DNA from: Rhodocyclaceae bacterium | Lineage (GTDB): Bacteria > Pseudomonadota > Gammaproteobacteria > Burkholderiales > Rhodocyclaceae | DNA: 64,000 bases | Direction: 5' to 3' | NCBI GenBank assembly: GCA_013791905.1 | Contig: VMSX01000006.1 | Coordinates: forward strand, 62,001-126,000 | Part shown: piece after piece, positions 1 to 64,000 of the stretch | Numbering within the stretch: position 1 is the first letter of the stretch | How the letters are laid out: each line of letters opens with the position of its first letter | Program-made: the position numbers and the translations under genes | The notes under the pieces: model-generated | The model's database searches: none | The model's input: only the letters and a program-made list of their open reading frames with translations | What the model was told of the DNA's origin: nothing

Positions 1-2
1 TC

Positions 3-842
3 GACTCCTGGGCGATGAATCAGCTGCCCAAGGTTGAGGTTCTGGAAGCTGGTCTGCCGTGCAGCGGAGCATCAGTTGCCGGCCGAGCCAAACGTGGTCT
101 GGAACACCCGGAAGCCCATCCCGATGTCGGGCATCTGGTGGTGCCATTCCTGGCCATCATCGCCAAGGTGCAGCCGGCCGTTATCCTTCTGGAAAACGTC
201 AAGCAATACCTCACGTCGGCCTCGATGTGCATCCTGCGCAATCAACTACGCGACTTTGGCTACAACCTCCACGAGGAAGTGCTGCAGGCAGCGGAATGGA
301 ACGCGTTGGAGCACCGTGAGCGGCTGTGCATGGTGGCAGTTACCCAAGGGCTTGCCTTCGATTTCGCAGGGCTGGTACGGCCGGACAGAGTGGAGCAACG
401 GATTGCTGAAATCCTCGATCCCGTTTCGGATGAAGCTTCCTGCTGGAGTCGTATGGAAGGGCTGAAGGCGAAACAGGAGCGCGACAAGGCTGAGGGGAAA
501 GGCTTTGCCATGCAGATCGTGACACCGTTTGACACAAAGTGTCCGACGATTACGAAGGGATACGCGAAGGTCAGATCGACAGATCCAAAGCTTCAGCATC
601 CCGGCAATCCAGATCTGCTACGCCAGTTCTCACCGGCAGAGCATGCAAAGATCAAGGGAATACCGGAGCAGGTTGTGGGCGGTCTTTCTGCGACCATTGC
701 GCATGAGCTACTTGGCCAGTCGATCTGCTATGAGCCCTTCCGGGCTGTTGGCAGGCTTCTTGGTAAGTCAATAAAGGCATGTGGTGAGGCCATCACCCAC
801 CAGACAGCGCTATCAGCTTATCGCGCTTCGGTTGCTGGCTAA
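3..842 (+). CDS. DNA (cytosine-5) methyltransferase, 5' end cut by window
   Basis: Transfers a methyl group from S-adenosylmethionine to C5 of cytosine in DNA. The reading frame is open to the left edge, so the true start and the SAM-binding motif I lie outside; the first internal ATG is at 15. Visible family motifs, in order: the catalytic Pro-Cys loop (GLPCSGAS, motif IV), the ENV motif (LLENVKQY, motif VI), an arginine-rich motif VIII-like EHRERL, then a variable target-recognition stretch and a C-terminal part ending before a TAA stop. No restriction endonuclease partner is visible in the window, so it may be an orphan plasmid methylase that protects against host restriction. That role is inference. 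Confidence 0.85.
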   Translation, partial: DSWAMNQLPKVEVLEAGLPCSGASVAGRAKRGLEHPEAHPDVGHLVVPFLAIIAKVQPAVILLENVKQYLTSASMCILRNQLRDFGYNLHEEVLQAAEWNALEHRERLCMVAVTQGLAFDFAGLVRPDRVEQRIAEILDPVSDEASCWSRMEGLKAKQERDKAEGKGFAMQIVTPFDTKCPTITKGYAKVRSTDPKLQHPGNPDLLRQFSPAEHAKIKGIPEQVVGGLSATIAHELLGQSICYEPFRAVGRLLGKSIKACGEAITHQTALSAYRASVAG

Positions 843-1229
843 CCTCTGCTGTATCAAATCATGCCCGGTCTCCTCGTCATTGAGGGGCCGGGCGTTTTCA
901 CTTTGGGGCCGGTTGGCAATTGCTTCGTTCGTGCCACGAAGTTCATGTCGCCGCAGCAATTTAAGCAACAGCCAAAATTGACCCATGAAGATACGCTCGT
1001 TGTCTCGATGGTTCTGCGGCGGGTTTTTGAGCAGAGCTGTCGTACCAAGTGGTAGCTGGCCGCGTGCTTCTCGGCCAATGCGGACCTTGGACGCCCGGCC
1101 AAACTCGGTCGACAATCCATCGGTTACCTGCCACTCAGTTCAGCAGCAAATCGCCCTGACTTGAAGCTTCCTTAATTGATATCGATAGCGTTGCAACATT
1201 CCCGGAAGCAGGAAACAACGATCCGTGGA
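843..1229. other. Intergenic stretch with one terminator and no supported gene
   Basis: Apart from the hairpin at 863-898, nothing here is convincing. Short ORFs on both strands overlap each other and show no recognisable domain or start signal. Confidence 0.5.
863..898 (+). terminator. Rho-independent terminator after the methyltransferase gene
   Basis: A GC-rich hairpin (GCCCGG ... CCGGGC, with an inner CCTC/GAGG pair) is followed by GTTTT about 20 bases after the methyltransferase stop. Position and form fit transcription ending at the methyltransferase gene. Confidence 0.7.
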
Positions 1230-2162
1230 TCACACCCCGCGCACCAAACTCATTACCTGCCCCAAGTCCAGTGATTGCGCCTTCTGTTCGATCTGCGGTA
1301 GATACTGCTGCTGCAACTGCTTGGCAGGAGTCAGCAGGCTCTGGAAGGTTTCCTGCAACAACGCGGTGCTCATGGTGCGACCCCCGGCGTAGTACCGCTT
1401 CGCCACCTGACCGAGCGCATAGGTGGTGGCGAACGAGAAGGCCATGCCGGTAGCAGCACGACCGATCTTCCCGAAGGTCTTTCCTGCCGCCTTGCCGAGC
1501 AAGCCGCCCAGCAGCTTTCGGCCGAACTGCTCTAGATACTGCGAGGTCAACCCGACTCCAGCGGCGGCGATGAACTCCTTGATGTGCCCTTGATCCAGTT
1601 CGACCCCATGAGCTTTACCGATGCCATACACCATGCGGATTTGGAGCGGAATAATCGCCATCGATGCCCAGGACTGGGGTAGCAGCTCGAGTGCTCCGTT
1701 CAGCATGGCGCTGTTCAGGATTGTCTTGTCCAGTTCAGCATCCAGGGGGCCGACTTGTTCCAACGGCTTCACAGGCAAATCGGCGGCGGAAACAATCGGA
1801 TCGATCGCCTGTTCGATTGCACTGGATTGGCCGACGTCGAGGTTCAGGAAAAGCTTGAGTTCGTCGAGGAAAGCACGTTCAGCCGGACTCATGCGTCCGT
1901 CAGCCTCGCAGACGCAGACTGCCATTTCGTAGGCGAACTGGCGCTGCCCGATATCGGTGAGTGTGCCTGCCGCCGTGTCCAGTGGCAGTCGTTTAAGCAA
2001 AACGTCCTGATACAGGCGGGCCATATCAAGTCCGGGGGTACCTTCGGATAGCGATTCTGCAATGCGTTTAACCTCATCTCGTTCGCGGTCGTCCTTGACG
2101 CCATCAGCAAAGGCGGCATGCAGGCACAGGGTGAGAATGGCACGTTGTTCGTCGAGTGTCAT
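1230..2162 (-). CDS. TerB-like / DUF697-like protein
   Basis: A 310-residue protein. The N-terminal half carries two acidic TerB-type helical repeats: AFADGVKDDRERDEVKRIAE near residues 17-36 and CEADGRMSPAERAFLDELK near 84-102. This fold is seen in tellurite-resistance and stress proteins and is thought to bind divalent metal. The C-terminal half (about 160-300) is glycine- and alanine-rich with amphipathic or membrane-leaning segments, resembling the DUF697/YcjF membrane domain. It is the last gene of the leftward redox/metal cluster, 53 bases after the CDF exporter. A role in metal or envelope stress is inference. Confidence 0.65.
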   Translation of the reverse strand: MTLDEQRAILTLCLHAAFADGVKDDRERDEVKRIAESLSEGTPGLDMARLYQDVLLKRLPLDTAAGTLTDIGQRQFAYEMAVCVCEADGRMSPAERAFLDELKLFLNLDVGQSSAIEQAIDPIVSAADLPVKPLEQVGPLDAELDKTILNSAMLNGALELLPQSWASMAIIPLQIRMVYGIGKAHGVELDQGHIKEFIAAAGVGLTSQYLEQFGRKLLGGLLGKAAGKTFGKIGRAATGMAFSFATTYALGQVAKRYYAGGRTMSTALLQETFQSLLTPAKQLQQQYLPQIEQKAQSLDLGQVMSLVRGV

Positions 2163-2215
2163 GTGATTTTCCTGGGGAAGTTCGGAAGCGGAGGCGGTCG
2201 CCAGCGAGGGTAGGC

Positions 2216-3136
2216 TTACCTGGCCCGATCAAGTGCCTGATCATCCATTGAACATGGATCATCTATCGGCTCCAGATGGGAAGTGATATGGCAGTTGGGG
2301 ATCGCTGTCCTCAGGTCACGCTCAATTCGCTCAACCCAGTCATGGGCCTCCTGAACTGACCATTTCCCCGGCACTAGCGCATGGAAACTGATGAACGACC
2401 GTCGTCCAGCCTGTCGTGTCCGCAAGGCGTGATAGGCGATGCCCTGTTCGATGTAGCGATCAAAGACTTCGGTAATGAGGCGCTTTTGTTCCGGTGGCAA
2501 TGCGGCATCCATTAGTCCGGAAGCGGATCGATGCATCAACTGCCATCCCGTCCATATGATGTTTGCGGCAACGAGCAATGCAATCGTCGGATCCAGCCAG
2601 TTCCAGCCTGAAAATGCCACCAGTCCCACCCCAAGGATGACCCCCGCGGAAGTCCAGACATCCGTCATTAGATGTTGGGCATCGGCTTCCAGCGTAATCG
2701 ACTGATGCTCCCGGCCAGCCTTCAATAACAAGCGCGACACGAACAGGTTCACAACAGAGGCCGCCACTGAAACCACCAAGCCAATTCCAACCGATTCGAG
2801 CGGCTGTGGATTTAAGAATCGCCCGATTGCCGTATAGCCAATGCTGACTGCTGCCAGGACGATCAGAAAGCCTTCGAAGGCACTGGAGAAATACTCGGCC
2901 TTACCGTGTCCGTGCGGGTGATCCTCGTCGGCAGGTTGTTCCGCCAGCCAGAGCATCCATAGCGCCATGAGTGCGCCCGCGAGATTGACAAAGGACTCGA
3001 TGGCATCCGAAAGCAGGCCGACCGATCCGGTCAGCTGCCATGCCACCCCCTTGAGCAGGATGGTCGCAATTGCGGCACCAATGGAAATCCACGCATAGCG
3101 TTGCAAGCTGGGTACGCCCGAGTCAGTCATCATCAT
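2216..3136 (-). CDS. Cation diffusion facilitator (CDF) family metal exporter
   Basis: An inner-membrane antiporter that exports divalent metal (Zn, Fe, Mn, Co or Cd in the family) in exchange for protons. About 306 residues from the chosen start at 3136, one of three consecutive ATG codons that overlap the upstream cytochrome gene's stop. The frame is open further upstream, but that part lies inside the cytochrome gene. TM2 has SDAIESFVN, a histidine-rich loop [10 protein letters not shown] lies between TM2 and TM3, TM5 has HLMTD (HxxxD metal site), and a hydrophilic C-terminal domain follows. The TM2 site is D-A-I-E rather than the HxxxD of Zn-specific members, so the metal is uncertain. 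Confidence 0.9.
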
Positions 3137-3872
3137 GCTTTTTGCCGCGCTTCCCTTTTCCCTCACGCTCCCTTCCTGGCATTCGAATATCGTGTTCGTC
3201 GGCATTCTTGTGGCACTCGACACAGTTATCGAAATCGCGGATTCCTTCCTCGATATGCTTACGGCGGATCTTTTCCTGCGAGTGCTCGTGACAGCCATAG
3301 CAGGTATAGCTGCTGTAGTCGTTGCGCACGTGGCAGGTCGCGCATTTAACGTTGTGGTCGCGATCCAGTTCGAAATACTTCGCGTGATCGAAGGTGGCAG
3401 GTGTCCATTTGTCCTGGCTGTGGCATTGGCTGCAATTGCCCGCGATCTGCAGGTGCAGGCTGTCCTTGGGTGACTTGTGGCACCCCTGGCATTCGTCGCG
3501 CGTCGCCTTTTCCAACAACCGATGATTGAACTTTCCGGTCGGCCGGAAACGTTTCACCCCGGCATGATCGCTATGGCAGACGATGCAGTCCGAGCTGATG
3601 AGTTTCTGGTGGAACGGTGTCGAAGTCAGGGGTTTCTGGACGGGCAACCCAGCAGAGGTGAGTTTCCCTATCGCTTCTGGCTTGTGGCAACTGACGCAGC
3701 GTTCTGATTCGGCGCCGGTGAAGGCGGCGTGACAGGCAAAGCAGTCCGACTCCAGTTTTGCATGGCCGGGTATCAACTTGCCGGGGCCAACCATCAGGTG
3801 GGGATAGACGAAAGACAGAATGGCCAACACAATCAGGTTGGCGGCAAGGATCCACTTCAGGGTGCGGCTCAT
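3123..3872 (-). CDS. Octaheme c-type cytochrome, membrane anchored
   Basis: A 249-residue periplasmic electron carrier with eight CXXCH heme-attachment motifs (CFACH, CVSCH, CIVCH, CQGCH, CSQCH, CATCH, CYGCH, CVECH). An N-terminal hydrophobic segment ([19 protein letters not shown]) acts as uncleaved signal anchor. The tail is basic, then Asp/His-rich. The ATG at 3872 is chosen because it overlaps the upstream stop as ATGA and puts the membrane segment at the N terminus. Its neighbours are a multi-helix membrane protein and a flavin/2Fe-2S reductase, so electrons probably pass from cytoplasmic reductant through the membrane to these hemes. It resembles cytochrome c3/NrfB-like proteins loosely; the terminal acceptor is unknown. 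Confidence 0.85.
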
Positions 3873-4447
3873 ATCCAGCCCCAGAACAAAAAGATGCTGA
3901 TGATATGGCCCAGTGCCAGGACCGCGAAGACAATGAAGATCGGGATATGGACTTTGCGCCACTTGGTCATGGCATCCAGGGTAACCGCATCCCAGAACAC
4001 GGCACGCTCGATGTCCTCTTTGGACATCCCTCGCAGTTGGTAGTGATCACGCTGTCCTAGGACATGCTCGCGCGAACGGCCGAGAAGTAGTTTGCCCACC
4101 ATACCGCTGATGACATTCACGCCCATCGCCACTGTGGCCAGCCAGGGCAGGATGGCGTTGAAATGAATGCCAGCATGCAGCAAGACCATCAATGAACCCA
4201 GCCAAGTACCGACTTCGTGCATGCTGAGCCAGGATTTCATGTTGCCCGACGTGATCATCTTGCGCTTGCGCAACGAATAGATCAGGGAACCGATGATGAG
4301 CAATGTTCCCGGAATGCCCAGGTAACGCCCGATCCAGACCAGATTGAAGCGGTGCAGCAGATAGTCGCCCACCAAGGTCGCCACACCGAGCAGGCCAACC
4401 AGCAGCGTAAAGGGAAGAATATGATTGCGCCAGAGGTTATTGGTCAT
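3869..4447 (-). CDS. Multi-pass membrane protein, putative cytochrome b-like subunit
   Basis: 192 residues with about five hydrophobic segments (near 13-30, 40-58, 78-98, 103-118 and 170-190) and several histidines at membrane borders (MHEVG, LLHAGIHFN, VHIPIF, LGHIIS) that could ligate b-type heme. It starts one base after the reductase stop and overlaps the octaheme cytochrome as ATGA, so the three are almost certainly translated together. It probably links the cytoplasmic reductase to the periplasmic cytochrome. The heme assignment is inferred from histidine placement; I do not recognise the family with confidence. Confidence 0.6.
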   Translation of the reverse strand: MTNNLWRNHILPFTLLVGLLGVATLVGDYLLHRFNLVWIGRYLGIPGTLLIIGSLIYSLRKRKMITSGNMKSWLSMHEVGTWLGSLMVLLHAGIHFNAILPWLATVAMGVNVISGMVGKLLLGRSREHVLGQRDHYQLRGMSKEDIERAVFWDAVTLDAMTKWRKVHIPIFIVFAVLALGHIISIFLFWGWI

Positions 4448-5740
4448 CTAGGCCTCCAGAGTCACGCTGGTCTTCGGGGTGCAACTGCAGAGCAGGCAAC
4501 TACCTGGTTCGGGATCAAAGTCTGGCGCATGACCGTAAGCCACTTCGCCTGTTTTGATAGTGGTTTGGCAACATCCGCAACTTCCAGCCCGGCAACTGGA
4601 CTCAACTTTCACCCCATTGGCCTCGGCAAAATCCAGCAAACTCCCCATGCCCGGTTGCCAGGGAATCTGTTTGCTCGACTTGGCAAAGGTGACGACGATG
4701 TCGCTTTGTATTGCCGCCACAGGTTCAACGGCTGTCGGGTTTGCCGAACGCTTGATCGATGCCGGGCCAAAGGCTTCGTAATGGATGCGACTCTCCGGTA
4801 CGCCCCAGTCTTCCAGGCCAAGGACGAGGCTTTCCATCATCGGTGTCGGTCCGCAGATGTAGAAATGGTAGGGTTTGAGGGGGAGTTCCGTCCTGAATAG
4901 CGCGACATCAATGCGCCCTTGATGGTGATAGTCATGCCCAAGTTGATCACCCGGCAATGGATCACTGAAACACAGCCGCAGATGGAAGTTCGGGTAAGTC
5001 GCGGCCAGCGCTTCGAGATGGGACCGCTTGATGGGTTCGCTGCTGTTACGCACGCCGTAGTAAAACCAGACTTCCCGGCCAGGTTGCTCGGCCATGCACC
5101 AGTTGAGCATGGACAGCACCGGGGTAATCCCGATGCCGCCGCCGACCAGGACGACGGGTGCGTCACTGGAGTCGATATGAAAGTGGCCGCCAGGCGCGCG
5201 GACTTGCAGAACTTCCCCCACCTGAACGTGGTCATGGAAGTAATTCGACGAGCGGCCCGGGAGATAAGCGCTGCCTGTGGGGGCGGGGACGCGCTTGATG
5301 GAGACGCGGTAGAAGTCCTGGCGAGGTGCATCCGACAAGGAGTAGCAGCGCGTAATCTGCTCTGTCTTGCCGTCGGGCGAGGGTACGTCGAGACGGAATG
5401 TCAGGAATTGACCTGGCTTGAATGCCGGAAGTGGCTGCTTGTCTTCCGGTACCAGGTAAAACGAGCAGATGGATTGGGCACCGTCCTCGATTTCCTTGCG
5501 ATCAACCCGAAAATTCCTGAAACCACCCCACGCCGCTACAGATGCCGGCTCGGATGCTGAAGGCAAAGTCACTTTTACGGGAACCGCCATTCCCCCATCA
5601 GCCCCCGCGCCTGTGCGCAGCGCCTGATACTCGCCCCAATGCCGCCAGAAGCTGATACCCAGCCACAAAACGATTTGCAGCGTAATACCCAATACGAGCC
5701 AGAGCAGCAGGGAGGCAGAGGTCATTTCAGGTGGCGTCAT
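4448..5740 (-). CDS. Membrane-anchored NAD(P)H:flavin reductase with C-terminal 2Fe-2S ferredoxin domain
   Basis: 430 residues. One N-terminal membrane helix (about 8-32) is followed by a ferredoxin-reductase-type FAD domain with RCYSLSDAP (flavin-binding RxYS motif), an NAD(P)-binding domain (VVLVGGGIGITPVLSM and YICGPTPMM) and a plant-type 2Fe-2S domain with CRAGSCGCC and a distant fourth cysteine (SCLLCSC). This is the arrangement of Nqr-F/phenol-hydroxylase-like reductases: NADH to FAD to 2Fe-2S. It directly precedes the membrane and octaheme genes, so it is the likely electron entry point of that module. Confidence 0.9.
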   Translation of the reverse strand: MTPPEMTSASLLLWLVLGITLQIVLWLGISFWRHWGEYQALRTGAGADGGMAVPVKVTLPSASEPASVAAWGGFRNFRVDRKEIEDGAQSICSFYLVPEDKQPLPAFKPGQFLTFRLDVPSPDGKTEQITRCYSLSDAPRQDFYRVSIKRVPAPTGSAYLPGRSSNYFHDHVQVGEVLQVRAPGGHFHIDSSDAPVVLVGGGIGITPVLSMLNWCMAEQPGREVWFYYGVRNSSEPIKRSHLEALAATYPNFHLRLCFSDPLPGDQLGHDYHHQGRIDVALFRTELPLKPYHFYICGPTPMMESLVLGLEDWGVPESRIHYEAFGPASIKRSANPTAVEPVAAIQSDIVVTFAKSSKQIPWQPGMGSLLDFAEANGVKVESSCRAGSCGCCQTTIKTGEVAYGHAPDFDPEPGSCLLCSCTPKTSVTLEA

Positions 5741-5804
5741 GATTCTGGCAGTCTTTCACGTTCAGCTTAAGGAACCCTTAATCAACATCCGTTTGACATC
5801 CGCT

Positions 5805-6089
5805 TCAATCATCATCGTGCTCGCGCCCCTTAGAACGACGATCACGTCGATCGTCCTTGGGCAAGGGCTTATCACCCCACGCCGCACGATACGCCTCGGC
5901 AGAAGTGAAACGGCATTTTTTGTTTGCTCCAACTTTGCTCAGCAACAAGGTATTCGGTTTGGCTGGAATGCCGGCATGCGCCTGAATCTGTTCCCTGATT
6001 TGATCGCAGGATTCCGCCTGGACCTCAGGGGTGGCGGCATGTACGGTCGTCATGGACAAGGCAAGCAGGATGATTGAGATGGCTTTCAT
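5805..6089 (-). CDS. Small secreted protein of unknown function
   Basis: 94 residues from the ATG at 6089. A signal peptide (MKAISIILLALSMTTVHA) is followed by a short mature domain with two cysteines (ESCDQIREQ and KKCRFTS) that could form one disulphide, and a charged tail ending in His-Asp-Asp-Asp, like the tail of the octaheme cytochrome in this cluster. I do not recognise the family. Periplasmic location follows from the signal peptide; a role in the redox cluster is by position only. Confidence 0.65.
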   Translation of the reverse strand: MKAISIILLALSMTTVHAATPEVQAESCDQIREQIQAHAGIPAKPNTLLLSKVGANKKCRFTSAEAYRAAWGDKPLPKDDRRDRRSKGREHDDD

Positions 6090-6123
6090 GATTTGATTCC
6101 TTGGGTCTGATGGATAAAGGGTG

Positions 6124-7446
6124 TCACCGCATTTCGAATGCTTCTTGATGAAAACTGAACCGGCCTTGCCCGATACGCCCAAGTTCCTGCTTGAGCTTTT
6201 CAGCCAAGCCTTGCGGACCGCAGAACCAGATTTCGGACCGGCGTGAGCCTGCCTGCGCAGCGGCCACATCGGCCGCGCTCAATGTTTCACCCTGCTGGGC
6301 GCCATGAATGTGCAGACGGATGCCAGGCAACGCGGCGCAGTTTGCCTCGAGGCGGGCGACAAAGGGATCATTGGTTCGATCACGGGTGCAGTAGTGGAGA
6401 TCCGCAGAAACCTTGCTCGGAGTCTGCTGCAATGAATCCAGCCATGCCAGGAAAGGCGTCACTCCAATACCGCCGGCAATCCAGATTTGTTGGGCGCTCG
6501 AATCCTGCCGTGCCATGTCGAAGCGACCATAAGGCCCTTCAACCTTGACGGCATGACCGACCTCCAGTCGCTTGCCCAGGGTGCGGGTGTAATCACCCAG
6601 CGCCTTGATCTGGAAACTGACGCTCCGATTACCCCGATCCGCACTGGCGATCGTGAAAGGATGTGCCCCCTCTTTCTCATCGAAGGTAATGAACGCAAAT
6701 TGACCGGGGCGATGGCCACGCCAGTTGTTGTCAAACTGGCAAGTGACGGTAAGCACATCCGGGGCAGGTTGCTCGATGGCCGTCACGGTCCCGCTGGCGC
6801 GGCGTGCTCTCCCGATGCGACCGACCAGCGAGTACAGGGCACCATAAATTCCGGCAGTGCCAAGCAACGCGATGAGAATGCCGACGGGCTGGGTCCAGTA
6901 ATCAGTCGGGGCAAGCATAGCTGCATGCAGCGCCAGCATCAGATAAAGCACCGGCATTGCCTGATGCACTACCCGCCAGGTTTTATAGGGAAACCGCTTC
7001 CATAAGGTGATGATCAGCATCGCTAGCACAAGATAGAACGCCCATTCCCCCATGTCTTTCGCAAGGTCACGCATCACTTCCAGGAAGCCGGTGAATTGCT
7101 CCTTGGGTATGCGGCCTTCGCGGCCGACCATCGCCTTGAGAATGTCTCCAACAACTTCCTCGACCAGCCAATGCACTACGGCGAAGCTCACCCCGAGAAT
7201 GCCGGCCCATTTATGGGTCCGATAGACTCGATCCATACCGCCCAGCGGGGTTTCGAGCCAGGCGGGACGTGTGGACAAAAACATCGCCAGCGACATCAAG
7301 GCGATCGATAGCAGGCCACTCAGATAGAGCGCTTCCTGCCGGATTACCCATGGCAGAGTGGCACCACTGCTACCGCCCGTGGCAACCACATCCATTCCCC
7401 AGGCCAGTGAGACGATGGCAAGAAGCGAACCGAGAAAGATTTTCAT
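6124..7446 (-). CDS. Ferric-reductase-like transmembrane flavocytochrome
   Basis: 440 residues. The N-terminal half is a ferric-reductase-like heme b domain with about six membrane helices and paired histidines (RTHKWAGI, FAVVHWL, VVHQAM, LALHAAM). The C-terminal half is an FAD/NAD-binding reductase with HPFTIAS (flavin motif), GGIGVTPFL (NAD motif) and a terminal FxxExF-like FHQEAF. Members move electrons from cytosolic NAD(P)H across the membrane to metal or oxygen (NOX/FRE superfamily) or to periplasmic partners. Here the neighbouring DHC and SHP cytochromes are plausible acceptors. Confidence 0.88.
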   Translation of the reverse strand: MKIFLGSLLAIVSLAWGMDVVATGGSSGATLPWVIRQEALYLSGLLSIALMSLAMFLSTRPAWLETPLGGMDRVYRTHKWAGILGVSFAVVHWLVEEVVGDILKAMVGREGRIPKEQFTGFLEVMRDLAKDMGEWAFYLVLAMLIITLWKRFPYKTWRVVHQAMPVLYLMLALHAAMLAPTDYWTQPVGILIALLGTAGIYGALYSLVGRIGRARRASGTVTAIEQPAPDVLTVTCQFDNNWRGHRPGQFAFITFDEKEGAHPFTIASADRGNRSVSFQIKALGDYTRTLGKRLEVGHAVKVEGPYGRFDMARQDSSAQQIWIAGGIGVTPFLAWLDSLQQTPSKVSADLHYCTRDRTNDPFVARLEANCAALPGIRLHIHGAQQGETLSAADVAAAQAGSRRSEIWFCGPQGLAEKLKQELGRIGQGRFSFHQEAFEMR

Positions 7447-7464
7447 GTCAGGACTCCTGATGGA

Positions 7465-7869
7465 TCATTTTGCAGTGGCGGGTTGCACAGTTTCTTGCTG
7501 GGGTAAATCATCACGACACCGCCGTTCATTGCAGTCCAGCGAGTTTCGCTGATTGCTTCTCGCATTGCCCCTGTCGTATTTGTCACGCTTGGAATCACGC
7601 TGCCGCTGGTCGATCACCTCGCCTGTATGGGGATGCACATACAGCTTGATCCGCCGGCCCGCCTGGTCAGTGGCCTTGACCTCATAGCTGCCGCTTTCAC
7701 GTTCGATCTTCTCGATATTTCGATAGCCGGCAGATTCCAATCTGGCATGTACTTCGGGAATCGATAGCCATTTCACCTTGTCGGTATTGGCAGAGCGGAC
7801 ATCCTGGGCATGGCTTGAAATTGAGAAGAAAACAGTGGCAAGCAATGCAGTGAAGGTTAATGGTCGCAT
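7465..7869 (-). CDS. Secreted PepSY-domain protein
   Basis: 134 residues with a signal peptide (MRPLTFTALLATVFFSISSHA). A PepSY-type domain follows: LSIPEVHARLESAGYRNI, then ESGSYEVKATDQAGRRIKLYVHPHTGEVI. The tail is rich in Arg, Asp and Asn with a cysteine pair. PepSY domains are small periplasmic modules near flavocytochromes and two-component systems. A second PepSY protein is encoded across the divergent promoter at 8958, so sensing and electron-transfer parts may share this module. Confidence 0.8.
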   Translation of the reverse strand: MRPLTFTALLATVFFSISSHAQDVRSANTDKVKWLSIPEVHARLESAGYRNIEKIERESGSYEVKATDQAGRRIKLYVHPHTGEVIDQRQRDSKRDKYDRGNARSNQRNSLDCNERRCRDDLPQQETVQPATAK

Positions 7870-7906
7870 GGTGAAATCCTCCTGCTCAGGAAAGTGTCTG
7901 AAATAG

Positions 7907-8398
7907 TCATTCTTCGTAATAGCCTTGCTCCGCTGCGGTATGGCAGGCGACGCAGTTCGCTTTGGTGCGCACCTCCTTATGGCGCCATTCCCAGTCGGGA
8001 ACTTTGCGATGTTCGCTCACCCATTTAGGCAATTCCGTGATGCGTTGTGGAGCAGCCCCAGTGGCAACGCCTTTGAGCAATTTGCTGCTGTAGCGCTGGC
8101 CACCCGCATCACCTGCATTGGCAACGAGATAGCTCGTAATCTTCTCGGCGGTGGCCGGATCGAGGCTGGCGTTATCCCCGAAATGATTGTCCAACTCGCC
8201 CATCATGCGTTGCCAGGATCGCGCCGGGAGCATCGAGGGGGCAAAGGCCAGGTGGCAACTACCACATTCCTCCTTGACTACCGAGTCGGCAACCGGTGCA
8301 AAGAAATGACGGTCGCCTGCCTGAGCACGCGCCAATACAAGGGCAGAAAAGGCCAAGGTCACGAGGCCGATGGCAAGCGGGCGATAAGGAATGCGCAC
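7907..8398 (-). CDS. Diheme cytochrome c (DHC family)
   Basis: 163 residues with a signal peptide (about 1-27) and two heme sites, CGSCH near residue 46 and CVACH near 152, plus the family's conserved middle (LPARSWQRMMGELDNHFG). DHC proteins donate electrons to SHP, the product of the next gene upstream in this operon. The pairing of DHC with SHP is a known gene association in proteobacteria. Confidence 0.92.
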   Translation of the reverse strand: MRIPYRPLAIGLVTLAFSALVLARAQAGDRHFFAPVADSVVKEECGSCHLAFAPSMLPARSWQRMMGELDNHFGDNASLDPATAEKITSYLVANAGDAGGQRYSSKLLKGVATGAAPQRITELPKWVSEHRKVPDWEWRHKEVRTKANCVACHTAAEQGYYEE

Positions 8399-8419
8399 GG
8401 GAGTCTCCTTTGAATGGGA

Positions 8420-8821
8420 TTACTGACCAATCACGAAGGTGAGCCAGTCACCTTTTTCCTGCGGGGTACATTCGCGCCCCAATACTTCGGTGCAGTTGCG
8501 CTTGAACCACTTTTCAACCTTGGCCGGATCGGTATAACGCGTTGGCGTCACGGATACGGCAACCGGTTCGATGGCTTTTCCGGTCAGCGCCCGACCGGCA
8601 CCCCGGGTGTCCTTGCCATGACAAGTCGTGCAGGAGGGCGTATCAGGCTTCCCGCCCGAAAAGTTCTGCGTATGCAGGGTTTGGCCGCGTGCCGCTGAAA
8701 AGCCTGTTGCCTTGGCGGCTGCGGCATACTGGGCCAGCAGGTCTTCGCGCGGACCGGCGAGTGTGACGGTGCTGAGTATCATGGCGACAATTCCTGAGGT
8801 GACGACCAACATGTTCTTCAT
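8420..8821 (-). CDS. SHP-type monoheme cytochrome c (DUF1924)
   Basis: 133 residues with a signal peptide (ending near LAG) and one heme site in GGKPDTPSCTTCHGKD. The downstream sequence, including KVEKWFKRNC and a paired cysteine in GRECTP, matches sphaeroides heme protein. In that family the sixth heme ligand is an asparagine, which leaves on reduction so the heme can bind oxygen or nitric oxide. The Asn is plausibly the one in KRNC. It is the first gene of the leftward operon, just below the divergent promoter. Confidence 0.93.
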   Translation of the reverse strand: MKNMLVVTSGIVAMILSTVTLAGPREDLLAQYAAAAKATGFSAARGQTLHTQNFSGGKPDTPSCTTCHGKDTRGAGRALTGKAIEPVAVSVTPTRYTDPAKVEKWFKRNCTEVLGRECTPQEKGDWLTFVIGQ

Positions 8822-8873
8822 ACATTTCTCCTGGCAGTTATCTGACTGTGGAGTGCACTTTGCGCCACCCCAT

Positions 8874-8912
8874 CTGAATGAATGCTGAATCGCTTGTTCA
8901 TCCTGTGTTCAG
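8874..8912. promoter_or_regulatory. Operator-like array in the divergent promoter
   Basis: Four half-sites at exactly 11-base spacing: CTGAAT at 8874 and 8885, then GTTCAT at 8896 and GTTCAG at 8907. The first pair is inverted relative to the second. Paired direct repeats with an 11-base period are the usual binding site of OmpR/PhoB-class regulators, and one is encoded just to the right. It probably controls both the SHP operon and its own operon. Confidence 0.6.
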
Positions 8913-8957
8913 ATTCAAAGTGCTAAAAGATCAGGCTGGAAAACTGTGGGGTTGAAG

Positions 8958-9326
8958 ATGTCGTCGATAATTACCACCCAATCGCGAAGCACACTGACAG
9001 GCTTGCTCATTTGGATGATGCTGGCAATGTTGAGCACGGGAGTCAGTTACGCAGCCGATAACCCCGACCATGAGCGTGCCCGCCAAGCCGTCGAGGCGGG
9101 GGACGTGCTGCCCTTGCGCACGATTCTTGATCGGGTCGAACGCGAGTATCCCGGCCAGGTCATGGAGGTTGAACTCGACCGTGAAAAGGGTGAGTGGGTT
9201 TATGAAATCAAGCTATTGCGCAAGGGAGGCGCCTTGATGAAGCTGAAGATTCACGCTCGAGACGGCACAATCCTCGGTTTCAAGGAAAAGAATGACAAGC
9301 CGTATCGCCAAGGAGAGCCTCGCTGA
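8958..9326 (+). CDS. Secreted PepSY-domain protein of the two-component operon
   Basis: About 122 residues from the ATG at 8958; a GTG at 8946 in the same frame is possible. A signal peptide or anchor (LTGLLIWMMLAMLSTGVSYAA) is followed by one PepSY domain (VLPLRTILDRVEREYPGQVMEVEL ... KLKIHARDGTILGFKEK). Its stop overlaps the response regulator start (TGATG). Such proteins often accompany PhoP/PhoQ-like systems and may modulate the sensor in the periplasm; that is inference. Confidence 0.85.
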   Translation: MSSIITTQSRSTLTGLLIWMMLAMLSTGVSYAADNPDHERARQAVEAGDVLPLRTILDRVEREYPGQVMEVELDREKGEWVYEIKLLRKGGALMKLKIHARDGTILGFKEKNDKPYRQGEPR

Positions 9327-9988
9327 TGCGCATTCTGGTGGTCGAAGATGAGCTGACTTTGGCAGCGCAACTTGCTGAAGGCATCAAGTCGGTCGGCTAT
9401 GTCGTGGATGTCGCACACAACGGAGTCGATGGCCACTTCATGGGGGAGACAGAACCTTACGACGCCGTCGTGCTCGACATTGGTCTGCCGCAGATGGATG
9501 GCATCACGGTTCTCAAGAAATGGCGTGCAGCAGGTCGTACCTTGCCGGTGTTGATCTTGACGGCACGCGACACCTGGCGAGAGAAAGTGGCCGGCATCGA
9601 TGCCGGTGCAGACGACTACCTGACCAAGCCCTTTCACATGGAAGAACTGCTGGCCAGGCTCCGGGCCCTTATTCGCCGTGCCGGTGGTCATGCCAGTACC
9701 GAGTTGGTTTGTGGTCCACTGACACTGGATACCCGCAGTAGCCGTGTCAGTGTGGATGGAACTGCCTTGACGCTGACGAGCCATGAATACCGGGTGCTCG
9801 CCTACCTGATGCATCATCCGGGTGAAATCGTCTCCCGAGCGGAACTGAGCGAGCATATTTACGCTCAGGATTTCGATCGCGACTCGAATACGGTCGAGGT
9901 ATTCATCGCGCGCTTGCGCAAGAAATTGCCGCCAGGTCTGATCGAAACCGTGCGCGGATTGGGCTACCGACTCAACAAAGCGCAATGA
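9326..9988 (+). CDS. OmpR/PhoB-family response regulator
   Basis: 220 residues. An N-terminal receiver domain has the acidic pair (VVEDE), the phospho-acceptor Asp in VLDIGLPQMDG, the Thr in LILTARD and the Lys in DDYLTKPFH. A C-terminal winged helix follows (LTSHEYRVLAYLMHHPGEIVSRAEL ... VRGLGYRL). It is closest in form to QseB/PhoP regulators. It overlaps the kinase gene as ATGA. The 11-base-spaced repeats at 8874-8912 are its likely target. Confidence 0.95.
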   Translation: MRILVVEDELTLAAQLAEGIKSVGYVVDVAHNGVDGHFMGETEPYDAVVLDIGLPQMDGITVLKKWRAAGRTLPVLILTARDTWREKVAGIDAGADDYLTKPFHMEELLARLRALIRRAGGHASTELVCGPLTLDTRSSRVSVDGTALTLTSHEYRVLAYLMHHPGEIVSRAELSEHIYAQDFDRDSNTVEVFIARLRKKLPPGLIETVRGLGYRLNKAQ

Positions 9989-11361
9989 ACTTTGCTCTCT
10001 TGCGTAACTCCCTGCGTATGCGTCTCTTGGCGGGGACGCTTATCTGGATCGCCATTTCGATTCTGGTTGCAGGATGGGGGCTTGGCCAACTCTTCCATCA
10101 GCATGTCGAAGCCCAGTTCGATGCGGAACTTAAAAATCATCTGGATCAACTCACGGCCCAACTGATTCTCGATGAGCAGAATCAGGCCCAAGTTCGATTA
10201 CTTCCGAGTGACCCGCGCCTCAACAAACCCCTGTCCGGCCTGTATTGGCAGATCGATCGCATTGCCGCTGCGGGTGAGCATCCCGTCAAGGCTGTGTTGC
10301 GCTCTCGCTCACTGTGGGATGAGACGCTGGCCGTGCCGGCCGATGCCCCGGCGGACGGAGAAATTCATCAGCATCGGATTGACGGCCCCCAGGGGGTTTC
10401 GCTAAGAGTGGTGGAACGTACCGTCACCATTGACACGCATTCCCTGAGGTTGATGGTTGCGGCCAATGAAAGTCTGATGACAGGGCCTATCGCAGACTTC
10501 AAAGGCCATCTTTGGTTGGCATTGGGCATACTGGGAATGGGATTGACGTTCGCTGCCTCAATGCAAGTATTCGTTGGGCTTTCCCCTCTGCGCAGCATGC
10601 AGGATGCCCTAGGGCGTGTCCGGCACGGAGATGCTCGAAATATGGAAGGCACCTTCCCGAACGAGATCATGCCGCTGGTGAATGAGTTCAACACGGTGCT
10701 GGCGCAAAACGCCGAAGTGGTCGAGCGTGCCCGAACGCAAGCCGGCAATCTGGCTCATGCGCTTAAAACACCACTGAGCGTTCTCGCCAATGCCGCCAAT
10801 GCTCCCGAGAAACGAGATGACGACTTGGCACGTCTGGTCGCATCGCAAGTCGATACCGTGCGCAAACAGGTCGATTACCACCTGAGTCGGGCACAAGCTG
10901 CCGCATCTGTACAGGTTCCGGGCATACGCACCGCCGTTGAACCAGTCATCCGGGGACTGGTACGGGTCATGCAGCGGGTGCATGCAGAACGCCAGATCGA
11001 ATTTGTATTGCTTCCTGATCAAGCCAATCTGGCATTCCGTGGTGAAGAACAGGATTTACAGGAAATGCTGGGAAATCTGATCGATAACGCCTCGAAGTGG
11101 GCCAGATCACGGATCGAGATTCAAGTCTCGGACGAGTCTGGCAAACTCCGGGTGCGCATCGATGATGACGGCAAGGGCATCGCCGAGACCGAACGCGGTC
11201 ATGTACTCAAACGAGGGGTTCGCGCAGACGAGCAGGTTCCCGGTACGGGACTAGGGCTTGCCATAACCGCCGACCTTGCGCGAATGTACGGTGGAGATTT
11301 GCTGTTGGCCAAATCCCCATTGGGCGGACTTCAAGCATCGTTGATCCTGCCGGCAGTTTGA
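9985..11361 (+). CDS. Sensor histidine kinase (PhoQ/QseC-like)
   Basis: 458 residues. TM1 is near 15-34, a periplasmic sensor domain of about 140 residues follows, TM2 is near 172-194 (LWLALGILGMGLTFAASMQVFVG), then HAMP-like linker and phospho-acceptor helix with LAHALKTPLSVL. The catalytic ATPase has an N box (NLIDNASKWA), G1 box (DDDGKGI) and G2 box (GTGLGLAI). It pairs with the regulator it overlaps. The stimulus is unknown; the neighbouring PepSY and redox genes suggest envelope redox state or metal. Confidence 0.95.
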   Translation: MNFALLRNSLRMRLLAGTLIWIAISILVAGWGLGQLFHQHVEAQFDAELKNHLDQLTAQLILDEQNQAQVRLLPSDPRLNKPLSGLYWQIDRIAAAGEHPVKAVLRSRSLWDETLAVPADAPADGEIHQHRIDGPQGVSLRVVERTVTIDTHSLRLMVAANESLMTGPIADFKGHLWLALGILGMGLTFAASMQVFVGLSPLRSMQDALGRVRHGDARNMEGTFPNEIMPLVNEFNTVLAQNAEVVERARTQAGNLAHALKTPLSVLANAANAPEKRDDDLARLVASQVDTVRKQVDYHLSRAQAAASVQVPGIRTAVEPVIRGLVRVMQRVHAERQIEFVLLPDQANLAFRGEEQDLQEMLGNLIDNASKWARSRIEIQVSDESGKLRVRIDDDGKGIAETERGHVLKRGVRADEQVPGTGLGLAITADLARMYGGDLLLAKSPLGGLQASLILPAV

Positions 11362-11908
11362 TTCCTTCACCATGGCACTTGTCGGACCAAGGATGCGGTT
11401 CCTTGCCTGTAGAGCATGACAACCGCAAAGGGTGACAGAGTTCGAGGTTCGCGTTAGTCAGCGGAGAACCAACGGTCAACGTGACCTTAGGCTGAACGGC
11501 AGGTAACCGGAACATTGCCGCCCGATACAGCCCATTAGTCCAACGGCGGGATTGGCCGATTAGCACGTCTTGGGTATCCGGCAGGTTTCAGAGTGGAGCA
11601 GTCCCCTGAATGTCTATTGCTCAGATCGAGTGACGGTTATCACGTGACCGTCTGCACTCATTCACCTATGCAGTAGACCAACAGTCAAACCTCAATCTGG
11701 CCCAATGCTTGGATCCGTTGCTACGATTGGCATTTCTGGCAATAGACCGCATGTCGCGTTCATGATAATCCCCATTATCAAGAACGCCATTTTTCGGCGA
11801 TAAATCCACCGATGAAACATCGACCTGCCAATGGCTACGATATATCAATCACTTACGCCTCTAGGCGATGGTACATTCAAGCTCTATAAATGTTGATGGA
11901 GCATGATG
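11362..11908. other. Non-coding stretch between kinase gene and HTH gene
   Basis: No convincing gene. It holds an 18-base palindrome TGATAAT-CCCC-ATTATCA at 11763-11780, whose half-sites recall Fur boxes although the 4-base spacer does not fit the classic 19-base Fur site. A promoter-like TATAAA at 11885-11890 and a TGGAG ribosome site precede the HTH gene. Confidence 0.4.
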
Positions 11909-12298
11909 ATGCTTGAGTTTCTGAGTATCGACGACATCGCACGGTTATGCAGCCTTACCCGCGAACAAGCGGAAAATCTGGTTTATAGCGGCGAACTTCA
12001 GGTCATCGAAGTGATGCCAGGCGAGAGGCGCGTACTTGCCAGCAGCCTCGTCGATTACCTTAATCGACAAGCGATGAAGAGTAGGGCAGGGGGTGTCATG
12101 TCGGACGATGATCTGACCGTGGCGCTGGCCAAGGCGATTGAGGATGACGAGGTTTTACGATGCCAACTGGCAAGCATGAGCCCCGGGTCAGGAACATTCG
12201 CGGAGATGCTCAAAAATGCCGCAACCTCAACCTCCCATGCATGCGACTCGAGTGCAGACAATGTGATTCCCTTCCCCAGCAGCGCCACTCGTCACTAA
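11909..12298 (+). CDS. Small helix-turn-helix (MerR/excisionase-like) protein
   Basis: About 129 residues. Three ATG codons lie in a row (11903, 11906, 11909); 11909 has the best distance to TGGAG. The N terminus is an excisionase-type wing helix: LSIDDIARLCSLTREQAENLVYSGELQVIEVMPGERRVLASSLVDYL (reads about residues 4-50). The rest is low complexity, ending PFPSSATRH. Its place next to the convergent integrase gene suggests a recombination directionality factor or plasmid regulator. Function is inference. Confidence 0.6.
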   Translation: MLEFLSIDDIARLCSLTREQAENLVYSGELQVIEVMPGERRVLASSLVDYLNRQAMKSRAGGVMSDDDLTVALAKAIEDDEVLRCQLASMSPGSGTFAEMLKNAATSTSHACDSSADNVIPFPSSATRH

Positions 12299-12370
12299 GT
12301 TACCTGCAAGTCATCTGGAGGTGCATTTAGCTTTCATGGGGCCGCGACCGTTTGTGCCAGGTACCGTAGA

Positions 12371-12444
12371 AGTGCCCAGAAAGTCTCCTGCGGGTTGTAT
12401 CAAACCCTGTAGATAAATTGAGTGCTCTGAAAGTCTCCTGTGAG
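12371..12444 (+). repeat. Two direct repeats, exactly 50 bases apart
   Basis: Copies start at 12371 and 12421 and share the core AGTGCYCWGAAAGTCTCCTG, with 20 of 24 bases alike. Related TGAAAGT-CTYCWG sequences occur on the minus strand upstream of parM (15.90-15.98 kb), and GAGCTACCA occurs in both places (12442 and about 15946). The repeats therefore flank the parM-stbB-integrase operon. They could be partition or recombination sites. The rest of 12299-12732 shows only an inverted pair AGGTGCATTT (about 12319) / AAATGCACCT (about 12513). Confidence 0.55.
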
Positions 12445-12732
12445 CTACCAAGGGGGAATGCAAGGCCTGATCGGCGGCTGTTGCTGATCACAAAGTGCTC
12501 TGGCAGTATTTCAAATGCACCTTGTTATTGGCCAAGGGGACAGTAACCCCGCCTGGCCCGCAACTTCTGGACTCTCGCAAACTCGCGCCTGGCTGACTCC
12601 TCGTCACGGAAGATCTGCCTTTTGATTCCTCCCCGCCTGTTCTGTAGCCCATACCATTGCCTGAACAATACGAAATCGCCAAACAGATCCTGCTCCAGGA
12701 TCAAGAGGTATCCTCGGCTTGCAGTGCGGAGC

Positions 12733-14634
12733 TCAACTCGCATGACTGCCCTCCAGTTCAGTCAGCTCTTGCCATAGGCGTTCTTCGTCAGACTCGGTAT
12801 AGATGCTGGTGGTTGCCAGGCTGGCATGGCCAAGTAGTTTCTGAATTAGATTCGGCGGCATGCCGGCGGTCCCAAGGTGACTTCCTCGTGTGTGCCGTAG
12901 CCAATGCACCGATGCACGATCGAAATCCTTTGCCTCTTGGGTGTGCCCGTCTCTACGCAATGCGTCAGCGGCAGACTGGAACAACGTTCGCAGCGTCTTG
13001 TACAGGCTGCTTGGTGTTACAGCATCGATTCCATTCAGATTGGCGATCAGGGGTATCTCGGGCGGATTGTCCTGAGGATCGTGGTTCAGCCCACGTTGGC
13101 TGAGGTATAGACGTAGAGCGGATAGGACACTGTCAGGGAAAGGAACAGCGCGCCACTTGCCGCCCTTGCCACGCACCTTGAGCATCCATCGTGCCCGGAT
13201 GGAATTTCTGACTGACATGGTGTAGAGCCTGCCAATCATGGCATCGACCAGTTCGGATAGCCGAAGGCCAGTGGCGTAGGCGAACGGCAACACAAAGCGC
13301 AGCCGTCGCGCATGTGGATCGTCAGGCTTTGTTGCTAGATGATCGTTCAGGTATTGCCACTGCGCCTCAGAAAATACTCTGGTCAGTTCCAAGTCTTCTG
13401 GCGCATCGGTTTGAGAGGCCGGCTTTTTCCCAACTACGTCCCACGGGTTGAAGGCGAAGTATTGGACCCGGACGAGCCATTCAAATAAGCTCGATACTAT
13501 TGTCAGCGTGTGGCGCACACTTGACGATGAAAGTGCCCCATCGAACGGCTTCCAGTTCGGACTGAAGCGCGGGGTGTTCCGCTTTCCTATCCAACTTTCC
13601 TGAGGAATTCTGTATGGCCATTGAGATGGAGCGGTACGGCCAAGCATCGATAGCCAGTCCCGGTAAGCGGTGCAGTCATCAACCTCCATATCAGCGAGTG
13701 CTTTCTGTCTTTCGATGACAGCCCATAGCAGGAGGCGTTCTGCTTCCTTACGGTAGGCACGCTCTGTGTTTGGGCTCCCGGCCTTCGTTGTCAGCCAGGA
13801 TTGAATGGCATGGTGATCATTGATCGCATCAATTCGTGGTCGTCCAGGAAAGCGATTGGACCCTGATTCTCCTGCGAGAGACGCGGGAACCTCCAGTGCC
13901 TCGATCGGCACAATGGCGGTTACACGATCTCTTTTCTGGATCAGGCTGGGTGTCGACTGGGTACGTACCGGTGCCAATGCGTGACCAGGCAGTGGCCCAA
14001 GCGTTTGCTCGTAGCCCCGCAGCCAAGCAACGATTCTGGCCGCGCCTTTTTCGCCGAGTTTGGGTACGGTCAGCCACCAGCGATATCCGCGCTCCCTGAT
14101 GCGCTCGTGCATCGCGCCAATGGTGGAAATGCCAGCCAGAATTAATCTGTCGGCGACAGGTTTGTCGAACCATGCAGAAACCAAATCATCCGGAACAGGT
14201 TCCGTGGCGAGCAGTTGCTCTATCCAGACCAAAGCCCCTAGTTGCTGCTCAAGGAGGCGGCGTCGCTGACCAACCTTCTTGTCTGCCGCTTGGGGGAAAG
14301 TTTGCAGATAAAGCTGGATCAGCTCGTTCTCGCGATAGAACCCTTCGGGATCATGCTCAACGCGAAACTCATCCAGCGCCGGATAGTCTTTCTGACAATC
14401 ACGCTGTTCGCCGGCAATATGCAGTTTCAGAAGCCGAGCCTCGCCCCAGCGACCATGCCGTAAAGCGGCCTGGCTAAGTGTGTCGCGCAGCCATGTAAGC
14501 GTTGCCTTGGCCAGCCGAAGATCCAGACCTGTTTCAAGGTAGAGGTCGGCCAGAGATTTAATATCCAACCCCTGCACCCATCCGCGATAGAACGCGAGAT
14601 GATGCCGACCGACCTTGCGCTCAACCAAAGGCAT
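12733..14634 (-). CDS. Tyrosine recombinase/integrase, large form with extra N-terminal domain
   Basis: About 633 residues from the ATG at 14634; a TTG at 14667 overlaps the preceding gene. The N-terminal about 230 residues look like the DUF3701-type extension of large phage/plasmid integrases. A SAM-like core-binding domain follows (AIQSWLTTKAGSPNTERAYRKEAERLLLW), then the catalytic domain with Arg in ATGLRLSELVD, Lys in RGKGGKWRAVP, the HxxR box in HWLRHTRGSHL, His in LLGHASLATT and Tyr in SIYTES. All catalytic residues are present, so it should be active. It is the third gene of the parM operon, suggesting plasmid dimer resolution or cassette capture; no att site is certain. Confidence 0.9.
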   Translation of the reverse strand: MPLVERKVGRHHLAFYRGWVQGLDIKSLADLYLETGLDLRLAKATLTWLRDTLSQAALRHGRWGEARLLKLHIAGEQRDCQKDYPALDEFRVEHDPEGFYRENELIQLYLQTFPQAADKKVGQRRRLLEQQLGALVWIEQLLATEPVPDDLVSAWFDKPVADRLILAGISTIGAMHERIRERGYRWWLTVPKLGEKGAARIVAWLRGYEQTLGPLPGHALAPVRTQSTPSLIQKRDRVTAIVPIEALEVPASLAGESGSNRFPGRPRIDAINDHHAIQSWLTTKAGSPNTERAYRKEAERLLLWAVIERQKALADMEVDDCTAYRDWLSMLGRTAPSQWPYRIPQESWIGKRNTPRFSPNWKPFDGALSSSSVRHTLTIVSSLFEWLVRVQYFAFNPWDVVGKKPASQTDAPEDLELTRVFSEAQWQYLNDHLATKPDDPHARRLRFVLPFAYATGLRLSELVDAMIGRLYTMSVRNSIRARWMLKVRGKGGKWRAVPFPDSVLSALRLYLSQRGLNHDPQDNPPEIPLIANLNGIDAVTPSSLYKTLRTLFQSAADALRRDGHTQEAKDFDRASVHWLRHTRGSHLGTAGMPPNLIQKLLGHASLATTSIYTESDEERLWQELTELEGSHAS

Positions 14635-14650
14635 GTTCTGTTGTCTCAGG

Positions 14651-14911
14651 TTAGACGCCGTCAGCAAGCGACCTTGCGAAGCTTACCGCCCGAGCGGAGC
14701 CAGACGGCGCAGCTTTATCCTGTACAGGATGCTCACTGCCAGAGGCAATTACTCTGGTCTGCACCCCGGTGCCAGATACGGCGGTCAAGCCAATGGCGGA
14801 AAGGGTACGTACTCGTTCAGCCCGAAGCCGTGATGGGACGGCTTTCAATGCTTTGTATAGCTCCGGGCAGGCCTCTTCCGTGACGGTCATGATGACTCGA
14901 AAACCGGTCAC
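14651..14911 (-). CDS. StbB/ParR-like small partition protein
   Basis: 86 residues, GTG start overlapping the parM stop as GTGA. The first 45 residues (FRVIMTVTEEACPELYKAL ... RVRTLSAIGL) have a strand-helix-helix pattern like a ribbon-helix-helix DNA-binding domain; the tail is Ser/Ala-rich and probably disordered. In ParM systems the second gene encodes the adaptor that binds centromere repeats and the filament. Size and position fit. Sequence alone does not prove it. Confidence 0.6.
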   Translation of the reverse strand: MTGFRVIMTVTEEACPELYKALKAVPSRLRAERVRTLSAIGLTAVSGTGVQTRVIASGSEHPVQDKAAPSGSARAVSFARSLADGV

Positions 14912-15882
14912 AAGGTGTTCCCCATCAGCCAGAAGCCACGTGCATTCGAATACACCGCATCCTTGGGTGTGACTACCCTCAATTTATCGAATGTGCTCTG
15001 TACGGCATCGCGGAAGAAGGTTGCTCCTCCGCCAACGAGTACCACCAGGTCGGGCATCCTGCTCTCGATGCGCAGCGACTTCTGGATAGCCTCCAGCACC
15101 ACCGGGCCAACGGTCTGGGCAGCCTGTTCAATGTATGGCGCCAGGTCAACGCGTTGTCCGAGTACCAATACCGTCGATTTTCCTGAACGTATGGCATTCT
15201 CAAGCGTCTCGGTGTTCACTGCGGATCCGTGATCCTTGGCGATCAGACGAGATGCCTCCTCCAGGACAACCGATGAGGCATTGAGGCTGGTGCCTGACGA
15301 CTGCCGATGCAGATCCTTGTGCGCAATGACCACCCAGTCGACTGAGAAGAAGCCGGGATCGATAACCAGGACTCGGGCATCCTCGATGTCTGCATCCTCC
15401 TGGGCGATGTAGTCGAGAAGCCCCCCGATGGGTTGCGGGACCACCTTTACGTTTTCAACGGTGATTGCTCGCTTGGGGGTGACCTGATGGGTTCCTTGCA
15501 TTTGCTCAATCAAAACCTTCTTCCGGTTCTCGTCGAGGTACTGTGAGACAGGAAGGCCGGTAACAAGGGTGTCGATCCTGTCCATTTCAGACAGAAGCAA
15601 TCCAGCGTGAAACAGGGCCTTGTAGGAATGACTGGATGAGTAATCGGCATGCAGCGAGCGCGTCCACATTTCCGCTCGGTCGGGCGATACACCAGCAACA
15701 AACTCCTCGTCGCCAACAAGGACGTGAAGAAAATCGGCCTGAACCTTTCCGTCGAAACGATTTCCGAATCTGTCGGCCGGAGCTGCGCCTGCCGGGCGAA
15801 GAATTGTTTTCGGTTTCTCGCCGCTCTTGCTGAAAGCGAGCTTGAGATTGGAGTAGCCGATATCGATGCCAAGGATGTTCAA
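14908..15882 (-). CDS. parM: ParM/StbA-family actin-like plasmid segregation ATPase
   Basis: 324 residues, TTG start with a GGAGGT ribosome site five bases away. Actin-fold motifs: phosphate-1 LGIDIGYSNLKLAF (3-16), phosphate-2 VLVIDPGFFSVDW (171-183) and adenosine motif DLVVLVGGGATFF (280-292). These proteins form ATP-driven filaments that push plasmid copies apart. It leads the leftward operon with the small StbB-like gene and integrase. The repeat-rich DNA just upstream is the probable centromere. Confidence 0.9.
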   Translation of the reverse strand: MNILGIDIGYSNLKLAFSKSGEKPKTILRPAGAAPADRFGNRFDGKVQADFLHVLVGDEEFVAGVSPDRAEMWTRSLHADYSSSHSYKALFHAGLLLSEMDRIDTLVTGLPVSQYLDENRKKVLIEQMQGTHQVTPKRAITVENVKVVPQPIGGLLDYIAQEDADIEDARVLVIDPGFFSVDWVVIAHKDLHRQSSGTSLNASSVVLEEASRLIAKDHGSAVNTETLENAIRSGKSTVLVLGQRVDLAPYIEQAAQTVGPVVLEAIQKSLRIESRMPDLVVLVGGGATFFRDAVQSTFDKLRVVTPKDAVYSNARGFWLMGNTL

Positions 15883-15889
15883 GATGACC

Positions 15890-16050
15890 TCCAGAGAACT
15901 TTGAGAGAACTGCGATTCGTATTTCCTGCGAGGCGAACTTTCAGGGAGCTACCAGTGCACTCCTGGAAGACTTTCAAGCTTTGCCATGCAAGTTGTCCCT
16001 GCCAGATGACTGCCAGCGGACTGCTAGACAACTTAGCAGTGGCATGTCTC
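15890..16050. repeat. Repeat-rich region upstream of parM, candidate centromere and promoter
   Basis: Three ACTTT(G/C)A(G/A) elements lie at about 15898, 15937 and 15970. An inverted pair AAGTTGTC (15990-15997) / GACAACTT (16027-16034) contains a hairpin CTGCTA (16021-16026) / TAGCAG (16034-16039). The ACTTTCAG elements are minus-strand relatives of the 12.4 kb direct repeats. In ParM systems the centromere lies just upstream of parM and doubles as the autoregulated promoter, which fits. Confidence 0.5.
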
Positions 16051-16061
16051 AAAACTGAGGT

Positions 16062-16120
16062 GAAAAGCATCCAAAGTTGATGCTTTTCGAATCGGATTCA
16101 GGCAATCGCTTTGCTAGGCT
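16062..16120 (+). promoter_or_regulatory. Repeated promoter module, copy A
   Basis: Inverted repeat GAAAAGCAT (16062-16070) / ATGCTTTTC (16080-16088) with a 9-base spacer, then CGGATT (16093-16098) as poor -35, 16 bases, and TAGGCT (16115-16120) with a TGC extension as -10. The same layout occurs at 31776, 33082 and 48290. Unlike the other copies no start codon follows at once; transcription would run into the palindrome cluster and toward the gene at 16529. Confidence 0.6.
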
Positions 16121-16306
16121 GATCGATCGTTACTTAAGTCAGGCAGTACGGCTGAACGCAATCGAATAGGTGGAATGGCTTGTGACACATGGTCAATTCA
16201 GCATCAGGAAAGGGTAGGGCGGTGCCAATACATTCTTCGTCAATGTGGGGGAACTCGAGAACCTTTATCGCACTTCATGCATTGACTGGTTTGGGCAGAA
16301 AAAGCG

Positions 16307-16485
16307 GTGCTTCTATAGAAGCGATTCGCCATTACTTCGCTTCTATAGAAGCACCAATCCTTTCATCGAATGAGTCCGGCAACCTTTCCAATAAACCCAA
16401 ACACGTCTCTTCTATAGAAGCGATCGGGTACCGGATTGCTTCTATAGAAGCGAAGGAAATTCATCACGCAATATTTCATAGAAGC
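16307..16485. repeat. Cluster of palindromes GCTTCTATAGAAGC
   Basis: Perfect 14-base palindromes lie at 16309-16322, 16339-16352 and 16438-16451, a one-mismatch copy at 16408-16421 and a degenerate half copy at 16474-16485. Centres of the first two and of the third and fourth are each 30 bases apart. The first two also form a larger inverted repeat GGTGCTTCTATAGAAGCGA / its complement (16307-16325, 16338-16356). This is a binding array for a dimeric protein: an operator, centromere or part of oriT. It lies 45 bases before the gene at 16529. Confidence 0.75.
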
Positions 16486-16528
16486 AATTCGTGGTCGGAT
16501 TGCTTAGAAGTAATAGGAGCTCGGCAGC

Positions 16529-17005
16529 ATGGAAAAACAAGACCCGTACATGGCGGCAAGAGATGCATTGGAAGACCGCATGGAGGCCCTGCATGACCGG
16601 GCGTACGAAATCGTTATGAAGCATTGGGAGGCTGTCAGGTCCTACGAGCGCCAATCTCCTGGATGGGAAAACAGGAGCACCCTGCAACTGCGGTGTGACA
16701 AGAAGGGCAACTCGATCAGGATTGATTGGTGTGGGTTGAAGTGGTACGGGTCGAAGAAGCTGGACAACAGGAAGATGATTAGGATCACTATAACCAAGCC
16801 CCCTGGCAGCCACGGCTACCACCTGCCGAAGCTCTACGCGCATGCAAAGGAATGGGAGAAGCCGCTTATCAAGGTCACCGAGGAAAAGCTGGGTGCGATT
16901 CGGCGCGAAGCCAGTCATGTGATCAAGGCCATCATTGCCGTCCGTTACGCTGCCAAGGTGGCTTCAAGCGATGCCGCCAGTCTGTTGAAGGAGGGGGCAG
17001 ACTGA
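16529..17005 (+). CDS. Hypothetical plasmid protein, possible MobI-like transfer factor
   Basis: 158 residues with an AGGAG ribosome site upstream. N-terminal helix rich in acidic and basic residues (LEDRMEALHDRAYEIVMKHW), then a strand-rich middle (RCDKKGNSIRIDWCGLKWYG) and a C-terminal helical part (YAHAKEWEKPLIKVTEEKLGAIRREASHVIKA). The size, the WE...E..L..IRREA pattern and the repeat array just upstream recall MobI of IncC/SXT elements, an auxiliary protein needed at oriT. I cannot confirm this without a profile search. It leads a run of tightly overlapping genes. Confidence 0.45.
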   Translation: MEKQDPYMAARDALEDRMEALHDRAYEIVMKHWEAVRSYERQSPGWENRSTLQLRCDKKGNSIRIDWCGLKWYGSKKLDNRKMIRITITKPPGSHGYHLPKLYAHAKEWEKPLIKVTEEKLGAIRREASHVIKAIIAVRYAAKVASSDAASLLKEGAD

Positions 17006-17229
17006 TGCCGCTGGAAAAGCCCAATTCTTACGACCATGCTCGATTGGCCGTAATGACCGATCCCTCCGTCAGGACGTGGGTCAAAAGCGCAGTAAAGGAC
17101 CTTGAAGCGCGAGATCCCATTGATGCCGCTGACGATGCCCACCTGGTGGCCAAGCTAATGGCGTTACGCAGTACTGAAGCGCTGAATCGATGGCGAAATG
17201 GTGTCGACTACGAAATGAGTACGAAATGA
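17005..17229 (+). CDS. Small hypothetical plasmid protein
   Basis: 74 residues. The ATG at 17005 overlaps the upstream stop (TGATG), which decides the start over a longer in-frame ORF. It is soluble and helical (MTDPSVRTWVKSAVKDLEARDPIDAADDAHLVAKLMALR), with no motif I recognise. It is translationally coupled to genes on both sides. Confidence 0.6.
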   Translation: MPLEKPNSYDHARLAVMTDPSVRTWVKSAVKDLEARDPIDAADDAHLVAKLMALRSTEALNRWRNGVDYEMSTK

Positions 17230-17705
17230 CAGTTACCGCACGCATGAAAGCCAAGGCGCTTATACCGGTCGCGGCATTCGCTGCCGCTGTGGTAGCAGGG
17301 TGGGGTTATGACATCAAGGCAGCTAGGTATGCAGCCCAGTTCTACGTCGCGTTAAGCCTGCTCATGACCCCAATGCTGTTTAGGGAGTCCATTCTGCGGT
17401 GGATGGCGGAAACTGGGGAAATCTGGCCCCTATGGCTTCAGATTTCAATTGGTTCGATGCTTTGCGCATTCATGGTGTGGGTGGGAGCCTACACGGAAGC
17501 CGCAGGCTGGATCGTGTCACTAATAATTGTGAGGAAGGCATACCTTGATGCCAACGCTCTGGCAAATGGTGGTACCCAAGAACCTCTGCCCATGAGCAGG
17601 CAGGTGAGGCGCAGAATCAAGCGCCTGACACAAGCCAAACATCGCGATTACAGCAATTCAGGTGTCCAACGAAAGCGCGGAATGTCTGGCGAGGATTTCA
17701 AATGA
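17226..17705 (+). CDS. Small multi-pass membrane protein
   Basis: 159 residues from the ATG at 17226, which overlaps the preceding stop as ATGA. Three to four hydrophobic segments (about 10-27, 37-55, 70-88 and 92-105) are followed by a basic cytoplasmic tail (MSRQVRRRIKRLTQAKHRDY). I do not recognise the family. The gene order suggests a plasmid maintenance or transfer-associated membrane protein. Confidence 0.6.
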   Translation: MTVTARMKAKALIPVAAFAAAVVAGWGYDIKAARYAAQFYVALSLLMTPMLFRESILRWMAETGEIWPLWLQISIGSMLCAFMVWVGAYTEAAGWIVSLIIVRKAYLDANALANGGTQEPLPMSRQVRRRIKRLTQAKHRDYSNSGVQRKRGMSGEDFK

Positions 17706-18019
17706 GCGCCTACGATCTGATTGATGCGAGCACGCCGGAGGGGCGGCTAAAGATCGCACAATACGAACAGGAGCAGGCCGAGAAGATTACTCTAGGCCAA
17801 CAGCTGTACGCCAAGATCAAACGCAGCAGCAAGTACTGCTACCAGAATGACCTGGCAATTGCTGACCCGAAGCGTTGGGGAGGATTCCCGTTTCCCGTAT
17901 TCGTTGAGGCTGGCGATCCCTTGGGGTATGTCGTCCAAGGTGGGCCCGGCGGACAATACCGCCTCTGCGATGTGAGACTGTACGTGATAGAAAATGGTCG
18001 CGAATTGAGGATTACCTGA
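17702..18019 (+). CDS. Hypothetical protein
   Basis: 105 residues, ATGA overlap with the membrane-protein gene. Helical N terminus (STPEGRLKIAQYEQEQAEKITLGQQLY), then a region with several aromatic and glycine residues (PKRWGGFPFPVFVEAGDPLGYVVQGGPGG). No known domain is evident. Coupled translation supports a real gene. Confidence 0.55.
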   Translation: MSAYDLIDASTPEGRLKIAQYEQEQAEKITLGQQLYAKIKRSSKYCYQNDLAIADPKRWGGFPFPVFVEAGDPLGYVVQGGPGGQYRLCDVRLYVIENGRELRIT

Positions 18020-18020
18020 A

Positions 18021-18866
18021 ATGGAAAAATATTCGTCAATGAGCTTCTGTTCAACGTCGACCCGCAATGGGGATGAGCCTAAAGCGAACTATCGCGGTAG
18101 GGATAGAAGCTACGCCGACCTGGCGGAATTCATCGACGAGAAAGCAGAGCAGTTGGATATTTCGGCGGTTCCGAGTAAGGCCGCCGAGTTGCACTGCTTA
18201 TTCGATAACGCCCGAGACTCGATTATCGCGCTTCTGGCATTTGCTCGAAAAACTGGCGTATTGCTGGAGGGCTTGCATCATCTGACCATACTAAACTCAT
18301 TGCTCCGCGATGATGCCGGGAAGCGCACGATCAAAACGTGGTGCAATGGAAAACTCGTCAGTATCGATGTCGATGACTTGGATGCTGCGGATGCCGCTCG
18401 TCTTGCATTGGCTGAGCAATGTGGGGTTTCTGAGCAAGAACTGTTGCGGTTTGAGCAGCGAATGGCGGACCCATATGGAGCCTGTTTTCGCGTTCCATGC
18501 AATCATCAAGGGTGCTCAATGACTAAGGCTGTATCGTTTGGAAATCCAGCTGAAATGCTGGATGCGGAGCGTCTGACTGCAAACGAAATTTGGTACTGCC
18601 GTTATCACCGGGAGGCGGCATTCTTGCAGGGAGGAATTATTTCAGACGAATTCCTGCCGGTACTTGAGCGGATCCGACAATCCCCGGGTCTTGCGCAGAA
18701 GGATACCGGGGCAAAGCGAGATGACATACAGTTCCTGCAATCCGTTGGACTCCTCACGGTTGAGAAGGTCACGTATGGAACGCGCCTGCTGTGCTATCAG
18801 ATAGCTCTGACCGACGAGGGCCACGCGATGTTGGATAAATTATCAGTAGCCGTGGCAGTAGCATAG
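18021..18866 (+). CDS. Hypothetical protein with a cysteine/histidine centre
   Basis: 281 residues, two bases after the preceding stop. The N-terminal 150 residues are helical; a central CFRVPCNHQGC and WYCRYHR could form a zinc site; the C-terminal part (DDIQFLQSVGLLTVEKVTYGTRLLCYQIALTDEGHAML) reads like a winged helix. A DNA-binding plasmid regulator is possible. I do not recognise the family. Confidence 0.55.
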   Translation: MEKYSSMSFCSTSTRNGDEPKANYRGRDRSYADLAEFIDEKAEQLDISAVPSKAAELHCLFDNARDSIIALLAFARKTGVLLEGLHHLTILNSLLRDDAGKRTIKTWCNGKLVSIDVDDLDAADAARLALAEQCGVSEQELLRFEQRMADPYGACFRVPCNHQGCSMTKAVSFGNPAEMLDAERLTANEIWYCRYHREAAFLQGGIISDEFLPVLERIRQSPGLAQKDTGAKRDDIQFLQSVGLLTVEKVTYGTRLLCYQIALTDEGHAMLDKLSVAVAVA

Positions 18867-18873
18867 GCGATCG

Positions 18874-19125
18874 ATGAACATACGGAAAGTGAAGTTTCTG
18901 GAAGGTGCGATAGTGGAGCCTTGCCCAACATGCGGCAACAAGGCTGAATTCTCCATTCACTCTGATCAGGTGGGTGAGGATCTGTGCGAGTTATGGGCAG
19001 CATGCAAGTGTGGCCATGAAACACCCGCTGGATACCGCTACAAGGATGTGTTCGGCGGTTGTGGTGATGAAAACGTAATTATGGCTATTTCGTGTTGGAA
19101 CGAGGCCATTGCTGGGGATGAATGA
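18874..19125 (+). CDS. Zinc-ribbon protein, Lar-like
   Basis: 83 residues. Two cysteine pairs, CPTCG (17-21) and CKCGH (45-49), frame a short strand-rich domain, and the C-terminal part has ISCWNEA. The CPxCG...CxCG...WN pattern resembles Lar-type restriction-alleviation proteins, as does the gene at 19733. On a plasmid such proteins could weaken host restriction; function is inference. Confidence 0.5.
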   Translation: MNIRKVKFLEGAIVEPCPTCGNKAEFSIHSDQVGEDLCELWAACKCGHETPAGYRYKDVFGGCGDENVIMAISCWNEAIAGDE

Positions 19126-19232
19126 CCGATTGGTGGTGGAATACTGTCATAATTGATCGTCATTGACACAGCCCCGCACTTACCTTGTCAGCATCATCCT
19201 TGAGAACGTAAAGAGAGAACGAGTAAGACGCA

Positions 19233-19736
19233 ATGATCAGACTCAACATTCTCTCGCCTCTGTTGCTCGTGCTGCTTTGCCATGTGGCAATCGCAGCCCC
19301 ATCTATTCTCGATGGGCGGGTCGTTGGGATTCAGGACGGCGATACATTGACCCTGATTGATGCTGAAAGTATCCAACATCGCATACGTCTGGCCAGCATC
19401 GATGCTCCGGAGATCAGCCATGGGAGCAAGAAGCCCGGACAGCCGTTTGGGCAGCGGTCGAAGCAAACGCTTTCAGATCTCGTCTACGGCCGCGAGGTTC
19501 GTGCCGTGTGCGAGACGGACGACAAGTACGGCCGGAAAGTCTGCACCATCATGGTCGGATCACTGAATGCCAATCTTGAGCAGGTCAGGCTCGGGATGGC
19601 GATGGTTTATCGAAAGTACGCACGCGATCAGGCTTACTTTGCTGCCGAGGGTGAGGCCAAAGAGGCGAGGCGTGGTCTATGGGCGGACCCCAACCCCATC
19701 CCGCCGTGGGAGTGGCGACATAGGAGCAAGCAATGA
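19233..19736 (+). CDS. Secreted thermonuclease (staphylococcal nuclease family)
   Basis: 167 residues. Signal peptide (LSPLLLVLLCHVAIAA) then an SNase domain with DGDTLTL, the RLASIDAPE catalytic Asp/Arg region, KYGRKVC and the C-terminal YFAAEGEAKEARRGLWAD. It should cleave DNA or RNA with calcium in the periplasm. SNase genes are common on conjugative plasmids near partition and transfer loci. The gene overlaps the next as ATGA. A CATAAT -10 lies at about 19148. Confidence 0.9.
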   Translation: MIRLNILSPLLLVLLCHVAIAAPSILDGRVVGIQDGDTLTLIDAESIQHRIRLASIDAPEISHGSKKPGQPFGQRSKQTLSDLVYGREVRAVCETDDKYGRKVCTIMVGSLNANLEQVRLGMAMVYRKYARDQAYFAAEGEAKEARRGLWADPNPIPPWEWRHRSKQ

Positions 19737-19945
19737 CGAATGGCGAATCCATGATTGCACCGTGCCCCTTTTGTGCTGGCGTACGCACTGAAGTCGTAGA
19801 GATTGATGTCGGCAAATGGATGGTGGAGTGTCGCGACTGCCAGACCACAGGGCCGATTGACAACTCGCCTGGGCTGGCGGAAGAGCGATGGAATGACCGT
19901 CAGCTTTATCCGGGTACTGGGCGTGAGATTCGACGCTACGGATAG
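19733..19945 (+). CDS. Lar-like zinc-ribbon protein
   Basis: 70 residues, overlapping the nuclease stop as ATGA. It has APCPFCAG, a distant CRDCQTTGP, and AEERWNDR near the end, which is the usual Lar/restriction-alleviation layout (CPFCG ... CxxCG..gP ... WN.R). In phage and prophage members Lar reduces type I restriction. Placement beside a plasmid type I restriction system is suggestive but not proof. Confidence 0.65.
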   Translation: MTNGESMIAPCPFCAGVRTEVVEIDVGKWMVECRDCQTTGPIDNSPGLAEERWNDRQLYPGTGREIRRYG

Positions 19946-20011
19946 CGGCCTTCATCATCGGTGCAACCCCAGAATTGCGTCTCGATGGTTTCGGCTACTT
20001 CATACTGCTCC

Positions 20012-20959
20012 TTAGTCTGTCGTTTCAGGAACATCCCAATCGGCCAGTCTTGCTTCGCCGGTTTGGTAGAACTGCTTCACCAGCTTCACGTAGTCAAGAA
20101 AATCCCGATTTTCGGTTGCTAGCCGGTTGGCCATGTCCCAATCGATCTCATCTCTTTCTCGAGCCGGAATCAAGACCTGACTTTCTGCCGGGTTGTCGGC
20201 ATCCAGTTTAATTAGACCGATGCCGTGCGCAGCGAACAGCATTCGCAGCTCCTTGAGCGTGTCTTGGCCCTCGATCTCAGCTGCGACCAGATAGCCGAAG
20301 TTCGCCCACGACGAGTTGGAAACCGCCTGGAAAAAGCATTCACGCACGTTCGATCGGTTGATCAGCAATTTGGCCTCAAACGACCACAGCCTGGTGCGCT
20401 TGTCGGAGTATTGATTCACGCAGTCCCGGACCTCCTGGTGCCACTCAGCGCCCAAGTCCTCCATCCCGACGACGTCTGGATACAGCCATCGGTTGCCGTT
20501 TGGCCCACGCTTGTTCGATGAGCGCTTCTCGTCGATGCGCTTTGAGTAGACACCAAATTCCTCCCACAGATAGAGCGACAGCAGTGGGTATAACGCGTGT
20601 TCCCCCATTGTCTTGCCGTGAGCGTCTACCGTAGCGGAAGCTGCAGCGCTCTCAACCGCCGCAACTTCGGCGACGTCAGACTTTTCAGTGTAGTAGTACT
20701 TGCGTGGCCTGCCCTCAGTCGTCTTCAGTTCCGGGTGTCGCTTCTGCAAACTGGGGCGCCGCGAGCCAATTTCCGCAACCAACTGCTGCACCAAGTCACT
20801 ATCGGTCTTGATGTAGCCGCCCTGACTGTTGGACTTTTTCTCCTGGCACTCCACTGGATAAGTGCTAAAAATCCACTCTGCAATCTGCCTTGCCGTCAGC
20901 CTTTCCTCAGGGCGATCTTTCAAACAATCCAGTACGGCCTTCGCCAGATTTAATGCCAT
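20012..20959 (-). CDS. HrgA-like protein: HTH plus PD-(D/E)XK nuclease-like domain
   Basis: 315 residues. The N terminus (LAKAVLDCLKDRPEERLTARQIAEWIF, 4-30) fits a HARE-type winged helix found in restriction-related proteins. The C-terminal half matches the COG2958/HrgA group and shows a nuclease-like set: YPDVVG near residue 165, FEAKLLI near 195 (E-x-K) and a following helix FFQAVSNSSW. It starts 14 bases after the CD-NTase stop, so it is the third gene of the CBASS-like set and last gene of the defence operon. It may be a second effector or regulator; the nuclease call rests on motif pattern only. Confidence 0.7.
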   Translation of the reverse strand: MALNLAKAVLDCLKDRPEERLTARQIAEWIFSTYPVECQEKKSNSQGGYIKTDSDLVQQLVAEIGSRRPSLQKRHPELKTTEGRPRKYYYTEKSDVAEVAAVESAAASATVDAHGKTMGEHALYPLLSLYLWEEFGVYSKRIDEKRSSNKRGPNGNRWLYPDVVGMEDLGAEWHQEVRDCVNQYSDKRTRLWSFEAKLLINRSNVRECFFQAVSNSSWANFGYLVAAEIEGQDTLKELRMLFAAHGIGLIKLDADNPAESQVLIPARERDEIDWDMANRLATENRDFLDYVKLVKQFYQTGEARLADWDVPETTD

Positions 20960-20973
20960 ATCGTATTCCCCGA

Positions 20974-22311
20974 CTATGAAATGTTGACGTAGAAGCGGCC
21001 ACTTCGGCCAAGGCTGACGCCTCGATTCAAATCAACAGCGAAACACTCGACCCAGTGTTTTCCCCGGTAAAGGGTATGTTCCCATATCTCTGAACCAGTA
21101 TGATCGAATCCACCCCTGAGGCACCTTGCAACCCTTGCCGCCCAGCCTGTGTTAACGATCTGCCATTTAATTGCTATGCCATTCGTGAAAGAGTGCTTTG
21201 CACTGAAGTGAAGCCAAGTGTTCAGCGACAAGGCAGGTCCATCAGAGCGGTAGGTCCCGAGAAAATCTCCTTCCTTGGATGAATGTAGCGTTGCAGTGAT
21301 TTGAATTCGTCCAGCAGGCAAGACAGGCCAGGGTGGCTGGGTAACATGAGACACATCATCAATCTGCGTCTCGCCCAGACTTACAGCCTTGGTTAGAACA
21401 ACTGAATTTGCAAAATCATCACCAAAAATCCTTCGCCATTTGACGATGCTCTCATCGCGATCTGTCTCAACGTACGCATCCTCAATCCACTCAGCGTAGC
21501 GATTGATGCAGGCTCTGAAGTTGGCGTACTTGTCCTGATCCCAATGTCTCGTGAACGATTCTGACGGCAGCTTGGGATTAACTACCTCGGGCATGTCAGG
21601 GTGCTGCTGCAGGTATGCATCTAGTCGCTTGATCACTGTCCGGAGCGCGGTTGGCGTATCTGAGAATTCATTTCCCAACTCGTCAAACCAAGAGATGCGT
21701 TCACCAATCAACGTCGTCAGCAGAATCGATTTTGCTGAAAACGTCAGCTTGAAATCGCGCAGGAACTTCAGAATTCGGACAACCTTGATCAACTGGTTGT
21801 TGCCAACATACCCGTTCCGCTGCAAGAACCACTCTGTATATCCATCAGGATTTGCCTGCTCTTCGGCGTCATCCTTTCGATTCAGAATCCATTCCGTGGT
21901 TTCCCAAATGCTGGTTCTGCGGATGCACGGCACTACATCGATTGAGAATTCTCCCGCATACTGAATCGTCACGCAACGCGTCTTGCGTGACACCTTGTCC
22001 GAATATGTGCCGTGCGCCTTGAACTGGTCGTACAGATGGTCGATGTAATCTGCCGGAGTCCATTCGTCGTGCGTCTTTACAAAAGCAACCACATCCGCGT
22101 CAAACGATCCGGCGATTCCTGCTGGCTTGATGATGGTCCGATGCGCCCATGACCCTTGTGGTGTCGTATCGATCAGAATGTCAGAATAAACATCAAAGCC
22201 TTCGACAGTTGCAACGATCGCATCCACTCGCGCTTTCAGCGTATCAATGCGCGTCTGGTTGAGATTGATAACGTCAACCAAAAACGTATTGAAATGTTCG
22301 GCCAGTTTCAT
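20974..22311 (-). CDS. CD-NTase (cGAS/DncV-like nucleotidyltransferase) with AGS-C sensor domain
   Basis: 445 residues. Makes a cyclic or linear oligonucleotide signal during phage infection in CBASS systems. The nucleotidyltransferase core has GSWAHRTIIKP (53-63) and the metal-binding D71-x-D73 in SFDADVVAF, with the third Asp in FSIDVVPCI. The C-terminal about 130 residues (IKWQIVNTGWAARVARCLRGGF ... HWVECFAVD) fit the AGS-C sensor domain of this superfamily. The start overlaps the patatin stop as ATGA. The nucleotide product cannot be predicted from sequence. Confidence 0.92.
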   Translation of the reverse strand: MKLAEHFNTFLVDVINLNQTRIDTLKARVDAIVATVEGFDVYSDILIDTTPQGSWAHRTIIKPAGIAGSFDADVVAFVKTHDEWTPADYIDHLYDQFKAHGTYSDKVSRKTRCVTIQYAGEFSIDVVPCIRRTSIWETTEWILNRKDDAEEQANPDGYTEWFLQRNGYVGNNQLIKVVRILKFLRDFKLTFSAKSILLTTLIGERISWFDELGNEFSDTPTALRTVIKRLDAYLQQHPDMPEVVNPKLPSESFTRHWDQDKYANFRACINRYAEWIEDAYVETDRDESIVKWRRIFGDDFANSVVLTKAVSLGETQIDDVSHVTQPPWPVLPAGRIQITATLHSSKEGDFLGTYRSDGPALSLNTWLHFSAKHSFTNGIAIKWQIVNTGWAARVARCLRGGFDHTGSEIWEHTLYRGKHWVECFAVDLNRGVSLGRSGRFYVNIS

Positions 22312-23210
22312 TGATTCCCTCCAAGCAATTGCCGAATGGCCTCTGAGTTATGCGTGAAGTCCTTGTCAGCTCGGCTTATCAGATCATCGAGGCTGCCAAC
22401 ATCATCAAGTGATAAAGGCAGATCTGATTCGAAATTCACCCTCACGGACTGGTGCTTGTCCAAAATGAGCTGTGTGACATTGCTGGCCGTTGCCGCTTGG
22501 AGATTCAAGAGCATGGAAATGAACTTGGAAATCCCCCAGCCAGTCAAGAATCCCCACTTTTTATCCGCATTAGAAAGCGGGTAGTAGTTCTTGCCAATCC
22601 CCGTCCCTACAGATAACAACCGAATCGCGGAACGCTCCGCACCGAGGCGAGTAAGGGCTTCGGTGACTGCAACCAACGATGGATTGTTCGCCCATAGTCC
22701 GCCATCGCTCAACTGATACGGGCCCACTCTCGCAGGAGCGAAGTAGGATGGCGCACTGCAAGAAGCCAATACAGCGTCAACGACCTTCACGGTGCGGTCG
22801 CGAACAAACTTCTCGTCGTATGCAGACTTGAAAACATGTACGCCGCCATTGCCGATGTCTGTCGCCGGGATAACAAGCCTTGTCTGCGCTTCATCGAGCG
22901 TTGCATCTTTAAAGATAGAAACCAAAGCCGCGCGTAATGGCTCACTCGAATAGCGCGGGGAAACAGTGCCACCGAATGTCCAACTCTTCGGCCTGAAGAT
23001 ATTCGGCCCATCTTCGCGATAGAGCTCTGTAACCTTTGAAATCGGAATGCCAAATGCAATCGCGGCGGCGATGATCGAACCGGTGCTCGTGCCAGCAATC
23101 AGATCGAACTCACTATGAAATACAGTATTGAATTCTCTCTGAATACGTTCGAGGACATGGCTGGCATAGATTCCACGAATTCCACCGCCATCAATTGCGA
23201 GCAATTTCAT
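22308..23210 (-). CDS. Patatin-like phospholipase, CBASS effector
   Basis: 300 residues from the ATG at 23210; a TTG at 23228 that overlaps the hsdR stop is an alternative. Patatin motifs: oxyanion hole DGGGIRG, nucleophile serine in GTSTGS (GxSxG) and catalytic Asp in LSDGGLWANN. In CBASS this enzyme type degrades the inner membrane once activated by the cyclic nucleotide, killing the infected cell. It sits directly between hsdR and the CD-NTase gene, so its expression is tied to the restriction operon. Confidence 0.92.
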   Translation of the reverse strand: MKLLAIDGGGIRGIYASHVLERIQREFNTVFHSEFDLIAGTSTGSIIAAAIAFGIPISKVTELYREDGPNIFRPKSWTFGGTVSPRYSSEPLRAALVSIFKDATLDEAQTRLVIPATDIGNGGVHVFKSAYDEKFVRDRTVKVVDAVLASCSAPSYFAPARVGPYQLSDGGLWANNPSLVAVTEALTRLGAERSAIRLLSVGTGIGKNYYPLSNADKKWGFLTGWGISKFISMLLNLQAATASNVTQLILDKHQSVRVNFESDLPLSLDDVGSLDDLISRADKDFTHNSEAIRQLLGGNQ

Positions 23211-23224
23211 TCTTACCAATCTCT

Positions 23225-26200
23225 TCAACCGGCTGGCTTACCAGATGTTCGGATTTGTTGGTACACAGCCCGCATCAGGTGGCTCGCCGCAACATTCCTA
23301 AACGCCTCATCGTTCATCAGGCGGACAAAGATTTCTTCGTTGCCGTCCATGCGTTCGATAAACAGGTTCTCAAGCTGTTTGTTGAATACTGGCTCGAAAT
23401 TATCGATGCTGTTGGCCATGACGGCCTGTCTTAACTGTTCATTGGCTACAGCGGTTTCACGGACTTGATCAAAGAAGAGCTGGTCGGCTGGAGTGAACTC
23501 TGTTCCGAAGCGCTCATTGAGCTTGCCAACCAAGGTCGAAAGCTGCACATCATCGTCAGCTTGACCTGTACCCACGTCTGTCGGGCCCTCAAGTTTGTCC
23601 GCCTCGCCCGCCTTCAAGTCAATCGCCCCCTCGCTGATTTTTTGCAGCCGGTAGTACTTGAGCTCGACCTCATCGTCCACCTGCACCGTCCGGTTGTCCG
23701 TGGTACGCGGCAGCTTGGTCAGCAGGAAACGGGCGTAGGTGTACAGTTTCTCGTGATCGGAGTCCTGGTAAGGCACGATCTGGGAAACAAAGCCGTACAG
23801 ATTTCGGAAGCTAACCAGCTGCCCCTTGAACAGTTTTTGGTCTTCTTCCCCGAGTTTCTTGAATCGCTCAATCGCTAGATCGAGCAGGCCATTCAATTTC
23901 TTATGTTCGCCTCCAGTTGGGTTCAGCCGGTTGCGAAACCAGATTTCGCACCAAGCGCTAACCTCTGCCTCGGTGTATATCTTCCAAACAGCCAGCGTAT
24001 GTGCCAGCGTGTTGAGTTGTTGTGGATCGGTGTCGTCGCCTTTGTCCGTTGTCTCGTAATAGGGCTTGAAGGCCGTGTAGATGTCTGCAGGCTCGTTGAC
24101 AAAATCGAGCACGAAAGTGTCGGTCTTGCCTCGTGTGGTTCGATTCAGGCGCGACAGCGTCTGTACCGCCTGGATGCCGGATAAGCGTTTGTCCACGTAC
24201 ATGCTGTGCAATAGCGGCTGGTCAAAGCCTGTCTGGTATTTCTCGGCCACCAGCAGCACCTGGTATTCCTCGGTGTTGAACTTCTCCGGCAGTTCGGATT
24301 CCTTTATGCCGTTGTTCATGCCCACTTCAGTGAATTTCTTGTCGCCAAATTCCTTGAGGGTAATTTCCCCGGAAAAGGCGACTAGCGATTTCACATCGGT
24401 GTAACCCTTGTCCTTAATGTACTTGTCGAACCCCAGCTTGTAGCGAACCGCGTGTTCGCGCGAGCCGGTCACCACCATGGCCTTGGCACGGCCGCCGATT
24501 TTGTGGCGGGTATGGGTGCGGAAGTGTTCGACGATCACTTCCACCTTTTGGACGATCTCGTAGTCGTGAAACTCCACAAACCGCGCTAGTGCTCGGGCTG
24601 CCTTGCGGCGTGGCACCTCCGGATCGTCTTCGATTTTCTGGATCAGCTTGTAATACCGCTTGTAGCAGGTGTAGTGCGCCAGCACATCGTGGATGAAACC
24701 CTCTTCGATGGCCTGGCGCATGCTGTAGTGGTGGAACGGTGCCTTGCCATCTGGCCCCGGTTCATTGAATACACAGAGCGTCTTGAATTTCGGCGTTGCC
24801 GTAAAAGCAAAGAAACTCAAGTTGGGTTGCTTGGCCCGCTTGAGCTGCTCGCGTAGCAGCGCCTTCTTGGCTTCTTCGCTGAGCGTATCGTCGTCCATGT
24901 CGAGCAACTGCTCGGCGATGGCCGATTCGATGCCGTCCTTATTCAGAATCTTGCGCAGCTCCATCGCCGTTTCACCGCTTTGCGAGCTGTGTGCCTCATC
25001 GACGATCACGGCGAAGCGTTTACCGGCAGTGGAAATCGCTACCGCCTTGCCGTTAGCCTCCATCGTGCGGATGGCCTGAGTGATGAAGGGGAATTTCTGG
25101 ATGGTCGAAATGATGATCGGTACGCCGTCCGACAGCGCCTTCGCGAGTTGCTGCGTGTTCTCGTCGATCTTCTGCACCACGCCGAGCTTGTGTTCGAATT
25201 GGAAAATGGTGTCCTGCAACTGCTGGTCGAGCACGCGCCGGTCGGTGATCACCACGACCGAATGAAAAATCTTCTCGTTGTTAGCATCGTGCAGGCTGGA
25301 CAAGCGATGCGCCAGCCAGGCAATGGAATTCGACTTGCCGGAGCCGGCCGAATGCTGAATTAGATAGTTGTGTCCGGAGCCATGGGCCTGAGCATGATCG
25401 GTCAGCGCGCGCACCGAGTCCAACTGGTGATAACGCGGGAAGATCATCGATTCCTTGCGGTGCCGCTTGATCCCCTTTTCGGTAACGACGGTGTTTTCTT
25501 CTACATCGAGATGGATGAAACGCGCCAGGATGTCCATCAAGCTATCCCGCGTCAGCACCTGTCGCCACAGGTAAGCCGTGCGCACATCACCATTGCCTGG
25601 AGGGTTGCCTGCGCCGTGGTTCTGGCCGAGATTGAATGGCAGGAAAAACGTGTCCTTGCCCTCTAGCTTGGTCGTCATGAACACCAGCTCGGTATCCACC
25701 GCAAAATGCACCAGGCAGCGTTGTTTGAAGGAAAATAGCAGCTCCTTGGGGTCGCGCTCGAAGCGATACTGGTATTTGGCGTTCTCCACGTTCCAGCGCG
25801 TCGCCGACATCGGGTTTTTCAGTTCCAGCGTGGCCACCGGCAGGCCATTTACTGCCAGCACTACATCGGGGATGGTGCCGGTTCTGGTCTTCACCTGCCG
25901 CACCACGGTCAGGCGGTTGTCCGCGTAGCGCTCGGTCGCCGAAGGGTCAAGACCCGTGTTTGGCGCGAAGTAGGCCAGCCGCACCGTCTTGCCGACACAT
26001 TTGAAGCCCTCGCGAATCACCGCCAGCGAACCTTTGGCCGCTAGTTCCTTGACCAGACTATCGAGCAGCATGCCGGCGGCCTTGCCTGCATCGAGTTGCG
26101 TTAGACGTGCCCAGATTTTCGGTTGAGTCTTCTGCACAAAGGCCACAACATCTGCCGGGAACAGTGCAGCCTCGGGATCGTAGGCGTCCGAATTACCCCT

Positions 26201-26266
26201 TTCGTATCCACCAAAGCCAATCAGCGCCTGCTCGATGTCGTTTTCAAAATCAATTTCTTTGTGCAT
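23225..26266 (-). CDS. hsdR: Type I restriction endonuclease subunit R
   Basis: About 1013 residues. The ATG at 26266 with a GGGAGATGGAG ribosome site is preferred over an ATG at 26350 that lies inside the upstream gene. N-terminal PD-(D/E)XK nuclease (IPDVVLAV ... LELKN, about 130-150), SF2 motor with Walker A HSAGSGKSNS (about 305) and DEAH box VIVDEAHSS (about 422), then a C-terminal assembly domain. With HsdM and HsdS it translocates and cuts unmodified DNA. No frameshift is seen. Confidence 0.95.
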   Translation of the reverse strand: MHKEIDFENDIEQALIGFGGYERGNSDAYDPEAALFPADVVAFVQKTQPKIWARLTQLDAGKAAGMLLDSLVKELAAKGSLAVIREGFKCVGKTVRLAYFAPNTGLDPSATERYADNRLTVVRQVKTRTGTIPDVVLAVNGLPVATLELKNPMSATRWNVENAKYQYRFERDPKELLFSFKQRCLVHFAVDTELVFMTTKLEGKDTFFLPFNLGQNHGAGNPPGNGDVRTAYLWRQVLTRDSLMDILARFIHLDVEENTVVTEKGIKRHRKESMIFPRYHQLDSVRALTDHAQAHGSGHNYLIQHSAGSGKSNSIAWLAHRLSSLHDANNEKIFHSVVVITDRRVLDQQLQDTIFQFEHKLGVVQKIDENTQQLAKALSDGVPIIISTIQKFPFITQAIRTMEANGKAVAISTAGKRFAVIVDEAHSSQSGETAMELRKILNKDGIESAIAEQLLDMDDDTLSEEAKKALLREQLKRAKQPNLSFFAFTATPKFKTLCVFNEPGPDGKAPFHHYSMRQAIEEGFIHDVLAHYTCYKRYYKLIQKIEDDPEVPRRKAARALARFVEFHDYEIVQKVEVIVEHFRTHTRHKIGGRAKAMVVTGSREHAVRYKLGFDKYIKDKGYTDVKSLVAFSGEITLKEFGDKKFTEVGMNNGIKESELPEKFNTEEYQVLLVAEKYQTGFDQPLLHSMYVDKRLSGIQAVQTLSRLNRTTRGKTDTFVLDFVNEPADIYTAFKPYYETTDKGDDTDPQQLNTLAHTLAVWKIYTEAEVSAWCEIWFRNRLNPTGGEHKKLNGLLDLAIERFKKLGEEDQKLFKGQLVSFRNLYGFVSQIVPYQDSDHEKLYTYARFLLTKLPRTTDNRTVQVDDEVELKYYRLQKISEGAIDLKAGEADKLEGPTDVGTGQADDDVQLSTLVGKLNERFGTEFTPADQLFFDQVRETAVANEQLRQAVMANSIDNFEPVFNKQLENLFIERMDGNEEIFVRLMNDEAFRNVAASHLMRAVYQQIRTSGKPAG

Positions 26267-26297
26267 TTCTCCATCTCCCTCACTGTCCGGCCAGACC

Positions 26298-26945
26298 TTA
26301 GCGAATCGTCTCAATATTCGTGTTTTCCAGTTCCGCCAGTGCCATGCCATTCACGTCGGCATAGCGGTAATGGCGGATCGTATGGTCGCGTTGTAGATAT
26401 TTACCTTCGGCATCCAAATACGGGCTCGGGTCTGGATGATTGCTCAGCACATATTTCGTAATATCCATTTTGCTGTGCTTGGCGGTGTAGGCATCCAGGG
26501 TCGCGTGCAGCGCCCTGACCCAATCGACGCTGGCCTTTAATTGATCCGGCACGTCGTGCGGAATGCTTTCGGATTTGAACTCCAGGCAATACACATGCAG
26601 CTTGGTCTTGCGCAGATTGAACACGATGAAATCGCAGCGCTTCGACCAGGGCTTGGCGTTGTCATCGAGGAAGTGAAACAAGGGCACTGTTGAACCATTC
26701 TTCTTGGTGTCCAGCTTGATGACCAAGACTTCTCCGGTCGTTTGCAGACTGACCTTGTATTCAATGGGCTTGTTGCCACTCTGACCGAACACCTTTTCCT
26801 TCAGCAGAACTTCGCCCGCATTGGCCTGCGGTTCGCCATAATGGTTGGTATTCAAGTAGGACTTCAGGCAGTTGAAGTATCCCTGAGCGTTGAGGGCCAC
26901 TTGTCTTGGTTCCCCGTTCAAGTAGCCGCGCTTAAGGGGTGACAA
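26298..26945 (-). CDS. Unrecognised PD-(D/E)XK-like protein between hsdS and hsdR
   Basis: 215 residues, start overlapping the hsdS end by 28 bases. A nuclease-like pattern is visible: KRCDFIVFN (Asp near 105), then YCLEFKSESI (E-x-K near 120), then DQLKASVDW, a helix often seen after the ExK motif in this fold. It is not a standard subunit of type I systems. It could be a regulator, an accessory nuclease or an inhibitor module. Its place inside the operon makes a defence link likely; the biochemical call is tentative. Confidence 0.55.
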   Translation of the reverse strand: MSPLKRGYLNGEPRQVALNAQGYFNCLKSYLNTNHYGEPQANAGEVLLKEKVFGQSGNKPIEYKVSLQTTGEVLVIKLDTKKNGSTVPLFHFLDDNAKPWSKRCDFIVFNLRKTKLHVYCLEFKSESIPHDVPDQLKASVDWVRALHATLDAYTAKHSKMDITKYVLSNHPDPSPYLDAEGKYLQRDHTIRHYRYADVNGMALAELENTNIETIR

Positions 26946-28225
26946 AAACCGCGCACGTCGATCTTGCCGGTAACTGTATTTGTGATGAGTGCCGACCTGT
27001 ATTCGGTCAAACGGTCAAGCACCTGTTGCACCTTGCTTGCCTGCTGGTCTATCGCATGTGTGACATTATCAAGATGCGAGACAATTACCTCCTGCTCATC
27101 TTCAGGCGGAAGTGCGATTTCAAAGTCGCCCAAGGTCTGGGTGGTAAGTTGATTGATGGTCGATGTCAGGAATCGACCTGACTGGAACTTGAACAATGTG
27201 GAGTTGAGCACGTAATAGAGAAAGCGAGCATGTCGAGACCGTAAGACAGTCATAAATGCGCCAAATGTTTGTCCGGCCACTTCCTCTGTCAGTAGCGCAC
27301 ATTTGCCGATCAATGCGCGACTCCCATTTCGCGAGCAAATAAGAATGTCGTCGGGTTTCGTCAGTATTTTTTGAGGAATGTCACAACTGACGTAGACGCA
27401 GTCAGTTAGATCAAGCCCGCCGTTCTGCACATTTGAGGATCGAAGAACAAGCGTTCCTCCATCGCTAACAACGTCATCCGGCGAGTAAGTCAGACCGAGA
27501 TGCAGACTGCCCAGGAATTTGATTCGGGTTGTCTTCCATGATTCAGGAATCTCCCCCAACCACTCCACCCCTGACTCCTTCATTGGCACCGATGGATCAA
27601 GCCCCTTGGTTACGGCGTGGCTGATGAGGGCGGTGCGATTCTCGGCCAGCTTTTCCAGCAAGATTTTATTCTTGGCGATCAGGGCATCGATTTGCTCGGT
27701 TTTGAAGTCGAGGAAACGGGCGATGGCTTGCTGTTCCGTCACATCGGGCAACAGAACCGGGAGATTTCCAATGAAATCCCAACTGGCCCGCGGCATTTTG
27801 CTTCCGTATGTCGAAGAGTCAACGATATTGATGAAATCACGGGAAAGCATGTAGTACTTCAGAAACTCGGCGTGTAGCTTCTCGCTGCCTCGTACAACCA
27901 GAGCTTCACTCGAAATCAGTCCATCTTGCTGGGCTAGATGAACCTTCGCCAAATATGGCCGTAACTTTCCGAACAGAACGTCACCTGCCAGAAACGATGA
28001 TGCCAGCCCTTCGCTGTTTACTATCTCACCGTCATTTCTTCTCCCTGTCCATGATTCGATATGCTCAAGCCCGAGGTAAGGGAGCGATGATTCCTCGACG
28101 CTGACCTTGCTGTTAATCAAGTCAGAAGTGAACTTGAGCCGCTTGACGCTCCAGTGACTTGGAATCTCACCGAGCCAAGGTGAGCCTGAGTTTTTGTAAG
28201 CCCCATAGGCGGTAGGCTTCATCAA
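26918..28225 (-). CDS. hsdS: Type I restriction-modification specificity subunit S
   Basis: 435 residues with two target-recognition domains, each followed by a conserved coiled-coil spacer (IARFLDFKTEQIDALIAKNKILLEKLAENR near 165-195 and VSHLDNVTHAIDQQASKVQQVLDRLTEYR near 375-405). Both halves begin with the SPWLGEIPSHW / VEWLGEIPESW signature. It starts at an ATGA overlap with hsdM. The two variable domains set a bipartite recognition sequence that cannot be read from the protein. Confidence 0.95.
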   Translation of the reverse strand: MMKPTAYGAYKNSGSPWLGEIPSHWSVKRLKFTSDLINSKVSVEESSLPYLGLEHIESWTGRRNDGEIVNSEGLASSFLAGDVLFGKLRPYLAKVHLAQQDGLISSEALVVRGSEKLHAEFLKYYMLSRDFINIVDSSTYGSKMPRASWDFIGNLPVLLPDVTEQQAIARFLDFKTEQIDALIAKNKILLEKLAENRTALISHAVTKGLDPSVPMKESGVEWLGEIPESWKTTRIKFLGSLHLGLTYSPDDVVSDGGTLVLRSSNVQNGGLDLTDCVYVSCDIPQKILTKPDDILICSRNGSRALIGKCALLTEEVAGQTFGAFMTVLRSRHARFLYYVLNSTLFKFQSGRFLTSTINQLTTQTLGDFEIALPPEDEQEVIVSHLDNVTHAIDQQASKVQQVLDRLTEYRSALITNTVTGKIDVRGFCHPLSAAT

Positions 28226-30441
28226 ACCACCTCGCTCAGCATCGCTGCGATGTCCTTCTCAAGCTGGCCGATTTCCTTGGCAATCACGTCCAGCGGACGC
28301 GGCGGTTGATACACGTAGAAATGCCGCGTCAGCGGAATTTCATAGCCCACCTTGGTCTTGCTGTGGTCAATCCAGGCATCCTTGACGTGCGGCAGTACCT
28401 CGACCTTCAAGTATTCCTCGCAGTGCTCCTTGACCAGCGCCAGCAGTTTGTCGTGGTCAGTCTCGTTGTCGTAACCCAGCGGCAGGGGCAAGGCGATGTT
28501 CTTGGGGAGTGCGACGATTTCGGTATCGCGTAGGTCGGCATCCGGCTCAGGGTTGCCTTTGGCATCGCGGCAGATTTCGGCCTTGGGGTCGCGCTCCGAC
28601 AGGGCCGCCAGAATGGCTTTTCTGACCGGCGCGGGGAGCTTGAGGCTGGCCTTCTTCATGGCTGTATCGAGCACGGCTTCAAAGTCCGGCCGATTGCGAT
28701 AGAGCGTTTCGCCGCCGGGCTTCTGCAAGACGGCCTTGATGACTGTCTGCATCTTCTCCCCTTCGGCGATCTCCGCGCGGTATGCCGCGTCGTCCTTGCG
28801 CTTTTTGCTGCTGGCGAGATTGGCGAAGGCGCTTTGCTCGTCCAGACGGGCGATACGCTCGGCGCTGGCTTGAAAGTTCAGCCGTAGCGGGCGCTCTACG
28901 GTGATCTTCAGGTAACCAAATTCGCGGTTGTCGAAGACCTTGCTGCATATGCGCTGCTCGGGCTTGCCATCGACTAGCACTTCGCTTTCCGCATCGTGGT
29001 CGTGCCCAGCATAAAGGCGGACCAACTCCTTGATGTGATCGTCGGATAATTCGTTGCGCTTGTTGCCTAAGCTCTTGTCCATTTTCTTGAAGTGACGGGT
29101 GCCGTCGATCAGTTGCACCTTGCCATGGCGGTGTTCAGGCTTCTTGTTGGTGACGATCCAGACATAGGTATAGATGCCGGTGTTGTAGAACATCTGATCC
29201 GGCAGGGCGACCACGGCATCAAGCATGTCGCGCTCGATGATCCACCGGCGGATGTTCGATTCGCCGCTACCCGCATCGCCTGTGAACAAGGGCGAGCCGT
29301 TGAAGACGATAGCGATCTTGGAGCCGTCGCCTTTCATCTTGGGCGGTTTGTGCATCTTGGAAATCATGTGCTGCAGGAAAAGCAACGAGCCGTCGTTGAT
29401 ACGCGGTAGCCCGGCGCCAAACCGACCGTTGAAGCCTTGGCTTTCGTATTCCTCACGGACGAAATCCTCTTCCGGCTTCCACTCGACGCCAAATGGTGGG
29501 TTGGCCAGCATGTAGTGGAATTTCTTCTCTGGGTGGCCATCATTGGGGACGAAGCCATTGGTCTTGTTCTTAGCGTCCTTGATGCCCAGCGTGTCGCCGT
29601 AGATCAGGTTGTTGATCGGCTCGTCCTTGATCAACAGATCGGAACAGCAGATGGCGTAGGACTCGGGGTTGTATTCCTGGCCGAACAGCTCGATGTGGGC
29701 GTCCGGATTGAGACCGGTGACGACGCCATCGCCGCAGATAAATTTCTCGGATTCGGAGAGCATGCCGCCGGTGCCTGCCGTCGGGTCATAGACGCTACGA
29801 TAGATGCCCTTCTCGTAGATGCCGTCCTCACCGGTAAAGAGTAGTTGGACCATCAGGCGAATAACTTCGCGCGGGGTGAAGTGGTCCCCAGCCTCTTCAT
29901 TGGCCTGTTCGTTGAACTTGCGCACCAGCTCTTCGAATAGGTAGCCCATCTGCAAATTGGTCAGACGCATGGGGGACAGATCAATATCCGGCGAACAGAA
30001 TTCCTTGACGATCAGGAACAGCCGGTTGGCTTCGTCGAGCTTGGCGATTTCGGCTTCAAATTCGAACTTGTCGAAGATGTCACGGGCGCGCGGCGAGAAG
30101 CCCTGGATATAGGCAATTAGGTTGCCGGCGATATTCGGTGCATCGCCAAGCAGCTTCTCAAACGTGAAACCGCTGGTGTTGAACAACTCCTGCTTACGGT
30201 CGTTGGCAGCGATGCGCGAGAGCGCCTTTTCTAAAGCAGGTCCGGTGATGCCTTTGTCTTCCAGGCGCATCTTTTCGTCCAGCACCTTCTGTTTGTTTTC
30301 GGCTAGTACCAGATCGAAGCGACGCAGAACAATGAGCGGCAACATCACGCGGCGGTACTGAGGCGGACGGTAGGGGCCACGCAGCTTATTGGCGATATTC
30401 CAGATGAAGCCGACTAGGTTTTGGTGTTGTGCGTTTTGCAT
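28222..30441 (-). CDS. hsdM: Type I restriction-modification methyltransferase subunit M
   Basis: 739 residues, larger than many HsdM proteins. N-terminal HsdM helical domain (VGFIWNIANKLRGPYRPPQYRRVMLPLIVLRRFD), SAM-binding motif DPTAGTGGML (about 215) and catalytic NPPF (about 312), so an N6-adenine methyltransferase. A long C-terminal extension (about 530-739) ends in a helix that likely contacts HsdS. It starts 35 bases after the WYL regulator's stop. Confidence 0.95.
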   Translation of the reverse strand: MQNAQHQNLVGFIWNIANKLRGPYRPPQYRRVMLPLIVLRRFDLVLAENKQKVLDEKMRLEDKGITGPALEKALSRIAANDRKQELFNTSGFTFEKLLGDAPNIAGNLIAYIQGFSPRARDIFDKFEFEAEIAKLDEANRLFLIVKEFCSPDIDLSPMRLTNLQMGYLFEELVRKFNEQANEEAGDHFTPREVIRLMVQLLFTGEDGIYEKGIYRSVYDPTAGTGGMLSESEKFICGDGVVTGLNPDAHIELFGQEYNPESYAICCSDLLIKDEPINNLIYGDTLGIKDAKNKTNGFVPNDGHPEKKFHYMLANPPFGVEWKPEEDFVREEYESQGFNGRFGAGLPRINDGSLLFLQHMISKMHKPPKMKGDGSKIAIVFNGSPLFTGDAGSGESNIRRWIIERDMLDAVVALPDQMFYNTGIYTYVWIVTNKKPEHRHGKVQLIDGTRHFKKMDKSLGNKRNELSDDHIKELVRLYAGHDHDAESEVLVDGKPEQRICSKVFDNREFGYLKITVERPLRLNFQASAERIARLDEQSAFANLASSKKRKDDAAYRAEIAEGEKMQTVIKAVLQKPGGETLYRNRPDFEAVLDTAMKKASLKLPAPVRKAILAALSERDPKAEICRDAKGNPEPDADLRDTEIVALPKNIALPLPLGYDNETDHDKLLALVKEHCEEYLKVEVLPHVKDAWIDHSKTKVGYEIPLTRHFYVYQPPRPLDVIAKEIGQLEKDIAAMLSEVV

Positions 30442-30476
30442 TGGCGATTCCTGAATACTGTTGTGTTCGTTGTCTG

Positions 30477-31397
30477 TTATTTTTTCACAGGGCTGACCGG
30501 GGGGAGGTATCCAGGCGCCAGCTTTGCGTTCTCAACGCCGTACAACGCCAGCGGATCGCTGAGCCACAGGCGGTACTGTTCTTCTTTAAGACTGTGGTCG
30601 GGCGACGCATCAACGCTCCATCGCAGCAGCATGTAGCCCGCGACCGCTGCCCGAACACGCATGCGTATCGATCCGTCGGCCATCCCGTAGTCCATCTTGA
30701 TGATCTCGGGGCGGGCAAGGCGTGGGTGCGGAACCAGGTCCAACTCCACAATCCTTGTCCACTGAATGTCGTTGTCTGGGCCCTCGTTGGCCTTGGGGGC
30801 TTCATCGACCAAGGTCGGCGCTTCAATGCGGGTGATGACGAAGTCGCGGAACTCGCTGCTCTTGCGGTCGAAGGCCCGGACGTGCCAGCGCAGGCCGGTG
30901 TCGACAAGGGCGAACGGGACGATGACCCGCTCGGACTCACCGCTGCTCATCGAGTGGTAACGGATGGCCACCGGTCGCTTTGCGTGGATGGCCCGGCAGA
31001 TCAGTGCTAACACCTCCATCTTGGGACTACTCAAGGCGGCGGGCGATTCGCATGGCAATAGGGGCTGAGTGCCAACTTTTATGCCGTCACCAAACCCAAA
31101 GGCAAGCGCAGACAGTACGCGCTTAGATGTGTGCTCAAACAACGGCACGAAGACCTTGCCGATGCGATAAATCTTGTTACTGCTGTCGAACTCTATGTTC
31201 TGCGGCGCGATTTCCCGGTACAGCGCCAGATCGCGCGTTGCACCGGCTGGTGCCACACCGAAGCGGCTGGTTAAATCTGGACGCCCGATTTCGCCGAAGA
31301 AATAGAGTCGGAAATCGATATAGGCCAGCCTCTCTCGCTGAATCTGACTCATTGCCTCAATGCGCTGGCGGCTCATAGACAGATTCTCCTCATTCAC
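30477..31397 (-). CDS. WYL-domain transcriptional regulator (BrxR/CapW-like)
   Basis: 306 residues: an N-terminal winged helix (IQRERLAYIDFRLYFFGEIGRPDLTSRFGVA ... DLALYREI), a WYL ligand-sensing domain (KRPVAIRYHSMSSGESERVIVPFALVDTGLRWHVRAFD) and a C-terminal WCX-like segment. Homologues such as BrxR and CapW repress defence islands and release them on sensing nucleic-acid or nucleotide ligands. It is the first gene of the defence operon, so it probably controls the whole set through the AT-rich site at 31450-31478. Confidence 0.88.
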   Translation of the reverse strand: MNEENLSMSRQRIEAMSQIQRERLAYIDFRLYFFGEIGRPDLTSRFGVAPAGATRDLALYREIAPQNIEFDSSNKIYRIGKVFVPLFEHTSKRVLSALAFGFGDGIKVGTQPLLPCESPAALSSPKMEVLALICRAIHAKRPVAIRYHSMSSGESERVIVPFALVDTGLRWHVRAFDRKSSEFRDFVITRIEAPTLVDEAPKANEGPDNDIQWTRIVELDLVPHPRLARPEIIKMDYGMADGSIRMRVRAAVAGYMLLRWSVDASPDHSLKEEQYRLWLSDPLALYGVENAKLAPGYLPPVSPVKK

Positions 31398-31775
31398 GAG
31401 AGGCGATCGAAAGACTAGAAATGGTCTTATGTCTGCTCATTATTAAGTATATTGTATCACCAAAATGATTATATTATGCGATTCAAAATGAAGCTCGCCA
31501 AGTGTTTGCCACTGACCAGGATATCCATCGAGGGCGAGAGTTCGATTGCGCGCTTGGAGATGGTACCGATGTTCGCAAAATGCGATCTCGTTACGAATTC
31601 CCTCCCGCCCCAAAAGGGATGGCCCTACTATCTCAAACTCACTCACACGGAAACTCACATCAGCGGGGAGATTCAAAGTCTGAGCCAAAACCTCGTAGTC
31701 AGGAGAAATTAAACCCCCACATAACGCCAGGTTCGGAGGGGAGATCGTTCAATCAGAGATCAGTCTGGTTCATTT
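31398..31775. other. Intergenic region upstream of the WYL regulator
   Basis: Overlapping short ORFs on both strands have no recognisable domains, so I call no gene. The left end is strongly AT-rich and carries a quasi-palindrome ATTGTATCA (31451-31459) / TGATTATATTAT (31466-31477), which includes a minus-strand TACAAT (-10). This is a likely operator for the WYL protein. Confidence 0.4.
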
Positions 31776-31835
31776 CGAAAAGCATTCGCCAAGAATGCTT
31801 TTCGAGTCAGATTTTGAAGGTCCGTCCGCTATAAG
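31776..31835 (+). promoter_or_regulatory. Repeated promoter module, copy B, before trfA
   Basis: The longest copy: perfect 12-base arms CGAAAAGCATTC (31776-31787) / GAATGCTTTTCG (31793-31804), then CAGATT (31808-31813), 16 bases, and TATAAG (31830-31835). The trfA ATG is at 31842, six bases after the -10. AAGG at 31833-31836 could also act as a weak ribosome site. Confidence 0.7.
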
Positions 31836-31841
31836 GTACGG

Positions 31842-32771
31842 ATGAGAGAATCCTCCCCTCAACTCGATATCCCTTTCGAGCAAACTGAGCCAAGCACGAG
31901 CATCGGGGTAACGCAAACGCTGGATCGAATGCGGCAACGCCGAGAACAGAGTGCGATTGCCGCTGGCCTGCCTGATTGGCCCGAGAACAAGCGAGGCCTT
32001 CCCAACGGCGCGCTAAGGTCGGCGCTTTTTGGAATATCCCCCAAAGAGCGGCGATCCTATGCATTCGAGCGGCACGTTGCATCCATCGATGGCGTCGAAG
32101 TGTTTATCACTCGCGGCCCGAATCTCATGCAGCATCATCTGGATGTGTGGGAGCAATGTCTGAAACTGGGCAAGGATCAAGGTACCGGTCGGCGGATTGA
32201 ATTCACGGCCTACGCATTCCTGAAATCCATTGGTCGCAACACCGGAAAAAGCGACAACGAATGGCTGAAAAACGCTCTCTACGACCTGGCAGCGTGCGTG
32301 GTCCGCATCTCTGATGGCTCCAAGACATATTTCGGCCCATTGATCCATGGCGGTACGCGGGATGAACTGACTGGTCGCTACGTCATCGAGATCAACCCCA
32401 AGATCGCGTTGCTTTATGGATCTGGCCAATGGACGCAACTTGACTACGTCCAGCGCGAGCAGCTTCGGCGTCATCCCCTGGCTCAGTGGCTGCATGCCTT
32501 TTACTCCACTCACGCATCCCCCTACCGGTACCGTGTTGAAACGATCAGACGCCTTTGCGGCGCCGATGTCGAGGGGGAGCTGAAGAAGTTTCGTCAGGTT
32601 CTGCGACGCGCACTTGAACGCCTCGATGTGGCGACAGGTTGGAACTGGCGTATCGATGAAAGTGACTGTGTTGTTCTGCAAAAGCAGCCGCCAAGCAATG
32701 GCGAACGCGGGATAGTGGGTACGGTGTCTGAGCGTGTTTTATCCACAGAAGGGTCTAGGCCCACGGGATAG
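31842..32771 (+). CDS. trfA: Plasmid replication initiator, TrfA family
   Basis: 309 residues. It has the TrfA signature around LPNGALRSALFGISPKERRSY (about 52-72), EVFITRGPNLMQHHLDVWEQCL, and two winged-helix regions (LAQWLHAFYSTHASPYRYRVETIRRLCG). It binds iterons, opens the origin and recruits host helicase. Seven iterons begin inside the 3' end of this gene and run downstream; the stop codon lies within the second. It is the best evidence that the window is a plasmid. An ATG at 31929 is an alternative start, but the promoter module favours 31842. Confidence 0.92.
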   Translation: MRESSPQLDIPFEQTEPSTSIGVTQTLDRMRQRREQSAIAAGLPDWPENKRGLPNGALRSALFGISPKERRSYAFERHVASIDGVEVFITRGPNLMQHHLDVWEQCLKLGKDQGTGRRIEFTAYAFLKSIGRNTGKSDNEWLKNALYDLAACVVRISDGSKTYFGPLIHGGTRDELTGRYVIEINPKIALLYGSGQWTQLDYVQREQLRRHPLAQWLHAFYSTHASPYRYRVETIRRLCGADVEGELKKFRQVLRRALERLDVATGWNWRIDESDCVVLQKQPPSNGERGIVGTVSERVLSTEGSRPTG

Positions 32772-33016
32772 CGGGTACCACTGTGACCGAAGTCGCGGGA
32801 TAGCGGGTGCTTCATAGCCAAGATTGAGCGGGATAGTGGGTTCCGGGTATCGGGATAGTGGGTTCCAAAATGACGGGATAGCGGGTACGGAAATGTCGGG
32901 ATAGTGGGTGCCAAAAATCGTCAGCGAAACTGACTCAATCGCAGTCCTGGCAATGGAATCCGCAATTCACGGGAAACTGCATAATCTTCTTTTAATCTTT
33001 TCTTTAATAAAACAAC
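32708..33016. repeat. Replication origin (oriV): seven iterons, DnaA box, AT-rich stretch
   Basis: Fifteen-base iterons CGGGATAGYGGGTDC start at 32708, 32764, 32796, 32829, 32851, 32874 and 32897. Spacing is 56, 32, 33, 22, 23 and 23 bases, i.e. near whole helical turns for the later ones. A perfect DnaA box TTATCCACA lies at 32739-32747. An AT-rich block (about 32980-33016) to the right is the probable melting region. An inverted repeat CTCAAGC (33033) / GCTTGAG (33061) follows. Confidence 0.88.
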
Positions 33017-33081
33017 GAGGGTCGCCAACAATCTCAAGCATCAGATACCTCCCGATGAAAGCTTGAGAGGCCGCTCGACCT

Positions 33082-33139
33082 AAACAGATTAATTTGAGAT
33101 GCTTTTCGGTCTCGTTCAGGAAAGTCGCGGTGTTATTTT
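33082..33139 (+). promoter_or_regulatory. Repeated promoter module, copy D
   Basis: The right arm ATGCTTTT (33099-33106) is perfect. The left arm AAACAGAT (33082-33089) is degenerate but in register with the same 9-base spacer. After five bases a poor -35 position (33112-33117), 16 bases and TATTTT (33134-33139) follow. The ATG of the next gene is at 33147, seven bases on, with no ribosome site. Confidence 0.55.
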
Positions 33140-33146
33140 TCACCGC

Positions 33147-33533
33147 ATGAATCCGAACAAGACAACCGACCAGGCGCAAGTCTGGCTTTTCGACGGAAAA
33201 CCCGAGTACGTCGACGTCAAAGTGGCATCTGCCTTCTCCACCGAAGGGGGCTACATCATTGCTCTCGAGCTTGCTGACGGGGCAATCCGACTTGCGGCAA
33301 CACGATATCCGGCAAAGTACGTCACTGCGTGGCGTCACAACGTCAAGCGGTATGGATTGCCGGATGTGCTGAGGGTATTGGTCTCAAGGCCCTACATCCG
33401 TTACGAGGCGGTCAAGCGTGGTCTGGCAAAGCTGCTCTTCGAGCATCGCGACGATGAATCGGATGGTTATCGTCTTGCCGTCGATACGCTGACAGAAAAA
33501 GCGCGAACAATGCTGACCGATGCCGGAATCTAG
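33147..33533 (+). CDS. Hypothetical protein between oriV and traD
   Basis: 128 residues. The start at 33147 is chosen because it lies seven bases after the -10 of promoter module D; the frame is open to 33099. The pattern of strands and the segment DVLRVLVSRPYIRYEAVKRGLAKLL recall degenerate GIY-YIG/T5orf172 proteins, but the GIY-YIG residues are not visible. No firm function. It probably forms a transcription unit with traD. Confidence 0.55.
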   Translation: MNPNKTTDQAQVWLFDGKPEYVDVKVASAFSTEGGYIIALELADGAIRLAATRYPAKYVTAWRHNVKRYGLPDVLRVLVSRPYIRYEAVKRGLAKLLFEHRDDESDGYRLAVDTLTEKARTMLTDAGI

Positions 33534-33561
33534 GCTGACTCCGATGGGAAATGGGTAGCCA

Positions 33562-35367
33562 GTGCTTGATTCACACGACTTCGACAATCCATGGCGCAGG
33601 GTCTACGAATGGCCAATGGCGGCAACATGGATGGGAGCATCTGCGCTCACCTTGGCGGTCACCAAGACACTGCCCGTCCCGACCAGGTTCGGTGTCCTGA
33701 CTTCACTCCTTTGTACCGGTTTTGCCGCATACAGGAGTATCCAGGCATGGAGACGTAGTCAGGACAAGACGCGGATCCGGCTCACCGAGAAACAGTTCAT
33801 CGAAGTCCCCGAGCTCTTGAAGATTGCAAGAAGGGCGTCCTTGCAAGATGCGGTCTGGCTGGGCTCCGGGTTTCATTGGACTGACATCGAGGCGGGCCGC
33901 ATGCACGCCCTGATCGGGCGGGGTGTTGCTGCTCAAATGGGAAAGGAAATCCTGCACAAGGATGGAGCGTACTGGTTGCATGGATTGGCAAAAGAAGAAG
34001 ACGCTTACGCCGATCTCTCTAATCTGGTTGGCCATACCCTGATTGTCGGGACAACAAGGGTCGGAAAGACGAGATTGTTCGACCTTCTGATAGCGCAGGC
34101 CATCTGTCGCGGTGAGCCAGTCATCATCATCGACCCGAAAGGCGATCACGGGCTTGCCCACAATGCCCGAAAAGTTTGCGAGGCACTGGGGCAGTCTGAT
34201 CGCTTCATCTACTTTCATCCGGCACATCCAGAAAAATCCGCCTGCATCGATCCCCTGCGCAACTGGAACCGAAAAACCGAGCTGGCCAGCCGCATCGCCG
34301 CGCTGATCCCCTCGGAAACTGGTGCCGATCCGTTCACGGCCTTCGGCTGGAAGGTACTCAATGACATCGTAAACGGACTGATCGCCACGGGCGTTCGCCC
34401 CAACATGGTTCAGTTGCGGCGGTATATCGAAGGCGGACCGGAAGACCTGCTTCTGAAAGCCCTCCGACTGCATTTCAAGCACAAGGTGCAGGACTGGGAG
34501 TCGCGGGTCAGCAGCTTCGTCAAGCAATACAAAGGCAATCAGCTGCTCGCTTACATCACCTTCTACAAAGAGATCGTCATCCATGATGCGCAGAACGTCG
34601 ATCTGGATGGATTGATTTCAACCTACGAACACAATCGGGATCACTTCCAGAAAATGGTGGCTTCGCTGATCCCGATTCTCTCGATGCTGACCAGCGATCC
34701 GCTCACGGATCTTTTGTCTCCGGACTTCGGGGCTGGCCATGAACGCGTGGTGACGGATATGGCGCGTGCGATTCGGGCAGACAAGGTGCTCTATGTCGGG
34801 CTGGACTCCCTGGCGGATGCTACGGTGGGCAGTGCGATTGGCTCCGTGCTGCTCGCAGATCTCGCGGCCGTCGCAGGAGACCGCTACAACTACGGGATCG
34901 ACACCATCAAACCGGTGAACCTGTTCATTGACGAGGCGGCGGAGGTGATCAACCAGCCGACCATTCAGTTGATGAACAAAGGGGGCGGGGCGCTGTTCCG
35001 CGTCACCATTGCGACCCAGACCTTCGCCGACTTCGCTTCACGCCTGGGTGATGAGAACAAGGCTCGTCAGGTTCTGGCCAACACCAACAACAAGATCGCC
35101 TTGCGTATCCTGGATGCCGAAACCCAACAGTACATCGCCGATGGCATCCCGAAGATCAAGGCACGAACGTTGATGATCCGCTACGGCCACAACGTCGATT
35201 CGAACATTCATGATGCCTATAGTGCGTCCTACCAGGAGCAGGCGGCTGAAGAAGAGGCAGACCTGATTCCTCCGGCGATTTTGAGCGAGTTGCCACCACT
35301 GCATTTTTTCGCGCGCTTGTCTGGCGGCAAAACCATCAAAGGTCGCCTGCCGATCTTGAAATGGTGA
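33562..35367 (+). CDS. traD: Type IV coupling protein TraD
   Basis: 601 residues, GTG start. Two N-terminal membrane segments (about 18-35 and 40-58), Walker A IVGTTRVGKTRLF (about 161-173), IIIDPKGDHG, Walker B NLFIDEAAEV (about 452) and ATQTFADF. This hexameric ATPase feeds relaxase-DNA complexes into the secretion channel. It matches the SXT/IncC form of TraD rather than the F form, and the next gene encodes a DUF4400 protein as in those elements. The relaxase gene is not in this window. Confidence 0.93.
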   Translation: MLDSHDFDNPWRRVYEWPMAATWMGASALTLAVTKTLPVPTRFGVLTSLLCTGFAAYRSIQAWRRSQDKTRIRLTEKQFIEVPELLKIARRASLQDAVWLGSGFHWTDIEAGRMHALIGRGVAAQMGKEILHKDGAYWLHGLAKEEDAYADLSNLVGHTLIVGTTRVGKTRLFDLLIAQAICRGEPVIIIDPKGDHGLAHNARKVCEALGQSDRFIYFHPAHPEKSACIDPLRNWNRKTELASRIAALIPSETGADPFTAFGWKVLNDIVNGLIATGVRPNMVQLRRYIEGGPEDLLLKALRLHFKHKVQDWESRVSSFVKQYKGNQLLAYITFYKEIVIHDAQNVDLDGLISTYEHNRDHFQKMVASLIPILSMLTSDPLTDLLSPDFGAGHERVVTDMARAIRADKVLYVGLDSLADATVGSAIGSVLLADLAAVAGDRYNYGIDTIKPVNLFIDEAAEVINQPTIQLMNKGGGALFRVTIATQTFADFASRLGDENKARQVLANTNNKIALRILDAETQQYIADGIPKIKARTLMIRYGHNVDSNIHDAYSASYQEQAAEEEADLIPPAILSELPPLHFFARLSGGKTIKGRLPILKW

Positions 35368-35368
35368 A

Positions 35369-35965
35369 ATGGCGCGTCAAGAGCAAAAGCGCGGTGAATG
35401 GGGATCGTTTATTGCGGTTCTGTTGCTGATCGGGGTTTTGGCTACATGGGCGCTGATCCCCGTGCGCGTCATCGATGCGACATGGCTCGCCGAGCAACAG
35501 CAGATGACGCGGTGGGCAGGGGAGGGGGCCAATCAGTGGGTGATCTTGCAAACAGCTTCCGCGTTGAACGTGATCGCCCAAGATGCTGGTAAGGTGGCAG
35601 CAGAACTGAGCCGGCGCGAGAATGACCACTGGGCCACGGATCGTATTTACACGAGCCTGATCTGGCTCAATCTGATCACCTATCGCAGCTTCACGCTCCT
35701 CATGTGGGGTCTGCTGGGGATTCCGTTTGTGCTGGCAGCCTCCGTTGATGGCTTCTACCTGCGCGAGATCCGTAAAACCTCATTCGTGTCTCAAAGCCCG
35801 ATACGCCACAAGATCGGAATCCACTTCTTCAAGCTTGTCAGCGTTGCCGTGCTGGTGTGGCTATGCATTCCCGTACCCATGCCCTTCATCGTCGCCCCCA
35901 CGGTAATTTTCTTCCTGGCGCTCTCGCTTTGGCTATGGGTGGGGCATCTACAGAAGCGGCTGTAG
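35369..35965 (+). CDS. DUF4400 membrane protein, TraD partner
   Basis: 198 residues, two bases after traD. About four membrane helices (10-32, 110-130, 150-170 and 174-192) with a periplasmic loop. The gene following traD in SXT/IncC-type elements encodes this family, where it takes part in conjugation. Function beyond that is unknown. Confidence 0.8.
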   Translation: MARQEQKRGEWGSFIAVLLLIGVLATWALIPVRVIDATWLAEQQQMTRWAGEGANQWVILQTASALNVIAQDAGKVAAELSRRENDHWATDRIYTSLIWLNLITYRSFTLLMWGLLGIPFVLAASVDGFYLREIRKTSFVSQSPIRHKIGIHFFKLVSVAVLVWLCIPVPMPFIVAPTVIFFLALSLWLWVGHLQKRL

Positions 35966-35980
35966 GGGAGGGTGGGGGCA

Positions 35981-36010
35981 AACCTGCCAGTTCCTGACAG
36001 GTTGATTGTT
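35981..36010 (+). terminator. Probable terminator after traD operon
   Basis: Hairpin AACCTG (35981-35986) / CAGGTT (35998-36003) with an inner CAG/CTG pair, followed by GATTGTTTT, 16 bases after the DUF4400 stop. Confidence 0.55.
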
Positions 36011-36115
36011 TTACTGTACTTGCTGCAAAATCTACGTGTTGTTGCTCCACTATCAAGGTGTCGGATCAGATAAAACAACCGAACACTCCTCGCACTTTTT
36101 TCAAAGTAACCTTTT

Positions 36116-36493
36116 ATGACACCACTGGAAGCCAAGAAGGTCATAGACGCATTAGCGAATGGGATTGATCCAGAAACGGGTGAGATGCTTCCTTCGCAAA
36201 CTCCCTTCAATAATCCTTCAGTGATACGTGCGCTATTTGTGGCGGTGAAGGCGCTTGAGAGTGCGGCTAAGCGCGTGGAGCGAGACGCGTCATTACCAGG
36301 AAATGCGGGGCGTTCTTGGAACGAGAGAGAAGACAAAGCACTCTTGGAGCATTTTGATGCGGGTACTTCCATCAAGGAGATTGCTGGAAAGCATGCCAGG
36401 ACGGAGGGAGCCATCGCGGCCAGACTTGTTCGGCTGGGACGAATAAAGGATCGATCCGAGGCATATCCCAGCATGCCAGCAGTTACCGGGTAA
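36116..36493 (+). CDS. Small DNA-binding-like protein
   Basis: 125 residues. The C-terminal half (AGRSWNEREDKALLEHFDAGTSIKEIAGKHARTEGAIAARLVRLGRI) reads as a Myb/SANT-like helix-turn-helix: acidic ED, then an HTH with RTEGAIAARL. The N-terminal half contains DPETGEMLP and a helix ALFVAVKALESAAKRV. Similar small proteins occur near helicase genes; the large helicase gene begins 65 bases downstream. A regulator or cofactor of that helicase is possible. Confidence 0.55.
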   Translation: MTPLEAKKVIDALANGIDPETGEMLPSQTPFNNPSVIRALFVAVKALESAAKRVERDASLPGNAGRSWNEREDKALLEHFDAGTSIKEIAGKHARTEGAIAARLVRLGRIKDRSEAYPSMPAVTG

Positions 36494-36521
36494 AAGACGC
36501 ACGTATTAGCACTACAGGTGT

Positions 36522-36536
36522 TCCTGTTTAACAGGA
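36522..36536 (+). promoter_or_regulatory. Palindrome just upstream of the helicase gene
   Basis: Perfect 7-1-7 palindrome TCCTGTT-T-AACAGGA, 22 bases before the helicase start codon. No ribosome site is seen before that ATG. A likely repressor site for the helicase gene; the HTH protein encoded just upstream is a candidate binder. Confidence 0.5.
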
Positions 36537-36558
36537 CCTCCGGTAACCTTGCCGGGTT

Positions 36559-39500
36559 ATGACGGAAACACAGGCAAAAGCCCGGGCAAAATGTCTCTGC
36601 CTTGATATTGAAACTGCCCGACAGGATCGAACGATCCTGCGGGAGGTCGGTGCTTTCCGGCCCGATACCGATGTCCGTGCCCGTATCCCGGGCAAGGCGA
36701 GGAATCTCGTCTCCCAGCTCAATGAACTGACACAGGGTGCGGCCTTCGTCCTCGGTCACAACGTCATTGCGTTCGACCAGCCCGCGCTGGCCGTGTTGCA
36801 CCCCGATCTGGCCCTGCATCAACTGCCGCTGGTCGATACCTTGGAACTCTCGCCGGTCGCATTCCCGCAGAACCCCTATCACCGGCTGGTCAAGGACTAC
36901 AAGCTCTGCACGACCACGCGCAATGACCCCGTTCGCGACGCCGAACTGGCCTATGAGTTGTTCCTCGATCAGGGCGAAGCATTGCAGCAGCGTGTCGAGG
37001 AACATCCCGACGAGGCGCTATGCCTGCATTACCTGCTCGCCCCGGAAAACGGCAAGGGGGTGGCGAACTTCTTCGCGACCCTGCGCCGAGCATTGCGCCC
37101 CAGCTTGCCAGAGGCTCAAGCAGCCTGGATGCGAACGACCCATGGCAAAGTGTGCGTGACCGCCCAACAGAGCGTGAGGGATACATATCTCCCCAACCCG
37201 GATTGGCATAAGCCGATTGCCTATGCACTCGCCTGGCTGCGGGTCGCCGGGGGTAATTCGGTTTTGCCGCCCTGGGTGAGTTTTAGCTACCCAAAGACAC
37301 GTGATGTCATCACCGCCCTGCGGGATGTGCCATGTTCCGACCCGCAATGTGCCTGGTGCAAGGAGCAACACGATCTGCTGACGGTTTTGCCGAGATACTT
37401 TCCCGGCATTACCCAGTTTCGTTCGACGCCGACGACAGCCGATGGCCGTTCGCTGCAGCAGACCATCGTCGAGAACGGCTTTGCCGGCAAGCCGACACTG
37501 GCTATTCTGCCCACCGGCGGTGGCAAGTCGCTGTGCTTTCAGTTGCCGGCTTTGGCTAGGTATTACCGCAACGGCAGCCTGACCGTCATCGTCTCGCCGC
37601 TGCAGTCGCTGATGAAGGATCAGGTCGATAACCTGGAGAAGCGCGGCATCACCTGCGCCGGTTATCTGAACAGCTTGTTGAACCCGATGGAACGGCGGGT
37701 CATGCTCGACAAGCTGCGATTGGGCGACCTTGGTTTGATCTTTGTGGCACCTGAACAGTTTCGCAGTACGGCCTTCGCGAATGCCCTGATGCATCGGGAG
37801 ATCGGTGCCTGGGTGTTCGATGAGGCGCACTGCCTGTCCAAGTGGGGACACGACTTCCGGCCTGACTACCTGTATGTGTCGCGCTTCATCAAGGCACGCC
37901 AGAAAGATGCACCTTCGCCGATCTTCTGCTTCACGGCAACGGCCAAACCCGATGTGGTCGAGGATATTCGCAACCACTTCACCAAGCGCCTCGGGGTCAG
38001 CCTTGACTTGCTTGCTGGCGGAGTTCGCCGCGACAACCTGGCCTATGAGGTTCGGGCGGTTACCCCGCAGGCCAAGTATCCCGAAGTCCTCCGGCTGTTG
38101 CAGGAAGCCCTGCGCGAGGAAGGCGGTGCCATTGTCTTCTGTGCCCGCCAGAAGACGGTCGAAGAACTGGCGGCTTTCCTGAAGGATGCCGGCCTAGATT
38201 GTGGCTACTTCCATGGCGGAATGCTGCCGACTGAGAAACGCAGCGTTCAGGAGGCTTTCCTATCGGGCGAGCGGCGAGTTATTGCGGCAACGAACGCCTT
38301 CGGTATGGGTGTGGACAAGGCCGACGTTCGTCTGGTGATCCACCTCGATACTCCCGGTTCGCTGGAGAACTATCTGCAGGAGGCGGGGCGGGCAGGGCGG
38401 GATCAGGACCCAGCCCGCTGTTTGCTGCTCTATGACGACGCCGACCTCGATGTCCAGTTCCGCCTGTTGAAAAATGCGCGCCTGACGCAGCATGACATTC
38501 ATGCCATCCTGAAGGCCCTGCGCCAGATCGAGCGCAAGGATCGCAGCGAAGGCTCCGTCGTGGTGACCAGCGGTGAGATCCTGCTCGAAATCCCGGAGAA
38601 ACTGCGCATCGATCCCGATGCCTCAGATGCCGATACCAAGGTCAGGATCGCCGTGGCATGGCTCGAAGAAGCAAGGCTGCTTGAGCGCCATGAGAACCAC
38701 ACCCGTGTCTTCCCCGGCAGCCTGCAGGTGGGCAGCCTAGAAGAGGCGGAAGCGATTCTGCGCAAGAAGCTCGGCGGCAGCACCGATATTGCGCCATATC
38801 TGGCGATCCTGTCAGCGCTGATCCGGGCTGAAGATGACGAAGGGCTGTCGACTGACGAACTGATGCTGGCCACCGGGCTGGATTCGCACAAGCTGCAATC
38901 GATGCTGCGCGATCTGGATCGACTGAAACTGCTCTCCAACGATACCGAGATCGGGGTGACGCTTTATAAAGACCCTGATACCGTCGAACGGCTGGAGTCG
39001 CTGTGCAAACTTGAAGATGCACTGTTGGCCAACTTGCGCGAAGCGGCTCCTGATGCCGATCAGGAAAACTGGCAGATCCTGGATGTCCGCCGCCTGTGTG
39101 ACACCTTGCGGCGCGATACCCAGGTTGATTTCGACCCGGAGAAGCTTTCTCGGCTTCTCAAGTCGTTTGCCGAGGCCTTCGGCGGAGGTCCTGGGCAGCG
39201 CGGTTTCTTTGCCCTGCGACCGGCCGGCATGGACAACCGATTTATCAAGCTGCTGCGCAGTTGGCAGGACATCGAGACGATCCGCCAACGGCGCATGAAA
39301 CTGGCCAAGGCGCTCGTTACTCAATTTCTGACGAGGCGCCATGGCAACAATCTTCTCGTTACCTGTAGGCAAGGAGACCTTGAGGCCAGCCTGCAGACCG
39401 ACATTACCCTGCAGGATCTGGAAATTCGCGACTGGAACATTGCCCTGGCGGCCAGCCTGATCTATCTCGATACCAACGAGGTGCTGCATCTGTCACGCGG

Positions 39501-41694
39501 CAAGGCGGTGTTCCGTTCGGCGATGAGCATCGCCCTGAACGCCGAAGCCAGGCGACGCCAGTTCAAGAAGTCCGACTACGCCGAACTGGACTTGCATTAC
39601 AAGGACAAGATCGTCCAGGTGCATGTGATGGCAGAGTATGCCCGGCTGGCCTTGGGCAAGGTCAAGGCAGCGATGGCGTTCATCGAAGACTACTTCAGTA
39701 TGGATCGGAATGACTTCGTGAAACGCTACTTTGCCGGTCGAAAGGATGTGCTGGAGATGGCGACCACGGAGGCGTCGCACCGCCGCATCCTGACCGATCT
39801 GCAAAACCCTGAGCAACAAGCCATTGTTGCGACGTCCATCGAAGGCAACCATCTGGTGCTGGCTGGGCCGGGGTCTGGCAAGACCCGCGTCATTGTTCAT
39901 CGTATTGCCTGGTTGTTGCGCGAATGCATGGTTCTGCCGGACGAGATCATGGTCCTAGCCTACAACCGTTCAGCGGCGGTCGAAATCCGGCGCCGTCTTT
40001 GGTCACTCGTTGGGCCGGATGCTGGGGGCGTGGTCGTCCAGACTATTCATGGGCTGGCGATGCGGCTTACCGGAACCAGTTTTGCTGTGGCAGCCGAGCG
40101 TGGAGAAACGCCTAAATTCGATACGGTTATCAAAGCGGCGACGGAACGATTGCGAAAAGCCGAACAAGGAGACGAGATTGGGCCATCGGTACAACGCGAC
40201 CGGGTACTGTCAGGTCTGCGTTTCCTGCTGGTCGATGAGTATCAGGACATCAACGGCGATCACTACGAACTGATTAGCGCCCTGGCGGGACGGACGCTCA
40301 ACAGCGAGGAAGACAAGCTTTCCCTGATGGTGGTCGGCGACGACGACCAGAACATCTATGCCTTCGATGGCGCTAGTGTGCGCTATATCCGGCAGTTCGA
40401 GACTGACTACAAGGCACGTCGTTATCATCTCATCGAAAACTACCGTTCGACGACCCAGATCATAGACTGTGCCAACCAGTTGATTGCGCGTGCTCGCGAG
40501 CGCATGAAGGCAGATCAGGCAATCCGCATCAACCACGCGCGGCGCGATCAGCCCGCAGGTGGCGAATATGCCAGCATCGACCCGGTGGCCACCGGGCGCG
40601 TGCATATTCTCGAAGTGTCAGAGAATTCCAACATGGGCATTCAAATGGCGCTGGCAGAGCTGGAACGCCTCAATGGATTGACTGGTTCTGCAGCCCAATG
40701 GGGACGTTTCGCCGTCATCGCCCGTCGCTGGGACGACCTGGAACCCCTGGCGGCCTTGTGTCGATTGCGGGGGATTCCTGTCCGGCTTATGCGGGACAAC
40801 CATACCCCAGACTTGCATGCCACGCGTGAGGGGGATCAGTTGTTGTCCTTGCTACGTGAAGAGTTTCGGCAGGCACGACGGTCACGGGTATTGCTACGTA
40901 GTGGCACATTGTCGCGATGGTTCAGGCGCCGCTACGGAGTTACGGTCGATAGCCTGATCGAACACCCCCAACGGGCAGCATTGGCACAGTTCATCGTCGA
41001 ATGCGAGTCGGTTGCGCCGGGAAGCGAGCAGGTCGTCCAGAACCTGATCGAGTCAATCTACGAATATGGCTCCGGCGGTAAGAATGCCTCGGGTGACCGG
41101 CCCAATGGTCCGCTGGTTTTGATGACGGCGCATCGCGCCAAGGGTCTGGAATTCGATCATGTGCTGATTCTCGACGGGGGCGGATGGTCTGATGCCAATG
41201 ACGAAGAGCGACGCCTGTTCTACGTGGCCATGACCCGGGCCCGCAAGACGCTCACCGTCAGTGAAAGCAGCGGCGGCCGTCATGCCTTCGTGCGCGATCT
41301 CGGGAAGTTGCCTTTGCGTTCCCAGCCGAGCGGCTTTGAAGTCGATCCCAGACTTGCGCATCGAACCTGGATTGCCGACCCGGAGCAGATCGTCTTGTCC
41401 TGGCCGGGGTACTTTTCTGCGACAGCGCCGATCCACAAAGCCATTGCGGCACTTGAGGTCGGTAGCCCGCTGGTGCTGCGTCCGCGATCGGATGGCAAGC
41501 CCGGATGGGAAGTGGCGGATTCGAACGGGGTCGCGGTGACGCGGATGGCGCAGAAATTTTCACCTCCGTCAGGCAAGATCATTGAAGTGCGGGTGGTGGC
41601 GATTCTGGCGAGAAAGGCGAAGGAGGGCGAGGCTGAAAGTCTCAGGTGCAAGAGCTGGGAGCTGGTGTTGCCGGAGGTTGAGTATTTGCTGTGA
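36559..41694 (+). CDS. Fusion protein: DEDD exonuclease, RecQ helicase and UvrD/Rep helicase
   Basis: 1711 residues in one open frame. (1) Residues about 12-150: a DEDD 3'-5' exonuclease with LDIETA (D16, E18), GHNVIAFDQ and RNDPVRDAELAY. (2) About 290-640: RecQ SF2 helicase with PTGGGKSLCFQLP (about 315), DEAHC (about 420) and EAGRAGRDQDPARC (about 607). (3) About 1080-1600: SF1 UvrD/Rep helicase with AGPGSGKTRVI (about 1100), DEYQDIN (1225), GDDDQNIYAFDG (1259), AHRAKGLEFDHV (1522) and VAMTRARK (1553). Two motors of the same 3'-5' polarity class plus a nuclease suggest DNA repair, recombination or defence by resection. Substrate is not known. Confidence 0.92.
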   Translation: MTETQAKARAKCLCLDIETARQDRTILREVGAFRPDTDVRARIPGKARNLVSQLNELTQGAAFVLGHNVIAFDQPALAVLHPDLALHQLPLVDTLELSPVAFPQNPYHRLVKDYKLCTTTRNDPVRDAELAYELFLDQGEALQQRVEEHPDEALCLHYLLAPENGKGVANFFATLRRALRPSLPEAQAAWMRTTHGKVCVTAQQSVRDTYLPNPDWHKPIAYALAWLRVAGGNSVLPPWVSFSYPKTRDVITALRDVPCSDPQCAWCKEQHDLLTVLPRYFPGITQFRSTPTTADGRSLQQTIVENGFAGKPTLAILPTGGGKSLCFQLPALARYYRNGSLTVIVSPLQSLMKDQVDNLEKRGITCAGYLNSLLNPMERRVMLDKLRLGDLGLIFVAPEQFRSTAFANALMHREIGAWVFDEAHCLSKWGHDFRPDYLYVSRFIKARQKDAPSPIFCFTATAKPDVVEDIRNHFTKRLGVSLDLLAGGVRRDNLAYEVRAVTPQAKYPEVLRLLQEALREEGGAIVFCARQKTVEELAAFLKDAGLDCGYFHGGMLPTEKRSVQEAFLSGERRVIAATNAFGMGVDKADVRLVIHLDTPGSLENYLQEAGRAGRDQDPARCLLLYDDADLDVQFRLLKNARLTQHDIHAILKALRQIERKDRSEGSVVVTSGEILLEIPEKLRIDPDASDADTKVRIAVAWLEEARLLERHENHTRVFPGSLQVGSLEEAEAILRKKLGGSTDIAPYLAILSALIRAEDDEGLSTDELMLATGLDSHKLQSMLRDLDRLKLLSNDTEIGVTLYKDPDTVERLESLCKLEDALLANLREAAPDADQENWQILDVRRLCDTLRRDTQVDFDPEKLSRLLKSFAEAFGGGPGQRGFFALRPAGMDNRFIKLLRSWQDIETIRQRRMKLAKALVTQFLTRRHGNNLLVTCRQGDLEASLQTDITLQDLEIRDWNIALAASLIYLDTNEVLHLSRGKAVFRSAMSIALNAEARRRQFKKSDYAELDLHYKDKIVQVHVMAEYARLALGKVKAAMAFIEDYFSMDRNDFVKRYFAGRKDVLEMATTEASHRRILTDLQNPEQQAIVATSIEGNHLVLAGPGSGKTRVIVHRIAWLLRECMVLPDEIMVLAYNRSAAVEIRRRLWSLVGPDAGGVVVQTIHGLAMRLTGTSFAVAAERGETPKFDTVIKAATERLRKAEQGDEIGPSVQRDRVLSGLRFLLVDEYQDINGDHYELISALAGRTLNSEEDKLSLMVVGDDDQNIYAFDGASVRYIRQFETDYKARRYHLIENYRSTTQIIDCANQLIARARERMKADQAIRINHARRDQPAGGEYASIDPVATGRVHILEVSENSNMGIQMALAELERLNGLTGSAAQWGRFAVIARRWDDLEPLAALCRLRGIPVRLMRDNHTPDLHATREGDQLLSLLREEFRQARRSRVLLRSGTLSRWFRRRYGVTVDSLIEHPQRAALAQFIVECESVAPGSEQVVQNLIESIYEYGSGGKNASGDRPNGPLVLMTAHRAKGLEFDHVLILDGGGWSDANDEERRLFYVAMTRARKTLTVSESSGGRHAFVRDLGKLPLRSQPSGFEVDPRLAHRTWIADPEQIVLSWPGYFSATAPIHKAIAALEVGSPLVLRPRSDGKPGWEVADSNGVAVTRMAQKFSPPSGKIIEVRVVAILARKAKEGEAESLRCKSWELVLPEVEYLL

Positions 41695-41900
41695 TTTCGA
41701 GACAACATCTCCCGTTCGGAGGTAGGGAAACGGATCGATGAATGAATTGCGCCAACATATGCGCCAACTTGCTAAACCTGCGAAAAAGTGCCTTCGACCC
41801 GTAGCGGACTTACCAATCCTATAAAGCAGACATTCACTGTTTCACCCGATACCTTAGGCTCTTGGGTGGGTTATCGCTTCGGTGTAGCCGGATGCCAAGC

Positions 41901-44411
41901 TCACTGGCCAGCGGCTGCCAACTCTATAAACATCGCCATTGACGTCTTCACCACTCTCTTCGTGCGGCCATACGTCAATAGTAGCCTTTGTACAGTGGCT
42001 CGCTCAAATCCCTGCTCCGGGATCGACAGTTCGACGCGTCCTTGAACCGGAGGGTACGAAGCATCCGTTGAGGCGATAGCTTTCCATTCTCGACACATAC
42101 GGTGTTCGGCTGTATCGAATTCTTTTACTAACTCCTTGATGATTCTCTTGGGAACCGGCTTGCCACTTTTCGCGCCGATAGAAGCTGCTATCTTTCGCCA
42201 CGTAGCCCTCATGCCACCGAAGTGGCCGGTCAACCGGTGCTCGAAGTCGGTAACCGGATTGCCACTCAGCATGAAGTGCGCCGACCTTACTTTTTCAACT
42301 AACGGAATCCATTCAGGAGGTGTCGTACCGTGCCTGGCACTTGTATGGGCGTGAAGATGCTGCCAGTGAACGCGAGTGTCTGTATAGATCGTTGCGCCCA
42401 TCAACTTGGCGAGGAACAGTGACACTTCAAGATTAAAGCCCTTAATTGTTTGTAATTGCGCGCCTTCTTCTCCCGGCGGCAGTTCTTGCAATAGAGCGAG
42501 TGGGTCGAGTTTATTCTGCTCCTTCATGTACAACATTATTTGCTCTAACTCTTCCGTGCTCATTTCGGGCGAGGTACGTTGGATAAGCCCGCGCAACGCA
42601 TCTGATGGCATGCCTAGTGTTGCCCTTTTCAGTTCGTCCTTCTGAAGGTAGCGGAATCGCTCCATATCCTTGTCGTCAATTTCAACCTTTCCTACCCGTT
42701 CCTCCGCCATGTCCATCACGAGGTGCATTAGTCCCCCAAAGTCTGCCGGGTCGGGCAGCAGATGAACCAGCCCAGCATCGATATATGGCTCGAGCATCAT
42801 CAGCAGGTAAACGTTCTTGATTGTTTGGTTCTTGTACTGGGCGGGCTTGTGGGTTGGACTGTAGTTCGGTTTGACATTGCCAGCGTTGATGAATGGATTG
42901 GGAATTACTATTTGGTCGAAGTAACTCAACCAACCTGTAACGTTGAGATTAATTGTTCTCGGATCAACGATCCCAAGATATAGGCCCCTAAATGTTCCTG
43001 CAGCCGGGCGCGGCAACAACGCAACCAAGTCAGTATCACGCGGCCAAAGGCTTTCATATGTCTCGTGAATACGTTTAACCTTGTCGTCACTCAACTCTCT
43101 GCGAATATCCTCCCAGTTCTTGCCACTATCGAACCCCAGAATGTCTTGTACCGCACGGCAGAACATAAGGTTTCTTTCGCGAATACCGTAAACTTCCCAA
43201 GAGGGCCGCTCAACCAGAGGAATCTTCTCGCAGCATGTCCGATACCTTTGTCCGCTGCCACAACCGCAGGGTGCATTTCGATCTGGCGGCCCAGGGCGCC
43301 GTTTCTTCGACAAGTACTTGTGTGAGTTAGTCGTTCGTCCGAACGGATCCTGATAGTGCGTTGAGCCGTCCTTGTACCCAACGTAAATCTCACCACCGAA
43401 ATGCCAAAGTTCGTTGGATGGTGGTAAGAGAATCTTTCCAAGGTGCTCCCATGGTTCTACCGACACCTTGTCTGGTTCAAGCCAAGCCTTGTCACTAGCG
43501 GCAACGTACTTCCGTGCCCTCGCCTTTAGAATGCGATTGATCCCCGTAACCTCTTGGTTTGTCAGCTTGCGAGTTCGGATGAAAGCGTCCGTGCGTGTTA
43601 GGGTCGGGTAGCCGCCATAGCGCGCATGTGTTCGCGGTGACCTCACATCTACATTGCCAGGTTCCTTTGCATACTCAAAATTTGTCAAGATCAGACAATG
43701 GTTCGCATCCAGTGGGAACACTGTTTGCGAGCCCTTAAGTTCAGTTGATGGGTCCTCTGGATAAATGCATTCAGAAGATCCAGGTGGATAGGCTGGGTTA
43801 TATATAGTTACCGGATGGTCGGTAACTATGAACTTAATGTTTGACTCTTCCGCAGATACGATTTCCCGAACACTCTCAACCCACATCGTGCAGTGCATCT
43901 GGCGAAGTGCCTGCATCTCGATCATCAGGTCGAGTTGTGTCAACAGCGGATACTTGCTCTTGATCCAGTCGAGTCCCTTTGGCGTTCGTACTTTTTGCGC
44001 ATCCAAGTACGAAAAGAATTGCTGAAACGACTCGTGGATGCCTGCCATATCACCACTTGCGAACGCGCGTACGGCGATCGCGCCAAGCCTATCTATAGTG
44101 CCAAATAGATAACGCTCAACCTCATCGTTAATGACATTACCAAATCTTGTCGTATACAAGTCCTCCGCCACGAAGCAGTTGGCGGGCACACGATTGAGGC
44201 GAACATTTTGTAGTTGTTTGGAGTGGCCGTTTGGAAGATCGATCCGCGGTGGATCAAGGTCTAATAGTTGAAGAGACTTGCTCGGCGCTACGATAAAACC
44301 CTTCTGGTACCAAATCGGCACATAGTGATTCTGGCGCGTTATTTGTGGATCTGACTTAGATATGGCAGACCCCTCACTACCTGTAGGATCTCTCTTGGTT
44401 GAATCAGCCAC
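41901..44411 (-). CDS. DUF4238 protein with central SEC-C zinc motif
   Basis: 836 residues, GTG start. The N terminus is a DUF4238 domain, recognised by QNHYVPIWYQKGF (27-39) and a later TDHPVTIYNP. A central SEC-C zinc motif, RNAPCGCGSGQRYRTCC, lies near 380-396. The C-terminal 430 residues are unrecognised and contain several conserved-looking HxH positions (WQHLHAHTSARHG). DUF4238 proteins are common in defence islands and mobile elements, but no activity is established to my knowledge. It is the last gene in the cassette-like cluster. Confidence 0.7.
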   Translation of the reverse strand: MADSTKRDPTGSEGSAISKSDPQITRQNHYVPIWYQKGFIVAPSKSLQLLDLDPPRIDLPNGHSKQLQNVRLNRVPANCFVAEDLYTTRFGNVINDEVERYLFGTIDRLGAIAVRAFASGDMAGIHESFQQFFSYLDAQKVRTPKGLDWIKSKYPLLTQLDLMIEMQALRQMHCTMWVESVREIVSAEESNIKFIVTDHPVTIYNPAYPPGSSECIYPEDPSTELKGSQTVFPLDANHCLILTNFEYAKEPGNVDVRSPRTHARYGGYPTLTRTDAFIRTRKLTNQEVTGINRILKARARKYVAASDKAWLEPDKVSVEPWEHLGKILLPPSNELWHFGGEIYVGYKDGSTHYQDPFGRTTNSHKYLSKKRRPGPPDRNAPCGCGSGQRYRTCCEKIPLVERPSWEVYGIRERNLMFCRAVQDILGFDSGKNWEDIRRELSDDKVKRIHETYESLWPRDTDLVALLPRPAAGTFRGLYLGIVDPRTINLNVTGWLSYFDQIVIPNPFINAGNVKPNYSPTHKPAQYKNQTIKNVYLLMMLEPYIDAGLVHLLPDPADFGGLMHLVMDMAEERVGKVEIDDKDMERFRYLQKDELKRATLGMPSDALRGLIQRTSPEMSTEELEQIMLYMKEQNKLDPLALLQELPPGEEGAQLQTIKGFNLEVSLFLAKLMGATIYTDTRVHWQHLHAHTSARHGTTPPEWIPLVEKVRSAHFMLSGNPVTDFEHRLTGHFGGMRATWRKIAASIGAKSGKPVPKRIIKELVKEFDTAEHRMCREWKAIASTDASYPPVQGRVELSIPEQGFERATVQRLLLTYGRTKRVVKTSMAMFIELAAAGQ

Positions 44412-44413
44412 TC

Positions 44414-44476
44414 AGCGCAGAACCTTCATCGTGCGATTGAATGTGGAATGTTTGAATTCACCGTCGTTGCGCGGTT
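44414..44476 (-). repeat. Possible degenerate attC site between DUF4238 and HEPN genes
   Basis: Read on the minus strand, GCGCAAC just after the HEPN stop faces GTTCTGCGC just before the DUF4238 start, with an inner imperfect pair GTGAATT / AATCGCAC. Gene spacing matches the next cassette boundary, but the core does not fit GTTRRRY, so this is weak. Confidence 0.3.
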
Positions 44477-45013
44477 TCATTGCGCGGCATCCGTTGGAAT
44501 GATCGGTTGGGCCTGACTTTCTAGGGTGCGAACCATCATTCCCGCTCCAGTGAGCTGTCCAAGGAGAAGGGAAATATCTGATCTGAACCGCTCGGCTATC
44601 GCGTCCCAGTTGCTTGGATCGATTTTCGGGTCATTTAGCAACGGTGCAAGTTCTTTGCGAAGAACCAGAAAGCGGTTTATACGATCTTTTAGTTTTGGGC
44701 TATCAAGATTGTGTGCCAGATCATTTCGTACTGTATTCAGTGCGTCGAGCAACGGCCAGAGGCCTGGCCACACAACGTGGTCTGACAAAGCTCGCGCGAG
44801 TCGTGTTTTAACCTGAAAACGAATCTCAACATCCGCTAGGTGTTCTGGATTCTTGCAATAAAAGCGAATCAGGTCGTCTAGCGCCTCCTCAGCAAGCAAG
44901 TGCCCTTTTAATGCGATTAGAGTGAGGTCGCTTCCACTCGGCAAATGCTTTCGGACTCGCTCAATGCGAACCTCGGCCTCAGGGTCTATTTGAAGGGTGA
45001 TTGATTCCGCCAT
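44477..45013 (-). CDS. HEPN-like protein
   Basis: 178 residues, helical throughout. NTVRNDLAHN (near 113) is an Rx4H motif with an Asn after the Arg, the hallmark of HEPN RNases. An acidic/aromatic helix precedes it (LLAEEALDDLIRFYCKNPEHL). HEPN proteins cleave RNA in abortive infection and toxin-antitoxin systems. No antitoxin partner is evident. Start codon is 10 bases from an attC-like core site, the layout of an integron cassette. Confidence 0.6.
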   Translation of the reverse strand: MAESITLQIDPEAEVRIERVRKHLPSGSDLTLIALKGHLLAEEALDDLIRFYCKNPEHLADVEIRFQVKTRLARALSDHVVWPGLWPLLDALNTVRNDLAHNLDSPKLKDRINRFLVLRKELAPLLNDPKIDPSNWDAIAERFRSDISLLLGQLTGAGMMVRTLESQAQPIIPTDAAQ

Positions 45014-45023
45014 GACTGGTCTG

Positions 45024-45092
45024 GCCCAACGTTGAGGTCATCGGCGCTGCGCGGATTTATCGCGCAGCGTCCAGTAGACCGCAGGGTTATGA
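45024..45092 (-). repeat. attC-like recombination site of an integron cassette
   Basis: On the minus strand: inverse core ending AAC (TCATAAC, overlapping the FRG stop), a strong 9-base central stem CGCTGCGCG / CGCGCAGCG, an outer pair GGTC / GACC with an extrahelical base, and a perfect right core GTTGGGC (45024-45030). Total 69 bases. The right core fits GTTRRRY; the left core is degenerate. This architecture is that of attC sites. Confidence 0.65.
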
Positions 45093-45908
45093 TTCGTACT
45101 TCTTCGCAATGTATTTCGCGGAGTTCTCAATGTACGGAAAGACAGTGCTCTCATTAATATTAAGCCCGTCGAGTTCACGAATGATTTTCACCTTTTCGCT
45201 TGCCTTAATCGATATGCGATCAATTGAGATATCCGCATTGCCAGCCTCGGGTAAGGTTGCATCGAGGCCGAATAGCAAGAAGGCACCAGATTGCGAAGAG
45301 ATTCGATTGTTGGTCATTCTCCCCTTGACACAAACTATGCGAGTTAAGTCTGGGGGGGAAATCTTTCCAAGGAAGTACGGCTTCTCCTCGCGGACAAAGT
45401 GCAAGAGACGGGTGATCGGGAGTGATTCATTGAACGCAATTTGATCAAGCGTGAAGTCAATGGCGTCCTTGTCGTTCTTCGGAAGACGGGCGAGGTTGGC
45501 AATGCAACTCGCGGTGTCGCTGTCGAAGAACTTTATCTCGTCTCGCTGAATTTTCAGAATGATTACCTCACCAGTCTTGTCAGGCGACGACTTGCACGCG
45601 AAATACAATGCCATGAGTGGGTTTGACGTGATGTCGAAAAGGCGTGTTGGCATCGAATAGTGCTGCATACGGACCAGCTTTTCAAACGTAGTTGTGTCAT
45701 CACTGAAGTCCGCCGGGTTTGCGATAAGCAACTCTCGAAATAGCAAGTGCTCGGAGTTGACGTGCTGCGCAAGGCGGTACAGCGACGGCTCCAATTTGTA
45801 TTTATCACGATTTGAATGACCACGATAAAAGACGACGTCATCAGGTCCATGTGCAAGCGCGAAGACTTTGCGAATTAGACCTTCGGTGCTCGTGATTCCT
45901 TTTGACAT
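45087..45908 (-). CDS. FRG-domain protein
   Basis: 273 residues. The FRG domain is clear from VVFYRGHSNRDKYKLEPSLYR (25-45) and MQHYSMPTRLFDITSNP followed by MALYFACKS (about 100-130). FRG proteins of this size occur in phage-defence and mobile loci; their biochemical activity is not firmly known to me. It starts 10 bases from a GTTAGGT core site (45919-45925) and ends in an attC-like site, so it forms a complete cassette of about 0.9 kb. Confidence 0.85.
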   Translation of the reverse strand: MSKGITSTEGLIRKVFALAHGPDDVVFYRGHSNRDKYKLEPSLYRLAQHVNSEHLLFRELLIANPADFSDDTTTFEKLVRMQHYSMPTRLFDITSNPLMALYFACKSSPDKTGEVIILKIQRDEIKFFDSDTASCIANLARLPKNDKDAIDFTLDQIAFNESLPITRLLHFVREEKPYFLGKISPPDLTRIVCVKGRMTNNRISSQSGAFLLFGLDATLPEAGNADISIDRISIKASEKVKIIRELDGLNINESTVFPYIENSAKYIAKKYES

Positions 45909-46375
45909 GGCTATCGAAACCTAACAGTTATTCAAGAGACCCATGGGCCCGGACATTTATAAATAAAATTAGTATTCATCGTACTTAGGGTACGGTTCTG
46001 TCATAAGTAATATCGCCGCTGCATCTCGATAACATCATGCAACACAAAACTGGCGACTTTCGGATTATGCCCATGTTTTATTTCTGAGACTAGTCAATGT
46101 TGGCTTATGGTCTGATCATGATTGGGCAGCCTCTGGCCGATAGGTTAAGTTCACCAGCGACTACTTTGTAGGGGGATGTTTCGGCAAGGGGAGTCGATAA
46201 TATTTGGATGGGGACCACAGCCTGAATGTCTCTTCCCACTCTGAAGCGCTCATCCGTTGTTCCGATGTGACCGTATCTAGATAGCTTGACTGAGACACTG
46301 CAGTGACAGCAATGCTTGATGCAGCAATGCGAGAGATTCTGATAGCCCGCATTGCAGATCGATGTTAGGCCTTTG
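45909..46375. other. Intergenic region with two recombination core-like sites
   Basis: ACCTAAC at 45919-45925 is GTTAGGT on the minus strand, just before the FRG gene. A second sequence, GTTAGGC on the plus strand at about 46364, lies just after the hipA stop. No gene is convincing between them; the AT-rich part near 45960-46010 may hold a promoter for the cassette genes. Confidence 0.45.
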
Positions 46376-47656
46376 TTATCGAATGAGTCCGGCTACAACC
46401 TCCATCTCCACATGCTCGAAGGCCGGCGCAAAATCCGCCAATTCTCTATGGGACAGGCCGACTTCCTTACTCAGCGCGACCTGCCGCCAATCAGTAACTG
46501 CGGCATGCACCTCGGCCAGAATGGTGAGGGCCTGGCTCTGATCGAGATAGAAGTAAGCCGCCTTGCCAAGCAGTTGCCCAATCGAATCGATCGGCCCAGT
46601 GTCCTCGCTCAGCCAGGTCTTGGACTCGCGGAGTTTGTCCGGGAATGGATTCAGGTCGAAGGCGGGCGAAAGCGCCCACTTGTCGTTGCCGACATGCAGG
46701 AATCCGAGGTTGTGCAAGTGGTCGTCGGTGTTGGTGATGAGATGGTTGAACACCAATCGCCGCCATAACTGCTGCGCATCCGCTTTGGCATCAAGACAGA
46801 CGCGGTTCATGATGTCGACAATCTCGGTGTAAGCATGCTCATCGCCACGGGAAGCCTGCAGCATAGAGGCTCCGGAAAGATACGGAATGCGTGCATTCGT
46901 GGCAGTGCGGTCAAAGCGCGAGACGATCGCCACCGGCTTGTCGGCAATCATCTCGATGCGCGATCGGGCGGCGTCAATCCTGGCGATCTGGGCCAGCTTG
47001 AGGGCCAGCACCTCACCGCGCGTCACGCTGCGGCTGTCTTCGACACTCGGAAATTTACCCAGCGCCAGCGTGCCATCGGCATCGAGTACCGTACTCTTGG
47101 GACGCATCCCGCCCAAAGAAGTGCCGTTGCCCAGCAAATACTTGAGATCCTCGCTGGATTCCTTGCTGTGCTCTACCGCTCGACAGGCCGCCATGATGCG
47201 TTCGAGTTCGATCAGCGGCGGTGTGGTGCGTGTGCCGGCAGGTGTCGTGCGCAAGTAATTGCCCTTGAGGTCGCGCAGGCGCAGCGCCCCCATGCGGCTG
47301 TAGTCATCCACAGCACACAGATAGTCCAGTTCGGTCAGCGGAGTGAGCTTGGGATCCTGCTGGCGGGCTTTGGCGTGGGCGCGCGCGATAACTCGCCGGC
47401 CCCAGGCGTCTGGTTCCGTGTCCGCAAAAGCGAAATGGAATGTCGAGTCGTCTTTTGTGGGCGCCTTGTGCACCTGATGCTGGCCGGCCAGAAGCTCGAG
47501 ATCAGGGGAGATGTTGAAGCGGTGCGGACTTTTGATCCACGCGTCCTTGTAGGCGAAGCTGGCGTACGACCGGGCGCCGTCGGCGACGTAGGTGAGGCTC
47601 CCCACAGGGAACTCAGCCGATCCGATGCATACATCGAGGGTGGTCTTGGTCGCCAT
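46376..47656 (-). CDS. hipA: HipA-family serine/threonine kinase toxin
   Basis: 426 residues from the ATG at 47656, overlapping the hipB stop as TGATG. HipA features: N-terminal subdomain (SYASFAYKDAWI), Gly-rich GTSLGGMRPKSTV activation/P-loop region, catalytic FNHLITNTDDHLHNLGF (N-x-D-H) and metal-binding SPAFDLNP. HipA kinases phosphorylate tRNA synthetases and stop growth. With hipB it should stabilise the plasmid or trigger dormancy. Confidence 0.92.
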   Translation of the reverse strand: MATKTTLDVCIGSAEFPVGSLTYVADGARSYASFAYKDAWIKSPHRFNISPDLELLAGQHQVHKAPTKDDSTFHFAFADTEPDAWGRRVIARAHAKARQQDPKLTPLTELDYLCAVDDYSRMGALRLRDLKGNYLRTTPAGTRTTPPLIELERIMAACRAVEHSKESSEDLKYLLGNGTSLGGMRPKSTVLDADGTLALGKFPSVEDSRSVTRGEVLALKLAQIARIDAARSRIEMIADKPVAIVSRFDRTATNARIPYLSGASMLQASRGDEHAYTEIVDIMNRVCLDAKADAQQLWRRLVFNHLITNTDDHLHNLGFLHVGNDKWALSPAFDLNPFPDKLRESKTWLSEDTGPIDSIGQLLGKAAYFYLDQSQALTILAEVHAAVTDWRQVALSKEVGLSHRELADFAPAFEHVEMEVVAGLIR

Positions 47657-47997
47657 CAAAGGGCTCCGCTATCTTTATGGGCCTTGGGCAGGCGTACGCG
47701 CTGGGGCAGCTTTTCATCCATCAACGCCAGCCCGATGCTGTCCTCGGAAGAGTCGAGCAGCTGCTTCAGACGCTCCAGTTCGCCGAAGACATGCAGTGCG
47801 CGCGCCAGGGTTTGCAGGGCGATGGTGGGGCTGCCTGCCTCCATGCGCCGTACGGTCATGACGGATACCCCAATACGTTCCGCCAGCATGGCCTGGGGCA
47901 TCTGCCGGCGGCGGCGCGCGAAGGAAATGTCACGGCCCAGCTTTTCCAGGGCCCGGCTGACTGGCAAGGGAAGGAGGTCTTCTTTAGTGGAGCGCAT
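47656..47997 (-). CDS. hipB: HipB-like antitoxin, XRE-type regulator
   Basis: 113 residues. An XRE helix-turn-helix lies near 27-80 (ARRRRQMPQAMLAERIGVSVMTVRRMEAGSPTIALQTLARALHVFG), with a C-terminal tail that would contact HipA (GLALMDEKLPQRVRLP). It represses its own promoter and neutralises HipA. The promoter directly upstream overlaps an inverted repeat. Confidence 0.9.
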   Translation of the reverse strand: MRSTKEDLLPLPVSRALEKLGRDISFARRRRQMPQAMLAERIGVSVMTVRRMEAGSPTIALQTLARALHVFGELERLKQLLDSSEDSIGLALMDEKLPQRVRLPKAHKDSGAL

Positions 47998-48023
47998 GGG
48001 ATCCCACAGGATGATTAGTGGTT

Positions 48024-48063
48024 CATATGTGAGCGATTATATGGTTTGTTGGTGGCTAGTCAA
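48024..48063 (-). promoter_or_regulatory. hipBA promoter with operator
   Basis: Minus-strand -35 TTGACT (48058-48063), 16 bases, and a perfect -10 TATAAT (48036-48041). An inverted repeat CATAT (48024-48028) / ATATG (48039-48043) overlaps the -10, the expected place for HipB repression. Nothing else is evident in 48064-48289. Confidence 0.65.
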
Positions 48064-48289
48064 TCGGATTGTCTTCAAAACGATCTTTTGGAGATGCTTA
48101 TGGTTTATATGGGGGCATATATGCGCTATTAAGAAAGCCAGAGCCGCATGGTGAGGCAGGATGTTTCCTGGATTACCCGAAGCAAACCCCACCGGTGTTT
48201 CGTGTGAAGTCTGGCCGATCCAGCGGGGTTCAAACTCGATCAGCTCAAGAAATTTGCAGCTTTATAAGCCTGCAATGGGGTGGATATTT

Positions 48290-48348
48290 GAAAAGCATTC
48301 GACAACGATGCTTTTAACCCGGATTTTGGCAGGCTGACTTCATAGCAT
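48290..48348 (+). promoter_or_regulatory. Repeated promoter module, copy C, before the transfer operon
   Basis: AAAAGCAT (48291-48298) / ATGCTTTT (48308-48315) with a 9-base spacer, CGGATT (48320-48325), 17 bases, and TAGCAT (48343-48348). The first transfer gene's ATG is at 48356, seven bases later, with no ribosome site between, so the mRNA is probably leaderless. Confidence 0.7.
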
Positions 48349-48355
48349 TCTGGCC

Positions 48356-48781
48356 ATGAGATTTTCATGGTCTTTCTTGCTGACATTCTTGCTATTCCCC
48401 GTCACGGGGAGTGCTGCGTGCTTCGATGAGGCGGCGACCAGATTCAGTCTTCCTGTGTCGCTTCTCAGGGCGATATCGAGAGTCGAATCGTCCGGACGAC
48501 CGAGCGCCGTCAACAGGAATCGCAATGGCTCCTATGACATCGGCCATATGCAGATCAATACCGGTTGGCTTCCGGTGCTTGAGCGATATGGGATCACGCA
48601 ACAGCAGTTGTTCGATGCCTGCACGAACACCTATGTCGGCGCATGGATCCTCGCACAAAACATATCGAAACTTGGCTACAGCTGGAACGCCATCGGCGCT
48701 TACAACGCAGCCAGCCCAGGCAAGCGTAACCAGTACGCGTTAAAGATCGCTGCAGTCCTGCGGCGGGAGGGTGGGCCGTGA
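48356..48781 (+). CDS. Lytic transglycosylase (VirB1/TrbN-like), first gene of transfer operon
   Basis: 141 residues. Signal peptide (SFLLTFLLFPVTGSAA) and an SLT domain with catalytic Glu in ISRVESSGRPSA, DIGHMQINTGWL and IGAYNAASPG. It opens peptidoglycan for the secretion channel. Overlaps the next gene (GTGA type). Confidence 0.9.
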   Translation: MRFSWSFLLTFLLFPVTGSAACFDEAATRFSLPVSLLRAISRVESSGRPSAVNRNRNGSYDIGHMQINTGWLPVLERYGITQQQLFDACTNTYVGAWILAQNISKLGYSWNAIGAYNAASPGKRNQYALKIAAVLRREGGP

Positions 48782-49425
48782 GTCGCTGTTTGATGATGAT
48801 GGCAGTTGCGGCTGCTCTGCTCACGGGTTGTTCGTGGCCATGGTTGGGCAAGGACGAGCCAAAAGAACAATCGCAAAAAACCCAAACGATCGACATCGGG
48901 TGGGGTGGTCAGGAGTGGCGTTCCTGCGACGTGGAAGAGACATGCCCCAAACCCACGCCCAAAACAGTCCTTCTGCCGGCGCTGCGGCCGCAGACAACAG
49001 GGCAAACACCGTTTCCGAAAATCGAAGCGGCAAGGCCTGCCCTCGCTGTTGCGCACAAGGTGCATTTCAAGTTCGCACAGGCGGTTCCGACACAAGACGG
49101 TGTCGATCGGCTGACCAGGATTCAGCAAGAGATCCGCGCATCACACGTGATCCATATCACCGGCCATACCGACGACATTGGAGGAAGTCGCGTCAATGAA
49201 CGGCTGGCACTTCGCAGAGCAGCGTTCGTGGCCGCGTGGCTGAAACGTCACGGTATTCGCAATCCGATGGAAGTCGAAGCCAAAGGAAAGTGCTGCTACC
49301 TCGCCCCGAACGATACGGAAGATGGACGCGCAGCCAATCGCCGCGTCGAAGTCGTCCTTCGTGAACGCCAGAGCAATCTGGCTGGCAACAAGTCCTCAAC
49401 CACCAAGAAGGAGATCGTTAGGTGA
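48778..49425 (+). CDS. OmpA-family lipoprotein of the transfer operon
   Basis: 215 residues, GTG start. A lipobox (AALLTGC) gives a lipoprotein. A Pro-rich linker leads to an OmpA/MotB peptidoglycan-binding domain with IHITGHTDDIGGSRVNERLALRRAAFVAAWL and ANRRVEVVL. It likely ties the outer part of the machine to peptidoglycan. Such a gene is not part of the core F set. Confidence 0.85.
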   Translation: MSRCLMMMAVAAALLTGCSWPWLGKDEPKEQSQKTQTIDIGWGGQEWRSCDVEETCPKPTPKTVLLPALRPQTTGQTPFPKIEAARPALAVAHKVHFKFAQAVPTQDGVDRLTRIQQEIRASHVIHITGHTDDIGGSRVNERLALRRAAFVAAWLKRHGIRNPMEVEAKGKCCYLAPNDTEDGRAANRRVEVVLRERQSNLAGNKSSTTKKEIVR

Positions 49426-49619
49426 TTCCCAAGACAAAAGAAGCTGTTCGGGACACGCTGATCGCCAGTGCCTTCATCGCGATGGGATCCCTGCTTCCCG
49501 GATCGCTGCTCGATAAAGGGTTCGAAGCCCATATCGGCGGTATCGCGCTGGGCATTGGTATTGGCTGGCTTATCAAATCTGTTATCGACCACAACAAAGG
49601 AGTGAAGCGTGAAGCGTAA
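49422..49619 (+). CDS. Small membrane protein of the transfer operon
   Basis: 65 residues, GTG start overlapping the preceding stop. Two hydrophobic segments (about 11-28 and 37-52, GGIALGIGIGWLI). It lies just before the pilin gene and overlaps it by 11 bases. Could be a pilin-processing or assembly accessory; not recognised. Confidence 0.55.
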   Translation: MIPKTKEAVRDTLIASAFIAMGSLLPGSLLDKGFEAHIGGIALGIGIGWLIKSVIDHNKGVKREA

Positions 49620-49896
49620 TACCCACCAACTACTGGCCACTGTTGCCTTGTGCCTTGTCGCGGGAACTGCACTCGCCGGCACAACGGGCACCGAATTCCA
49701 GACGCTCTACACCTGGATCAACGGTGTCGTGACGGGTTACTTTGGTCGCGCTGTTTCGGTTGCCGCTGTCGGCATTGGCGCAATCCTATCGATTGCACGG
49801 GTCAATCCAATCCCGATCCTTGCTGGCGTTGGTTTTGCGATTTTCCTGCAATACACCCCAACGATTATCTCCGGCGTTCTGACGGCCACCATCTGA
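49609..49896 (+). CDS. traA: Pilin subunit, TraA/VirB2-like
   Basis: 95 residues, GTG start. A long signal sequence ends in ALA, then two hydrophobic helices (VVTGYFGRAVSVAAVGIGAILSIAR and PIPILAGVGFAIFLQYTPTIISG) joined by a short polar turn. This is the form of F-type and VirB2 pilins, and the gene precedes traL as in F-like operons. Confidence 0.75.
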   Translation: MKRNTHQLLATVALCLVAGTALAGTTGTEFQTLYTWINGVVTGYFGRAVSVAAVGIGAILSIARVNPIPILAGVGFAIFLQYTPTIISGVLTATI

Positions 49897-49906
49897 AGGT
49901 GTTGGT

Positions 49907-50203
49907 ATGGGCAGCGACGAAACCGGTTACATCCCCAAGTCCCTCGATGCACAGGAACGCTTCCTGTGGTGGGAAATGGATCAGGCAATTATCGCGATCA
50001 TGCTTCTCGGCATGGGCGTGGTGTCCGGATCAATGCTGGCAGGAATGGGACTTGGGGCGTTGTCGGCTTGGCAATACGGCCGTTTGAAGGCCGGCAAGCA
50101 CCCGAAATTTGCCGTCCATGCCCTTTATTGGTGGCTACCAAGCAGTTTGTTCGTGAAGTTGCGCGCAACACCGCCATCCGATCAACGCTACTTTCTGGGC
50201 TAA
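49907..50203 (+). CDS. traL: Conjugative pilus assembly protein TraL
   Basis: 98 residues. The typical TraL start (YIPKSLDAQERFLWWEMDQAIIAI) and two hydrophobic stretches are visible. TraL is an inner-membrane channel-base protein, equivalent to VirB3. Position before traE fits. Confidence 0.9.
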   Translation: MGSDETGYIPKSLDAQERFLWWEMDQAIIAIMLLGMGVVSGSMLAGMGLGALSAWQYGRLKAGKHPKFAVHALYWWLPSSLFVKLRATPPSDQRYFLG

Positions 50204-50206
50204 GCC

Positions 50207-50800
50207 ATGTTGTTCAAAAAGTATCTCTCCGACACTGACAACAGCAACCGCGAGATTCGATTCCTGCGGTGGTTGGTGTTCTGGATGGGGGGCATCGTTC
50301 TGGTGCAGGCCGTGATGACTGCGCGGTTGGTTGGAATGGAAAAGACGGTCCTTGTCCCACCCGAGATCAATCGCAGCTTCTGGGTTTCTGGCAAGGCGGT
50401 TTCGAAGGAGTACCTGGAAGAGATGGCGTACTGGTACGCAGGGCTTGCACTCGACATCACTCCCATCGCGTCGGACTACCAGAATTCCCTGTTCCTCAAG
50501 TATGCCGCGCCATCTGAGTTCGGTCGCCTGCAAGCAGAAATTGGGGCACGCGCCGAGTTCCTCAAAAAGAACAACACGGCAACCCAGTTCTCGGTCCGGA
50601 ACATCACGCCGGACGAAAAGAACCATCGCGTAGCACTCTCGGGAACGCTCTTCACCTGGACTTCCGACAAGAAGGCCGGAGAGCGTAATGCGACCTATAT
50701 GGTCGGCTTCAAGTTGATGAACGGAAAACTTTATGTTTCGGATTTCAAGGAAACCACTGACCAGAACCCATTTGGCGATCCTGCTCCTGGCCAGCCTTGA
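50207..50800 (+). CDS. traE: Conjugative transfer protein TraE
   Basis: 197 residues with an N-terminal membrane helix (LRWLVFWMGGIVLVQAVMTARLV) and a periplasmic VirB8-like domain (PPEINRSFWVSGKAVSKEYLEEMAYWYAGL). Assembly factor of the channel. Its 3' end overlaps traK by 68 bases. Confidence 0.92.
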   Translation: MLFKKYLSDTDNSNREIRFLRWLVFWMGGIVLVQAVMTARLVGMEKTVLVPPEINRSFWVSGKAVSKEYLEEMAYWYAGLALDITPIASDYQNSLFLKYAAPSEFGRLQAEIGARAEFLKKNNTATQFSVRNITPDEKNHRVALSGTLFTWTSDKKAGERNATYMVGFKLMNGKLYVSDFKETTDQNPFGDPAPGQP

Positions 50801-51434
50801 GGCGAGCGCTGCGCAGATCCTTCACGGGAAGCCGGACGATACGCTCGCGGGAAGCATTTCCCGCGCGGAACCCACCTTGATTCGCATCGATGGTGCGCGG
50901 ATCCGCCGCGTCCATGGCACCGAGGGAGACTTTTTCGTCACGCCTGACAAGGATGCCGGTACCGCCTACATCAAGCCAAGCACCGAGAAGCAGGCCTTCA
51001 GCGTTTTCGTTTCTGACGACACGGGGCGGACATGGAAGCTACTGCTCTCCATCGCCGATGGCCCGTCTGACACGATCGTCATCAAGAGCCAGAGGGACGC
51101 CAACGGAACCGCGCCTGGTTGCGATCTTGCGCGAAACCAGGCAATCAAAAGCGTTGTCCTGGCCCTCGATTCCGCGACGGAAGGCGACATGGGGGCGCGG
51201 AAGGTCAATGAGGTGGTGCCACTTTGGAAGGAGGCGCTGTTCGTCCTCGTCAAAGTGGTCGATGGACCCCTTAAGGGTGAGAAATATCAGCTCACCAACG
51301 TCTCGGAAAAGCGCATGGTGATTGATGAGCGCGAGCTGTATCGGCGCGGTGTTGTCGCCATCTCGGTCGAGCGTCCCGAGCTCAATCCCGGCGAAACCAC
51401 TGCGGTGCTAGTGCTTACGGAGACGGCAGAATGA
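50733..51434 (+). CDS. traK: Conjugative transfer protein TraK
   Basis: 233 residues with a signal peptide (THLAILLLASLEASAA). TraK is the periplasmic secretin-like ring of the F-type core complex, equivalent to VirB9. The start at 50733 gives an unusually long overlap with traE; a later non-ATG start is possible but would shorten the signal peptide. Overlaps traB as ATGA. Confidence 0.9.
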   Translation: MFRISRKPLTRTHLAILLLASLEASAAQILHGKPDDTLAGSISRAEPTLIRIDGARIRRVHGTEGDFFVTPDKDAGTAYIKPSTEKQAFSVFVSDDTGRTWKLLLSIADGPSDTIVIKSQRDANGTAPGCDLARNQAIKSVVLALDSATEGDMGARKVNEVVPLWKEALFVLVKVVDGPLKGEKYQLTNVSEKRMVIDERELYRRGVVAISVERPELNPGETTAVLVLTETAE

Positions 51435-52684
51435 GTGCTGAGACAAAAAGTTCGCTTGCCGAACGGCTCAGCACGCTGTCACCCATGGCTCGTCAGTACC
51501 TGGTGCTGGGGTCTCTTGGAACAGTGTTTCTCGGGCTCGTATTCGGGAGCGTTGCGCTCTGGGATAACCAGCCGGTACTGACGCCGCAAAATGGCAAGGA
51601 AGCTCTCCAGTCCAGAAATATTGCAACCCCTGGTGCGCAAGCGGATCCGCGCGATGTCTGGATGGCGCAGTCCTCTCAGCAGATGAAGGAAATGGATTCC
51701 GTCATCCAGAGTCTGAAGCAAAAGCTTGAGGAGGTAGAGCAGAAACAGTCGATACCGCTACCTCCCCAGCAGCAGCCGGCCAGCATTCTCCCGCCATTGC
51801 CGCCGATGCATCCCCCCGTCCTATCAGTGCCACCTTCCTTGCCGGATCCGGCAGGCTCAGGGCCAAATACCAATCTTCCACCGCTGCCGCCACTGCAGCC
51901 ACGGGAGCCCGGGATTGCTTCCTTCGCGGTCAGCGATGCAGTTGTAGCGCACAAGGAGGAGGGAAGTCTGGCCCCGACAGGGAAGACCTACATCCCATCC
52001 GGTTCCTTCATGCGCGTTGCACTCATCGGCGGACTGGATGCACCGACCGGTGGTCAGGCACAAAATAATCCCTGGCCGGTCCTGATGCGTATTCAAGACA
52101 ACGCCTTCCTGCCAAACCGCTATCGGGCCAAGGTGAAGGAGTGCTTCATGTTGGGATCTGGTTATGGGGACATCAGTTCGGAACGCGCCTACATGCGTCT
52201 CGAGTCGCTGTCCTGTGTATTGAACAACGGCGAAGTGGTCGATACGCCGGCCAAGGGCTACATCGTTGGCGAAGACGGTAAAGCTGGAATGCGCGGGCGA
52301 CTGGTGAGCAAGCAAGGCCAGATTCTCGCCAATGCCCTCATGACCGGAATCATTGCCGGAATCGGTCAGGGCTTCCAGCAGAGTGCGACCACCTACAGCA
52401 CCACAGCACTTGGATCCGTTGGGACGGTCGACTCCGGCAAACAGTTTCAAGCGGGGATAGGTGCCGGCGTCGGCAAGGCCCTTGATCGCTTATCCCAGTA
52501 CTACATCACCCTTGCAGAAAAGATGTTCCCGATTATCGAGGTTGATGCCGGCCGGGTGGTCGATGTCGTGCTGACCAAAGGCGTCACCCTTGGTCTTGGG
52601 CCGGCGGTCGATGAAGGCGATTACAGCGATATCTGGAAGCGTGGCCGTCAAATCATGCGCAAACCCCTTGATCCCTCGGAGTAA
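51431..52684 (+). CDS. traB: Conjugative transfer protein TraB
   Basis: 417 residues. One N-terminal membrane helix (YLVLGSLGTVFLGLVFGSVALW), a coiled coil (SSQQMKEMDSVIQSLKQKLEEVEQK), a proline-rich span, then the VirB10-like domain (YIPSGSFMRVALIGGLDAPTG ... VEVDAGRVVDVVLTKGV). TraB bridges inner and outer membranes of the channel. Confidence 0.93.
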   Translation: MSAETKSSLAERLSTLSPMARQYLVLGSLGTVFLGLVFGSVALWDNQPVLTPQNGKEALQSRNIATPGAQADPRDVWMAQSSQQMKEMDSVIQSLKQKLEEVEQKQSIPLPPQQQPASILPPLPPMHPPVLSVPPSLPDPAGSGPNTNLPPLPPLQPREPGIASFAVSDAVVAHKEEGSLAPTGKTYIPSGSFMRVALIGGLDAPTGGQAQNNPWPVLMRIQDNAFLPNRYRAKVKECFMLGSGYGDISSERAYMRLESLSCVLNNGEVVDTPAKGYIVGEDGKAGMRGRLVSKQGQILANALMTGIIAGIGQGFQQSATTYSTTALGSVGTVDSGKQFQAGIGAGVGKALDRLSQYYITLAEKMFPIIEVDAGRVVDVVLTKGVTLGLGPAVDEGDYSDIWKRGRQIMRKPLDPSE

Positions 52685-52691
52685 CCATTCC

Positions 52692-53441
52692 ATGAAGAAA
52701 TTCATTCTGTCGATTCTCACCGCAACCGTCATTACACCGGTGCTCGCAAATACCTCGGAGGTTGAGCAGCGCCTCAAGGATCAATACCCCGCGACGAAAA
52801 TTACGTCCGTTCGCGAAAGCCCGGCCAAAGGTATCTACGAGGTCATCATGGGGCGCAATGTGGCCTATACCGATGAAGCCGGTCGATACATGATCTTCGG
52901 GCACTTGTACGACATGAAAGAACAGCGAGATATGACGGCGGGTGTCCTGGAGGCATTGAACAAGGTGGATATGGCCATGCTTCCCGAAGCGGATGCCATC
53001 AAGAAGATAGAGGGCAGGGGAGAGCGAAAGATGTTTGTGTTTTCCGATCCTGACTGCCCTTACTGCAAGCGTCTGGAAAGCGAACTGGCCAAAGTCGACA
53101 ACGTGACGATCTACACCCTGCTGTATCCGCTTGATGGCCTGCATCCTGATGCCCGTAGAAAAGCCCAAACCATCTGGTGCGCCAAGGATCGCGTCAAGGC
53201 ATGGGATGAATTCATGCAGAGGGGAACGCTGCCAGAAAGTCGTTCATGCGATCACCCGATCGAGCGCAACATTCGTCTGGGCAATGCGTTGGGGATCAAC
53301 GGAACACCGACGATCATCTTCGAAGACGGCGCGATCACCCCCGGCATGCTGCCGGCCGCCGAGATCGAGCGTCGACTGGCTGGGGGCGGTCGCCCTGTGG
53401 GCGGTGCCGCTCAGCGTGTGAATGCAGGTAAGGGAGACTGA
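52692..53441 (+). CDS. dsbC: DsbC-family disulphide isomerase
   Basis: 249 residues from the ATG at 52692. Signal peptide, DsbC dimerisation domain and a thioredoxin fold with FSDPDCPYCKRLE (CPYC active site) and cis-Pro loop NGTPTIIF. It folds disulphide-rich Tra proteins in the periplasm. The gene is found in this position in SXT/IncC-like operons. Confidence 0.92.
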   Translation: MKKFILSILTATVITPVLANTSEVEQRLKDQYPATKITSVRESPAKGIYEVIMGRNVAYTDEAGRYMIFGHLYDMKEQRDMTAGVLEALNKVDMAMLPEADAIKKIEGRGERKMFVFSDPDCPYCKRLESELAKVDNVTIYTLLYPLDGLHPDARRKAQTIWCAKDRVKAWDEFMQRGTLPESRSCDHPIERNIRLGNALGINGTPTIIFEDGAITPGMLPAAEIERRLAGGGRPVGGAAQRVNAGKGD

Positions 53442-53442
53442 G

Positions 53443-54009
53443 ATGCGCAATCTGGCCGCTATCGCCCTGCTATTGCCAACGGTCCTCGTCGGCTGCGCCA
53501 GCACAATGACCGGCCTTGACGGCGGAAGCCAGTTTTCCTGCAAGGCGCCGGATGGGGTTACCTGCTCGTCGCTCTCCGGCGTTTACGCCAACGCTGTCGC
53601 CAACAATCTGCCCGCACTCCGCAAGAGCGGTAAAGCTGATGCTGCGGAAAAAAGCGATGTCAGGCATGGCGAGATTACCGGGCGCGCTCCCGTCTCGGGT
53701 GAGCCGATTCGCACCCAACCCAAAGTCTTGCGCGTCTGGATCGCTCCCTGGGAAGATGCGGATGGCGACCTCCATGACCAATCGTTCATCTACGTGATGA
53801 CCGATCCCGGCCGCTGGAAGATCGAGCACCATCAAAAGCAGATCATCGACCGCTATCGGCCAACTTTCATTCAGGCAGGTGCACCCGCTCAGACCAAGCA
53901 GACGCCAAACGCACAGCAACACCCCGGAAACGTGACACTTCCTGGCGCGCAGTTGTCCGGCGGCGGGCAGGGTTCCGCGATGCCGCCAGGCGCAGGAGGT
54001 AATCAGTGA
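53443..54009 (+). CDS. traV: Conjugative transfer lipoprotein TraV
   Basis: 188 residues from the ATG at 53443. Lipobox VLVGCAS, then FSCKAPDGVTCSSLSGVY, the cysteine-containing TraV signature, and a low-complexity Gly/Gln-rich tail. TraV anchors the outer-membrane ring. Overlaps traC as GTGA. Confidence 0.92.
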   Translation: MRNLAAIALLLPTVLVGCASTMTGLDGGSQFSCKAPDGVTCSSLSGVYANAVANNLPALRKSGKADAAEKSDVRHGEITGRAPVSGEPIRTQPKVLRVWIAPWEDADGDLHDQSFIYVMTDPGRWKIEHHQKQIIDRYRPTFIQAGAPAQTKQTPNAQQHPGNVTLPGAQLSGGGQGSAMPPGAGGNQ

Positions 54010-56591
54010 GCCTGCTTGGCACCCTGAAAACCATCTTTTACGGTGAACGGTTTGTACCCGCCGATGCGGTGCCGCGAGCAATGCTCTCTCAACTGGCGAG
54101 TATTCCGCGCCTGACTGGCATTCTTCCCTACCTGGGATGGATGCCGGATGAACAGCTGTTCGTCCTAGATCAGGGGGCATTCGGCGAGAAGGCAGGCCAA
54201 TCGCTGGGGTTTTGTATCGAGACGGTCCCGCAGACAGGATCCAATGAGGAGATGGAGCGGGTTCTGGCCAGTCTTTTCATGTCATGCCCACCCGGAACCG
54301 GAATTCAGATCACGCTGTATGCGAGCTCACAGATTCTGCCTGTACTGAAGGACCAGGCCAACATGCTGCCGGCTGACGATGCTATTCAGACTGAAGGAGA
54401 TAGCGTCGCGTCAGTCTCGAATCGGAACAACAACATTTTCCGCGTCCTCGGTCGTCGCCGAATCGAGCATTACTTGCGTGGCACCAGTAAGTCACTTTTT
54501 CCTCATCACGTTTACCTGCTACGTAACTATCGTTGCGTGATCTCGATCACGACCTCGCTGGATCCGAAAATACCGGCCGATGTGGAGGAAGCCGTTCGGA
54601 TCAAGGAAAGCGCACATGCCACCATGCGTTCCGCGCATCTGCCGGGGTGGGACTGGCAACCCGAGCAACTGTTGAACTTCGTGAGCGACTTCTTCGATCA
54701 CGAGCGTGTCTATGGCCGCAGCGCGGACAAACCGATTGAATACGACGAGACGCAACCGCTCCGCAGCCAACTTTCCAATTACGAAGCGGCATCCTCACTG
54801 GCGGATAGTTTCCTCAAGTTTCGCAAGGCCGGAGAGAGCGAAACCGCGTTGCAGTGTTTCTCCGTGCGACAGTACCCCAAGTACTATCGGCTGGGCAACA
54901 TGGGGGCCTTGATTGGCGACTACTACCAGATGGCTCTGGCCATTCCTTGCCCGTTCCTGATCACGATGGGCGCGATCATCCAGGACTACGAATCGGCAAG
55001 AACCAAGGCTCAACTGAAGGCAGCTCGGGCGACACAGGCTGCCGGCTCGTACATGGCGCATTTTCAGCCGGACTTGCAGGATCGCAAACGCGACTGGGAC
55101 ATGGTACTGCGCGCCTTCGACAACGGACGCAACGTCGTCCAGATGTATCACCAGATCGTGTTGCTTTCGAAGGCTGAGGATGTTTCGCGCACCGAGCATG
55201 CCGTCAGGGCTGTCTGGCGTGCGCGAGGATTCGATCTGGCCAAGGATGTCTATCTGATCCACCAGGCGCTCACCGCCGCGATGCCATGTACGCTGACACC
55301 GGGGATGCAGTCGGATCTGCAAACCTTCGGCCGTGCTGGCACCAAGACGGCGGATAACGCCGTGATGACATCTCCGCTGATCGCTGAATGGAAGGGGACA
55401 CAAACACCGGTCATGACGCTCTTTGGGCGGCGAGGGCAGATCATGACCTTCGATCTTTTCGACAATACTGGCGGTAATTACAACTTTGCCGTGGCTGCCT
55501 TGTCCGGTTCGGGAAAGTCGGTTTTTGTGAATGAAATGGCATTCCGCTATCTTGGCACCGGCACCAAGGTCTGGATCATCGACGTTGGCCGCTCCTACCG
55601 GAATTTGTGCGAGATGCTGGATGGCGAGTTTATCGAGTTCTCGGATGAACGGAATAATGCGATCTGTCTGAACCCATTCTCCATGGTCGTGGATATCAAT
55701 AACGACATGGAAATGCTGCTTCCCCTGATCGCACAAATGGCAAGCCCGCGCGATCCGCTGGACAACTACAGCTACTCAGCGCTGGCAGCGGCCATCAAAC
55801 GGGTATGGGATGCCAAGGGTAAAACGGCGACTATCTCGGATGTCTATGACCTGCTGAAAACAGGGCGGCTATCTGAAGAAGGTGAACACGAGCGAGACCT
55901 GTCACGACTGGCGACAGCCTTGGAGCCTTACACCCGGCATGGCGTCTATGCCAGTTACTTTGAGGGGGAGGCGAACATCCAGTTTCACAAGAGTTTCGTG
56001 GTGCTCGAACTCGAGGAACTGAAGAGCAAAAAGGATCTGCAGGCCGTGGTGATGCAGCTGATGATGTACCGCATCACCCAGGAAATGTATCTCGATCGTT
56101 CCAAGCGCAAGCTGGTCATTATTGATGAGGCATGGGATCTGATGGGCAGCGGATCGAGCGCTGGCTTCATCGAGGCCGGTTACCGACGCGCCAGAAAGTA
56201 CGGTGGCGCGTTCGGCACAATCACCCAGTCCGTCGAGGACTACTACAAGAACGATGCCACCAAGGCAGCGATCCAGAACGCCGACTGGCTGTTCTTGTTG
56301 CGACAGAAGCCGGAAAGCATTGATCGCCTCGGCAAGGAAGGCAAGCTGCACGTCGATGAGTGGATGAAGCGTCAGTTGTCATCCGTCAGTACCGAACACG
56401 GGCATTACTCGGAAATCTATGTCCATGGCCCGATGGGATCCGGCGTCGGGCGGCTGATCCTCGATCCCTTTTCGATGTTGCTTTACTCGACGCGAGCGGA
56501 AGACTTTCAGTCCATCAAAGAGCTGACTGACCAGGGAATGTCCGTCGTTGAGGCAATCGACACCATCCTGAAGCAAAGGAGCATGCATTGA
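54006..56591 (+). CDS. traC: Type IV secretion ATPase TraC (VirB4-like)
   Basis: 861 residues, GTG start. Walker A LSGSGKSVFVNEM (about 498-510), Walker B RKLVIIDEAWDLMGSG (about 701-716) and TITQSVEDYY. It powers pilus assembly. Length is typical. It overlaps trbI at a TTGA junction. Confidence 0.95.
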   Translation: MSLLGTLKTIFYGERFVPADAVPRAMLSQLASIPRLTGILPYLGWMPDEQLFVLDQGAFGEKAGQSLGFCIETVPQTGSNEEMERVLASLFMSCPPGTGIQITLYASSQILPVLKDQANMLPADDAIQTEGDSVASVSNRNNNIFRVLGRRRIEHYLRGTSKSLFPHHVYLLRNYRCVISITTSLDPKIPADVEEAVRIKESAHATMRSAHLPGWDWQPEQLLNFVSDFFDHERVYGRSADKPIEYDETQPLRSQLSNYEAASSLADSFLKFRKAGESETALQCFSVRQYPKYYRLGNMGALIGDYYQMALAIPCPFLITMGAIIQDYESARTKAQLKAARATQAAGSYMAHFQPDLQDRKRDWDMVLRAFDNGRNVVQMYHQIVLLSKAEDVSRTEHAVRAVWRARGFDLAKDVYLIHQALTAAMPCTLTPGMQSDLQTFGRAGTKTADNAVMTSPLIAEWKGTQTPVMTLFGRRGQIMTFDLFDNTGGNYNFAVAALSGSGKSVFVNEMAFRYLGTGTKVWIIDVGRSYRNLCEMLDGEFIEFSDERNNAICLNPFSMVVDINNDMEMLLPLIAQMASPRDPLDNYSYSALAAAIKRVWDAKGKTATISDVYDLLKTGRLSEEGEHERDLSRLATALEPYTRHGVYASYFEGEANIQFHKSFVVLELEELKSKKDLQAVVMQLMMYRITQEMYLDRSKRKLVIIDEAWDLMGSGSSAGFIEAGYRRARKYGGAFGTITQSVEDYYKNDATKAAIQNADWLFLLRQKPESIDRLGKEGKLHVDEWMKRQLSSVSTEHGHYSEIYVHGPMGSGVGRLILDPFSMLLYSTRAEDFQSIKELTDQGMSVVEAIDTILKQRSMH

Positions 56592-56956
56592 AAGCGCACG
56601 TCATCACCTGGGCTGTCTCGGTTCTGTCTGCTGCCTTGGTTGGATGGGCATGGCTCTACACGCATCCAGCCCCGCGAATCGTCCGGGTGGACATGGGCGG
56701 CATGTTTGAAGAGCAGAAGAAAAGTCTGGCCGAGAAGATCAAACCCGGTATGTCGGAACAAGAGCAAAAGGCGATCTTTCAGTCGGCCGGGACGTACGCG
56801 ACCAGGGTGGAAGGTGCCTTGACGGTGCTGTCGAAGGAATGCGGATGCGCTGTCATGAATTCGGCGGCGATCCTGCGCCTGCCGCCCGAAGCCAACGCGA
56901 CAGGGATTCCCGATCTGACGCCCAGACTGCGCGAACTGGTAGGCCAGCCCGGATGA
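56588..56956 (+). CDS. trbI: TrbI-like transfer protein
   Basis: 122 residues, TTG start overlapping the traC stop. One N-terminal membrane helix, then a periplasmic helix-rich region with SKECGCAVMNSAAIL. This fits TrbI of F-type systems (pilus retraction/assembly). Confidence 0.75.
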   Translation: MKAHVITWAVSVLSAALVGWAWLYTHPAPRIVRVDMGGMFEEQKKSLAEKIKPGMSEQEQKAIFQSAGTYATRVEGALTVLSKECGCAVMNSAAILRLPPEANATGIPDLTPRLRELVGQPG

Positions 56957-57765
56957 TGCGTCGGGTATTCCTGCAGGGGTTGCTGGCCACAATGTCAATC
57001 GGCACCGCCTTGGCGAGTCCCAAAGGAACTGCAGGGCTTGACTACCCGTCGGCCTGGATGTGCGATCAGTTCAAGTTCAACTGGTATTGCGATGTTGAAC
57101 CGGTACCCCCCGACGAGCAGCAATCGAGGCCAATCGAAGCACGAAAGGCAAAAACACGGGAAGAAGATGCATTGGAGCGTCTGGAAGCATGGCAAAGAGA
57201 TCTCAAGGCAAAACGCGCGATTTCCATTCTGGAGCCGACACCGGAAAACGTGAAGGCCTACATTGAAGCTCAGGAGCAGCTCACGCAAACCGCCTCGTTG
57301 TATTCGGATGTGTGGCGGCGGGTGGTCTGGCAAAACCCTGAGCTGAATTACGAGCTGAAGCGGCCGGCGAATAATGCGGCGATCTCGACCTACACCAGCA
57401 ATCGCAAGTCGGCAGAAAAGAGGACGCTGGACGAACTTAACAAGGAGTGGGGCATCTTCTTTTTCTTTCGCTCCGATTGCCCGTACTGCCACCGGATATC
57501 TCCCACACTCAAATTTCTGAGTGATACCTATGGCATCACCGTATTTCCTGTCAGCGTGGATGGTGGGGTGTTACCCGAATTCCCGAATCCGCAACGCGAC
57601 AATGGCATGGTGGAGAAACTCGGGATTCACCAGGTGCCCATGCTGGTTCTAGGCAACATCAAAGACAAGCGGCTTATACCGCTCAGTTCTGGTGTGATAT
57701 CGGCTCAGGATGTTATTGAACGAATCTACGTGCTGACCAGCACGCGCCCGGGCGAACTCTACTGA
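56953..57765 (+). CDS. traF: Conjugative transfer protein TraF (thioredoxin-like)
   Basis: About 270 residues from ATG 56953 (or 56956), overlapping the trbI stop. Signal peptide, then a thioredoxin fold with FFFRSDCPYCHRISPTL, so unlike F-plasmid TraF it keeps a CxxC pair. It acts in pilus assembly. It follows trbI directly, with no traW, traU or trbC between. Confidence 0.9.
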   Translation: MMRRVFLQGLLATMSIGTALASPKGTAGLDYPSAWMCDQFKFNWYCDVEPVPPDEQQSRPIEARKAKTREEDALERLEAWQRDLKAKRAISILEPTPENVKAYIEAQEQLTQTASLYSDVWRRVVWQNPELNYELKRPANNAAISTYTSNRKSAEKRTLDELNKEWGIFFFFRSDCPYCHRISPTLKFLSDTYGITVFPVSVDGGVLPEFPNPQRDNGMVEKLGIHQVPMLVLGNIKDKRLIPLSSGVISAQDVIERIYVLTSTRPGELY

Positions 57766-57788
57766 TTGCGATAGATAAGAGGGTTGTC

Positions 57789-59213
57789 ATGCTCAAAAAA
57801 CGATTTCTGGCCGGGATTCTGACCATCACGTTCAGCACTTCCTCAACGGCCAGCATTCAATCTCAGATGCAGGGCTGGTTTAACGAGATGGGGGCCTATG
57901 GAAATGTGACGGGCGCGCAGGTCATCAGCGGACAAACCGGAACGGTTTATACCGGTGGCAGCATGTACATGCGTACGCCGATCCGCAATTACCAGATGGC
58001 CTCGATTGCTCCTCCGTCAATTCGTGCGGGGTGCGGTGGTATCGACCTATTTGCCGGATCCTTTTCATTCATCAACTCTGAGCAACTGACGGCGTTGCTG
58101 CGCAACATCGCAAACAATGCCGTTGGATATGCCTTCATGATGGCGGTCAAGTCAGTTTCTCCCGATCTGGCGGACCTGCTTCAGTACCTCCAGGATCAGG
58201 CGTCGAAAATCAACGGAATGAACATGAATTCATGCCAGATGGCCGAAGGCATCGTGACAGCCACCCTGGGGCCGATGCTCTCCGACAAGAAAGAACAAGC
58301 GAACGCTCAGGGAACCGGATCCCTTTTGTCGAATCTGTGGCCGGACAGTTTTCAGTCATTTGACAGCTGGCGTCAGGACAAAACCGCCAAGAAGCAGGCT
58401 CGCCAGCAGGCCTCAAATGCGGATGCAAACCTGAAGGAGGTTCTCGAACCGGGCAATGTCGTCTGGAAAGCCCTGCAAAAGACCGATACCCCCGACGAGC
58501 TCAAGGAGCTGATGATGAGCATGGTTGGGACGATCATCATCATCCCGCCTGGTGGCACTGGAAACGAAAACGGTGATAAACCGCTTTGGCGCTATGTCGG
58601 TCCGACTGGCATCAAGTTCAGTGATTTTGTCGGCAATCCAGAAACGCAGACCAAGAATGATGTCACCTTGCTCAAGTGTGGCACCGACTTAGATTGCATG
58701 AACCCGTCAGCAGTCCCCAATCAGTCGGTTTCATCCTTGTCATGGCATGTCCGGCAGACGATGGAGAAAGCCACGAGCAACATCCAGAGTCGCCAAGGGC
58801 AGAGCTTCAGCGGGATCGACTACGCGGTGTACATGAACTCGGCGATTCCCGTCTGGCGTCTGGCCAACGTGGCCGCCATGAGTCGGGGTGGTCCTGTTCT
58901 GCTGACCAACAATTACGCACAGACCGTCGCGGTAGAGCTTGCCTACAACTGGTTCAACGAAATGGTACGCACACTTCAGAAGGCGCTTGCCAACAACTCC
59001 GCAGCACAGTCGCAGGACATCGTACAGGCAAGCGCAAGCCTGAATGAGCAGATTGCCAGTGTTCGCCAGCTGGCTGCCTCCGAATACATGGCGAAGTTCC
59101 AGCAGGCGGTAGCCATGGCCGAGTTGCAGAAAACCACGCAGTGGCTGCACGAAACCATGCTTCGGTCGATGCCAGCAGATGTGCAGAAATCGCTGCTCGC
59201 TTTCAATCGCTAG
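57789..59213 (+). CDS. traH: Conjugative transfer protein TraH
   Basis: 474 residues with a signal peptide. The TraH core includes IRAGCGGIDLFAGSFSFIN, LLRNIANNAVGYAF and a C-terminal coiled coil (QASASLNEQIASVRQLAASEYMAKF). TraH is an outer-membrane-associated pilus assembly protein. Confidence 0.93.
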   Translation: MLKKRFLAGILTITFSTSSTASIQSQMQGWFNEMGAYGNVTGAQVISGQTGTVYTGGSMYMRTPIRNYQMASIAPPSIRAGCGGIDLFAGSFSFINSEQLTALLRNIANNAVGYAFMMAVKSVSPDLADLLQYLQDQASKINGMNMNSCQMAEGIVTATLGPMLSDKKEQANAQGTGSLLSNLWPDSFQSFDSWRQDKTAKKQARQQASNADANLKEVLEPGNVVWKALQKTDTPDELKELMMSMVGTIIIIPPGGTGNENGDKPLWRYVGPTGIKFSDFVGNPETQTKNDVTLLKCGTDLDCMNPSAVPNQSVSSLSWHVRQTMEKATSNIQSRQGQSFSGIDYAVYMNSAIPVWRLANVAAMSRGGPVLLTNNYAQTVAVELAYNWFNEMVRTLQKALANNSAAQSQDIVQASASLNEQIASVRQLAASEYMAKFQQAVAMAELQKTTQWLHETMLRSMPADVQKSLLAFNR

Positions 59214-59246
59214 ATTTTCCGCTGGGCAGCCAATGAATCGGGACAG

Positions 59247-62200
59247 GTGTCATCGGTGAACTTCGAGATCTACGCGTACTGGAACACGCTGGAGCTGGTC
59301 AACGTGTTCAATGCGATTGCCGCCATAACCGGCAGCGGTGATTTCAATGGCCTGTTGCGTACGCTGGCCCTCGTGATGATCATCGGCTTGGTGTTGGCGG
59401 TTCTGGCCGGTAAAAGCAAACAGGAAGACTTCTGGCGCTGGGTCATCATGCTGGCATTGATGCATGGCATGCTGCTGGTACCCAAGAGCAATGTGATGAT
59501 CGTTGATCGCACCGGCACAAATCCCGCCCAGGTGGTCGCAAATGTTCCGATTGGCCTCGCGGCTTTGGCTCACGGAACGAGCAAGATTGGCGACTGGCTG
59601 ACGACTGCATTCGAGACCGTATTTTCGTTGCCGGATGATGTGCAACTTCGAAAAACCGGAACGCTGTTCGGTCACCGGGTCATGCTCGAGCGGTTGGGCA
59701 CCCAGTTTGCCAGCCCGATTCTGATGCGCAATCTCGACGAGTTCTATCGTGAATGCGTCATCCCGGATGTCGCTACCGGAGTGATCAACCCGGACAACCT
59801 GGCAAAGTCGGAAAACATCTGGCAGGTCTTCGCCAATACCAATCCTGGCCTTCTGGTCACGATTGCCGACTATGCGGATCCATCCGTGACAAACACGGTC
59901 AGTTGCCCTTCTGCCTATACTGCCCTGACAACCCAGATCAATACCGACTCGAATGTCGTGCTGGGACTCAGGGCGCAGGGTTTGTATCCGGAAATGTCGC
60001 TTGCAACCGCCAGGGCATCATTGGCCAACGCACTGACCAGTACGCAGCAGTTCTTTGCGCCATCGGCATCGGCTACACCCGTACTCGACCAGATCAAGCA
60101 AGGGGCGATGTGCAACTACATCATCGATGCGCCGGCGCGAGTCGCAGCTCAAATGGGGGACGCCGCCCAGGTGCAGCAGGCGACCGCAACGGCGGCAGGG
60201 ATTCGCAGCTACAAGGGCACCACATCCACGGCCTATTCGGTCGCAATGAGCGGCATGCCGAAGTTCAGGAATGCGATCGAGATGATGGCCTATGCTGTCT
60301 TTCCGATTGTCGTCATCATGATCGTTGTCGCTGGCCAGCATGCCGGGACCTTCTTGAAAGGCTATCTGGGGACGTTGCTATGGGTTCAGCTTTGGCCTCC
60401 GCTGTATGCCGTCATGAACTACATGATGAACATCAAGGGAAAGAGCGCCATCAGTTCAATGGTTGCCGCAAATTCGGACACCTACCTGTCCTGCAATCTG
60501 ACCAACTGGCTCGGATCAACGGCAATCGACGATATGAACGTAGCGGCGTATCTGACCCTGTCGATTCCTGTTATTGCGTGGGGCCTGGTTCAGGGAACAC
60601 TCAGTGCCGCATCTTCGGCAATCACCTCATCGTCGCAGGGTGCCGGGGCATCTGGAGGCCGGTTCCTCGATAACACGGTCAGAAGTGATCAGATTACCGC
60701 TGGCCAGTACAACATGGCACCGACCGTCCGAACCGGGGCCGCTGTGCGGACCGATGTCGGCCAAAGCGGCGTCAGTACAACCACCTTTGGCGATGGCACA
60801 ACAGCGGTGGATGCCTCTGCCATGCAGCACAAGATGAACCTCAAACTCAATACCGGAACGCGAATATCCGGCGCGCTGCAACAGCAATCGGAGGTTGCAG
60901 AAACGGCAGCAGTGGGGAATGTCGTCTCCGCAGCTTCAGCAACTGCAGCAGCGATTCAGCAGTCCGCCGATTTTGCACGCATGCATTCAAAGGGTGATCA
61001 GGCTGGATCCCGCTCTGGTATCAGTGACCAATCTGGTTTCACACAGGCTGTGAGCCAGGCTCAAAAGAGCATCGATAGCTTTGCCAGCAAACATGGATTG
61101 GATCAATCCCAGTCAGCCAGGATCCTTGGTATGGCTGAAATTGCAGCACAGAATCCCAAAGCGCTTGATCTGGTGTCGCCGGTCAGCGTCAAAGCGGCAG
61201 CTCAAGTGGCTGGAACCTCGGAGGCGACCGCAAAGCAGTTGCTCGAAGCTGCGAAAAGCCACGCCAAGGAATCTGGATTTTCTGAATCAGTCGACAAGGT
61301 ACGGCGTGCGTCACAGGAATCTTCGTTCAGTTCATCCGATGAATCGAGCAAGCGCGCCATGGAGGGAGTTCGCGCAAACCTCGATCGATCCGAACAGCAC
61401 ATGGATCAGGCCTCAGCAAGCCACCAGAAATCAGTCGCTTTGAAGGAAGCCGCATCGCGGGCACGCGAGAACTCGGGCGCATGGGACACCGGAATGCTTC
61501 GGCAGTTTTCGGACTGGATGGGGAGCCAGCGTAACAATCAGGATCTTCTTGGGCGAAACTTCGATGCCGGAACCGTTGCCCAGATGGCCGAAAAGAATCC
61601 TGAGCTCCTGACGCCTTTCGTCGAGCGTTTCTTCAAGGAGCGTATTGAACCAAACCTGTCATCTGGCGTGGGCGAGGTCAAGACGGCAGGGGACGTGCAA
61701 GCCCTGTTCAACCAAGGCAAGGCGGGAATTCCCTCGGCTGGGGACATTGCAGGAAGGGGCGGGGAGTGGCTTGGCCAGGTCAAAGGAGCAGCTGCTGGTG
61801 CCGGTGTTGATCCGAATATAGGTGTCACAAGCGATCTGCCTCAACAGGTTGCTGCTTCTCAAGCACACGCTCACCAGAACATACTCGCAGGGATGGCGGC
61901 GGTTGAAGGCCAAGGCCGGCCGCTTGAGCAAAAAGTTACGAATCAGACCGCTCCAGGTTCGCAGGCACTCCTAGGGCTGGCTGCAACGAATGCGGTTGGG
62001 CAGGTGATGCCTGACGGTGTGTCGCGATCAATGATGGAGAAGCTTCCCGGCGTCAATACAAGCGTTGGAACGCCGGGATCGGCGGTTGCAGAAGCGGCGG
62101 CAGATCGAGCTCAGGCTGGTCAGTCGCGCGATCCTGTGCTGCAGACGGCCGTACAAGGTGCTGGCAGGGTCAATGATGCCTTGGATAAAACGCTTGCGTA

Positions 62201-62465
62201 TGGTGAATTGAAAGCCAGTGAAGTGATGGGGGCGCAGCAGCCCCAAGCGTTGAGTATGACGATACCTTCAGCGGGTGTGACCGAGGTCAAGACGGCAGGG
62301 GAGTCCGGTGATGTGCTGAGTGACGCATGGGCACTCGGGGAATCAAAGGTGGGAAGTCTCTTTGGTACCCAGTCGAAGCCCGGACTACCTGCGTCAGGGG
62401 AGAGCAGTGCATCTGGAGCGAATTCGAGTGGCAGCGGTGAAACTCCGCCACCAAGCACTCGCTAG
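59247..62465 (+). CDS. traG: Conjugative transfer protein TraG
   Basis: 1072 residues, GTG start (another GTG at 59256). The N-terminal half is membrane-embedded (VNFEIYAYWN, ALVMIIGLVLAVLAG, AVFPIVVIMIVVAG, LWVQLWPPLYAVMNYM). The C-terminal half is a long Ala/Ser/Gln-rich periplasmic domain. TraG is needed for pilus assembly, mating-pair stabilisation and, in F and SXT elements, entry exclusion. Confidence 0.93.
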   Translation: MSSVNFEIYAYWNTLELVNVFNAIAAITGSGDFNGLLRTLALVMIIGLVLAVLAGKSKQEDFWRWVIMLALMHGMLLVPKSNVMIVDRTGTNPAQVVANVPIGLAALAHGTSKIGDWLTTAFETVFSLPDDVQLRKTGTLFGHRVMLERLGTQFASPILMRNLDEFYRECVIPDVATGVINPDNLAKSENIWQVFANTNPGLLVTIADYADPSVTNTVSCPSAYTALTTQINTDSNVVLGLRAQGLYPEMSLATARASLANALTSTQQFFAPSASATPVLDQIKQGAMCNYIIDAPARVAAQMGDAAQVQQATATAAGIRSYKGTTSTAYSVAMSGMPKFRNAIEMMAYAVFPIVVIMIVVAGQHAGTFLKGYLGTLLWVQLWPPLYAVMNYMMNIKGKSAISSMVAANSDTYLSCNLTNWLGSTAIDDMNVAAYLTLSIPVIAWGLVQGTLSAASSAITSSSQGAGASGGRFLDNTVRSDQITAGQYNMAPTVRTGAAVRTDVGQSGVSTTTFGDGTTAVDASAMQHKMNLKLNTGTRISGALQQQSEVAETAAVGNVVSAASATAAAIQQSADFARMHSKGDQAGSRSGISDQSGFTQAVSQAQKSIDSFASKHGLDQSQSARILGMAEIAAQNPKALDLVSPVSVKAAAQVAGTSEATAKQLLEAAKSHAKESGFSESVDKVRRASQESSFSSSDESSKRAMEGVRANLDRSEQHMDQASASHQKSVALKEAASRARENSGAWDTGMLRQFSDWMGSQRNNQDLLGRNFDAGTVAQMAEKNPELLTPFVERFFKERIEPNLSSGVGEVKTAGDVQALFNQGKAGIPSAGDIAGRGGEWLGQVKGAAAGAGVDPNIGVTSDLPQQVAASQAHAHQNILAGMAAVEGQGRPLEQKVTNQTAPGSQALLGLAATNAVGQVMPDGVSRSMMEKLPGVNTSVGTPGSAVAEAAADRAQAGQSRDPVLQTAVQGAGRVNDALDKTLAYGELKASEVMGAQQPQALSMTIPSAGVTEVKTAGESGDVLSDAWALGESKVGSLFGTQSKPGLPASGESSASGANSSGSGETPPPSTR

Positions 62466-62469
62466 ATGC

Positions 62470-62895
62470 TCAAGAATGATTACCGGGCCAAAGGGTGTTG
62501 CTGGGGTTGGAGAGATCATCGGATGGGAACAGGCCGCTGTTGTTCGTGGGCCCCATCACCATTTGAGGATGTTGCTGCGCCACCCTGCCAGATAAGGCTG
62601 AAGACTCTTCACCCGCAAACATTCTCATGGGCATGAGCTTGAGGACCATCACGACGAACGGCGTTAGGAGGCAAACAATCAACCCAAGTTTCCCCGATTC
62701 CCTGTCTCCGGATATCAGCGACTCCGGGAAGAGGGCCGTGAGTGCAAAAAGGAAAACGGAAAGCGCCAACTTATTAAACCCACAGGAAATCTCGTTCCTG
62801 GCAAAGCAGCCAAAAGACAGAAGCCCAAATCTGATGGCGAAAAAGGCAAGTACGAGGTTCCCGAATACCGCGAGCCAGAAGAGCATGTATTCCAT
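62470..62895 (-). CDS. Small membrane protein next to traG, possible entry-exclusion factor
   Basis: 141 residues with about three membrane helices (4-28, 44-58 and 70-92) and a polar C-terminal tail. It is convergent with traG, ending four bases after it. In SXT/R391 the Eex inner-membrane protein of similar size is encoded next to traG. The opposite orientation differs, so the role is only suggested. Confidence 0.45.
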   Translation of the reverse strand: MEYMLFWLAVFGNLVLAFFAIRFGLLSFGCFARNEISCGFNKLALSVFLFALTALFPESLISGDRESGKLGLIVCLLTPFVVMVLKLMPMRMFAGEESSALSGRVAQQHPQMVMGPTNNSGLFPSDDLSNPSNTLWPGNHS

Positions 62896-63051
62896 ATTGT
62901 TGTTGATTTGCAGTATCCTAAAGTGTAGTTACACAGTAATCACGTAATGCGGGTTTGTCAAGCGGGGTGAAGAGCATGGTGGCTATGGCGACAGTTGCTG
63001 GTCACGTCACCATCCTGCAGACAAGTGATTGCGATACTTTCAGGATGCGCC

Positions 63052-63306
63052 ATGAAATTACGTCGTATAGGCAACTCGCTTGGGACTACGTTCGGCAAAG
63101 CATTGTTGGAACGGGCGGGATTCAAAGAAGATGACCAACTGGATATCCAGGCAGTTCCGGGTGAGATACAGATTCGGAGGGCAAGTAATCGGCTGGTGGT
63201 TGAGCTGACCCAGTCCGAAGCCAATGCGCTGGCAGAGGGCAATACAAAATCACGTGCATGGAAATCCGCCATGGAAAAAGTGAGGATGAAGGCAAGGGTT
63301 CAATAA
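63052..63306 (+). CDS. AbrB/MazE-type antitoxin
   Basis: 84 residues from the ATG at 63052. The swapped-hairpin AbrB fold is recognisable in MKLRRIGNSLGTTFGKALLERAGFKEDDQLDIQ, with a helical C terminus. The following gene begins six bases later but does not look like a MazF toxin, so the pair is atypical or the antitoxin is solitary. Confidence 0.75.
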   Translation: MKLRRIGNSLGTTFGKALLERAGFKEDDQLDIQAVPGEIQIRRASNRLVVELTQSEANALAEGNTKSRAWKSAMEKVRMKARVQ

Positions 63307-63312
63307 ATACGT

Positions 63313-64000
63313 ATGGATACGCTTTCAGTAATGACAAACCCTGTGGCGGATGACGCCTTTGTTACCCGATGGAAGTGGCGAAGGGATAATGCCAGTATCC
63401 CTTCACTCGGCGGGGCCGTCACCGTCAAGCTCAGTTCCAGACACGCTGCGGATAAAATCATTCTTGCCGAGCTGGGGGCAATACATCATCTTCTCTGTGT
63501 GGCTGAGGTTCAAGGCGCTAACCGACTTGGGAATGGGCTCTCTATCGAGGTCTCGTGTGGCGCCATCAAAAAAGCCGTGGCGAAGGGGGCTTTGAAAAAA
63601 GATGATGCAGGCCGCACGGATAAGTTGCATGTGGCCCAATTCTCCCAATTCCTTGCCACCAAATATTTTGAAGCCAGTATTTCGGTCGTTGCGCCCAGCA
63701 GGCAGGAATTCGACGAGCCGAGGATCATCCAGAACTACGAGAGTGAGCTAGACATCCCTCCCATGGCGTTCATACCCAGCGAGGCAGGCAATATCGTAGT
63801 GAGCCGCCATGCACTCAACCGTTTCGTGGAGCGGTTCGCGGCAGCAGATCAAATCAAGGCTGGCATGGCGTTATCGGAAGTTCCGGATCACAAATGGACG
63901 CGGGCATGGCGCATTCTCGAAACGATCATTCCGCAATCCAAGCGGATCGATATTCCTGGAACCGAATGGCAGCGAATTGTCAGGAAATATGGTGAAGACA
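63313..64000 (+). CDS. Unrecognised protein, 3' end cut by window
   Basis: An open frame from ATG 63313 to the right edge: 229 codons with no stop. It reads MDTLSVMTNPVADDAF at the start; later segments are SIEVSCGAIKKAVAKGALKKDD and a motif IVVSRHALNRFVERF. It starts six bases after the AbrB-like antitoxin gene, so the two are likely co-transcribed. It may be the toxin partner of a new pair or an unrelated gene. I do not recognise the family. Confidence 0.6.
   Translation, partial: MDTLSVMTNPVADDAFVTRWKWRRDNASIPSLGGAVTVKLSSRHAADKIILAELGAIHHLLCVAEVQGANRLGNGLSIEVSCGAIKKAVAKGALKKDDAGRTDKLHVAQFSQFLATKYFEASISVVAPSRQEFDEPRIIQNYESELDIPPMAFIPSEAGNIVVSRHALNRFVERFAAADQIKAGMALSEVPDHKWTRAWRILETIIPQSKRIDIPGTEWQRIVRKYGED

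Follow-up and report, generated by a model that had tools for sequence, protein, structure and literature searches.

A probable two-cassette, integrase-less FRG–HEPN array headed by a conserved leader in the cargo site of a conjugative element

Integrons are usually described as one attI site beside intI. The locus studied here raises the question of how an FRG-domain gene and a HEPN-like gene came to lie together in the variable cargo of a conjugative element, and whether they got there as integron cassettes. The preliminary description of the window (the whole 64 kb stretch of DNA that was analysed) had proposed a cassette array of three genes. Our analysis gives a probability of about 0.75 that positions 45972–44443 (minus strand) are a two-cassette CALIN in the cargo site of an MPF_F conjugative element; that the FRG and HEPN genes form an integrase-less array of cassettes is well supported. 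The features are as follows.

45926–45972, minus strand: conserved leader, ~46 nt conserved, attI-like by its position 5' of the first cassette
45919–45925, minus strand: core GTTAGGT with the G|TT crossover; junction of leader and FRG cassette, where leader conservation ends
45087–45908, minus strand: FRG-domain gene, 273 aa, first cassette (Pfam FRG, PADLOC PDC-S15)
45024–45092, minus strand: attC of the FRG cassette, intact-looking, core GTTGGGC at 45024–45030 (covariance model match)
44477–45013, minus strand: HEPN-like gene, 178 aa, second cassette, with an RNxxxH motif; its stop codon lies within the following attC
44443–44512, minus strand: attC that closes the HEPN cassette, decayed, R' = ATTCCAC (covariance model match; homologous to another attC in this genome)
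41901–44411, minus strand: DUF4238 gene, 836 aa, with a sub-threshold SEC-C match (Pfam); probably neighbouring cargo
35966–48355, no strand: variable cargo stretch of the conjugative element that holds the array, from DUF4400 to lytic transglycosylase

Two cassettes and their attC sites

An attC covariance model was trained on 40 integron sites taken from related genomes. The surroundings of integrases were covered by 20 stretches, out of the 101 of 250 genomes of the order with an integrase match (E 1e-60 or better). Of the 58 attC sites available, 18 were nested, very short, long or doubtful and were excluded by eye. The training set contained none of the window's sites and two (L025 and L027) that are 85–86% identical to the FRG attC. 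The arms of the model show strong covariation. Both cassette boundaries were matched, in the correct order and strand. The 69-base site at 45024–45092 (minus strand), proposed in the preliminary description, was matched over its full length (34.6 bits; E 3.3e-6 for both strands of the 64 kb), and the 9-base central stem claimed for it folds as a 9-bp stem. The array region thus yielded a significant model match, where its absence had been named as one outcome that would speak against an array. Scans with consensus R''/R' box patterns reported neither attC of the window because the R'' box of the FRG site and the R' box of the HEPN site are off consensus. The FRG R'' box makes five pairs with its own left core versus four with downstream sequence. 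By sequence the site is 92% identical to a Serpentinimonas plasmid site, and it shares 86–88% identity with the attC region in cassettes of the blaOXA-2 family, which supplied 59 of the 60 plasmid matches listed.

The boundary after the HEPN gene had been called degenerate and placed near 44414. Degenerate it is, but the attC lies at 44443–44512, with the crossover at ~44449. Its model score is 14.9 bits, for an E-value of 0.16 when 64 kb is searched and of 0.013 when the search is confined to 5.1 kb, and the site might fall below the IntegronFinder threshold. It is 83.6% identical over 67 nt (blastn E 2e-14) to the intact attC at C22:10924–10993 in this genome, which the model scores at 53.2 bits, and its R'' box pairs at 7/7 positions with its own left core versus 3/7 with downstream sequence; a search of plasmids gave no match. 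The cleaved G has been lost, and precise excision of the HEPN cassette is therefore probably no longer possible. Taken alone, the E-value of 0.16 in the window would be compatible with a chance palindrome. That both hairpins arose by chance is nevertheless extremely improbable and is in effect refuted by the model E-value of 45024–45092, by the Serpentinimonas and blaOXA-2-family homologues of that site, and by the same-genome homologue of 44443–44512.

Since attC sites were found at 45024–45092 and at 44443–44512, FRG and HEPN are two cassettes. The cores GTTGGGC and GTTAGGT are both present, each of the two genes starts 10 nt past a core, and the FRG, HEPN and DUF4238/SEC-C genes all lie on the minus strand, as originally noted. 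Measured against the definition of a CALIN, one of the array's two attC sites is clear (E 3.3e-6) and the other is decayed (model E 0.16), and the genes between the cores, FRG and HEPN, share one orientation. The left end can now be given more exactly because the conserved leader halts at the GTTAGGT core. An intI gene next to the array, as in a complete integron, was not found when the whole genome was searched with TIGR02249. The earlier statement that there is no integron integrase thus holds for the window and its neighbourhood but fails for the genome, which encodes two above the cut-off (C20:213152 and C6:538200), on other contigs than the array. The sole TIGR02249 match of the window (25.3 bits, below cut-off) falls inside a DUF3701 tyrosine recombinase at 12733–14667.

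The array is probably smaller than first proposed: FRG and HEPN stand as cassettes, whereas no attC was found at the 3' end of the DUF4238/SEC-C gene. This gene could be a third cassette whose own attC has decayed past recognition, and its strand, common to FRG and HEPN, and its start ~31 nt past the second attC would fit such a history. However, the model found nothing in 41.5–41.9 kb even with filters off (the third-best unfiltered match in 41.5–46.6 kb scored 8.4 bits), and four relatives of the gene (L119–L122) are likewise without an attC match. At 836 aa the protein is also large, while integron defence genes are described as size-reduced in the cited part of a review (PMC12409362). A third cassette is thus improbable, and the gene is probably ordinary neighbouring cargo of the conjugative element.

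The encoded proteins and their relatives

The FRG protein is matched by Pfam FRG (69.7 bits, cut-off 25; E 4.1e-19) and over residues 3–272 by the PADLOC candidate family PDC-S15 (E 1.3e-107). An attC match adjoins 6 of 32 loci of FRG relatives; that homologous FRG genes are never flanked by such sites had been the other outcome named as speaking against an array. At five loci the match (E between 0.0053 and 0.22) overlaps the gene's 3' end, four of these matches being weak individually (E 0.028 to 0.22), and at the sixth a strong attC lies directly 5'; no attC match adjoins the other 26. The attC-linked relatives (L040, L043–L046 and L051) are 435–448 aa long, and the window protein lacks their N-terminal part. 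Twenty-two of the 32 loci were aligned (L061 was excluded for an internal stop, and nine others were not entered). The predicted structure (pLDDT 76.7) gave a best Z of 6.4 and no Foldseek match at E <= 0.001.

HMM matches to the HEPN protein were all under their cut-offs, and its single-sequence fold was poor (pLDDT 52.9); the RNxxxH motif is kept in 6/6 homologues. Relatives of the HEPN gene lie immediately 3' of an attC in V. campbellii and L017; three others (L016, L107 and L108) have no adjoining attC match. Only the window locus was found in its own genome, and a scan of viral contigs gave three pattern matches and no relatives. PDB sequence searches yielded no convincing match. On the window itself, Rfam gave no match at gathering thresholds, a tRNA search found none, and a simple promoter-like scan of 44300–46400 gave 0 matches versus 2.6 expected in shuffles. 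To judge by their families, the FRG protein is probably an NAD-consuming effector with an ADP-ribosyltransferase fold, and the HEPN protein probably an RNase-like one. Family annotation and published precedent point to a putative role of both in defence.

A leader shared with other sites

The leader recurs at 10 further sites in five other genomes of the order (of 12 matches, one was treated as a broken-off half of another copy and not counted). A pattern search allowing up to three mismatches found nine sites in 6/250 genomes, versus 0 for the reversed pattern. Alignment of the 11 sites shows 35–53 nt in common, with conservation extending up to ~172 nt in some other copies and ending at the integron crossover G|TT. 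An attC match (E 0.1 or better) lies downstream on the same strand at 8/11 sites, including the window. The leader therefore has the arrangement expected of an attI, that is, a single core, conservation only upstream of G|TT, and then cassettes. Its likeness to the attI sites of complete integrons was not significant, with scores as high as that of the consensus leader in 149 of 2217 random cores and as high as that of the window copy in 881 of 2217. No integron integrase above the cut-off adjoins any copy, several of the leader contigs being short. Reading frames in four copies are short (7–33 aa) and look meaningless. Viral contigs contained no exact match to the pattern, and the leader and left flank had no match among plasmids.

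Genomes carry up to four copies, and one copy is on a conjugative element. Three of the arrays contain HEPN- or FRG-type genes: FRG and HEPN in the window, a HEPN-like gene followed by FRG in G438 C17, and a DUF4145/HEPN-type gene in G438 C18. We tentatively suggest that the leader may mark a dispersed betaproteobacterial family of integrase-free mini-integrons with an attI-like docking site into which integrases acting in trans would load a few cassettes.

Origin of the array and relation to known systems

On the minus strand, the leader is followed by the G|TT crossover, the FRG cassette with its intact attC and the HEPN cassette with its decayed one. The cassettes were most likely inserted at the leader by an integron integrase acting in trans, which could have come from either of the two genes elsewhere in the genome or from an earlier host. 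The leader would then serve as an attI-like docking site, conjugation would move the inserted cassettes between hosts, and FRG might remain mobile by recombination between leader and attC. From their families, FRG and HEPN would be small stand-alone anti-phage genes.

The cassettes may instead have entered at a secondary site of the general attG type, with the leader being a repeated noncoding element that is a good target by chance or no target at all. Integration at attG sites is already published (PMC12444791, in the part cited), and the insignificant likeness of the leader to attI sites and the lack of an above-cut-off integrase beside its copies are consistent with this explanation, which we nevertheless consider rather unlikely: attG sites are said to be widely dispersed, whereas the 11 leader sites share their 35–53 nt up to G|TT and most have an attC downstream. 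We are equally doubtful of an origin in a chromosomal integron, a fragment of which, with leader, FRG and HEPN as one block, would have reached the conjugative element through a transposon or homologous recombination after loss of the integrase. Integrons are widespread in the order, as the 101/250 genomes with an integrase match attest, the decayed second attC is what an old array would be expected to show, and at C22:8.8–11.0 kb the same genome has three attC sites on a contig lacking an above-cut-off integrase. Yet no chromosomal FRG–HEPN copy turned up, the genome yielding just the window locus when searched for HEPN, and no transposon ends were recognised, though without a systematic search.

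The cargo stretch measures ~12.4 kb here versus 1.6–1.7 kb in pSTJ2 and two other relatives, and the syntenic elements are without the array's cargo. Relatives of TraD led to syntenic elements with different content, and nine stretches around RecQ-UvrD relatives (39–53% identity) contained none of the other element proteins searched for. Neither gave an empty site, and the pre-insertion sequence was therefore not recovered.

CALINs are defined as clusters of attC sites without an integron integrase (PMC9024848; PMC12444791, in the part cited), and one on a conjugative plasmid of X. campestris has been reported (PMC12444791, same part). The window array resembles them in its two same-orientation attC sites, its cassette-layout ORFs and the absence of an adjoining integrase; it differs in being headed by a leader common to 10 other sites, in having one of its two attC sites decayed, and in its FRG and HEPN cargo. 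The CALIN of Shewanella prophage M16-3, which has its own attI matching that of a known Shewanella integron (PMC9892861, in the part cited), likewise lies on a mobile element, lacks an integrase and opens with an attI-type site. Unlike that attI, the window leader has no significant likeness to attI of the order's complete integrons, and an integrase was found beside none of its copies. Anti-phage cassettes are described in chromosomal and mobile integrons (PMC12409362, in the part cited) and, like those of the window, are small stand-alone defence-family genes in attC cassettes; the window array differs in lacking an integrase and in lying on a conjugative element.

A two-cassette CALIN by itself is a known kind of structure, and the novelty lies in the leader family. 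Capture as cassettes accounts for the FRG and HEPN genes that this element carries. Gene types thought to protect against phages have a betaproteobacterial conjugative element as their carrier, and the same leader heads small integrase-less arrays in related bacteria. The leader provides an exact candidate sequence for attI activity in trans. If the mini-integron reading is true, a cell could hold several small defence arrays apart from its main integron and hand one of them on by conjugation, and a conserved docking site that exists in several copies, with no integrase, would illustrate the route by which defence-type cassettes get out of chromosomal integrons and spread.

attC sites and cassette layout

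A search of the window with an attC covariance model, R1, gave two matches at E values up to 10, both on the minus strand. One of them covers exactly the span for which the preliminary description had claimed an attC-like site. When 41.5-46.6 kb was searched without filters, the third match scored 8.4 bits.

Features of the array (window positions)
45926-45972, minus strand: leader, a conserved block ending at the FRG core (GTTAGGT, 45919-45925)
45087-45908, minus strand: FRG gene
45024-45092, minus strand: first (FRG) attC, R1 34.6 bits, E 3.3e-6
44477-45013, minus strand: HEPN gene
44443-44512, minus strand: second (HEPN) attC, R1 14.9 bits, E 0.16 (weak alone)
41901-44411, minus strand: DUF4238/SEC-C gene, adjoining the HEPN cassette

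R1 was built from 40 aligned attC sites with the R and L arms set as pairs. The sites were taken, by a box-and-fold scan, from stretches of the window's own genome and from 20 stretches surrounding integrases in related genomes. The arm pairing is supported because 87.5% of cells pair and the covariation score (0.380) lies above that of shuffled (0.148, sd 0.014) and slid versions (at most 0.113).

The first attC has counterparts in the training set of R1, at the fetched loci L027:17939-18004 (86% identity) and L025:4367-4433 (85%). It matches 99 plasmid records; among the 60 matches listed, 59 fall under blaOXA-2-family annotation (86-88% identity) and one, without annotation there, is from Serpentinimonas maccroryi (92%). 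The second attC resembles C22:10928-10994 on the window's own contig (blastn, 83.6% over 67 nt, E 2e-14), an attC outside the training set that R1 scores at 53.2 bits, and L026:11012-11072 (85% over 61 nt, blastn). Its core reads AACATT instead of the AACGTT of the same-genome relative, and the cleaved G has therefore been lost. The degenerate boundary suggested near 44414 does correspond to a weak attC, but this lies at 44443-44512.

The FRG and HEPN genes both start 10 nt past their core, in keeping with the cassette layout proposed earlier. While a cassette is a free circle, its left core is also what closes its attC, and the two boxes are then expected to match. The HEPN R'' box, GCCCAAC, pairs at 7/7 positions with its own left core GTTGGGC vs 3/7 with the present downstream sequence; for the FRG R'' box the values are 5/7 and 4/7. 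The DUF4238/SEC-C gene had also been counted in the array, but the unfiltered R1 search over 41.5-46.6 kb found no attC at its end, and it is probably neighbouring cargo, not a cassette.

FRG and HEPN relatives in cassette arrays

Looking for FRG or HEPN cassettes elsewhere had been proposed as a check; a scan of the FRG protein against named genomes yielded 32 loci, and an attC adjoins the FRG relative at six of them. At five, an R1 match overlaps the 3' end of the gene (L040, E 0.028; L043, 0.15; L044, 0.22; L045, 0.0053; L046, 0.15) and a GTTAAAT core begins 32-35 nt ahead of the end of the start codon. At L051 (Methyloversatilis) a 51.8-bit attC lies directly 5' of the gene, and an attC-like sequence was recognized 3' of it by eye only. 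The six proteins (435-448 aa) share an N-terminal extension of ∼ 165 residues, starting MYNLLVT, whereas the window FRG has no such extension.

HEPN relatives are few: three of 274 genomes of the class, own included, and four plasmid-collection records. Two records of that collection labelled as plasmids, NZ_CP141089.1 (4.9 Mb) and NZ_CP050465.1 (2.1 Mb), resemble chromosomes, and both carry a HEPN relative. The V. campbellii relative is preceded by a VCR-type site (R1 25.4 bits) and followed by another (by eye), and that of L017 comes after a 21.8-bit attC; R1 gave no adjacent match for L016, L107 and L108. R1 was also run at E up to 1 on 23 loci (10 conjugative-element, five RecQ-UvrD, four DUF4238, one plasmid FRG and three HEPN relatives) and matched none except the V. 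campbellii one.

The leader and the integrases

For sequence related to the leader, 200 genomes of the order were scanned with the 450 bases that lie left of the FRG core. Five besides own match, across roughly the last 30-40 bases, aligned as GTCTCTATATTAATAAATGTCCGGACCCATGGGTCTCTTGATTAACTGTTRRR; outside this block the sequences are unrelated, except for two copies in one genome. A pattern search with up to three mismatches found nine sites in six of 250 genomes and none with the reversed pattern. A 172-nt query gave 12 matches in those six, of which G438 C17:775 was set aside as half of an insertion-broken copy, leaving 11 leader sites. The broken copy lies at L187:775-888 and L160:142 (G438 C17 and C18), and the insertion resembles an IS element. 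Downstream of eight of the 11 leaders (the window, L159-L164 and L184) R1 has an attC match on the same strand at E 0.1 or better, partial or shortened in L162 and L184. L165 has a weak match (E 0.43); R1 found none downstream in L166 and L185. Two other arrays, both in G438, carry the window's gene types: on C17 a 196-aa protein with RNQLAH followed by a 406-aa FRG protein (Pfam E 1.3e-8), and on C18 a 240-aa DUF4145 protein with RNLAAH. At the remaining sites the first ORFs are of other or unknown kinds.

The leader is placed as an attI would be, with a single core, conservation only upstream of the crossover and cassettes after it. It shows no significant similarity to an attI string derived from the order's complete integrons, and we therefore call it attI-like by position only. 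It may be either an attI whose integrase has been lost or has escaped sampling, or a repeated element that serves IntI as a favoured target. No integron integrase over the cut-off adjoins any leader copy within the sequence at hand, which lacks some distant flanks because several leader contigs are short; the integrases are on other contigs, ∼ 500 kb off, or absent. Tblastn with the genome's own two integrases, run on up to 5 kb of flank on either side of ten sites with a leader or leader-like sequence, had a best E of 0.30, and a Pfam scan of nine ORFs upstream of leaders revealed no recombinase.

The earlier statement that no integrase is visible holds for C22, where TIGR02249 has two matches only, far under the cut-off (25.3 and 24.7 bits), but the genome (3.64 Mb, 30 contigs) encodes two full-length integron integrases, at C20:213152 and C6:538200. 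Of 250 genomes of the order, 101 contain an integrase match with an E value of 1e-60 or lower. Genome-wide, R1 finds 14 sites at E up to 1: seven on C6 and two on C20 (some in the training set), three on C22 (8.8-11.0 kb), one on C1, and the FRG attC. With these integrases and attC sites in the genome, cassette movement in trans may be possible in the host cell. The three C22 sites (L100:8839-10993, outside the window, 47-59 bits) form a second integrase-less array, the contig having no integrase that passes the cut-off; one of them, C22:10924-10993, is nearer to the HEPN attC than any other sequence found. On C1, the stretch L105:6953-7995 holds a lone attC (29.7 bits); ∼ 0.9 kb upstream of it, on that strand, lies a weak resemblance to the leader (77% over 35 nt, E 0.16).

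Function and the conjugative element

The FRG protein belongs to PADLOC family PDC-S15. Its structure model (pLDDT 76.7) gives alignments reaching Z 6.4, mostly with chains that we take to be ADP-ribosyltransferase-type; these alignments are consistent with that type, not decisive. Foldseek returned no match for the model at E 0.001 or better. The HEPN RNxxxH motif is kept in all six homologs, HMM support being weak; HEPN proteins are often RNases. A review counts Frg domains among the ADP-ribosyltransferase superfamily and regards them as potential effectors that consume NAD (PMC9503650). Defence genes in integron cassettes are established (review, PMC12409362), and a CALIN (integrase-less attC cluster) with an attI (PMC9892861) and a CALIN on a conjugative plasmid (PMC12444791) have been published. 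The open-licence literature yielded no report of FRG domains in integrons; among the matches listed on orphan or attI-like sites one was relevant, on off-target integron activity.

The window, C22:62001-126000 of its genome, carries MPF_F-type conjugation genes (TraD, TraK, TraB, TraC, TraH, TraG, TraV and TraF). Among plasmids, the closest match to its TraD is on pSTJ2 from Sulfuricystis multivorans (81%); a genome listed in the window's genus has its TraD match at coordinates equal to those of pSTJ2, and by this coincidence the host is probably a near relative of Sulfuricystis. A second TraD gene (G000:C19:22598-24382, 68% identity) suggests another related conjugative element in the genome. 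The 1711-aa RecQ-UvrD fusion (36559-41694) has relatives at 39-53% identity in the order; the other element proteins sought were absent from the nine stretches fetched around such relatives. The interval from DUF4400 to lytic transglycosylase is 12.4 kb in the window vs ∼ 1.6-1.7 kb in pSTJ2 and two relatives, the extra cargo holding the array together with the RecQ-UvrD, DUF4238, HipA and HTH genes. The same element encodes a CD-NTase-type cyclase (PADLOC E 1.8e-155) and type I restriction-modification genes at 20974-30441. The conjugative element that carries the array is rich in defence-type genes.
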